From the NCBI RefSeq assembly GCF_002487355.1, contig NZ_NTMG01000013.1:1-35373 (forward strand): a DNA stretch of 35,373 nt, in the 5' to 3' direction. How positions within the stretch are numbered: position 1 is the stretch's first letter; each line of letters opens with the position of its first letter. The notes under the pieces are model-generated. The model was not told the DNA's origin. It did no database searches and was given only the letters and a program-made list of their open reading frames with translations. Origin of the DNA: Candidatus Methanoperedens sp. BLZ2 (GTDB taxonomy: Archaea; Halobacteriota; Methanosarcinia; Methanosarcinales; Methanoperedenaceae). Shown here one piece after another: positions 1 through 35,373 of the stretch. Position numbers and translations under genes: made by a program.

Positions 1-2661
1 TCCTGAGAAACCTCTGGTCCTAAATTCAGTCGTGAAGGTCTGCCAGTTCGTTCCAAGGTCTGGTGTAAAATCCAGACCATAATAAGTATATGGCGAATCA
101 TGCTGGACCAAATTCACTTTCAGGTCATGCCCTGTTGTTGAATATGCTTTAAAACTCAACCGGTAGAGGGTATTTGCTTCCAATGTTATGTCTGTCTGAT
201 ACAACTGTATGTTCGTACTGCTGCTGCTCAAAGCAAGCTTTGCAGCATTGTTCCCCTCATATCCTGAAGAGGACATACTGAATGTCCCGGAGCCACCTGT
301 GTAGAATAACCAGGATGTGCTTCCCGATTCAAACCCTTGATTGATGAGTAAATTGGCTGGATTTAAATCCGTGGTGAACTGCCAGTTATACGGTGACACC
401 ATATTAGTGCCGGATAAATCCTTTGCATCATTTCCAATTATTACATTGTAAACTGTATTGTATGAAAGGTTCAAAGGGGTGTAGGTCATATTGTTTCCAG
501 ACCAGCTGAAATCACCTGTTGTTTCCGGGATAGTGGAGAATGATGATTGCACCGATGACTTGTCCATCGCCTTACTGAATTCGACTGTTATCTGCTCTTC
601 TACAGAAACGTTCGTTCCTGTTGGCGAATTTTCGATCACTTCCGGAGGTATGACTTTCTCCAGTCGGATATCATCTATATAATAAATGTCTCCTGCTTCT
701 GCAAAATCTCCAATGAAGAACATCAGACGTGCATCATTCACTGTACTTGCAAAATCGCTTGTGGTAAATTCAGTCGTGAAGGTCTGCCAGCTCGTTCCCA
801 TGTCAGGTATAAAATCCAGACCGTAAGGATCATATGGAGAATCATGCTGAATCAAACGAACTTTCATTCCATGTCCGGTTGTGGAATAAGCCGAAAAACT
901 CAAACGATATTGTGTGTTTGGTTCCAATTTTATATCCGTTTGATATAACTGGATGTTCGATCCACTGCTCTTTAAATAGAGCTTCGCAGCATTGTTTCCC
1001 TTATAGCCCGGAGATGTAATACTGAATGTCCCCAGGCCATTCGTGTAGAATGTCCATGAGGCGTCTCCTGATTCAAAGCCCGCATTGTTGATATTTGCAA
1101 GTGTTAAAGTTGTATCTGGTGAGCTAATGGTATATGTTGCTGTGACTATAGCACTTGGTGTTGATTCCGCTTTCCATGCCCTGGCTTTCAAAGTTTTAGT
1201 TGAGGAAATAATGATCGGGCCTGAGTATGTTGGAGAGTATTCGGTTGGTGTAGTGCCATCAACAGTATAGTGTATTGTTGCACCAATAGTACTTGTTGAG
1301 ATTGAAATACTCTGTGGGCTTGAATAAGTGCCTGAAGTAGATGAGAGTGTTGGGGTTGCGACCGTTGGAACGATAACTGGTGTGGGAGTAGCTGTTGGAG
1401 AGGGAGTAGCTGTTGGAGAGATTACCGGGGCTGTTGATGTTCCACAGGAAGACGTGGGAATGCCTCGTAAAGTATTCATAATATTCTGTCCGTTTAGAGT
1501 TCCCGCTAAATAGACCCAGGAGAAAATACCCACAGCGTCTGCACCGTAGCTACACGCACTTGCAGCCCTATCGAAAAATACAGGGTTTGGCAAGTTTCCT
1601 GAAGGAGAATGATAATACGGATATATTGTTGCGATTATGGGAATTTCAGGAATAGCTTTTGAAGCATCCTGAACTTTTTTCCCGAAATTATCCATAGTAT
1701 TACCGCCAATTTGAAGTGAATACCAATCAATTAGATTATTTTTAGCCAGATATTGTGGGTCAAGTCCCGCGATAGTTGCTGAGCTATACCAAATAATCCA
1801 GCTGTTTGCAGATAATTGAAAATTAGGGTTAGCCTTGTTGGCATTTATAGAGTTTCTTAATCTTGTGAAAAATGTATTCCATGAATCTCTTTGTATATCT
1901 GTAATGTCTTTTTGTACCTGTAACTGAGTTCTTCCTCCAGGATATAGTGGGTCATAACCATATTTAGTTTTTACCTTTTCACGCACTGCTGTTGAATATG
2001 AATAATGCAAAAGAACGGGTTCTTCAATATGAAGCCCATCCAGCGTTGGATAATTTTTCGCTACCCATGTATACAAACCTATTTCGTAATCTTGAAGTCC
2101 TTTGAATGATATATCCAGACGGTAATATGAATTTGATTTAATTTTACTTCCGGATTGAGTAACTATATTATATGGATAATTAGCAGATGGACCAAAAAGT
2201 TTGTATTCTGCCCTGAATGAACCACTAACAATGCTAACTGCAGACCATGCATGAACCTGTATATTATTTGCATGAGCTTTCTTAATAAAATATTCAAGCA
2301 TGGGTAACCCATTATATGTTGGTTTCGCTCGAACGTCCCAGCTTAATTTATTTACCGGGTCGCGGGTTGCTTCAAAATATTCACTACCTACCTGTATCGC
2401 AATAGCATCAGCCTTGATGGCAACTGCATCTGAGATAATTTTGTCTATTTTTGTTGTACTGTCAAATGCACCTCCCCATTCATTCACATAAAGCAAACGG
2501 TTGAAAGGCTGTTCTCCTGATGCACCTGCTATATCCATTCCCCCAAACGCTAATATTAATAATAATATAATGCTGAGACTAGATTTATTGTTTATTGGAA
2601 AATTTCTTAAAACTTTTTTAATCACTTCTTCAGAATTTTGCCGCATAATTGTATGACTCAT
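1..2661 (-). CDS. Large secreted GHL10-like glycosyl hydrolase with tandem carbohydrate-binding modules (partial, runs off left edge)
   Basis: The minus-strand frame is open from an ATG at 2661 to base 1 (887 codons seen, no stop). A GGTGAT ribosome binding site lies just upstream of the ATG. A hydrophobic signal segment is at about residues 25-43. Residues about 48-400 resemble the GHL10/DUF187 TIM-barrel hydrolases, with GLPMLEYFIKKAH, VHAWSAV and a GLHIEEP strand near residue 210 that could carry the catalytic Glu. A Ser/Thr/Pro linker (about 408-444) leads to a chitobiase/hexosaminidase C-terminal-like module (IHYTVDGTTPT, about 444-515). Then come a CBM4/9-like module (about 521-652), an SbsA-type Ig-like domain (about 657-757) and a second CBM4/9-like module (766 to edge) nearly identical to the first. 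It probably acts outside the cell on a surface or environmental polysaccharide. Substrate and C-terminal anchor are not visible. Confidence 0.82.
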   Translation of the reverse strand, partial: MSHTIMRQNSEEVIKKVLRNFPINNKSSLSIILLLILAFGGMDIAGASGEQPFNRLLYVNEWGGAFDSTTKIDKIISDAVAIKADAIAIQVGSEYFEATRDPVNKLSWDVRAKPTYNGLPMLEYFIKKAHANNIQVHAWSAVSIVSGSFRAEYKLFGPSANYPYNIVTQSGSKIKSNSYYRLDISFKGLQDYEIGLYTWVAKNYPTLDGLHIEEPVLLHYSYSTAVREKVKTKYGYDPLYPGGRTQLQVQKDITDIQRDSWNTFFTRLRNSINANKANPNFQLSANSWIIWYSSATIAGLDPQYLAKNNLIDWYSLQIGGNTMDNFGKKVQDASKAIPEIPIIATIYPYYHSPSGNLPNPVFFDRAASACSYGADAVGIFSWVYLAGTLNGQNIMNTLRGIPTSSCGTSTAPVISPTATPSPTATPTPVIVPTVATPTLSSTSGTYSSPQSISISTSTIGATIHYTVDGTTPTEYSPTYSGPIIISSTKTLKARAWKAESTPSAIVTATYTISSPDTTLTLANINNAGFESGDASWTFYTNGLGTFSITSPGYKGNNAAKLYLKSSGSNIQLYQTDIKLEPNTQYRLSFSAYSTTGHGMKVRLIQHDSPYDPYGLDFIPDMGTSWQTFTTEFTTSDFASTVNDARLMFFIGDFAEAGDIYYIDDIRLEKVIPPEVIENSPTGTNVSVEEQITVEFSKAMDKSSVQSSFSTIPETTGDFSWSGNNMTYTPLNLSYNTVYNVIIGNDAKDLSGTNMVSPYNWQFTTDLNPANLLINQGFESGSTSWLFYTGGSGTFSMSSSGYEGNNAAKLALSSSSTNIQLYQTDITLEANTLYRLSFKAYSTTGHDLKVNLVQHDSPYTYYGLDFTPDLGTNWQTFTTEFRTRGFSG
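18..1090 (-). repeat. Intragenic duplication of a carbohydrate-binding module, 744-base period
   Basis: The block at about 22-370 recurs at about 766-1090. A run such as ttcagtcgtgaaggtctgcc appears at both places, offset by exactly 744 bases (248 codons), and flanking codons stay similar (FESG...SWxFYT, NNAAKL, NIQLYQTDI, YRLSFxAYSTTGH, QHDSPY, GTxWQTFTTEF). The repeat unit is a CBM4/9-like module plus the Ig-like domain. High nucleotide identity suggests recent duplication or ongoing gene conversion. Confidence 0.8.
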
Positions 2662-2710
2662 GTATTCTAATCACCTTTTTACATTGTAAGAACTTATAAT
2701 CAGAGATTTC

Positions 2711-2723
2711 AATTTTATTTAAA
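2711..2723 (-). promoter_or_regulatory. Candidate TATA box for the secreted hydrolase
   Basis: Read on the minus strand this is TTTAAATAAAATT, an archaeal TATA-like element about 50 bases upstream of the ATG at 2661. It lies in the 280-base gap after the membrane protein gene, so the hydrolase probably has its own promoter. No other feature was seen in that gap. Confidence 0.35.
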
Positions 2724-2941
2724 CATATTGACAGTTTTTCTAAGTTTTTTAAGTTTTAAAGAATTACCGTGGTTTATTTCAAGGATTAAAGAGTGAATAT
2801 TGGATATTTATTCAATTATATGGAATTCTAATGCTTTAAATATGTTTTAAGAAAAAAAGAATCCACAAATTCTATAATTAAGTAGTATATTACAAAAGTG
2901 GGGTTTATAATAAAAGCAGTTGAACTATCATATCTATCATA

Positions 2942-4456
2942 TCAAAATAAATTTCTAAGATTCCATATACTGATATTTCCATTATCAAATACCTTGTCAA
3001 CCTCCTCGATTCTTGATCCCAAAAATACAGAAATAGCTCTCTCGTTCTTGATGTAATAATTAACATTAAAATTTTGAGCAAGATTGCCCCATCTGCCATC
3101 TAAACCCTCTGAATATAATTTATACCAGATCCATGTGGTCATTCCGGTTTGGTTTTCCAAATTGTAAGGGCCATCTAAATAGAAAAGACTTGAAAATGGA
3201 GATCGCATTGACACATTGAAATCTCCCAGAGTACCCTGGATAGGATATACAACAGGGCCTTCACTGAACATATTTACTCCCGAATAAGCAAGCACTCTGC
3301 GGTTAAGTACCCCATCGTCAGTATATACCAATTTGTTCGTAAAGGATTTGGTCCATTGAGCAGCATTAATAGTACTTTCTTCTGCCCAATATGCATTTGA
3401 TTTGCTTTGACCTTCAATATTAGACCTGCCAAATTGATAATACTCTGAAACTCCCATAGAAATTATTATAAAGATTAACATAATATAATATGCAGTTTTC
3501 CTGTTTTGGGATATCCTTATCAAGTTCACAACGCCGTAGCTTGCCAGCAATGCTTCTAAAGGTAACATGAAATATTTGGCATACATCACGATACCAAAAA
3601 GAGGCGTAAAAAATAATAAAACCAATATGATAAAACTTTCCTCAAAGGTTCTGTTTTTTTTAAACAGAATAGAAATGAAACCCCCTATTGTGAAAAAACC
3701 CATTATCCCGACATATCTGGAATAATTGAGAATTAATTTATCCAGAGTAGTTTCCTGAATGGAAAGCTCCATAAATAAAAATAGGAATAATGCTAATAGT
3801 ACTATAGACCCGAAAAAAACTGATGATTTGAATTGAATATTGCGGATTAATATAGCAAAGAAAAAACTTAATACAATAGGAATTACGAGTAAAAAGAGAT
3901 TGTGTGTCGCAAAAAGTAATATAAATAATATAATAGTAAAGAAAACATATTTTAATTTAGAAAAGCGATATTTGATCAGAAAATAAATAAATAATGGTAA
4001 CATCACCAGGAAAAATCCCCTTCCTGAGGCACTCCATGTTGTCAGATACAATATTCCCGGTGATGTTGAATATATAAGTGCTGTAATAAATTTGAAGATT
4101 TTATCATTATTTATTACTCCTGCCATTAAATATGATGTAAATAAACTAAAAATCCCTAATGATACCAGAGAAACCCACATTGCCTGTTCCATTGCCAGAG
4201 ATATTAATTGTGATACTCCGGATAAAAAAAAGGGCAGGGCACTTGCCTGAGAAAAAGGATATAAACCAACTATTGAAAGTGGATGGATCCACCACTTTGC
4301 ATGACCGGACACAGATATGGAATCTGAAATAAAGTGGATCAGGAATGAGTCATTTCCGATTTCATGGGGCGTTACGGGGAATCTCAAAATAACATTGATA
4401 AGAATCAGGCAAATCCATAGGAAAATCCAGGTACGTTTTGAAAAGTTGTAATCCAT
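2942..4456 (-). CDS. Polytopic membrane protein, possible GT-C type glycosyltransferase
   Basis: The product is 504 aa if started at the ATG at 4456, which lies 4 bases after the stop of the GT2 gene and has AGAAGGA about ten bases upstream. Reading back to 4600 would overlap the GT2 gene by 140 bases, so that longer form is rejected. About eleven or twelve hydrophobic segments follow, beginning with residues 11-27. A first external loop holds an acidic motif (HEIGNDSF, about 31-38), where GT-C enzymes carry catalytic acids. The C-terminal 120 residues are soluble and probably extracellular. The likely role is transfer of a sugar from a lipid-phosphate carrier or assembly of a surface glycan. 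The family assignment is inferred from topology and operon position. It could instead be a polymerase-like protein. Confidence 0.7.
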   Translation of the reverse strand: MDYNFSKRTWIFLWICLILINVILRFPVTPHEIGNDSFLIHFISDSISVSGHAKWWIHPLSIVGLYPFSQASALPFFLSGVSQLISLAMEQAMWVSLVSLGIFSLFTSYLMAGVINNDKIFKFITALIYSTSPGILYLTTWSASGRGFFLVMLPLFIYFLIKYRFSKLKYVFFTIILFILLFATHNLFLLVIPIVLSFFFAILIRNIQFKSSVFFGSIVLLALFLFLFMELSIQETTLDKLILNYSRYVGIMGFFTIGGFISILFKKNRTFEESFIILVLLFFTPLFGIVMYAKYFMLPLEALLASYGVVNLIRISQNRKTAYYIMLIFIIISMGVSEYYQFGRSNIEGQSKSNAYWAEESTINAAQWTKSFTNKLVYTDDGVLNRRVLAYSGVNMFSEGPVVYPIQGTLGDFNVSMRSPFSSLFYLDGPYNLENQTGMTTWIWYKLYSEGLDGRWGNLAQNFNVNYYIKNERAISVFLGSRIEEVDKVFDNGNISIWNLRNLF

Positions 4457-4460
4457 AAAA

Positions 4461-5348
4461 TCATGTCCTTCTGAACTTATTAAAATAATATTGCCAGATC
4501 TCCCGGGGTTTTTGATAATAATAATATTCCCTGACTTCAGGATCATTTGTTTTTTCTTTTTGATGTATGTAACTGCTAATATATCCAAATAAATATGCAA
4601 ATCCTAAATAATGCGGTCTCTTGAAACAATACTTTAATCCTTTTGCAGCAACAATACATGGATTCATATCCAGGTAATATTCAGAGGTGCCTTTTAAATA
4701 ATAACCTTTTTTCAATCCTTCTGCACTACCTGTTTCTCTTGAATGGATCATTTTTATATCATTAAATCTTTTAATTTTCCATTCTTTCAACATTGCTTTC
4801 ACCCTCATAACGCTTTCCCATGCGTAAGAAATCGGAACTCCGCCAATTTCCTCAATACATGCTCTTGTGCACATCATTTCACCCCCTGAAATTGTATCGT
4901 CTCGACTTTGAGCATCCTGCAAATTACCAGAGGCATCGATATATTGAATATTTCCACTTGCAATTCCCAACCCCTCATCATTTTCAAATACGGTGAGGAG
5001 TTTTTTAAAAAAATCGTTGTCTTGCGTATACATATCAGAATCAAGAAACATAATACAATCATATGTCATAGTATGTTCTTTACAAAAACTTTGTGCAAAA
5101 TCAAAACCTCTTTTTATAACTTCAGAGATATGAATCGTCAAATCCCTGTATCCTTCATTTAAATAAATGCTTTCAACCCAGCTATGATTTTTCTTTGTAT
5201 CTTGTATTATCTCGGATGTTCTATCAGTGCTTCCATCATCTACAATGACCCATAATGATGGTTTGATTGATTGGGATAATATTGATCCGATTAAGTCCTT
5301 TAAACTTTTTTCTTCATTCTTAACCGGTGTAATAATTATGTAATTCAT
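4461..5348 (-). CDS. GT2 family glycosyltransferase
   Basis: This 295-aa protein has a GT-A fold glycosyltransferase family 2 start (MNYIIITPVKNEE), the nucleotide-binding DDGSTD motif at residues 37-42 and a metal-binding FLDSDMY motif at about 101-107. A GGEMMCTRACIEEIGG stretch follows where GT2 enzymes bind the acceptor. A good AGAGGT ribosome binding site precedes the ATG. No transmembrane segment is visible, so it is probably cytoplasmic or peripheral, moving a sugar from an NDP-sugar onto a growing surface glycan. It sits 11 bases after the DUF354 gene and 4 bases before the membrane protein gene, which indicates one transcript. Donor and acceptor cannot be read from sequence. Confidence 0.9.
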   Translation of the reverse strand: MNYIIITPVKNEEKSLKDLIGSILSQSIKPSLWVIVDDGSTDRTSEIIQDTKKNHSWVESIYLNEGYRDLTIHISEVIKRGFDFAQSFCKEHTMTYDCIMFLDSDMYTQDNDFFKKLLTVFENDEGLGIASGNIQYIDASGNLQDAQSRDDTISGGEMMCTRACIEEIGGVPISYAWESVMRVKAMLKEWKIKRFNDIKMIHSRETGSAEGLKKGYYLKGTSEYYLDMNPCIVAAKGLKYCFKRPHYLGFAYLFGYISSYIHQKEKTNDPEVREYYYYQKPREIWQYYFNKFRRT

Positions 5349-5359
5349 AACCTCTCATA

Positions 5360-6418
5360 TTATTTTTTCAACTTTGAGAAACTATCCGGGAAATTTTCAA
5401 CAAATTCGATCATAAATTTTGAAACATCAATTTTATCTTTTAACATGTTTTCCCTTTTTTTCGCCCAGATACCTTTTATGTCTTCCTGCTCTAATAATTC
5501 AATTGCCGTTCCAAGAATATTATCATATGACCTTTCAACTTCTGAAAAACTGAAGATCAAACCATATTTTTTTTCTTCTTCATCAATATATCCGGTACGC
5601 AGGTTATTAATGTAGATCGCCGGCGTGCCAAGTACAGCAGCCTCACTGGCCATTGTACCGCCTTCTCCGATATACAGCGTCGCATAGCTAAGCAGGTCAT
5701 GCATCATTTCCGGTTCCACTGTGATACGATAAGCTTCAAAATCTTCTGGAAGTGCTGTTTCCGATGAAATAAATACTTTACCGTATTTTTCCAGTTCTTT
5801 TATTAATTTTAGTTTCATTTCAAAACTTAATCTTTTTTGCCCAACATCATGGATAGCATTCCACGAAACAAAACGTAATATGAAAAAAACATCACCCTTG
5901 CTTAGATTCATTTTAGATAATACTGATGGGTCCGGTCGAAAATGATCTGGATGAAGATATGCCAGCTCAAAATATCCATTAAATCGAACTTGTTTCTTGC
6001 CAAAGTCTGTTCCAAAGCAATCCGATGTGACTATTGCTGAAGTAAATGGTAATACTATTTTATGTAAATTTTCAACGTGTTCGGTATCTTCAAAAACGAT
6101 AAAAGGTTTCTTCAATAAAGCACTGACATGAGCAAAGTGGGGCAAAGCCTGTCCTATAAAAATATCCGGCCGAAATTCCAGGGCTATTCTAAGTGTATAA
6201 TATTCCCACATTGTCAAATTTAATATTTTCTTAAATAATGTTGGTTGATTTTTTCCAATAAGATCATATTTAATATTAAATTTCTCAAGAAGGTATCCTG
6301 TAATTTCTTTTTCAACCAGGACTACCCTGACTTCGTGATCCCTCGCACTCATCGCCTTTATGAAGTATTTAAACATATATACTTGCTTCGGATGTGAGAT
6401 CCCGATTAAAATTCTCAT
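5360..6418 (-). CDS. DUF354 family protein (glycosyltransferase-B / UDP-GlcNAc 2-epimerase-like fold)
   Basis: The 352-aa product begins MRILIGISHPKQVYMFKYF, a hallmark of the DUF354 proteins common in archaea, which share the GT-B-like fold of UDP-GlcNAc 2-epimerases. Towards the C-terminus YIGEGGTMASEAAVLGTPAIY matches the nucleotide-sugar binding region of that fold. The activity of DUF354 is not established; a glycosyltransferase or epimerase is likely. The ribosome binding site AGAGGTAA overlaps the stop codon of the kinase-like gene upstream (4-base gap), so the two are probably translationally coupled. It fits a role in making or adding an N-acetylated sugar in this glycan operon. Confidence 0.85.
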   Translation of the reverse strand: MRILIGISHPKQVYMFKYFIKAMSARDHEVRVVLVEKEITGYLLEKFNIKYDLIGKNQPTLFKKILNLTMWEYYTLRIALEFRPDIFIGQALPHFAHVSALLKKPFIVFEDTEHVENLHKIVLPFTSAIVTSDCFGTDFGKKQVRFNGYFELAYLHPDHFRPDPSVLSKMNLSKGDVFFILRFVSWNAIHDVGQKRLSFEMKLKLIKELEKYGKVFISSETALPEDFEAYRITVEPEMMHDLLSYATLYIGEGGTMASEAAVLGTPAIYINNLRTGYIDEEEKKYGLIFSFSEVERSYDNILGTAIELLEQEDIKGIWAKKRENMLKDKIDVSKFMIEFVENFPDSFSKLKK

Positions 6419-6422
6419 AGAG

Positions 6423-7070
6423 TTACCTCTTTGATGAATTGAACAGGTTTTCCACTAAGTATTTTTTAATTTCTTCATTAACAATTTCAAAGGGTTTGGA
6501 TGTATTGAATATAGGATAACCGTTTTCTTTAGCAATTTCCAGGTATTCTTTTCTTTCACAAGAAAGCTGGTCTGAATTATATAATATATGATTACCCCTG
6601 TAATCTATCGTTTCCATTGATTTTTCCAGAGGCGCGTCAAGCAATAAGCCAATATCGGTTCTAATGTTTTTCCAGATAGGACGCAACCATTCCACATGAT
6701 AATTCAAGGCTTTTGATTTTATGAGAGTCGCGCATACAAACCGATCAAAAATAATTATATTGTAGTCTCTATATTTCCATTTGCTATAATAGAACATCAA
6801 GATGTTATCAAGCAAAGCCACGGGAGGTTTAAGTAAAGCTGAAAATGAATATTTTGCGGGAGTATAAGGCTTCAAAGAATCACGATTTCTTCCACTATCC
6901 ACATATTTCCCGACCCGTCTCTTCAGTATATCTGCAAACATCCATTTATGAAATGGAATAATTATGCATTTTAATTCCTTTTCCTTAAACCATGAACCTA
7001 TTTTTTCCGCATGAGTAGATTTTCCAGTGCCATCTACTCCAAGAAACGCAATTGTGATTTTTTTTTCCAT
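6423..7070 (-). CDS. Thymidylate-kinase-like P-loop protein
   Basis: This 215-aa protein has a Walker A motif GVDGTGKST at residues 11-19, a strand ending in the FDRFV motif of the thymidylate kinase superfamily, and a later Arg-containing stretch. Length matches dTMP kinases, but the middle (KWMFADILKRRVGKY and onward) diverges. Position inside a glycan operon, rather than with DNA genes, suggests it phosphorylates something other than dTMP, perhaps a sugar or nucleotide intermediate. That is inference. A GAAGGT ribosome binding site precedes the ATG. It follows the HprK-like gene by 43 bases and precedes the DUF354 gene by 4. Confidence 0.8.
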   Translation of the reverse strand: MEKKITIAFLGVDGTGKSTHAEKIGSWFKEKELKCIIIPFHKWMFADILKRRVGKYVDSGRNRDSLKPYTPAKYSFSALLKPPVALLDNILMFYYSKWKYRDYNIIIFDRFVCATLIKSKALNYHVEWLRPIWKNIRTDIGLLLDAPLEKSMETIDYRGNHILYNSDQLSCERKEYLEIAKENGYPIFNTSKPFEIVNEEIKKYLVENLFNSSKR

Positions 7071-7113
7071 TTCATACCTTCTTTGATCTTTGCACTCATA
7101 TCATAACAATAAT

Positions 7114-8196
7114 TCATAATTCTTTCAAAATTAAATTAATATTACTACTCACTTCTTTAAATACAACATCATCATACTCGCCTGGAATTTCCATCTCATA
7201 TACGGGTATGCCTTTTAAAAAACCAGCAAGTCTGTTTTTCATATTGATCCAGTGTGCAGCGATCTGACTTTCTGGAAAAATAAACGAATATGCCAGCATA
7301 TATTCAAAAAACGGATTTGAAGATATACCCATAAGATTGGGCATATAAGCATGGTTCATTTCCATCATATTATTTGTGATTAATTTATCAACGGCTTTTT
7401 TCAGGTCATATTCATTTATAGTCATTGATTTTCTTGCAGATTTTTTAACGATAAAAAACAATGCCTTTAATTCAGACATCTCAGGGACATTTACTTTAAG
7501 CCGCCTCAAATTGTCGTAATTATTGATATTATGTTTTATCAAACCTATTTTATCCAGAAAATTACGTTTGTTTTCTGTTGGTAAATAACTGCATCTGTAA
7601 TCAAATGAAACCAGGCCAACCGGATAACTCCAGATGCGCCCATCATTAAATATTACTCTTTCATCTCCAAAAAAATCAAACCCTGCTTTCCGGATAAAAT
7701 CCATTGCTAAGGTTGTTTTGAATGCTCCTCCCATCCCTGCCAGCAGAAATGCCTTATTATCTTTTCCAAGGCCTGCAGAATGGATTAAGAAATATCCTTT
7801 ATTTGATAATTTATAATCAATAACAGAACTCAGGAAAAGATTATGGGCACTTAAGATAGGCAGAAAACCCCTTACTCCGGGAACCTTAATATCGAAGTTT
7901 ATTATCGTATCTCCTGATTCGAATCCGGATATCTCCACTTCCCATTTCGTTGTACCTTCTGAATCCTTACAGTAAAAATAATTGTTTTTTATATAATATT
8001 TACCATCAACAATATAACTTTCTTCATTCGACGGCTTAAACTTACCGATATTAAGGATAATATCCGGTTTATCTATATGATCGACTTGAAAAAATCTATG
8101 CTCAATATTAAAATAGTTAAATAAATTAAATTTTTTATCTAATAAAATTTGAAATTTTAATATGTTATGAATATTGTAATTTAATGTTTGTTTCAT
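7114..8196 (-). CDS. HprK-like P-loop kinase family protein
   Basis: The 360-aa product has an N-terminal domain of about 110 residues, then IHSAGLGKDNKAFLLAGMGG leading into a P-loop GMGGAFKTT at residues 154-162 and FFGDERVIF at about 175-183 as a Walker B-like strand. This layout matches the HPr-kinase-like proteins known from exopolysaccharide/exosortase and ribosomally made peptide clusters of bacteria, where they accompany ATP-grasp or PqqD-type proteins. The residue before the P-loop Lys is Phe rather than the usual Gly. The substrate is unknown; it may be a protein or a small metabolite. It lies 44 bases after the ATP-grasp gene in the same direction. Confidence 0.7.
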   Translation of the reverse strand: MKQTLNYNIHNILKFQILLDKKFNLFNYFNIEHRFFQVDHIDKPDIILNIGKFKPSNEESYIVDGKYYIKNNYFYCKDSEGTTKWEVEISGFESGDTIINFDIKVPGVRGFLPILSAHNLFLSSVIDYKLSNKGYFLIHSAGLGKDNKAFLLAGMGGAFKTTLAMDFIRKAGFDFFGDERVIFNDGRIWSYPVGLVSFDYRCSYLPTENKRNFLDKIGLIKHNINNYDNLRRLKVNVPEMSELKALFFIVKKSARKSMTINEYDLKKAVDKLITNNMMEMNHAYMPNLMGISSNPFFEYMLAYSFIFPESQIAAHWINMKNRLAGFLKGIPVYEMEIPGEYDDVVFKEVSSNINLILKEL

Positions 8197-8240
8197 CGTT
8201 TTATCCTTGCCAGTATGATATATATTTATTTTTCCTTATA

Positions 8241-9404
8241 TTATTTATGTCTGCTATTAAGGACGTCCTTCAATCCCTTATAAGCGAACATCATAGCAGG
8301 TAACGCATCATTAATTGAAAAAGCATCATAATAAAGATCTTTTTCATAGAATTTAAAAAATTCCTTAAAAGTTGTAAAGCGATGGCCTGAATTGTTAAGA
8401 TGGCTGATAAGGGCACGGAAGTCATTTAATAAAAAACGGGTCTTAACACCGACCTTATAATTAAAAACCGGCTCAACATCTCCATATAAAGCCATTTCAT
8501 AGAGGAGATATGGAAAATTAACACCTGCAGCAATTGCCTGGTATACCGATCCCCAGAAACGCGGATTGACCTCAATAAGGACTGGCTTGTTGGTGCGCTC
8601 ATCGAGTTTAAATTCCACCATTGCAACCCCATGCCAGTTAACGTGATCCAGTATCTTCCTGGCAGCATTCTCCATCTCCTGGTTCCTGACACTCACCCGC
8701 AATGTGCTCGGTCCGCCTGTTATAGGATATTCCCTCAATCTCTTATGGGTGAATGAGGCTCTGATGTCTCCCTGGTTATAAAGCATTGACACACCATATC
8801 CGGATCCGGGTATATACTCCTGCACGATAGGATATTCTGAAGATTTGAGATTAAATTTTTGAATTGTTTGTTTATATTTTGAAACAAATTCAGAGGCCGA
8901 ATATACATAGGATATACCGACACTGCTTGTTGCATTTCTTAATTTAATGACAACCGGATATTCCATTTCTTTTGAGAATTTTTCTATGTCTGTGGCATTA
9001 TTTATCTCATACGTTCCCGGAATGCGTATATCCAGTTCTGATGCGAGCTTCATAACTTCATTTTTATTATGAAGTTGCATCATTTTTGGAAAATCCTCAA
9101 AAGGTACTTTTGTAAATGGCGTAAATTTTTCTTTATATTTTGAAATAAGATTTGTTTCCGTGCTATTAATCGGCATTAAAACATCGATTTTATTTCTTTT
9201 TATATGATTTTGAATGGAATTTACGAATTCAAGTTGCGTTCTTTCGGGAGAGGCACACAGGAAGTGATGTTTAGAATACCTGGAAAAAAATGCCGCAGAT
9301 AAATATTCACAATCTGTTGTTGTAATTTCTACCCCTTTTTTGCCCAGGCTCTGTGTAACTACAAGACCTTTCACATTTGATGCATTTGTTATAAGTACGC
9401 TCAT
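8241..9404 (-). CDS. ATP-grasp ligase, carbamoyl-phosphate-synthase-like
   Basis: The start is taken at the ATG at 9404, with a GGTGAT ribosome binding site about 8 bases before it. This gives 387 aa and a clean MSVLITNASNVKGLVVTQSL beginning. Residues about 120-310 carry ATP-grasp motifs: VVIKLRNATSSVGISYV, IVQEYIPGSGYGVSMLY and, for metal binding, LIEVNPRFWGSVYQAIAAGV. Such stand-alone ATP-grasp proteins join a carboxylate to an amine or other nucleophile through an acyl-phosphate. In surface glycan loci they can add amino-acid or other acyl groups to sugars, which is the role suggested here. The PHP gene upstream ends 10 bases away and the HprK-like gene follows, so the three may act together. 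Confidence 0.85.
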   Translation of the reverse strand: MSVLITNASNVKGLVVTQSLGKKGVEITTTDCEYLSAAFFSRYSKHHFLCASPERTQLEFVNSIQNHIKRNKIDVLMPINSTETNLISKYKEKFTPFTKVPFEDFPKMMQLHNKNEVMKLASELDIRIPGTYEINNATDIEKFSKEMEYPVVIKLRNATSSVGISYVYSASEFVSKYKQTIQKFNLKSSEYPIVQEYIPGSGYGVSMLYNQGDIRASFTHKRLREYPITGGPSTLRVSVRNQEMENAARKILDHVNWHGVAMVEFKLDERTNKPVLIEVNPRFWGSVYQAIAAGVNFPYLLYEMALYGDVEPVFNYKVGVKTRFLLNDFRALISHLNNSGHRFTTFKEFFKFYEKDLYYDAFSINDALPAMMFAYKGLKDVLNSRHK

Positions 9405-9414
9405 TATAGTTAAA

Positions 9415-10107
9415 TCACCGCAATAAGATTTTATGCAAACCGGCATTAAATAAACCTGTTATTCCGGCTTTATTATATTTGCCAATTCCTGCACTTAACA
9501 TACGAATATGAAAGGGAGATGCATTTCCCCATGCGTTTACTTTCCCATTAAGCAAATACTTCCTGAGGTCTTCGCTATTATTGAATATTTGTTCGCCAGT
9601 CAGGATCGTACGCACGCGCCCTATCTCAAAAGATGTATGAGCATCGCTTCCCGCAACTATTCTTTTTTCAAATTTTTTGGATAAAATGCTGGCTTTTTCG
9701 TTTAATTTCTTTGAAATTCGTGAATTCATTACTTCTACCATGTCAACATCCACTATCAAATCCGCTGGATTTGCGAACTTATTTTTATATGGATGCGGTA
9801 AAATTGATATTCCTCCCTGATCTTTTATAATATCAATTACGTCGATAAATCTTCTTGAAGTTATGTTTTCATTTAAAAACAATCCAATTACATCTCCTTT
9901 ATCAGTCGATATTTCTGACCCCGCGATGACCATAAAATCATCTCCTGCAAGAGACTTCATCTTTACTGCACCAGCCATTGTATTATGATCAGTTATCGCT
10001 ATCCCTGAAAGACCTCTTTTCCTGGATATTCTAATTATTTGTTCTAGCTGCAAAGTTGAATCATGTGAGTAGATAGAATGCACATGTAAATCGAGATTAT
10101 ACATCAT
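9415..10107 (-). CDS. PHP domain phosphoesterase
   Basis: The 230-aa protein shows all four PHP motifs: an HxH pair in LDLHVHSIYSHD (residues 6-16), ITDHNTM, ILPHPY and a final GSDAHTSFEIGR. These place metal-binding His and Asp residues as in the PHP family, whose members hydrolyse phosphoesters; examples are histidinol-phosphate phosphatase and the YwqE/CpsB tyrosine-protein phosphatases of capsule loci. The size fits a stand-alone PHP enzyme. Two adjacent ATG codons at 10107 and 10104 could both start translation. In this operon it could remove a phosphate placed by the neighbouring HprK-like or thymidylate-kinase-like protein, or trim a sugar phosphate. The substrate is not predictable. 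Confidence 0.88.
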   Translation of the reverse strand: MMYNLDLHVHSIYSHDSTLQLEQIIRISRKRGLSGIAITDHNTMAGAVKMKSLAGDDFMVIAGSEISTDKGDVIGLFLNENITSRRFIDVIDIIKDQGGISILPHPYKNKFANPADLIVDVDMVEVMNSRISKKLNEKASILSKKFEKRIVAGSDAHTSFEIGRVRTILTGEQIFNNSEDLRKYLLNGKVNAWGNASPFHIRMLSAGIGKYNKAGITGLFNAGLHKILLR

Positions 10108-10137
10108 GGGTATCCTATTTCATAGCACTGTGTCATA

Positions 10138-10944
10138 CTAATTTTTATTTTTCCTATACCAGATGATTCCTGCTTTTCCGATATTTTTCAGGTTTTGTAA
10201 TATCAATTCTCCAGTCCAGTCAATAAGATGGCCATGCCATCTGTCCGGGTGCGCCAGAAGACATATCCGGGGATATTGTTCTTCTTTTATCAAATTAATA
10301 ATATCATCCGTTGTTGATATATTTCCAATCAATAAATTATTTTTTTGATGATCCTTGTCCTTGATAACATCTTTTACTCTGATATTTTTATCTGCCCAGG
10401 TACGACCAGTATCGGTAAGATAAATAACATCTTTATAATCAAGGGATAGGTATGGTTCACCAATGATTCCAAAATCCCTAAAATCATATTTATTCCAAAT
10501 ATTTGAATTCAACCATGGAGAAAATGGATTTCCATGCATACATACAGTCTTTATATTGATAAATTCCCGGAATGCATTCAGTTCTTGACTGAAGATCTTA
10601 ATTGCTTCCTCCACATCACCTTTTGCTTTATCAAGTGTTTCATAGTGGTAACCGATCTCATGCCCCATAGCGGCTATTTCCTGGAAATATTCCGGTTTAA
10701 ATACTCTTTCTGTCGTTCTACAGTAATAAGTGGAAACCAGATTTAATCTCTGTTCAATCATGGCCATTTTATGTGCATTGGAAATATTTCTGTCTACATC
10801 ATGCCGGAGGAGGATGCAATTTTTTGGTGGATTTTCCTGATTAAAATATTGCTCAAAAGTAAATGTAGTGTATGAAGAATTTGAAATTGTTTCACACAAC
10901 GTCTTATATTTTTCCAATGTAAAATCTATATTCAATTTTCTCAT
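10138..10944 (-). CDS. Polysaccharide deacetylase-like protein (NodB/CE4 superfamily)
   Basis: The 268-aa product contains LLRHDVDRNISNAHKM near residues 46-61, with the Asp pair typical of the CE4 metal site. GHEIGYHYETLD follows, holding the matching His residues, then CMHGNPFSPW and LLAHPDRWH. No signal peptide is visible, so it may act in the cytoplasm on a lipid- or nucleotide-linked sugar rather than on a finished polymer. It is the first gene of the run leading to the membrane protein at 2942, and the PHP gene starts 30 bases downstream. The family is clear; deacetylation of an N-acetyl sugar is the likely reaction. Confidence 0.82.
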   Translation of the reverse strand: MRKLNIDFTLEKYKTLCETISNSSYTTFTFEQYFNQENPPKNCILLRHDVDRNISNAHKMAMIEQRLNLVSTYYCRTTERVFKPEYFQEIAAMGHEIGYHYETLDKAKGDVEEAIKIFSQELNAFREFINIKTVCMHGNPFSPWLNSNIWNKYDFRDFGIIGEPYLSLDYKDVIYLTDTGRTWADKNIRVKDVIKDKDHQKNNLLIGNISTTDDIINLIKEEQYPRICLLAHPDRWHGHLIDWTGELILQNLKNIGKAGIIWYRKNKN

Positions 10945-11095
10945 CTCTTATTTCATATATTAAACCAATATTTTAGAAATACCATTGCGCCTCCAACAAG
11001 AAGCAAAATATAAATAATGTTATCCGGTTATTATTCAGGCTACACTTTATGAAATGACTGGATAATAATGCTCTTTGGAATTTAATAGTTTCTAA

Positions 11096-11698
11096 TTATT
11101 TCCTTTTCTTCATCATGAACAACAAAGCCATTATGGCTATAACTGGCATCACTATTGATGGAAATTCCGGAATCTCATCAACTTTTTTAATTGTTGTTTG
11201 TGTGTTAAAACCTGTGTTACTACTACCTTCATACCCATTAACACAAGGGGGAGCCTGTATTTCGAGCTCTTCCCCATTACTGGATACTAATTTAAAAGTA
11301 GAAATTCCATACGGAATAAAGATATCTATCCTTTTTATTTGTTCAGGCAACAAATTAATTGTAAAATTCAAAGGATAAATAGTAATGGATTCATTATCAA
11401 AAACGAAATTACTCAGCCTTACGTCAATAACACGTTCAATATCGCTTTTATTAGTACAGGTTAGTATCTCTCCGGAAAAATTTAATTTTATAGCTTCTGG
11501 TTGTGAATTTTCCTGGAATACTGCAGAGCTCAAATTAGCTAATTGGACATTTTCTGTATTTAATTTTTCAAAAACATTATTGTCCAAAATTGTATTAGCT
11601 CCATATTTTTCAGTTCCATATTTTTCATTTATAACTAATATGCCGATTAACATAAACAATGATATTAGCAATATTATTCTTTTTTTAATAACGGTCAT
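11096..11698 (-). CDS. PEF-CTERM surface protein (archaeosortase substrate)
   Basis: The 200-aa product has an N-terminal signal/anchor (residues about 8-24, IILLISLFMLIGILVI). Next is a beta-rich domain of about 120 residues with Asn-X-Ser/Thr sequons and a Cys pair, then a C-terminal tripartite signal: IPEFPSIVMP (PEF at 177-179), a hydrophobic helix and the basic tail MMKKRK. This is the PEF-CTERM signal described in methanogens, processed by an archaeosortase that removes the tail and probably attaches the protein to a lipid. No archaeosortase gene is visible in the window. The gene stands alone upstream of the glycan operon in the same direction, with a GGGAG ribosome binding site. Its specific function is unknown. 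Confidence 0.85.
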   Translation of the reverse strand: MTVIKKRIILLISLFMLIGILVINEKYGTEKYGANTILDNNVFEKLNTENVQLANLSSAVFQENSQPEAIKLNFSGEILTCTNKSDIERVIDVRLSNFVFDNESITIYPLNFTINLLPEQIKRIDIFIPYGISTFKLVSSNGEELEIQAPPCVNGYEGSSNTGFNTQTTIKKVDEIPEFPSIVMPVIAIMALLFMMKKRK

Positions 11699-11852
11699 AA
11701 TTAGGTCTTACTCCCTTTATAATACTATCATAATTAATTCTTTAAGTTATTTTAACATATTTTAAATAACCTCACTGTTTCACCACTCTATATATCAAAA
11801 AGCTTTCGCTATATCAGCCGATCCTCTTATCATTTGTTCAATTCAGATGAGC

Positions 11853-12215
11853 CTAAAGAAATTTCTGGATAATACCGTCCGGAAGTTTATAATATTTTTT
11901 AATTATATTGATAAAGATTTTTTCCTGGGCGAATTTAGTCATGGAATAGTTATCTTCGAAATCCTCGATATTTTCAAGGTCTTTAGCGACAAGCCGCATC
12001 CTGACGCTTGAACCCGGGAGCTTGAGATGTTTTTCCAATTGAGATAATGCATTGATAAAATAACCTGAACCGACAGCTCTATCAGAGCCTATATTTTTTA
12101 CCATTCCACAATGGATGCAGTAAGGGTGGGATTTTAAGACTATAGGGCGCTCTCGTATAATATACGGCAGCCACACTTTCTCAATATTTCCACAATCTAC
12201 ATGTTCGCATTTCAT
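11853..12215 (-). CDS. Small zinc-ribbon-type protein of unknown function
   Basis: The 120-aa product begins MKCEHVDCGN and has a second pair YCIHCG at about residues 32-37, so a CX4C...CX2C zinc-binding ribbon is likely. The C-terminal two thirds are helical (FINALSQLEKHLKLPGSSVR, MTKFAQEKIFINIIKKYYKL). A GGAAGAG ribosome binding site precedes the ATG. It could be a small DNA- or protein-binding regulator of the flanking sugar genes, since it is transcribed divergently from rfbF across a 257-base gap, but nothing in the sequence proves that. I do not recognise a characterised homologue. Confidence 0.7.
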   Translation of the reverse strand: MKCEHVDCGNIEKVWLPYIIRERPIVLKSHPYCIHCGMVKNIGSDRAVGSGYFINALSQLEKHLKLPGSSVRMRLVAKDLENIEDFEDNYSMTKFAQEKIFINIIKKYYKLPDGIIQKFL

Positions 12216-12385
12216 TAGTTTGTTCTCTTCCTTGATGACACAACTTTACTGGTCATATAATTATCTATCTCGATGATATATATTGTTATCATAATTATCG
12301 TGGATATTTTAATTCTCATGAATATTTTAGATCGTCAAAATATCCGAATCTACTACAAGTCCATGATGAGGTAATTGATATTCAC

Positions 12386-12394
12386 ATATAAATA
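12386..12394 (+). promoter_or_regulatory. Candidate TATA box for the CDP-sugar operon
   Basis: ATATAAATA lies about 80 bases upstream of the rfbF ATG, in the divergent gap between the zinc-ribbon gene and rfbF. The spacing allows a leader of roughly 50 bases. Identified by inspection only. Confidence 0.4.
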
Positions 12395-12472
12395 CTACTT
12401 TAACCATAACTTGAACCGATAGTGTATTGAACAAAAAATAATAATAAATAAAAATTCCAAGGTGTGATTTTA

Positions 12473-13243
12473 ATGAAAGTAGCGATTCTTGCCGGGGGAT
12501 ACGGCACACGTTTAGCAGAAGAGACAGAAATAAGACCAAAGCCACTGGTAGAGATCGGAGGAAAACCGATCCTGTGGCATATTATGATGCACTACGCTCA
12601 CTATGGTTTCAAAGATTTTGTTATAGCCCTGGGATATAAAGGTGAAGCAATAAAAAAATACATGGTGGACTATTGTTCTTTGAATAGCGATCTGACCATC
12701 GATCTTAAATCAGGCAAAATAGAGATAGATGGTGGCTACAAACCCGACTGGAAGGTAAAACTTGTTGACACGGGGACGAATACCCAGACAGGGGGCAGGA
12801 TCAAAAGACTTGCGCAGCATCTTGGCAATGAGACATTTATGTTAACCTGGGGAGATGGAGTATCTGATGTTAATCTTAAAGACCTTCTGGCATTTCATCG
12901 CTCACATGGAAAATTAGCAACCCTGACAGCCGTAAGACCCCCTGCGCGTTACGGTCACCTGAAATTTGATAATAACAGGATAACAGAATTCACTGAAAAA
13001 CCCCAGACAGGAGAAGGCTGGATAAACGGGGCTTTTTTTGTACTTGAGCCGGGTGTTTTTGATTATATTACAGGAGATGAAATAGTATGGGAGAAAGAAC
13101 CGCTGGAAGGACTTGCCAGGGACGGGCAATTGATGGCCTATCAGCACACCTCTTTCTGGCAATGTATGGATACACTGCGTGAGAAATATATACTGGAGAA
13201 ACTATGGCAAAGCGGAAAAGCCCCCTGGAAAATATGGGAGTGA
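12473..13243 (+). CDS. rfbF: Glucose-1-phosphate cytidylyltransferase
   Basis: The 256-aa enzyme makes CDP-glucose from CTP and glucose 1-phosphate, the first step to CDP-linked deoxysugars. It has the nucleotidyltransferase signature [13 protein letters not shown] near residues 6-18, [26 protein letters not shown] for metal binding and [21 protein letters not shown] for the sugar site. Length is that of the RfbF/DdhA family. The start at 12473 is chosen over the ATG nine bases earlier because it gives the standard MKVAILAGG beginning, with GGTGTGAT upstream as ribosome binding site. The next gene starts 4 bases after its stop, so the two are co-transcribed. It is cytoplasmic. Confidence 0.95.
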
Positions 13244-13247
13244 TAAA

Positions 13248-14300
13248 ATGAAAGTATTAGTGACAGGACATAACGGTTATGTAGGTACGGTCATGATGCC
13301 CATGCTAATTAAAGCAGGGTATGATGTTACAGGACTTGATTCAAACCTGTATAAAGGATCAACATTTGGAGAAATGATTAAAACGCAAGATTATTCTGAA
13401 ATAGAAAAAGACATCCGGGATATCCAGTCTTCTGACCTGAAAGGATTTGAGGCCATAATTCACTTAGCCGGCCTTTCAAATGACCCTCTGGGGGATCTGA
13501 ATCCGGAGCTGACGTATGAGATCAATCACAAAGCATCAGTGCGACTGGCAAAACTTGGTAAAAATGTTGGCGTGAAACGTTTTATTTTTTCATCGTCATG
13601 CAGTAATTATGGGGCAGGCGGCCAGGATTGGCTGGATGAAAAATCGCCTTTCAATCCTGTTACACCATATGGCACATCCAAGGTTCGTGTTGAACAGGAG
13701 GTAGCCAAACTTGCGGATGATGATTTCAGCCCGACTTTCTTGCGAAGCGGTACTGCGTATGGTGTCTCACCGCGCCTGCGTTTTGACCTGGTATTGAATA
13801 ATCTGCTGGCCTGGGCATTTACTACAGGAAAGGTCTTTCTAAAAAGCGATGGCCTGGCCTGGCGTCCGATCGTGCATATTCGGGATATGTCGCTTGCTTT
13901 CTTATCTGCTCTGGATGCCCCCATCGACCTTGTCCATAATGAGGCGTTCAATGTGGGCCGCACAGAAGAAAATTATCGCGTACGAGATCTGGCTGATATT
14001 GTTGCAGAAACAGTACCTGGCAGTAAAATAGAATACTCCTCAGGTGCAGAACCTGATAAACGTAATTATCGTGTGTTATGTAATAAAATATCAGAAACGC
14101 TTCCAGGGTATAAACCTCGCTGGACTGCCAGGCAGGGTGCAAAAGAATTGTATGAAGCATATAAGAAAGTTGGACTTCGCCAGGAAGAATTTGAAGGATC
14201 TCGATACCGGCGTGTAGACCATATCAAACAATTGTTAAGCAGCGGCCGTTTGGATGATACCCTTCGCTGGACAAAAAATGCTAAAAATCAGGAGAATTAA
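13248..14300 (+). CDS. NAD-dependent epimerase/dehydratase (extended SDR) for CDP- or NDP-sugar
   Basis: The 350-aa product starts at the ATG at 13248, giving the Rossmann motif GHNGYVG at residues 7-13. The upstream reading into rfbF is rejected. SSSCSNYG and PYGTSK (YxxxK) are the extended-SDR catalytic residues. [16 protein letters not shown] and [10 protein letters not shown] match sugar-nucleotide epimerases/reductases. This kind of SDR is regularly found between rfbF and a C-methyltransferase, and it probably epimerises or reduces a 4-keto sugar. It does not look like CDP-glucose 4,6-dehydratase itself, which starts differently, so that step may be encoded elsewhere. The stop is followed 3 bases later by the methyltransferase ATG. 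Confidence 0.88.
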
Positions 14301-14303
14301 ATA

Positions 14304-15533
14304 ATGGCTCGCTCAAAGCCCGCATGTTTTTCCTGCGCAAATACCGAATTAAAGTCGATATTGAATTATGGCCAGACACCTATTGCTGATCGTCTGCTCA
14401 CTAAAGAAAAATTAGGGAAACCGGAAATAACGGCTCCTCTGGAACTTGTTTTTTGTCCTGAATGCAGGTTAGTGCAAATAACTGAATCCGTATCTCCGGA
14501 AATCCTGTTTGTTAAAGACTATCCGTATTTCTCATCAGTATCACCTGCTTTACTTGAGCATTTCAGGAAGAGTGCCGAGGCAATAATCGGCTCAAGAAAA
14601 CTAAACTCCAAAAGCCTGGTAATTGAAGCTGCAAGTAATGATGGCTATATGCTTAAAAATTTCGTCAAAATGGGTATTCCTGTGCTGGGCATCGATCCTG
14701 CCCAGGACCCTGCAGAAGCTGCCACGAAAGCGGGCATCCCGACCCTTTGCACGTTCTTTGACAGGGATTTAGCAGGCAAACTAAAGAACGAAGGCCGCAT
14801 GGCAGACGTTTTCCTGGCCAACAATGTCCTTGCCCACGTTCCTGATCTCAATGGTTTTGTTGAAGGCTTGAAAATGCTATTAAAGGATACAGGCGTTGCC
14901 GTAATGGAGGTTCATTATGTGGCCGACCTTGTTGACCACCACGAATTCGACACTGTGTATCACCAGCACCTGTGCTATTTTTCAGTTACTGCATTAGATA
15001 ACCTGTTCAGGAAGCATGGTCTTTTCCTGAATAAAGTTGAACGTATTTCTACCTACGGCGGATCATTGCGTTTGTTTGTAGAACACCATGAAAATGTGAG
15101 TGAGTCTGTAAGTTCGCTCCTTGAAGAAGAGTCAAATAAAGGGGTCGACCAGATCGATTATTTCCTGGATTTTGCAAATAAAGCACATGAAATGAAGGAT
15201 TCCCTTGTAAAGCTCTTACATGACCTGAAGCAGAAAGGAAATAGAATAGTAGCTTATGGAGCAGCTGCAAAAGCTACAACATTTCTCAGTTATTGTGGAT
15301 TGGGGAAGGATCAACTGGATTATATAATTGACCTGAACCAGTTCAAGCAGGGCCGCTATATGGGAGGAAACCATCTCCTGATTGTACCGCCGGAAAAGCT
15401 TGCACAGGACATGCCGGATTATGTACTGCTTCTTGCATGGAATTTTGCAGATGAGATATTAAAGCAGCAGGCAGCTTACAGGGAAAAAGGTGGAAAATTT
15501 ATCATTCCAATCCCTAATCCAAAAATCGTATAA
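14304..15533 (+). CDS. Sugar C-methyltransferase (TylCIII/TcaB9-type)
   Basis: The 409-aa protein has the three-part structure of NDP-hexose C-methyltransferases. An N-terminal zinc-binding domain carries C8/C11 and C51/C54. A SAM-binding Rossmann domain carries [12 protein letters not shown] (about 106-117), and [18 protein letters not shown] in its second half holds the catalytic His/Glu region. A C-terminal domain contains [18 protein letters not shown]. Such enzymes add a methyl group at C3 of a 4-keto deoxysugar to make branched sugars. Placement directly after rfbF and the SDR gives a small operon for a branched CDP-sugar destined for the surface glycan. It is the last gene of this operon; about 200 bases follow before the next start. 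Confidence 0.92.
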
Positions 15534-15642
15534 TTTATAAATAGTAAGCAGAGAAAACTTTAATACTTTCAGAGATTTTATAATAGATTAATATAGAGTG
15601 GTTAATTTTTCACTTGATGCAGTGGAAACATACCCTGTTATC

Positions 15643-15689
15643 TTTATATATATGGATGTATAATATAGTAATATAGTAACCTATATATA
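15643..15689 (+). promoter_or_regulatory. Two TATA-like elements ahead of the small cassette
   Basis: TTTATATATA at 15643-15652 and TATATATA at 15682-15689 lie 86-95 and 49-56 bases upstream of the first ATG at 15738. Either could place a transcription start with a short leader. Their presence suggests the genes downstream are transcribed independently of the C-methyltransferase operon. Confidence 0.45.
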
Positions 15690-15737
15690 CAAGGCATGTA
15701 AGGTAACGGCACAAGTAGATCTGTTGGTGTTGATGAT

Positions 15738-15848
15738 ATGGCAAAAACCAAGCAGTACATAATTAAAATTGTGCCTACTGTATCAAGCAATTTCGCTAAA
15801 CGGTTACAACCCACAGATGTGCGAAATCATGGTTTAGGGAGTGAATAG
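15738..15848 (+). CDS. Very small ORF, 36 aa, unknown
   Basis: ATG at 15738 follows GGTGTTGATGAT, a plausible ribosome binding site, and the frame reads MAKTKQYIIKIVPTVSSNFA before ending at TAG 15846-15848. The stop is immediately followed by AGGAGG, the ribosome binding site of the next gene, an arrangement typical of coupled small genes. The product is basic and has no membrane segment. No family is recognised. It could be a genuine short protein, a leader peptide, or the stump of a longer gene. Confidence 0.4.
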   Translation: MAKTKQYIIKIVPTVSSNFAKRLQPTDVRNHGLGSE

Positions 15849-15859
15849 GAGGAAGGAAC

Positions 15860-16042
15860 GTGGCTAAGGAAACGAATGATATATGGGATAAGGACTTTGG
15901 AGATATTATTGTTGATAGGGAAAAAACAAAGAGGTTTTCATATAGATATAGGGGTTCTATGAGGATGTCTATGGGGCTATTTTTCTCTAACAATGAATAT
16001 GATTGTTGGCGCAATGCAGTTTTATCTAAAAAATTGCCATAG
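15860..16042 (+). CDS. Small protein, 60 aa, unknown, with strong ribosome binding site
   Basis: The start is GTG at 15860, chosen because AGGAGGAAGG ends only a few bases before it, one of the strongest ribosome binding sites in the window. The product is acidic at the N-terminus (MAKETNDIWDKDFGDIIVD), then has a basic patch and a compact stretch KRFSYRYRGSMRMSMGLFFS before ending NAVLSKKLP. Tyr-Arg-Gly-Ser followed by Arg-Met-Ser-Met-Gly-Leu looks like a conserved motif, but I cannot name the family. There is no membrane segment. It starts 11 bases after the stop of the 36-aa ORF and ends 25 bases before the assigned ATG of the next gene. Confidence 0.6.
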   Translation: MAKETNDIWDKDFGDIIVDREKTKRFSYRYRGSMRMSMGLFFSNNEYDCWRNAVLSKKLP

Positions 16043-16067
16043 TCCACCTTTTTTAATTTCATCTTAC

Positions 16068-16721
16068 ATGGAAAACGGCGAACACATGTTCTCAGAACCT
16101 GAAGAAAGAAATCTTAAATATATTACAGAATTGTATGGCAAAGTTAAAGAATTGATAATTTTTTGTGAGGAGAACCAAGAAGAATTTAAAACTAACCTCC
16201 ATATAGTGAAGGAATTAAGAGATGCTTTTGACCACTTAATGCGTGTTTTTGCCGTAAAGCTTGAATTGAAGGAAGGGAGGGAGGATGGATACATACAAAC
16301 AAGCTTAGATAAAGTATTGGGGCATGTATTTAGGGCAGGATATGATACATTAGATTTTGCTACAATTATTTTGAGAGATAAAATTAATAAAGAAGTATCG
16401 GATTTTTCACCTTCTGCAATACAAGCTTCAATCCCAAATTACTACTCTGAAATACGACCTTCGGTTGAATCTATAACAACAGATATAATCAAATTAAGAA
16501 ATAATAAAGATATAGCACAACCATCTCCAGAGTTATTTAATGAGTATTTTAAAAATGTTATTAAACTACAAGAAATGTTTAAACAAATAGTTACAGCCAA
16601 ACCATCGTTGATAGAGTATGCAAACAAAGAGCGGAACGGAAAATGGAGTAATTTTTCCATACAGATTGTTGTAGGTATTATTATAGGTGCTATATTGGTT
16701 TGGGCAGGATTAAGCGGATAA
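16068..16721 (+). CDS. Helical protein with C-terminal membrane anchor, unknown
   Basis: From the ATG at 16068 the product is 217 aa. The frame is open further back to an ATG at 15993, inside the 60-aa gene, and an ATG at 16086 is also possible, so the start is uncertain. The body is predicted mostly helical and charged (KYITELYGKVKELIIFCEEN, KELRDAFDHLMRVFAVKLEL, GHVFRAGYDTLDFATIILRD). A single hydrophobic helix closes the protein (about residues 197-217, SIQIVVGIIIGAILVWAGLS). This is a tail-anchored topology with the body in the cytoplasm. The RDAFDHLMR stretch is faintly HEPN-like but lacks a clear RX4-6H motif. A role as membrane effector or signalling protein is only a guess. Confidence 0.65.
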   Translation: MENGEHMFSEPEERNLKYITELYGKVKELIIFCEENQEEFKTNLHIVKELRDAFDHLMRVFAVKLELKEGREDGYIQTSLDKVLGHVFRAGYDTLDFATIILRDKINKEVSDFSPSAIQASIPNYYSEIRPSVESITTDIIKLRNNKDIAQPSPELFNEYFKNVIKLQEMFKQIVTAKPSLIEYANKERNGKWSNFSIQIVVGIIIGAILVWAGLSG

Positions 16722-16766
16722 TTCCCACCGATTCACCAACCGCCTTTTCACCGAAATTATTTTACA

Positions 16767-18077
16767 ATGACCACCCAATTTTCACCAAAGCCTAAAACCG
16801 TAATCATCGGAGGAGGACTTGCAGGTCTTGCTGCTGCATACAGACTTGCAGGAAAAGATGAAGTAGTGATCATCGAGAAAGAACCTGAACCTGGAGGTAT
16901 GGCTTCAAGCTACAGTATAAAAAGTACGGAATTTTATCATATTGAAAAATATTATCACCATATCTTTGCAAGCGATAAAGAACTCATATCTCTTATTAAT
17001 GAACTGGGGATCGGCAACAAGCTTGAATGGCTGCGCGGGACCACAGGATATTTTTTTAACGGGAAGATTTATCCAATGAATACGCCGTTTGAAATCCTGA
17101 AAGCTTTGCCTTTCATGGATGTCATAAGATTGACATTGCTGGTCATGAAAGCTAAGACCATAAAGGACAGGACTGCTTTTGATAATATCACAGCAAAAAA
17201 ATGGATCATAGACACAGCAGGTGAATCGGTATATAATAGTTTTTTCGAGCCGCTATTGTCAAGTAAATTTGGGGATAATAAAGAAAAAGTGTCTGCTGCC
17301 TGGCTACTTGGAAGAGTCCAGATCCGCTCTAACAGGGGCGCAAAAGGCGAAAAGCTTGGATATATGCGCGGGGGTTTTTATGCTATTGTTGAAGCAATGG
17401 CTGATTCCATACGGAAAAAGGGGGGGAGAATAATCAATGGAAGCGTATCGAATATTGAGATAAAGGATGGTTGTGTAAGAGGCATCGTTGTAGAAGGGAA
17501 ACTCATCGGCTGCGACAGGGTTATTTCAACTGTAGCTCCTCATGTTCTTAAAAAAATAATTGACCCGCATCTTCCCGGACTTGACCTGGATATAAGTTAT
17601 CAGGGGACTGCCTGTGCACTTTTCGGTTTAAAGGAAGCGCTCATGGATGAAGTCTATTGGCTGAATATTAAGGAGAATGTTCCTTTTGGTGCAGTGATAG
17701 AGCATACTAATTTTATTCCGTTATCTGATTATGGCGAACATCTTGTATACGTTACTTCATATTTCCAGAACCCTGATAGTCCTCTCTGGAGTTTAAAAGA
17801 CGAAGAGGTCATCGAACTATATCTGAAAGGTCTTGAAAAGCTTTTTTCCGGCTCCAGGGAAAAAGTGAAGTGGTGGAGACTTCGAAGGGATATGGATACT
17901 GCGCCTGTTTATGAAGTCGGGTATGGGAAGAAAATACTTCAATACAGGACTAAGATCAAGGGACTTTATCTTGCGGGTATGTTCTCAGAAGCGAATTATC
18001 CTGAACGAAGCATGAATGGATCGATCCTAGCAGGATTTAAGTGTGCTGATGAAGTAATAAAAGCGCCAATAAAATGA
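16767..18077 (+). CDS. FAD-dependent oxidoreductase of the amine oxidase / protoporphyrinogen oxidase superfamily
   Basis: The 436-aa flavoprotein has the dinucleotide-binding motif VIIGGGLAGLAAAYRLAG near residues 12-29, followed by VVIIEKEPEPGGMASSY. The C-terminal FAD motif is LYLAGMFSEANYPERSMNGS at about 405-424. The substrate domain lies between (FYHIEKYYHHIFASDKELIS, SFFEPLLSSKFGDNKEKVSA). Members of this group near sugar genes are often annotated as protoporphyrinogen-oxidase-like or UDP-galactopyranose-mutase-like. The actual substrate may be a lipid or nucleotide sugar. The ATG at 16767 has no ribosome binding site, consistent with a leaderless message. It follows the CDP-sugar genes in the same direction but is separated from them by the small cassette. 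Confidence 0.85.
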   Translation: MTTQFSPKPKTVIIGGGLAGLAAAYRLAGKDEVVIIEKEPEPGGMASSYSIKSTEFYHIEKYYHHIFASDKELISLINELGIGNKLEWLRGTTGYFFNGKIYPMNTPFEILKALPFMDVIRLTLLVMKAKTIKDRTAFDNITAKKWIIDTAGESVYNSFFEPLLSSKFGDNKEKVSAAWLLGRVQIRSNRGAKGEKLGYMRGGFYAIVEAMADSIRKKGGRIINGSVSNIEIKDGCVRGIVVEGKLIGCDRVISTVAPHVLKKIIDPHLPGLDLDISYQGTACALFGLKEALMDEVYWLNIKENVPFGAVIEHTNFIPLSDYGEHLVYVTSYFQNPDSPLWSLKDEEVIELYLKGLEKLFSGSREKVKWWRLRRDMDTAPVYEVGYGKKILQYRTKIKGLYLAGMFSEANYPERSMNGSILAGFKCADEVIKAPIK

Positions 18078-18371
18078 TTATTTACCGGATTCTTCATAAA
18101 TGATTTTTTCCTTCTCTCTCTTCAGGTCCATTTCACGGCGCGCGATGGCTTTCATTGCTTCCGAGGGTTTTACGGTCACCTGTATCCTGTGCTTCCTGTC
18201 ACTCATATAAGCAGCATAACCATAGACCATATACACAATGAATGCTGCCGGGATAATGAACAACCATCCTGCGGTAAAGGCAAGGAATGTTTCAGCCGGG
18301 TAATAATATGCCGATACCATAGTGGCGCCCCCAAGAAACAGGGCTGCGATGTATTTTACTCGATGATCCAT
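18078..18371 (-). CDS. Small membrane protein with two transmembrane helices
   Basis: The product is 97 aa from the ATG at 18371, which has GTGAT as ribosome binding site; an in-frame codon five positions earlier is less likely. Two hydrophobic helices (about residues 7-24 and 28-50) are followed by a charged C-terminal tail rich in Lys, Arg and Glu (REMDLKREKEKIIYEESGK). Function is unknown. It converges on the FAD oxidoreductase gene, with its stop directly after that gene's stop. Confidence 0.65.
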   Translation of the reverse strand: MDHRVKYIAALFLGGATMVSAYYYPAETFLAFTAGWLFIIPAAFIVYMVYGYAAYMSDRKHRIQVTVKPSEAMKAIARREMDLKREKEKIIYEESGK

Positions 18372-18563
18372 AAAAATCACACTCAAATATCATTATGTGA
18401 TGACAATGTTAAAAGAATATTTGGTGGTGGATTTAGCGGTTATGAACCTGTTGCGTCACGATCTTTAAGATATGCACTTTTTGCGCCATGTTATTTGGAA
18501 TATGAACTTTATCTGCCATATGAGCGATTATTGAGAAATAATATTGGGATTGTCATCATAATT

Positions 18564-18707
18564 TTAACACGTTATATCAGCAATGATTTCAAGTAATTCA
18601 TTGTCTGGCAGCCGATTCTTATTCCGGCGGTTTCTATGATGACCCTTCGAGTTATACCGTTTGTGAGAAGAAAAGCCAGCAGAACATTCGTATCAATGAT
18701 TATCATT
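18564..18707 (-). pseudogene. Decayed VapC-like PIN-domain toxin remnant
   Basis: The ATG at 18707 opens with MIIIDTNVLLAFLLT, the first strand and metal-binding Asp of PIN-domain (VapC) nucleases. After residue 15 the frame becomes basic and unlike PIN, then ends with DNELLEIIADITC, close to the central PIN helix. An alternative frame shows NGIT-like PIN sequence right after a run of four A residues, which suggests a frameshift plus an internal deletion. Total length is 47 aa against about 130-150 for an intact VapC, and the last catalytic acids are missing. It cannot be active as read. Confidence 0.6.
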
Positions 18708-18858
18708 TATTCTTCTCGGAACGCCATCTATTGACCATTTCTTCGATATCTTTCTCTTCTAATCCTTCCACTTTATCAAATTCTTTAAGTAACTTTTTAT
18801 CAAGTCTAAAAATTACCTGAGTTTCTACCAAGAAATTGTCAGATGCACAAAAAAGCAT
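18694..18858 (-). CDS. Short antitoxin-like ORF upstream of the PIN remnant
   Basis: The frame from ATG 18858 gives 54 aa: MLFCASDNFLVETQVIFRLD, then a helical acidic stretch KEFDKVEGLEEKDIEEMVNR and a short basic end. It overlaps the PIN start by 14 bases, the usual VapB-VapC arrangement. The VIFRLDKKLLKEFDKV part resembles a ribbon-helix-helix beginning, so it may be the partner antitoxin, now orphaned. A start at an internal TTG is equally possible. Confidence 0.45.
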
Positions 18859-19165
18859 GGTAGCAGTTCTGGAAAAAAGGAAGGAGCCGCCTAAAACAAT
18901 TGAGGAGTGTGTTGGGTGGCTCCCCCCAATGAATGTTTTTCACCCGGCTTAATCCTATGCATGATGATGTGATTGGTCACAATGATCACACTTCATTTTT
19001 TTGCTCATTTTCGGATTTGGATATTCTGCAAAGATGCAATCGCCTTGTCATATTGGCCCGGTTACAAAGTTGTTGTGTATTGTTAATATTTCTAACACAA
19101 TTCAAATGACTGATTGGAACTGAAATCCAAGAATCTATATCACAAAGAGATCATGATAATATAAA
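18859..19165 (+). other. 307-base gap with a hairpin and a short unlikely ORF
   Basis: No convincing gene is present. An inverted repeat ggagccgcc (18883-18891) / ggtggctcc (18915-18923) can pair over nine positions with one weak pair. A 31-codon plus-strand frame from ATG 18857 to a TAA near 18952 (MVAVLEKRKEPPKTIEECVG at its start) spans it; it may be a gene fragment. The right end holds the VIT gene promoter. Confidence 0.35.
19134..19141 (+). promoter_or_regulatory. TATA box of the VIT/CCC1 gene
   Basis: tctatatc lies about 25-32 bases before the ATG at 19166, which has no ribosome binding site. This spacing predicts a leaderless transcript, common in archaea. Confidence 0.45.
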
Positions 19166-19669
19166 ATGAATAGCAAATACCCGAATCAACTGGTGACAGG
19201 GGTCAGTTTTGGAATAACTTCGGGAGTGATCACAGCTCTTGGGATGATCGTTGGCTTGCATGAAGCCACTTCTTCAAGATTGGCGGTATTTGCAGGGATC
19301 GTGGTCATGGCAATAGCTGACGGAATGGCAGATGCCGCCGGCTTCCATGTTGTTGAGGAGGCTGAATTAGAGAACGGAAAAGCTAAACATAGTTCAAGGG
19401 AAGTGTGGATGACAACCTTTTTCACATTTCTTGGGGTTTGCGGTTTTATACTGACTTTTGCCGTTCCGATTTTGATTTATGATCTGGGATTTGCAGTTAT
19501 TGTTGATATTGTCTGGGGGATATTGCTTATAGTTGCACTTAATATTTATATCGCAAAATTAAAGAATGAAAGCGCGATCAAACTTGTTATCGAGCATGTT
19601 TCCCTTGCCGTAGTTGTAATAACCATCTCATATTTTACAGGAAAATTAATAAGTGGATGGATTCAATAA
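19166..19669 (+). CDS. VIT1/CCC1-type transmembrane metal (Fe/Mn) transporter
   Basis: The 167-aa membrane protein has about five helices and starts with GVSFGITSGVITALGMIVGL, a VIT1/CCC1 family signature. MAIADGMADAAGFHVVEEAE follows, where acidic residues on the second helix line the metal path. It is shorter than yeast CCC1 and plant VIT1 (about 230-320 aa) and lacks a large cytoplasmic metal-binding insert; the loop ENGKAKHSSREVW is all that remains. The likely role is export of ferrous iron or manganese from the cytoplasm. It is a single gene converging on the regulator-like gene, 14 bases away. Confidence 0.82.
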   Translation: MNSKYPNQLVTGVSFGITSGVITALGMIVGLHEATSSRLAVFAGIVVMAIADGMADAAGFHVVEEAELENGKAKHSSREVWMTTFFTFLGVCGFILTFAVPILIYDLGFAVIVDIVWGILLIVALNIYIAKLKNESAIKLVIEHVSLAVVVITISYFTGKLISGWIQ

Positions 19670-19683
19670 TCTCAGTATTAAAT

Positions 19684-21126
19684 TCAAGGCAACCTTATGA
19701 CCACTTCGCACAGTTTATCGCCGTGAGATATCAATTTCTTGATATCCAATATTGCCTTGTTCCCAAAAGCATAATTCAGCGCACCCTTGAAGGCTTCTCT
19801 GGATGTATTACATGTATATTTGTCAAATTTGTTCCCTTCTGTGGCTATATGGCATTTCCTTATAGTATATAGCAGATTTTTTCCATCTAATTTCCATTCA
19901 CTTTCTGTATGGATCTTTGAATTTATTATTTCAAAAACGGTTTTAAACTTTTCCAGGTCCCAGTTCTTGATACCGTTCTCTTTTTCATATTCCTGCATTA
20001 ACGAAGTTCCGATCTTTCGTCCTAAAGCTATAAAGGATAATGGAATATCCGGAATGTCTCTTAATCCTTTTAAAAAAGTCATGAACATTAGCAATTCCTG
20101 GTCAAAACTTGTCCTGCTTGTTTTCAAATTATCAACTATCTCATTGACTTTCAGACCTACATCAGGCCTGTGGGTCAATACTATCATGTTGGCCGTTGTT
20201 TTGGGATCGAATAAATGACCATTTGCTTCTAATAGCAGGACAAGTGTTTTTTTTATTTTTTCAATTGCTTCATTGGACCTGTAACTATGAAATATAATTA
20301 AATTATCGTTATCGATCTCTACTTTGTCAATTACCCTGGAAGTTTCATAAACCTCTTTTATTAATAAAAGCATCTCTTTTAAAGGTATTTCCTGTATCGG
20401 TTTTTTTGCCAGGTTTTCGATACTTATCTCACCAAGTGGTATATTATTGGAAAGCAGGTCTTCAAAAAAATTCCTGTGAACTGTAACCATATTATAATTA
20501 CTTAACAGGTGTCTTTTAACTATTGCCTTCCAGAAAGCTGGGCGGCTTTTTATTCCTTTTATTATCTCATCCATATCCCCAAAAAAAGTAAGAAGGCTGT
20601 TTGTGGCTTCTTTTTTAGTTGATCTTGCAAGTTCAATCCGGATACATTCATTAATATTAAAAACAGACATTATCTCAAGAGGTATTTTTTCAAGAGAATT
20701 CTTAACCATATATTGTGATAACATGCGGGCGACGGTTCGTATCTTATTTGTTTCCCCTCTTAATTCTATCATGACACCGCTTGGTAATGTATCATTATCA
20801 TATTTGAATTCAATATTAATATCCCATTCAAGTTCCTTGAACCTGCAATTAAGACAATCTTCCAGTTTCCTTATAGAATTGATCAATATAGGATCCAGCA
20901 ATTCATCCAGTATATTGTCAGGGATAAGCGTACCATCGACCTCTGTCAGCATCCATTTTAAGAAGGAAGTATCTACTGCTGATGAATTATTCGGAAAAAC
21001 AGATTTACCGTTACGATCGATAACCTCTCTTATTGCAGCGCTGAAATTCCCATTATGCCTTTCCAGTTGCGGCTTTAATTTATCGACACATTCTTTGTCA
21101 ATGGATATATGCTTTGTAACTATCAT
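19684..21126 (-). CDS. Putative regulator with RHH-like N-terminus and V4R-like C-terminus
   Basis: The 480-aa protein begins with a short ribbon-helix-helix-like segment (MIVTKHISIDKECVDKLKPQ, then HNGNFSAAIREVIDRNGK), as in DNA-binding antitoxins and NikR-type regulators. A long, mainly helical middle (about 60-400) has no recognised domain. The last 60 residues (CHIATEGNKFDKYTC, AFKGALNYAFGNKA and ISHGDKLCEVVIRL) follow the spacing of a V4R/heme-NO-binding-like small-molecule domain, with three Cys residues. A ligand-responsive transcription regulator is plausible. It is transcribed divergently from trpS across 228 bases. The domain assignments are by eye. Confidence 0.55.
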   Translation of the reverse strand: MIVTKHISIDKECVDKLKPQLERHNGNFSAAIREVIDRNGKSVFPNNSSAVDTSFLKWMLTEVDGTLIPDNILDELLDPILINSIRKLEDCLNCRFKELEWDINIEFKYDNDTLPSGVMIELRGETNKIRTVARMLSQYMVKNSLEKIPLEIMSVFNINECIRIELARSTKKEATNSLLTFFGDMDEIIKGIKSRPAFWKAIVKRHLLSNYNMVTVHRNFFEDLLSNNIPLGEISIENLAKKPIQEIPLKEMLLLIKEVYETSRVIDKVEIDNDNLIIFHSYRSNEAIEKIKKTLVLLLEANGHLFDPKTTANMIVLTHRPDVGLKVNEIVDNLKTSRTSFDQELLMFMTFLKGLRDIPDIPLSFIALGRKIGTSLMQEYEKENGIKNWDLEKFKTVFEIINSKIHTESEWKLDGKNLLYTIRKCHIATEGNKFDKYTCNTSREAFKGALNYAFGNKAILDIKKLISHGDKLCEVVIRLP

Positions 21127-21323
21127 GGTGCCTAAACCTTTCCATAAGGTTTGAATATACCCGTTTTTCCCCGTTTTGCCGTTTTTCCCTTTTGCACGAA
21201 TAAAAAATTTTTAAGTTAGACAAAACCTACAAGGTGGTTTTACCTGTTGATGTTATACTTTCATTTTATAACGTATATATTTTTCTATTTTGAAAACAGA
21301 ACTTTTATTGACTCATGATAAAC

Positions 21324-21334
21324 TTTACATATTT
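21324..21334 (+). promoter_or_regulatory. TATA box of trpS
   Basis: TTTACATATTT lies 21-31 bases before the trpS ATG at 21355. The short spacing and the lack of a ribosome binding site predict a leaderless message. Confidence 0.5.
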
Positions 21335-21354
21335 ACAAGCCCTGAATAGGGCAC

Positions 21355-22644
21355 ATGACCACTCTTGACCCCTGGGGCGTTGTCAAAATCGATAATTATT
21401 CAAAACTGTTTGATGAGTTCGGGATTTCAAAGTTTGACGACCTGCTCGGAAAGATAAAGAACCCGCACAGGTACATGCGCAGGCATGTCATATTCGGGCA
21501 CAGGAGCTATGACTCTGTCCTTCGTGCGATGCTATCTGGAAAACCTTTTGCGGCATTGAGCGGATTTATGCCTTCGGGAAAGGCACATCTGGGACATAAA
21601 ATGGTCATGGAAGAGATCATCTGGCACCAGCAGCAGGGCGGGGATGCGTTCCTTGCTATTGCGGACATGGAAGCGCATGCCGTCAGGGGAAAAAGCTGGA
21701 AGGATTGCAGGGAACTGGGGATAAATGAATATATATTAAGCGCAATAGCTCTTGGTCTTGAGCCTGGTGCGCATATTTATTTCCAGTCAGGGTTCAAGCC
21801 TGTGAGAGACCTGTCATTTGAACTTGGCATTAAAGCGAATTTCTCTGAGCTTTCTGCCATATATGGTTTTTCGGGTGAGACAAATATTGCGCACATGGTG
21901 AGCGCGCTTACGCAAAGTGCTGACATCCTGCATCCTCAATTGAAGGAATTCGGCGGTCCCAAACCTGTAGTTATTCCGGTAGGCTCTGATCAGGACCCGC
22001 ATATCAGGCTGACAAGGGGGCTTGCTTATAAAACAAATATGTTTATGGTCGAAGAACGCCGCGCAGAGAATGGATTGATCAGCGTCCGGGGAAAAGCAGC
22101 ATCAAAGGAAGCCCTGAAGGAAATTGCAAAGCGCACAGGCGGCAAACTATACGAAGAGCATGTGGATATTTCCGGACGAACACTGGATGAAGTGGAATCA
22201 GTTGTTCGGGAAGTAGAACTGAAACATGGCGGTTATGCCTTCATGCCCCCTGCCTCCACATATCACAAATTCATGACAGGACTCCAGGGCGGTAAAATGT
22301 CAAGCAGCATCCCTGAAAGCTATATAGCCCTCACGGATAAACCCGAAGATGGGGCAAAGAAAGTAATGCGGGCAATAACGGGCGGCAGGGTGACGCTTGA
22401 AGAGCAGAAAAAGCTTGGCGGTGAGCCTGATAAATGCAGCGTGTATGAATTATTGCTTTACCATCTTGTAGAAGACGATAATGAGCTTCTGGAGGTTTAT
22501 AAGGATTGTGTGGGAGGCACGCGCGTATGCGGAAATTGCAAGAAATTTACGGCAGAGCTAATGCGTGGTTTCCTGAAAGACCACCAGGAGAAGAGAGAGG
22601 CGGCTAAGGAGAGGTTGGGGGAGTTCGGGTTGAGTATCACATAG
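21355..22644 (+). CDS. trpS: Tryptophanyl-tRNA synthetase, archaeal type
   Basis: The 429-aa class I aminoacyl-tRNA synthetase charges tRNA-Trp in the cytoplasm. The HIGH motif appears as HLGH at residues 78-81 within [14 protein letters not shown], and the KMSKS loop as KMSSS at 314-318 within [11 protein letters not shown]. The N-terminal extension (residues 1-60, [20 protein letters not shown]) is characteristic of archaeal/eukaryotic TrpRS rather than the compact bacterial form. A C-terminal CGNCKKF segment precedes the last helix. It is monocistronic, with its own TATA box, and its 3' end overlaps the convergent repeat-protein gene by 8 bases. Confidence 0.96.
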
Positions 22645-22972
22645 CCCTTTTTGGTTTTATTTCGGGTTCAGGATAGGTTTTAGATTTGGGTGCGGGTTCG
22701 GGGGTTGGCTCTGGAATGGGTTCAGGTACCGGGACAGGTTTAGGTTCGGGAGTAGGTTCGGGGGTTGGCTCCGGAATGGGTTCTGGTACAGGGATAGGCC
22801 TGGGTTCCGGACTGGGTTCGGGGGTTGGCTGTGGAACGGGCTCTGGGGGGATAGGTTTAGGCTCAGGGGTCGGTTCAGGGATCGGCTCAGGAACAGGGAT
22901 CGGTTTAGGATTGGGAGGAGGTTGCTGATACTCTCTCAGTCGTTTGATTTTTTTATTGCTAAAGTCTTCCAT
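22637..22972 (-). CDS. Proline/glutamate (PEP) repeat protein
   Basis: The product is 111 aa from the ATG at 22972, with GGAGTGTGAT just ahead as ribosome binding site; a GTG five codons earlier is an alternative. After a basic lead ([14 protein letters not shown]) nearly the whole protein is PEP-type repeats such as [17 protein letters not shown], ending with KPKRAM. No signal peptide or membrane segment is visible. Such rigid, extended Pro-Glu arms occur in TonB-like spacers and wall-spanning linkers, but a stand-alone one has no clear role. The DNA repeats make length variation by slippage likely. The opposite strand reads as Gly-rich and is a shadow. Confidence 0.55.
22663..22925. repeat. 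Low-complexity tandem repeats encoding PEP motifs
   Basis: Short units built on ggttcgggggttggctc-like and ggaatgggttcaggta-like sequences recur about every 50-60 bases with scattered substitutions. They encode the PEP arms on the minus strand. The third-position changes suggest selection for the repeat protein rather than very recent expansion. Confidence 0.7.
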
Positions 22973-23072
22973 ATTATCACACTCCACATTTTCTTATATA
23001 ATTAATTGAGCTAACGTATATTTAACTCCTTTTCTCTTACTTAAAGGCTGAAAATATGTCGTGCAATATTTC

Positions 23073-25535
23073 TTATTCCAGTAATTCTTGATATTCCGAA
23101 AGTGTTGGAATCCTGCCAAGAACCGCGGTGATCGCGGCAAGTTCAGCCGAACCAAGATAGACCTGTGCATTTTTACCCATCCGGTTATCAAAATTACGGG
23201 TAGATGTCGAAAATACTACAGCATTATCAGCTACTCTTGCCTGGTTCCCCATGCAAAGGCTGCATCCCGGGATTTCCATTCTTGCGCCGAGTTCCTTGAA
23301 TATGGAATAGCCACCTGTTTTTTTAAGACTTTTTTCGATAAGCCTTGTAGGCGGAGCGATCCATAATTTCGATTTAATGCTGCCTGCTTTTTCAAGTATT
23401 CCGGATGCTCTGTCCAGCTGTTCGATCCCTATCATACATGACCCGATAAATACTTCGTCAATTTTAACTCCCTGCGTTTCGGATAACGGTTTGATAAAGT
23501 CAGGATCATTAGGGCAGGCAAGGAGTGGTTCATTGATAGCAGACAGATCGATTTCAAGGATCTCAGAATATTGCGCATCAGGATCAGCTTCCAGCAAAAA
23601 GGGATCATTAAGCCATTCCTGCATGGCTGCTATTCGCATCTTGAGGGCTTTTGATGCATAACCTTCCTCAATGAGCGATCTTAAAATAGATATGTTAGTT
23701 TCAAGGAAGCGTGCCACCTGTTCCTTTGAAAGCGCTATTACAGCAGCTTCGGCTGACCTTTCTGCGCTTGCATCAGTAAGTTCAAAAGCCTGCTCCACAG
23801 TAATGTCGGGAAGACCTTCCATCTCCAGTATCCTGCCATTAAAGATATTCTTTTTATTCTTTTTCGGAAGTGTCAGTTTACCCTGCTTTAATGCAAAATA
23901 AGGAATTGCATTGACAACATCACGTAAGTACAGGCCTTTTTTTAGTTTGCCCTTAAATCTTACAAGTACACTTTCAGGCATGTCAAGAGGCATTACTCCT
24001 AACGCTGCGGCAAATGCCACGAGACCGCTTCCCGCGGGAAATGAAATACCTATTGGGAACCTTGTATGACTGTCGCCTCCTGTGCCAACAGTATCGGGCA
24101 GGATCATACGGTTGAGCCATGAATGGATTATTCCGTCACCTGGTTTTAGTGCAACCCCTCCCCTGTCTTTGAAAAACTGCGAGAGTTCTTTATGCATTGC
24201 TCTGTCAGCAGGCGTCGGATATGCAGCTGTGTGGCAGAAGGATTGCATAACCAGGGGCGCCATGAATTCAAGGCATACAAGTTCCTTGATCTCATCAGCG
24301 GTCATCGGGCCTGTTGTATCCTGTGACCCGACTGTCGATATTTTTGGAAGGCATGGTTGCCCTGGACGCACGCCTGGAAGTCTGCAGGCTTTTCCCACGA
24401 TCTTCTGAGCCAGTGTATAACCGCGATTTGAAGCCGCAGGTTCCCCGGGTTTGATGAATATATCGTAATTTACACCAAGTGCAACCTGTGCTTTATTTGT
24501 GAGTTCTTTTCCTATTAAAAGCAAAAGCCTTCCGCCTGCCCTGAATTCATCAGGAAGTGTTTCAGGCTCAGGGCAAAATGACGCAATATCTTCCCCTTTT
24601 TCACCAAGTATCTTCCCATGTTTGAAATCCAGTGTAACTACATCGCCTGATCTTAGTGTTGAGACATCACATTTGACAGGAAGAGCGCCGCTGTCACGCG
24701 CCGTGTTGAAAAATATTGGCGCTATCTGGCTTCCGAGTATAAATCCGCCTTTTCGCTTGTTCGGGACACCTGGAATGTCCTGCCCTATCCACCAGATAAG
24801 GGAATTGGCTGCTGATTTCCTGCTGCTTCCTGTTCCAACAACGTCTGCTGCAAAGGCTATCGGATTTCCTTTTTTTTTAAGCTCCCTTATCTCAGAGAGT
24901 GCATCCGGGTAACGGATTTCAAGCATGGAGAGGGCATGGAGCGGGATATCGGCGCGGGTTCCGGCACGTGATGCCGGGGAAAGATCATCGGTATTTACTT
25001 CTCCCTGGACTTTAAATACGGTCACTTTTTGTGTTTCGGGGATTCCTTGTCCTCCTGTAAACCATTGCGCTTTTGCCCAGTTTTCAAGAACCTTTTTTGC
25101 GCTGGGGTTTGTAACTGAAAGCTCTTTTATCCGGTCAAAGAAACCGAAAATAAGGATCGTATTTGAAAGGGCAAAAACCGTTTCGTCCGCAAGTTCCTTA
25201 TTACCCAGCAATTCAATGAGCGTCTCAATATTATACCCTCCTTTCATCATGCCTAAAAGGGAGACTGCCTCGCGCGGCGTGAGCAGGTTAGACCTTTTTT
25301 CGCCCAGGGCAATTTTTCGCAATATTTTTGATTTTTCAAGAGCAGCAGGGTCAACACCAGGTGGAATGTGATTTTTCAGGAGTTCCAGGATAAAATCTTC
25401 CTGGCCTTCCGGGGGATCAAAAACAAGGACTGAGAGCGCTTTAACCTGTTCGGCATTCATTGGAAGCGGGGGAATTCCCTGTTTTTGCCTTTCTATGATA
25501 TGGTTTTGATAAGATTCAAGAATTTCCGGTGTCAT
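23073..25535 (-). CDS. acnB: Aconitate hydratase B (bifunctional aconitase / 2-methylisocitrate dehydratase type)
   Basis: The product is 820 aa from the ATG at 25535; a TTG nine bases earlier would add three residues. It isomerises citrate and isocitrate through a 4Fe-4S cluster, and the AcnB family can also dehydrate 2-methylisocitrate. The domain order is that of AcnB: an N-terminal HEAT-like domain (about 1-155), the swivel domain with VNTDDLSPA and VVGTGSSRKSAANSLIWWIG, then the catalytic core with HSWLNRMILPDTVGTGGDSH. Cluster ligands are the Cys in FIGSCMIG and the pair in IPGCSLCMGNQARV. Length is a little under E. coli AcnB (865). It supplies the oxidative or reductive citrate pathway. 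It stands alone, divergent from the 72-aa gene. Confidence 0.95.
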   Translation of the reverse strand: MTPEILESYQNHIIERQKQGIPPLPMNAEQVKALSVLVFDPPEGQEDFILELLKNHIPPGVDPAALEKSKILRKIALGEKRSNLLTPREAVSLLGMMKGGYNIETLIELLGNKELADETVFALSNTILIFGFFDRIKELSVTNPSAKKVLENWAKAQWFTGGQGIPETQKVTVFKVQGEVNTDDLSPASRAGTRADIPLHALSMLEIRYPDALSEIRELKKKGNPIAFAADVVGTGSSRKSAANSLIWWIGQDIPGVPNKRKGGFILGSQIAPIFFNTARDSGALPVKCDVSTLRSGDVVTLDFKHGKILGEKGEDIASFCPEPETLPDEFRAGGRLLLLIGKELTNKAQVALGVNYDIFIKPGEPAASNRGYTLAQKIVGKACRLPGVRPGQPCLPKISTVGSQDTTGPMTADEIKELVCLEFMAPLVMQSFCHTAAYPTPADRAMHKELSQFFKDRGGVALKPGDGIIHSWLNRMILPDTVGTGGDSHTRFPIGISFPAGSGLVAFAAALGVMPLDMPESVLVRFKGKLKKGLYLRDVVNAIPYFALKQGKLTLPKKNKKNIFNGRILEMEGLPDITVEQAFELTDASAERSAEAAVIALSKEQVARFLETNISILRSLIEEGYASKALKMRIAAMQEWLNDPFLLEADPDAQYSEILEIDLSAINEPLLACPNDPDFIKPLSETQGVKIDEVFIGSCMIGIEQLDRASGILEKAGSIKSKLWIAPPTRLIEKSLKKTGGYSIFKELGARMEIPGCSLCMGNQARVADNAVVFSTSTRNFDNRMGKNAQVYLGSAELAAITAVLGRIPTLSEYQELLE

Positions 25536-25620
25536 AGGATTCAAAATGGCGGTTCTTAGTATTAATTTTTTGATACTTACGATAAATTAATATTGACTAA
25601 ATGCCATACACAATGAGATT

Positions 25621-25839
25621 ATGAATTTATCCTATTTCCTCAAAAATACTGTATATGCGATTGTTTTTGGATTCATGGGCTTAATAATAGGCATATGGAC
25701 ATCAGATATGTTATATATGGTATTACTAAAAAATATTGACCGCGTGACCACTATATACATATCAGTTGGCGTGATCGTCTTGATCATACTATCCGCATCA
25801 GTTCTGGGTTTTGCAAAAGGTAAGAATTTGCTTGAATAA
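25621..25839 (+). CDS. Small two-helix membrane protein upstream of adk
   Basis: The 72-aa product has two hydrophobic helices (about residues 9-31 and 43-66: AIVFGFMGLIIGIWTSDMLY, TIYISVGVIVLIILSASVLG) and a short basic end. Function is unknown. It lies 67 bases upstream of adk, with a separate TATA-like element between, so it need not be in the same operon. There is no clear ribosome binding site, so the message may be leaderless. Confidence 0.6.
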   Translation: MNLSYFLKNTVYAIVFGFMGLIIGIWTSDMLYMVLLKNIDRVTTIYISVGVIVLIILSASVLGFAKGKNLLE

Positions 25840-25867
25840 TCTTTTTTTCGGCGTTTATTTTGAAAAG

Positions 25868-25875
25868 CTTTATTA
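25868..25875 (+). promoter_or_regulatory. TATA-like element of the adk operon
   Basis: ctttatta lies about 32-39 bases before the adk ATG at 25907. The spacing fits a message with a leader of only a few bases. Confidence 0.4.
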
Positions 25876-25906
25876 GACACACCTGACCATTACGGATTCG
25901 ATAGAG

Positions 25907-26569
25907 ATGAATATTATTTTACTTGGGCCGCCCGGAGCAGGAAAGGGCACGCAGGCCAAAAAAATACAGGAATACTATTCACTTCCCCATATTTCTACAG
26001 GGGATATCCTGCGTGAAAATATTAATAATAATACAGGTCTTGGAATAAAGGCAAAATCTTATATGTCAAGGGGCGAGCTTGTCCCGGATGAACTTTTGAT
26101 AACTCTTATCAAGGATAGATTGTCAAAAAAAGATTGCGATGAAGGATTTATGTTAGATGGTTATCCCAGGACGATCCCGCAGGCTGATGCCTTGCAGATG
26201 ATATTGACAGAATCGGGTAAGAAGATTGATGCGGTCCTTAATATCTCAGTGGATGACAACGAACTCATAAAGCGCCTGTCGGGGCGAAGAATGTGCAAAT
26301 GCGGGGCAAGTTTCCATGTTTTATTCAATAGTCCTGAAAAAGAAGACGTATGCGATGCATGCAAAGGGAAATTATACCAGCGCGAAGATGATAAACCTGA
26401 AGCCATAAGCAACAGGTTAAATGTATATAAAAAACAAACGCAGCCATTGATAGATTATTACGATAAGAAAAAAATACTCCGGACAATTGATGGAAGCAAA
26501 GATATATCACAGATTTTTGAGGAAATAAAAAAAGTATTGGAGGAATATGATAAAAAAGACACTAAATAA
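25907..26569 (+). CDS. adk: Adenylate kinase (zinc-LID type)
   Basis: The 220-aa enzyme interconverts ATP + AMP and 2 ADP. The P-loop GPPGAGKGT is at residues 7-15, the AMP-binding HISTGDILRE follows, then the DGYPRTIPQAD motif. The LID domain carries a zinc site: C130 and C132 (RRMCKCGASF) with C149 and C152 (VCDACKG). This bacterial-like long form occurs in methanogens of the Methanosarcina group and differs from the trimeric archaeal AdkA. Its 3' end overlaps the DUF106 gene by 23 bases. Confidence 0.96.
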   Translation: MNIILLGPPGAGKGTQAKKIQEYYSLPHISTGDILRENINNNTGLGIKAKSYMSRGELVPDELLITLIKDRLSKKDCDEGFMLDGYPRTIPQADALQMILTESGKKIDAVLNISVDDNELIKRLSGRRMCKCGASFHVLFNSPEKEDVCDACKGKLYQREDDKPEAISNRLNVYKKQTQPLIDYYDKKKILRTIDGSKDISQIFEEIKKVLEEYDKKDTK

Positions 26570-27161
26570 GCTTGCAATGGTTCTGGGTATTTTTTTAATG
26601 TTTGGTATTATTATGTTTCCCGAAATGAGGGATGTAATAGGCAAACTTATGGACACCCTTTTGAAACCATTATTGGGCTGGCTTCCAATACATATGATAA
26701 TTTTCGTGCTGGCGGCTTTTACAGGTCTTTACGCAACAATTGTCCAGAAATATACGATGGACTGGGGATTAATGAAACGCGTCCAGGAGAAATCGAAAAC
26801 AATCCAGAAGGAAATGCGTGAAGCCCAATTATCCAACAATGCTGCGAAAATAAAGAAATTAGAAGGGCAATATGCTGAAATGATGGGCGATCAGATGGAG
26901 ATGTTCAAGCAGCAATTCAAACCCATGCTTTATATAAGTATTATCTCAATCCCGCTTTTCTACTGGGTGTATCTTCTCATCAGCCAGAACCCTGATGCTA
27001 CCATGATATTTCCTTTCTGGGGAGAACAGAAATTGGATGCAACTGTTTTCTGGGTATTCCAGTACTGGCTATTCTGGTATTTCATGTGTTCAATACCTGT
27101 CAGCCAGATGACCAGAAAGGCGTTGAATATAGGTGGAATGCCGCTGGATACAAAGGTGTAG
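26547..27161 (+). CDS. DUF106 membrane protein (EMC3/TMCO1-like, Oxa1 superfamily)
   Basis: The 204-aa protein has a first helix at about residues 10-27, a second at about 48-68 and two more between about 130 and 190. A charged coiled-coil of about 50 residues (MKRVQEKSKTIQKEMREAQL, KIKKLEGQYAEMMGDQMEMF) sits between helices two and three. That is the layout of archaeal DUF106 proteins, which are related to YidC/Oxa1/EMC3 and bind ribosomes to help insert membrane proteins. Position beside adk and cmk, in what is normally the end of the ribosomal protein/secY cluster, agrees. The ATG lies inside adk with GGAGG as ribosome binding site; the 23-base overlap is normal for coupled genes. Confidence 0.92.
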   Translation: MIKKTLNKLAMVLGIFLMFGIIMFPEMRDVIGKLMDTLLKPLLGWLPIHMIIFVLAAFTGLYATIVQKYTMDWGLMKRVQEKSKTIQKEMREAQLSNNAAKIKKLEGQYAEMMGDQMEMFKQQFKPMLYISIISIPLFYWVYLLISQNPDATMIFPFWGEQKLDATVFWVFQYWLFWYFMCSIPVSQMTRKALNIGGMPLDTKV

Positions 27162-27166
27162 CGTAA

Positions 27167-27688
27167 TTGATAATCACGATCAGCGGCCCTCCCGGAAGCG
27201 GAAAGAGCACTCTCTCAAAGATAATTTCAGTTAAGCTTGGCCTGGAACTGGTCTCTATGGGAGATATATTCCGCAAATGCGCGCAGGACCGGTGCATGTC
27301 ACTTGATGAGTTCGGGCAAATTGCCAAATGCAATGAAAAAATTGACCATGAGATCGATGCGATGCAAAAAAAGATCGCAAATGAAAAAGATAATATTGTG
27401 ATAGAAGGAAGGCTTTCCGGCTTTCTTGTGGATGCTGATCTTAAAATATGGCTAAAAGCGCCTCTTGAAGTACGAGCCCGGCGCATTGCTAAGAGAGAAT
27501 GTAAATCAGTAGAAAAAGCAATGGAAGAGACTTCTGAAAGGGAAGAGTGCGAAAGGGAACGTTATTTGAAATATTATGATCTGGATGTTAAAGACCTGTC
27601 AGTTTATGATATAGTAATAGATTCAAGTAAGTGGAGCGCACAAGAGATAAGTGAAATTGTAGAAAAAAGTGCTGGCTTCCTGATATAA
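27167..27688 (+). CDS. cmk: Cytidylate kinase, archaeal type
   Basis: The 173-aa enzyme phosphorylates CMP/dCMP. It starts at TTG 27167, directly before the P-loop (IITISGPPGSGKSTLSK, residues 2-18), with GGTG as ribosome binding site. No ATG is possible without losing the P-loop. The following SMGDIFRKCA and VIEGRLSGFLVDADLKIWLK match the compact archaeal CMP kinase, which lacks the large bacterial insert. It starts 5 bases after the DUF106 stop and ends one base before the cbf5 start. Confidence 0.93.
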   Translation: MIITISGPPGSGKSTLSKIISVKLGLELVSMGDIFRKCAQDRCMSLDEFGQIAKCNEKIDHEIDAMQKKIANEKDNIVIEGRLSGFLVDADLKIWLKAPLEVRARRIAKRECKSVEKAMEETSEREECERERYLKYYDLDVKDLSVYDIVIDSSKWSAQEISEIVEKSAGFLI

Positions 27689-27689
27689 T

Positions 27690-28682
27690 ATGATACTGCC
27701 ATCTGAAATAAAAAGAGAGACACTGATAAAATCCGAGGATACGACCGACGATAAGTATGGTAAGAAACCGCAGGATCGCCCAATTGAAGAATATATTAAA
27801 AAAGGGGCGATCAATCTTGACAAGCCGGCCGGGCCAACAAGTCATGAAGTGACCTCATGGGTAAAAAAAATCCTTTGTTTGAACAAAGCAGGACATAGCG
27901 GTACTCTTGACCCCAATGTGACCGGGCTTCTTCCTGTCATGCTTGAGGATGCAACAAAAGCCGTTGATGGTCTTCTTACGGCAGGGAAAGAGTATGTTTG
28001 CCTGATGAAACTCCATACGGTAATGCCGGAAAATGTTATAAGAAAAGTTATGTCTGAGTTTACAGGTGATATTTTCCAGAAACCTTCAATTAAATCAGCG
28101 GTTAGACGAGAAACAAGGATCAGGACTATTTATTATAATGAGCTTCTTGAAATAGAGGATAATAATGTACTTATTAAGGTAGGCTGTGAGGCAGGAACTT
28201 ATATTCGTAAATTATGCCACGACATGGGGATGGCAATGGGAACAGGCGCGCACATGCAGGAATTGAGGCGCACAAAGTCAGGTCCTTTCCGGGAGGATGA
28301 AACATTGATAACTCTTCAGGACCTTCAGGATGCTTATATTGAATGGAAGGAAAACGGGAATGAAAGCGTATTGCGAAAAGTTATCCTCCCCATGGAATTC
28401 GGGGTTTCGCATCTTCCGAAGATAGTTATACGCGATAACGCTGTGGATGCGGTTTGCCATGGCGCAGGTCTTGCCGCGCCTGGTGTGCTTTCGGTTGAGA
28501 CCGGAATTGAAAAAGGCGATGTAGTTGCTGTTTTTACGTTAAAGGGTGAGGTAGTGTCCCTGGGTAATGCACAGATGAAAACAATGGATATCTTCAAAGC
28601 TGCGACCGGGATCGTTGTCAGTACGGACAGGGTTCTTCTGGAAGCGGGCACATATCCAAAGGGATGGAAAGCAAAAGTTTAA
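27690..28682 (+). CDS. cbf5: Archaeal tRNA/rRNA pseudouridine synthase Cbf5 (TruB family, box H/ACA RNP)
   Basis: The 330-aa protein makes pseudouridine-55 in tRNA and, with Nop10, Gar1, L7Ae and guide RNAs, in rRNA. The catalytic Asp is D74 in AGHSGTLDPNVTGLLP. INLDKPAGPTSHEV precedes it, and CEAGTYIRKLCHDMG and GAHMQELRRTKSGPF follow. A PUA domain occupies the C-terminal 80 residues (GVLSVETGIEKGDVVAVFTL, then STDRVLLEAGTYPKGW). It closes the adk operon. In many archaea ribosomal protein genes for L34e and L14e lie between these genes; none are present here. Confidence 0.95.
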   Translation: MILPSEIKRETLIKSEDTTDDKYGKKPQDRPIEEYIKKGAINLDKPAGPTSHEVTSWVKKILCLNKAGHSGTLDPNVTGLLPVMLEDATKAVDGLLTAGKEYVCLMKLHTVMPENVIRKVMSEFTGDIFQKPSIKSAVRRETRIRTIYYNELLEIEDNNVLIKVGCEAGTYIRKLCHDMGMAMGTGAHMQELRRTKSGPFREDETLITLQDLQDAYIEWKENGNESVLRKVILPMEFGVSHLPKIVIRDNAVDAVCHGAGLAAPGVLSVETGIEKGDVVAVFTLKGEVVSLGNAQMKTMDIFKAATGIVVSTDRVLLEAGTYPKGWKAKV

Positions 28683-28700
28683 TAAGCCATTCACTTCGAA

Positions 28701-28710
28701 AATTATATAT
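28701..28710 (+). promoter_or_regulatory. TATA box of the lipoprotein gene
   Basis: aattatatat lies 33-42 bases before the ATG at 28743. The 60-base gap after cbf5 therefore contains an independent promoter with a short leader. Confidence 0.5.
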
Positions 28711-28742
28711 TTACTATTGTTCATGATAGATCGGTTTTAACT

Positions 28743-29264
28743 ATGATTAATAAATTACAAAAGATAATATTCATGGGATTATTTGTATTCGGAGTTGTTT
28801 TCATAAGCGGTTGTTTACAAGAAAAACCCGAACAATCGATTGGGGCTGAAAACTCTAACAAATCTGCTCAAACGTTAGAATCCCGCCTCAGTGAGTTAGA
28901 AATAAAAGTTAATGAACTTGATGAAATGAATAATTATAATGGTTTAATGAAACAAAGCACTAAAAATCTTATACCATTACCCCCGTTCAAGATAATTGTC
29001 CATTTCAACAAAGACCGGGTTTATTTTTTCAAAGAAAACGGTGAGCTGGAAATAACACAGGATGACCCTCTTCCATATAAAGCCAGTTATATAATATATT
29101 CTAATAATAATACTATTAAGATTTCACCGCCAAAAACCAATAGTAATATCAAATTTGATGATTTTGATCCGTACTGGCTAAGATTATTTGATGAATATGC
29201 CGTGAAAACCTACGAAAATGGCTGGATAGACTGGGTTGAACAGTATGATATCAAAAATAATTAG
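28743..29264 (+). CDS. Putative lipoprotein of unknown function
   Basis: The 173-aa product has a signal peptide ending in a lipobox (VVFISGCLQ, Cys at about residue 25), so the mature protein is probably lipid-anchored outside the cell. A short coiled coil (SRLSELEIKVNELDEM, about 48-63) precedes a beta-rich domain (FKIIVHFNKDRVYFFKENGE) and an aromatic C-terminus (WLRLFDEYAVKTYENGWIDW). No known family is evident. It may be a surface sensor or structural protein. Confidence 0.7.
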   Translation: MINKLQKIIFMGLFVFGVVFISGCLQEKPEQSIGAENSNKSAQTLESRLSELEIKVNELDEMNNYNGLMKQSTKNLIPLPPFKIIVHFNKDRVYFFKENGELEITQDDPLPYKASYIIYSNNNTIKISPPKTNSNIKFDDFDPYWLRLFDEYAVKTYENGWIDWVEQYDIKNN

Positions 29265-29354
29265 CAGGCGAAGATACTGAACAGGTTTTTATACTTCAAA
29301 TATCTATTAAGGGCAAGAAGTATCGATACCGCTATTTGATGCTTTTTTTCACAT

Positions 29355-29438
29355 GCCGAGGTAGTCTAGCGGCTAAGGCGCAAGCCTGGAAAGCTTGTGG
29401 GGCTCTGCCCCACGGGAGTTCGAATCCCCCCCTCGGCG
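29355..29438 (+). tRNA. tRNA-Ser (anticodon GGA)
   Basis: The acceptor stem gccgagg pairs with cctcggc, followed by discriminator G at 29438, as expected for serine. The anticodon stem caagc/gcttg encloses the loop ctGGAaa, giving anticodon GGA (UCC/UCU codons). The long variable arm (tggggctctgccccac) is the class II feature of tRNA-Ser. The T-arm contains gttcgaatc. CCA is not encoded and there is no intron. Confidence 0.96.
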
Positions 29439-29489
29439 CTACTGATGTATAGGAAAATAGATGGTAGGATAGATTCAATAATATCAGTT

Positions 29490-30002
29490 ATGCCCTTTAC
29501 ACCGTTCCATTTTGGCCCCGCACTGTTTTTCGGTTTGTTGTTATTCCGGTATATCCACTTCCCAACATTTCTTATTGCAAATGTCATTGTTGATATAGAA
29601 CCTTTCCTCATTTTGTTTTTTAATTCTGGTCATTCACTTCATGGTTTTTTCCATTCTTTTGCAGGTGGTTCAATTGCTGCCGTTATTCTGGCACTTTTAA
29701 TGGTTAAAATGGATAAATATCTCCAAAATCTCCTTGTGACCCTCAAACTTTCGCAGGATTTTTCATCAAAAAGCATCTGGATGGCATCGTTTTCGGGAAT
29801 ATTCCTGCATATACTATTTGATTCCCCTCTTTATCGTGATATCAAGCCGTTCTATCCTTCTGATTTCAACCCATTTTTCAATACCGGATTTTTCACAGGA
29901 TTTGATATTTATTTCCTTTGTATATTACTTTTTGTTGCAGGAGTTGTAATATATGGATATAAATATAAGGATAAACTGCATGCAGAAAAAAAATCATTCT
30001 GA
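29490..30002 (+). CDS. Membrane protein with conserved MPFTPFHFGP start
   Basis: The product is 170 aa from the ATG at 29490. An ATG at 29445 is possible, but earlier starts run into the tRNA. The beginning MPFTPFHFGPALFFGLLLFR recalls a family of small archaeal membrane proteins in which His and Pro residues repeat (DIEPFLILFFNSGHSLHGFF, HSFAGG, FLHILFDSPLY). Four helices are likely. The His/Asp pattern (D-E, H, H, H-D) resembles YdjM-type membrane metal-dependent hydrolases, which is a guess at function. The radical SAM ATG lies 23 bases before its stop, so the two are coupled. Confidence 0.7.
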   Translation: MPFTPFHFGPALFFGLLLFRYIHFPTFLIANVIVDIEPFLILFFNSGHSLHGFFHSFAGGSIAAVILALLMVKMDKYLQNLLVTLKLSQDFSSKSIWMASFSGIFLHILFDSPLYRDIKPFYPSDFNPFFNTGFFTGFDIYFLCILLFVAGVVIYGYKYKDKLHAEKKSF

Positions 30003-30900
30003 TAAAAAAATCAATTTCTTCATAACTTCGGACACTTTCCCTTCCATATCGGTCACAGGAAATTCATGTTCCCTTATGTGCCAGCATTGCAAGGGTAAAT
30101 TGCTGCAGCGCCTGATCCCTGCAACCACAAATGAGGAGCTTGAAAAGAAAGCCCTTATGCTTCACAGGTCAGGCGCAAAAGGAATACTGCTGACAGGAGG
30201 CTGTGATAAGCAAGGGCGCGTGCCAATTAAAAGTTTAATACCTGCAATAAAAAAGCTCAAGGAAACAACTGACCTTATTCTTATCGCGCATACAGGTTTC
30301 ATATCCAGGGAAGAAGCAGGATCATTAAAAGACTCCGGCCTTGATGGCATCGGGTTTGATGTAATGGGCGACATGACTTCAGTGCTGGATGTTTACGGCC
30401 TTCATGTATCAGAAAAAGAATATATGGACAGCCTTCAAGCCATTTCAGATTCAGGACTGCTCATCTTTCCCCATGTTTGCGTGGGAATCCATTTCGGGAA
30501 ATTGAGCGGGGAATACCGCGCCCTTGAAATGATCCGTTCGATAATGCCTACAACGGTAATCATAACCGGATTGATGCCAGTAGTCGGGACTCCAATGCAG
30601 CATATTAAGCCGGATCCATTAGATTTTGAAAAAATCATAAAGAAAGCAATCGTTATGTTCCCTGATATTCCAGTCATATTAGGATGCGCCCATTCAAGCG
30701 GAAAAGACAGGGCTGATATTGAAAAGATCGCACTTCTTTGCGGCGTGTCAGGAATTGCAGCGCCGACTTTTGAGACAATAAGGTTTGCTAAGGAAAGTAA
30801 TTATGAAATAAATTATTATGGCACTTGCTGCGGTCTGATTCCTGTTGATAGAATGAAGATAAATTACCCATTCTTACCCACCCTCAAGAGGGCCTGGTAA
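29980..30900 (+). CDS. Radical SAM protein
   Basis: The product is 306 aa from the ATG at 29980, which overlaps the previous gene by 23 bases; an ATG at 29953 is the alternative. The cluster motif is CX3CX2C at residues 30, 34 and 37 (SVTGNSCSLMCQHCKGKLL). GILLTGGCDKQGRVP forms the next strand, with the GG-E-like SAM-binding region, and GLDGIGFDVMG a later one. A Cys-rich tail GTCCGLIP is near the end. The SVTG...C.L.C.HCxGxxL pattern recalls the LipS1/LipS2-type lipoyl synthases of archaea, but no lipoate ligase gene lies near, so this is a hypothesis. Its 3' end overlaps the convergent LUD gene by 37 bases. Confidence 0.82.
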   Translation: MQKKNHSDKKINFFITSDTFPSISVTGNSCSLMCQHCKGKLLQRLIPATTNEELEKKALMLHRSGAKGILLTGGCDKQGRVPIKSLIPAIKKLKETTDLILIAHTGFISREEAGSLKDSGLDGIGFDVMGDMTSVLDVYGLHVSEKEYMDSLQAISDSGLLIFPHVCVGIHFGKLSGEYRALEMIRSIMPTTVIITGLMPVVGTPMQHIKPDPLDFEKIIKKAIVMFPDIPVILGCAHSSGKDRADIEKIALLCGVSGIAAPTFETIRFAKESNYEINYYGTCCGLIPVDRMKINYPFLPTLKRAW

Positions 30901-32063
30901 TATACCCAGATGATATGAGATTTCAAGAAATAATAAACCTCTGAAGATATACCCGTACTTCTAAGATTCCTGATCAGATCAGGAATATCAAGTTCAAGAG
31001 GGCAATTTTCCATACATTTCCCGCAGCCAAGGCATAATTCCAGCTTCTCATTCGGTTCATTGGTATATACCGAATAATAAGCTAATCCCTTGCCTCCGAG
31101 GTAGCTATCTATTGCGTACTCATTCCCGATAGTATTATACATGGGACAATGCAGCAAACAGTTCCCGCATCCTATGCATTTAAGAAGTTCTTTAAATCCT
31201 TTCTTTGCAAGGTCGCTCCTTTTATTATCGACCAGAACAAGAACGATTTCAGATGGATTATGAACCCCCTTAATGAATTTCTTTTCCACATCTGCTGTTT
31301 TGCTTACACTGGTTATTATATCCACAAATGAAGGGATTATCGCACCTGTGGCATTATAACATAGTATCCTTATCATATTTATAGCAGATTCAATATCAGG
31401 ATATATCTTGTCTATCGAGGTCACTACAATATGTTTTTGTTTCCTCATGACCTCATGGATATTTCCTTCATTATGTGTCATGATAATAGAGCCTTCCTCA
31501 GCAGCGATGGCATTGGCTCCTGTAATTCCGATTTTTGCCTTATCAAGGCTTGAAACGATATCCTCTTTTACTATTTTCACGATATCTTCAGGTGTTTCTG
31601 TAACTGGTACATCATAATATTTTGAGATGCCTTTTGCAATTTGTTTTGCGGAAAGATGAGTCACAGGACCCGTGGGATGTGAAGGCTTTGCATTCAATAT
31701 CTGTAAGATCCTGTCCCCGATATCTGTTTCCACAACAGTTGCCCCGTTTTTTTCAAGAAATTTTGTTAATTCCAGTTCCTTGGTCACATTGGATTTTGAT
31801 TTTACGATGAACTTTTCCTTCCCTATCTCATTCAATATTATCCCAAGCGCTTCCTGCTTTTCCCTGGCAAGATAGACCTTTATTCCGTTTTTCTTGAGAT
31901 TTGCGATAGCCTGTTCAAGAAGCACTTCATTTCCCACACAAAGTTCACGTGATGAAATAAGTCTCTCTGTTCTTTCTGCAAAGCCTTTTGACTGGTTAAA
32001 AGCCTGCCTTTCTTTAACCGAGTCAAATGCTTTACGAAGCGCTCTGACTTCTTCATTGTTCAT
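30864..32063 (-). CDS. LUD-domain iron-sulfur protein (LutB-like)
   Basis: The 399-aa protein joins a LUD (lactate utilisation) domain (about residues 60-290, with KSKSNVTKELELTKFLEKNG, IGITGANAIAAEEGSIIMTH) to a C-terminal ferredoxin-type domain. The latter carries two 4Fe-4S motifs, CIGCGNCLLHCP and CLGCGKCMENCP. This is the LutB architecture of the lactate oxidation complex. In archaea related proteins may serve other 2-hydroxyacid or electron transfer reactions, and no LutA or LutC partner is visible here. It starts inside the last 11 bases of the upstream GT-C gene, which suggests coupling despite unrelated functions. Confidence 0.87.
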   Translation of the reverse strand: MNNEEVRALRKAFDSVKERQAFNQSKGFAERTERLISSRELCVGNEVLLEQAIANLKKNGIKVYLAREKQEALGIILNEIGKEKFIVKSKSNVTKELELTKFLEKNGATVVETDIGDRILQILNAKPSHPTGPVTHLSAKQIAKGISKYYDVPVTETPEDIVKIVKEDIVSSLDKAKIGITGANAIAAEEGSIIMTHNEGNIHEVMRKQKHIVVTSIDKIYPDIESAINMIRILCYNATGAIIPSFVDIITSVSKTADVEKKFIKGVHNPSEIVLVLVDNKRSDLAKKGFKELLKCIGCGNCLLHCPMYNTIGNEYAIDSYLGGKGLAYYSVYTNEPNEKLELCLGCGKCMENCPLELDIPDLIRNLRSTGISSEVYYFLKSHIIWVYYQALLRVGKNG

Positions 32064-33384
32064 GATGTTTTTTAATTCCTGAGTGTTTAATATCTACTTT
32101 TAAACTATTTAAATCTGATGAAAAACAATAAATTGTATATATAAAGAGGATAAGGTTAATTCCGGCTATAAGAGGTATTAAGAATTCAATATTCGCAAAT
32201 GTACCTGTTTTTGATTCCTCCAGGACAAAGTGCAGGTTGAACAAAAAAGTTATTGTTGCTGATAAATACACATAAGAAAGACGCCTATCAAGGGCCATTG
32301 CAACTGCAAGCGGAGCAAAAAGAGAAAAGAGATACCTTTCATGTATCCGGGTAAATAACATAAAAAATCCGAAAAATAATATTGCTGTGGCAATATATAT
32401 CGACCTATCGTCTTTTCGTTTTGTGATAATATACGCCACATAAATAAAAAGCAAGCCGAATAAGAGATATCCCCATATTCGATATGTCAAAAACAGGAAA
32501 ATCTTATTATCAGGCTGGAACAGGCCTCCAAAAGACCATATATTCAGAGCGTTTAAAGAATTAAACGGATACTGGGTATATGATGAAAAATATAGCCTGA
32601 ACAATCCAAAAATCGATGTGTTCAGATAGAAAGGCAATGCCACAAGCACAAATACAGTAAATGATGCAATTGATACTTTTACAAATGTAAGTAGTGAATG
32701 TTTTTTCAGCATTATCAGGGCAAAAAGAGGAACAAGTACAAGACTCTGGGGTTTGGTCAGGATCCCCATGGCAAGAGAAGTTCCTGCAATCATCGGCTTT
32801 CCTGAGACAAATTCCATAAGAGCAAACATTAAAAACAGCGTGTAAACTGAATCTACCTGCCCCCATATTGCAGAGTTGTAGATGATAGCAGGATTGAATG
32901 CATAAACTGTCATGGAAAGGAAAGACATATTGAAACTTCCATATTTCCTTACGATCAAAAATATCAATAAAGCAGTTGCAATATCAGCTATTATAGCAGG
33001 AGTTTTTAGTAAAATTGTAAAAACAGGGGACTGGATATCAAAGGATGAAGATATGAATAATTTATAAAATGCTCCTACTGCCCATAGAATATAGATGTAT
33101 AACGGGGGGTAATCGGACTTTACACCATGATAGAAATTAGAAATTCCCGTAAAGTGAACTCCACGGCTCCATGTCCTGAACAGTGAAATATCAAATTCAA
33201 ATCCCTGGAGCGTAGATAGATACATTCGTACAAGAAAAGCAAAAAATAAAATTAGGGCAATCGATATATATTGATTTCTTTTAATGCTAAACCAGGTGTT
33301 GATCTTTGATTTAATATCTTTTCCAGTAATCTGGAAAGGTTTGAGAGTTATGGAACCATCCCCAAGGTTTAATTGTGAAACCAA
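32053..33384 (-). CDS. GT-C superfamily membrane glycosyltransferase
   Basis: The product is 443 aa from a TTG at 33384; no ATG precedes the first membrane helix. About eleven helices follow. The first loop carries the GT-C acidic motif (GFEFDISLFRTWSRG, about residues 62-76) and SDYPPLYIYILW. NSAIWGQVDSVYTLF and ILTKPQSLVLVP are typical of ALG6/ALG8- or PIG-M-like and DUF2029-type hexosyltransferases. IHERYLFSLFAPL near the end matches too. It most likely moves a sugar from dolichyl-phosphate to a lipid-linked glycan at the outer face of the membrane, as in archaeal N-glycosylation. The LUD gene overlaps its 3' end. Confidence 0.82.
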   Translation of the reverse strand: MVSQLNLGDGSITLKPFQITGKDIKSKINTWFSIKRNQYISIALILFFAFLVRMYLSTLQGFEFDISLFRTWSRGVHFTGISNFYHGVKSDYPPLYIYILWAVGAFYKLFISSSFDIQSPVFTILLKTPAIIADIATALLIFLIVRKYGSFNMSFLSMTVYAFNPAIIYNSAIWGQVDSVYTLFLMFALMEFVSGKPMIAGTSLAMGILTKPQSLVLVPLFALIMLKKHSLLTFVKVSIASFTVFVLVALPFYLNTSIFGLFRLYFSSYTQYPFNSLNALNIWSFGGLFQPDNKIFLFLTYRIWGYLLFGLLFIYVAYIITKRKDDRSIYIATAILFFGFFMLFTRIHERYLFSLFAPLAVAMALDRRLSYVYLSATITFLFNLHFVLEESKTGTFANIEFLIPLIAGINLILFIYTIYCFSSDLNSLKVDIKHSGIKKHHEQ

Positions 33385-33470
33385 TATTTATGATTTTCCA
33401 TGTACTTTCATGAAATGATACTATTCTTCCAATAAAACAATAGTTTGATACGCCCACCAGAGAATCATAA

Positions 33471-34395
33471 ATGATAATTATGGGTGACATAAAAAATCTT
33501 CTGGAACGGTTATCGAACGCTCACGGGGTTTCGGGATATGAAAATAATATCCGGAAAATCATCGAGGAGGAGATACGGTCTTTTGTAGATGAGATCAGGA
33601 CAGATAAAATGGGAAATCTTCTGGCCACAAAAAACGGCGGATCTCCCCGATTGATGCTTGCCGCTCATATGGATGAGATCGGGCTTATGGTAAAATATAT
33701 CGATGAAAAAGGAAGAAACAAAAAAACCGGTTAAAGCCAAAGATATGTTCATAGATGTGGGAGCAAGGAGCAAAGATGATGCAGAAAAATCTGGCGTATT
33801 CCCTGGAACACCCATCACGTCAGATACGGAGTTCAAGCCACTCTGTAATGATTTTGTCACAGGCAAGGCTCTTGATGACCGTGGAGGCTGTGCCGTACTG
33901 ATCGAAGCGCTGCAGCGGATAAAGAATGTAAAGGCCACCATACATGCTGTTTTTACAGTACAGGAAGAAGTCGGCCTCAAGGGCGGCCGTACTTCTGCTT
34001 TCGGGCTTGATCCCGATGTTGCGCTCGTGTCAGAAGTCACATTTACCGGAGACCACCCCGGGATCGAGAAAAAAGATTCAGCGCTCGAAATCGGTAAAGG
34101 ACCTGTTATCACAGTAAGTGATGCCGAAGGACGCGGAATAATCGTATCCGAACCTGTATTGAAGTGGTTACAAAATGCAGCCGGGAATATCCCATATCAG
34201 TTAAAGGTGGGTTCAGGGGGACAAACGGATGCTTCTATCATACACCTTACCAGGGAAGGAATACCAACAGGCGTGATCAGCACACCATCAAGATATATCC
34301 ATACACCTGTAAACGTATTGAGCATGAATGATCTTGAAAACAGTGTAAAACTTATAGTACGGGCAGTGGAAACAGTCGATCAATTGGGAGTGTAA
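33471..34395 (+). pseudogene. M42 family aminopeptidase (glutamyl aminopeptidase/cellulase-like), broken by an internal deletion
   Basis: Two frames together make one M42 peptidase. Residues from 33471 (or ATG 33480) read NAHGVSGYENN and LMLAAHMDEIGLMVKYIDEK, then stop at 33734. From 33703 a different frame continues at KKEETKKPVKAKDMFIDVGA to 34395. Metal and catalytic residues on both sides survive (AAHMDE, LDDRGGC, QEEVGLKGG, SEVTFTGD, YIHTP). In M42 enzymes about 45 residues lie between DEKG and the KPEDRKK-like stretch; here they are missing and the frame is shifted. No single full-length product can be made, and the missing part belongs to the domain that shapes the tetrahedral assembly. 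The gene has no ribosome binding site. Confidence 0.85.
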
Positions 34396-34436
34396 CCTTT
34401 TTTGCTGAAACTATCCATTTGAATATCCTTTCATAT

Positions 34437-35373
34437 TTATAAATATATGTCAACCCTTTCACCGAAATAGACTCTCAGCTGGTTAAGTATAATGCCCCAA
34501 TCACGCATAGGCATTGTCCATTTCTCAGATGCGTCAAACACTATCAGATACAATATTTTGAATAGTGAATCATCTGTTGGGAATGAACTTTTAGTTTTAG
34601 TGATTTTCCGTATCTGCCGATTGAAATTTTCTATCGCGTTAGTCGTATATATTATTCGTCTTATCTCAGGAGGATATTTGAAAAATGTTGATAAATATTG
34701 CCAATTATCTCTCCAGCTCTTGATTGCATATGAGTATTTATCGGCCCATTTAGTCTCAAATCTGTCAAGAGCAGCTAATCCTGCTTCCTCATTGGCAGCA
34801 GTGTAGATATCTCTCATATCTGCACAGAATTCTTTTCTGTCCTTGTAACTGACAAATTTAGTACTATTTCTTATTTGATGAACTACACATTTCTGAATCT
34901 CCGCTTTAGGAAAAGTCGCTTTGATTGCATCCTCAAATCCCTTTAAACCATCGACAGAACAAATAAGAAGATCCTTTACCCCACGATTTCTTAGGTCAGC
35001 AAGAACACCCATCCAGAATTTGGATGATTCCGATTCGCCGATCCATATGCCAAGAATATCTTTCTTTCCTTCAATAGTCACGGCAAATACAACATAGGCA
35101 GTCTTCTTCATTATCTGGCCATCCTTATTCACGTTAAAAACAATACCATCCAGATAGATTATAGGATACATTTCATTCAGCGGTCTGCTTTGCCATTCTT
35201 TAGCAAGTGGAAGGATCTTATCAGTTATCCTGGTAACCATTTCAGGAGAAACATCAAGACCATATATTTTATTCATATGGGATCCTATGTCTCTGTTGCT
35301 CAGTCCCTGAGAAAACAATGAAACGATCATTCCTTCAAGATCGCTTGATAATGTTCTTTCGTGTTTCTTCACA
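34437..35373 (-). mobile_element. IS256-family transposase (partial, cut by right edge)
   Basis: The 312 visible codons are open to the last base, so the N-terminal 80-90 residues of the usual 400 lie outside the window. DDE residues are visible: Asp in IIYLDGIVFNVN, Asp in ICSVDGLKGFEDAI and Glu in TNAIENFNRQIRK. The last fits the IS256 signature of a Glu followed by Asn, Arg and Lys. KCVVHQIRNSTKFV before it is another family hallmark. The catalytic region looks intact, so the element may be active. The end of the element should lie between 34396 and 34436, directly after the broken M42 gene; its terminal repeat cannot be defined without the other end. Confidence 0.93.

Follow-up and report, generated by a model that had tools for sequence, protein, structure and literature searches.

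A probable archaeosortase C substrate beside surface glycan genes in Candidatus Methanoperedens, from a family whose sorting tail appears to follow the enzyme of the genome

The stretch of DNA analysed here (the window) comprises 35,373 nucleotides of contig NZ_NTMG01000013.1 (C11) of Candidatus Methanoperedens sp. BLZ2, whose genome (G000) counts 3.74 Mb in 85 contigs with mcrA present. At its centre of interest lies a short open reading frame, a member of the family termed fam9, whose product (the window protein) has the C-terminal sequence DEIPEFPSIVMPVIAIMALLFMMKKRK and is flanked on both sides by genes of glycan metabolism and by a gene of the family fam10 (Table 1).

Table 1. Genes and protein features around fam9, in positions of the window
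Feature	Position	Strand	Basis or remark
Protein without family match	2942..4600	-	start uncertain (TTG, overlaps next gene)
Family 2 glycosyltransferase (GT2)	4461..5348	-	
DUF354 protein	5360..6418	-	
Thymidylate-kinase-like protein	6423..7070	-	PF02223, 43.7 bits
HprK-related kinase-like protein	7114..8196	-	27.6 bits, far below cut-off 200; without Pfam match
ATP-grasp protein	8241..9446	-	
PHP-domain protein	9415..10107	-	Pfam match
Glycan-operon gene without family match, deacetylase-like by eye only	10138..10944	-	homologue in G020
Candidate PEF-CTERM surface protein (fam9)	11096..11698	-	200 aa, ATG start
Predicted PEF-CTERM sorting tail: IPEFP, hydrophobic segment, KKRK	11099..11173	-	TIGR03024 matches
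Predicted beta-sandwich core, residues 71-155, C81 and C152 invariant	11234..11488	-	AlphaFold2, alignment
Putative signal peptide or signal anchor, residues 1-26, basic and hydrophobic	11621..11698	-	hydropathy; predicted helix 3-26
fam10, marker of artC loci	11853..12215	-	120 aa, four invariant cysteines
Glucose-1-phosphate cytidylyltransferase	12464..13243	+	TIGR02623, 380 bits, cut-off 300
NAD-dependent epimerase/dehydratase	13179..14300	+	PF01370
C-methyltransferase	14304..15533	+	PF08484, PF08421

The PEF-CTERM model TIGR03024 aligned with residues 176-200 of the window protein from end to end (model positions 1-25 of 25). The tail scored 20.1 bits in hmmscan, below the curated cut-off of 23, and 23.9 bits (E 3e-4), above it, when the complete genome was searched in six frames; the same six-frame search at E <= 1 gave matches in 6 of 14 control genomes, none of them over the cut-off, and the tails of the two nearest homologues exceeded it in hmmscan (27.2 bits in G021 and 24.2 bits in G020). 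The archaeosortase signal recognized in this tail by the initial annotation could thus be confirmed as a predicted PEF-CTERM signal, lying near the edge of the model. The hmmscan score below the cut-off would also suit a tail that serves as an ordinary C-terminal anchor in the membrane, ends in basic stop-transfer residues, stays uncut and resembles PEF only incidentally, and the N-terminal segment, with a hydrophobic stretch at residues 8-24 after KKR (mean hydropathy 2.95), could likewise be an uncut anchor; the evidence against such a reading is taken up with the tails of the family.

The window protein is small and probably secreted. Its AlphaFold2 model has a low-confidence stretch between the hydrophobic N-terminus and the beta-sandwich, with block pLDDT values of 88-95 for residues 71-150 and of 62 for the block 151-160, and the two core cysteines, invariant in 14 of 14 aligned rows, could form a disulphide. 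Searching the core against the PDB with Foldseek gave 1629 matches at E <= 10 and none at 0.001, the best among the top 50 of the 1629 having an E of 2e-3, so the core is regarded as a generic beta-sandwich and no function was drawn from its fold. The domain DUF5643 was considered for the window protein and set aside as too weak to claim (18.4 bits, cut-off 34).

The genes at 2942-10944 (minus strand), including those for GT2, DUF354, ATP-grasp and PHP proteins, may fairly be described as one putative glycan operon, and together with the cytidylyltransferase, epimerase and C-methyltransferase on the opposite side of fam9 they bear out the label of a surface glycan operon in the initial annotation. 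Homologues of the GT2 and DUF354 proteins, scoring about 400 bits, are found in the operon of G020, family searches of the genes 10138-10944 and 2942-4600 matched no family, and 151 bases separate fam9 from the next gene. Elsewhere in the window there are an aconitase with AcnB-type domains (23073-25544), here in an archaeal genome; an adenylate kinase with the ADK lid domain PF05191 (25907-26569), a form commoner in bacteria; and a tRNA-Ser (GGA) at 29355-29439 that overlaps the called start of the ORF 29397-30002.

The neighbour fam10 gave no match in family searches and has a middling AlphaFold2 model (mean pLDDT 71.6), and its cysteines C3, C8, C33 and C36 are invariant in 8 of 8 aligned rows. 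It adjoins fam9 in the window's genome and in G021, and adjoins the M48-artC pair in G020, G002, G013, G007, G027 and G004, a recurrence that could possibly mark it as a regulator of the ArtC locus. Copies outside the window lie at L028:10186-10548, L202:8330-8692 and L203:6482-6844.

The archaeosortase presupposed by the initial annotation is present: the window's genome encodes a single ArtC (C40:44827-45621), which scored 235 bits with TIGR03762 against a cut-off of 100, a model without matches in any of the 14 control genomes. Besides this ArtC (54 bits), PF09721 at E 0.01 found no exosortase in the window's genome, which by this search has no EpsH/XrtA-type enzyme of the PEP-CTERM/exosortase A system. 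Other PEF-CTERM proteins were also looked for, as the initial annotation had advised, and one more was found; with four weaker TIGR03024 matches (E 0.06 to 1) dropped, the tails over the cut-off in this genome are two, that of the window protein and that of a 172-aa protein at C40:49766, 3.7 kb from artC. All 18 ArtC proteins that were aligned have the Cys, Arg and His. A divergent subgroup of about 135-154 bits (L211:9944-10813, L212:13927-14763, L213:12859-13695 and L214:5788-6621) has GCFG instead of PCSG around the Cys in four aligned proteins, and in G015 and G024 the divergent ArtC lies 7-8 kb from an XrtA-like exosortase. A catalytically dead ArtC, to which an empty CSG search had pointed in G008, G012, G015 and G024, was ruled out, as these proteins retain all three residues, the Cys (in CFG), the Arg and the His.

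Enzyme and window protein stand on different contigs of G000 and on a single contig of G021, with ArtC at C1:108073 and the window protein's homologue at C1:156927. Among matches of at least 300 bases, contig C40 maps reversed onto this G021 contig from 98502 to 145896, and end to end, base 2 of C40 falls at 145896 and base 1 of the window's contig C11 at 145886; the alignment of C40 is interrupted in places, for instance by gaps at C40:6368-7735 and 16508-22754, and many repeats in the region give rise to secondary matches, the very ends included. Because both are collinear with C1 of G021, C40 and C11 most likely abut in one island, which would place artC about 57 kb from fam9. Between the two lie two C-methyltransferase-like genes, GT2-like genes, a hexapeptide-like and a FemAB-type gene together with very long proteins, the glycan genes being called by similarity at E 1e-4 to a panel of 14 glycan proteins and, for one methyltransferase and the FemAB gene, by Pfam. 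The very long ORFs, of 3590 and 4996 aa with internal repeats, are situated between M48/artC and the glycan genes (L242:26753-37525 in G000:C40 and L239:110237-125227 in G021:C1). A TnpB-type transposase ORF (L241:6547-7722; OrfB_IS605, Cas12f1-like domain) occupies the gap C40:6368-7735, inside the artC island.

A more compact arrangement was found in G020, in the order glycan operon, fam9, fam10, M48, artC, DUF1616, VanZ, a second PEF protein, GT4, hexapeptide acyltransferase and DegT, where fam9 stands at the head of the glycan genes, with a gap of 14 bases to a UbiA gene and 1.8 kb from artC. The FemAB protein of this locus scored 287 bits with TIGR03019, the XrtA/PEP-CTERM-associated model (cut-off 260), which at E 1e-5 had matches in 19 of 60 genomes, over the cut-off only in G020 and G007, and weak ones in the window's genome (59.5, 51.4 and 36.6 bits). 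In the window's genome and in G021, fam10 is kept beside fam9 and M48 beside artC, and the orientations there compared with G020 would fit an inversion of about 48 kb.

Bacterial exosortase substrates and exopolysaccharide genes are linked, and the initial annotation had proposed a possible archaeal parallel. Such a parallel is supported, and the linkage of archaeosortase and glycan genes recurs: 24 of 271 genes in 16 artC regions matched the glycan panel, compared with 5 of 319 in 19 control regions (Fisher p 7e-5; Mann-Whitney p 0.002), with at least one panel gene in 10 of the 16 artC regions and none in the other 6. The 18 ArtC loci were taken from 24 matches over the cut-off; L026 and L028, which had supplied panel proteins, were not counted, whereas G021 was retained although it is closely related to one panel source. 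The control regions were hand-picked from contigs of known length, non-random and in some cases far along artC contigs; 19 of the 20 were counted, one region of 3 kb being dropped for its length, and all five control glycan genes came from two regions on contigs with a FemAB match. Genes were called greedily as ORFs, with a minimum length of 90 aa.

The same panel found nothing in the 17-20 kb covered around fam9 in 7 of the 14 fam9 regions (two in G014, one of two in G012, and those of G031, G008, G019 and G004), and with the panel sources excluded the fam9 regions held 11 panel genes among 216, with 7 of 11 regions at zero (Fisher p 0.035). The glycan link is therefore a property of the artC locus and not of the fam9 family. 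These empty regions, together with the departure of the G000/G021 gene order from that of G020 by the apparent inversion, are what would be expected if the window protein were a sorting substrate placed beside the glycan operon by chance rearrangement, with no role in the glycan coat. Against such a coincidence, fam9 heads the glycan genes in G020 across 14 bases with artC near, and glycan genes are more frequent in artC regions than in the controls, so that we regard chance placement as a doubtful account, though one with some claim to attention.

The annotation had further suggested that the products of the neighbouring operon decorate the protein, which did not find clear backing: the window protein has five N-X-S/T sequons outside its two ends against 2.7 expected (p about 0.10). 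The five sequons would agree with a glycoprotein, as would the seven in the G020 protein against 2.65 expected (p 0.002), yet that protein is the only one enriched among the 14, and the other 13, the window's included, are without enrichment at p 0.05. We therefore consider decoration by the operon unlikely.

When the 237 genomes of the class were searched with the profile of the fam9 core, 14 copies were recovered from 12 of them, every one within a single archaeal family; an earlier single-protein search had given 18 matches in 15 of 60 genomes, from which four tail-only matches were dropped (G032, G034, G054 and one in G012). The tails read IPEFP or IPEYP in G000, G020 and G021, IPEFQWIGLP in G008 and G012 (two), and PVPELS in G003, G014 (two), G031, G013, G019, G004 and G002. 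In seven VPELS proteins scanned (five of the eight from fam9 and two others), no sorting model exceeded its cut-off, and the nearest were PEP-CTERM models, so that VPELS is best described as a putative, unnamed PEP-CTERM-like tail. Although the preceding linker is highly variable, all 14 aligned rows keep the Pro and Glu of the tail, which speaks against an uncut anchor.

An EpsH/XrtA-like enzyme (PF09721 > 100 bits) was found in 11 of 34 genomes of the family (G002, G003, G004, G013, G015, G016, G019, G024, G027, G030 and G031), interrupted in G030 by a contig end. VPELS tails, called at E 1e-6 with no better PEF match, a threshold chosen after the results had been inspected, occur in 13 family genomes, namely the 11 owners of the enzyme plus G011 and G014, so that the enzyme is present in 11 of 13 genomes with VPELS versus 0 of 21 without (p 3e-7). 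A threshold of E 0.01 would add G007, G008, G012 and G022 with seven matches, five of which coincide with PEF-CTERM matches. Since the VPELS model was built from fam9, non-fam9 proteins were also counted alone, giving 8 of 9 versus 3 of 25 (p 7e-5). VPELS proteins stand within 3 kb of the XrtA-like enzyme in 5 of its 11 genomes (G002, G003, G013, G016 and G027), three of these matches being weak (E 1.6e-5 to 2.6e-4). The enzyme of G003 scored 155 bits with TIGR02602 (cut-off 105.6) and 170.5 bits with the XrtA model (cut-off 208) and is accordingly called XrtA-like rather than XrtA; an EpsI-like protein adjoins it (23 bits, cut-off 42.8), and a similar neighbour accompanies the enzyme in G002, G013, G004 and G019.

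Within fam9, the XrtA-like enzyme is present in 6 of 7 VPELS genomes and in 0 of 5 PEF-type genomes (p 0.015), all five of which have ArtC over the cut-off. Three of the seven VPELS genomes (G002, G004 and G013) also have ArtC over the cut-off, so fam9 there uses VPELS though both enzymes are present. The exceptions are G014, with two VPELS fam9 proteins and no exosortase found, and G011, with VPELS and PEF tails and neither enzyme found; in G013, where two ArtC exceed the cut-off, PEF tails gave no match at E 0.01, though a PEF2 homologue truncated at the end of a contig has the motif IPEF. These p values overstate the case because the genomes are relatives. On an McrA tree, partial with 20 rows of which 17 are from the genus, three independent pairs on supported branches gave on average 1.7 in agreement, 1.3 without difference and 0 against, too few pairs for significance or for settling independence.

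In 11 of the 12 core genomes the tail class agrees with whether the genome has the XrtA-like enzyme or not; this, and the position of artC 1.8 kb from fam9 in G020, again argue against an uncut anchor of incidental PEF likeness, which appears very unlikely. The best reading, by comparison of these sequences, is that the tail of fam9 follows the sorting enzyme of the genome. The family might even have been re-addressed in evolution, perhaps twice, between two sorting enzymes of one superfamily, keeping its core while its tail changed between PEF (for ArtC) and VPELS (for the XrtA-like exosortase) to match the enzyme owned, a scenario that we hold to be about as likely as not. The fam9 core tree requires two changes for VPELS, with a supported branch (95/97) between, but a single VPELS clade was not rejected (AU p 0.071).

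Given these findings, we consider it likely that the window protein is an ArtC substrate, exported and cut near PEF, with its beta-sandwich mounted on the surface alongside the coat, a view slightly weakened because VPELS tails also occur in three ArtC-owning genomes. The protein would be exported via its N-terminal signal, and its hydrophobic C-terminal tail would hold it briefly in the membrane until it is cut at or near the PEF motif by ArtC, itself a membrane enzyme that carries Cys, Arg and His. The beta-sandwich would be left on the cell surface, with its new C-terminus probably joined to a membrane lipid or glycolipid, although attachment to a lipid, attachment to a glycan and release would each fit the sequences; cleavage at PEF by ArtC, with membrane mounting of the sandwich domain, is inferred by analogy with ArtA (PMC7157517). 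The window protein would most likely be made, perhaps from jointly expressed genes, and mounted together with the glycan coat, because the enzyme, both candidate substrates and many glycan genes share what appears to be one island.

Compared with the known PEF-CTERM/ArtC system (TIGR03024/TIGR03762), the case is alike in the end-to-end tail, in the Cys, Arg and His of the genome's ArtC and in the presence of substrate and enzyme in one locus in G020, whereas it differs in having only two tails over the cut-off in the window's genome, with that of the window protein at the edge of the model, and in the additions of the G020 locus, namely FemAB, UbiA, a flippase, GT4 and a deacetylase-like gene (71 bits, cut-off 276), a set resembling bacterial exosortase loci. 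The bacterial PEP-CTERM/EpsH (exosortase) system is tied to exopolysaccharide loci (Haft 2006, PMC1569441), and shares with the present case the tripartite tail, a membrane enzyme with Cys, Arg and His and glycan genes around the enzyme, whereas the window's genome is without an XrtA-like enzyme and the tail is PEF, not PEP; with artC in glycan loci of several relatives (10 of 16 regions), the archaeal system appears to work like the bacterial one without being a member of it. For ArtA and PGF-CTERM proteins of Haloferax volcanii, PMC7157517 describes processing at the tail, an active-site cysteine and lipid attachment; the likeness would be one of outline, a cut at a tripartite tail followed in the ArtA case by lipid attachment, while ArtC belongs to another enzyme subfamily and goes with another motif.

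The best reading of the window protein itself is that of an ordinary-looking, well-placed new substrate of the known ArtC/PEF-CTERM system. The PEF-CTERM/archaeosortase system was reportedly defined in the study Haft 2012. For ANME-2d, PMC5244752 reports ArtC, further exosortase domains and cytochromes that end in PGF or PEF tails, which means that the enzymes themselves are no novelty in that group, and artC is lost in a gut methanogen according to PMC9723798. In the accessible text of the literature naming PEF-CTERM, ArtC is merely scored as present or lost and no substrate study was found, and in that on archaeosortases and exosortases a glycan locus of artC, a VPELS tail or a change of tail was not found described, some of which Haft 2012 may mention. 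The interest lies in the family-level difference of tails and in the exosortase-style archaeal locus.

The presence of the XrtA-associated FemAB next to artC in G020 suggests that some components of a surface-coat toolkit are common to archaea and bacteria. These organisms are anaerobic methane oxidisers, in which electron transfer depends in part on surface proteins. The window's genome, with its one ArtC and no more than two candidate substrates in an apparently single glycan island, would offer a simpler case than haloarchaeal ArtA, which has many substrates, and because close relatives differ in their tails, the specificity for the motif is open to direct test. If fam9 was indeed re-addressed, a natural tail-swap experiment would already have been done, and, together with the recurring fam10-M48-artC-DUF1616-VanZ-GT4 locus, this would mean that these archaea own true exosortase-style coat loci.
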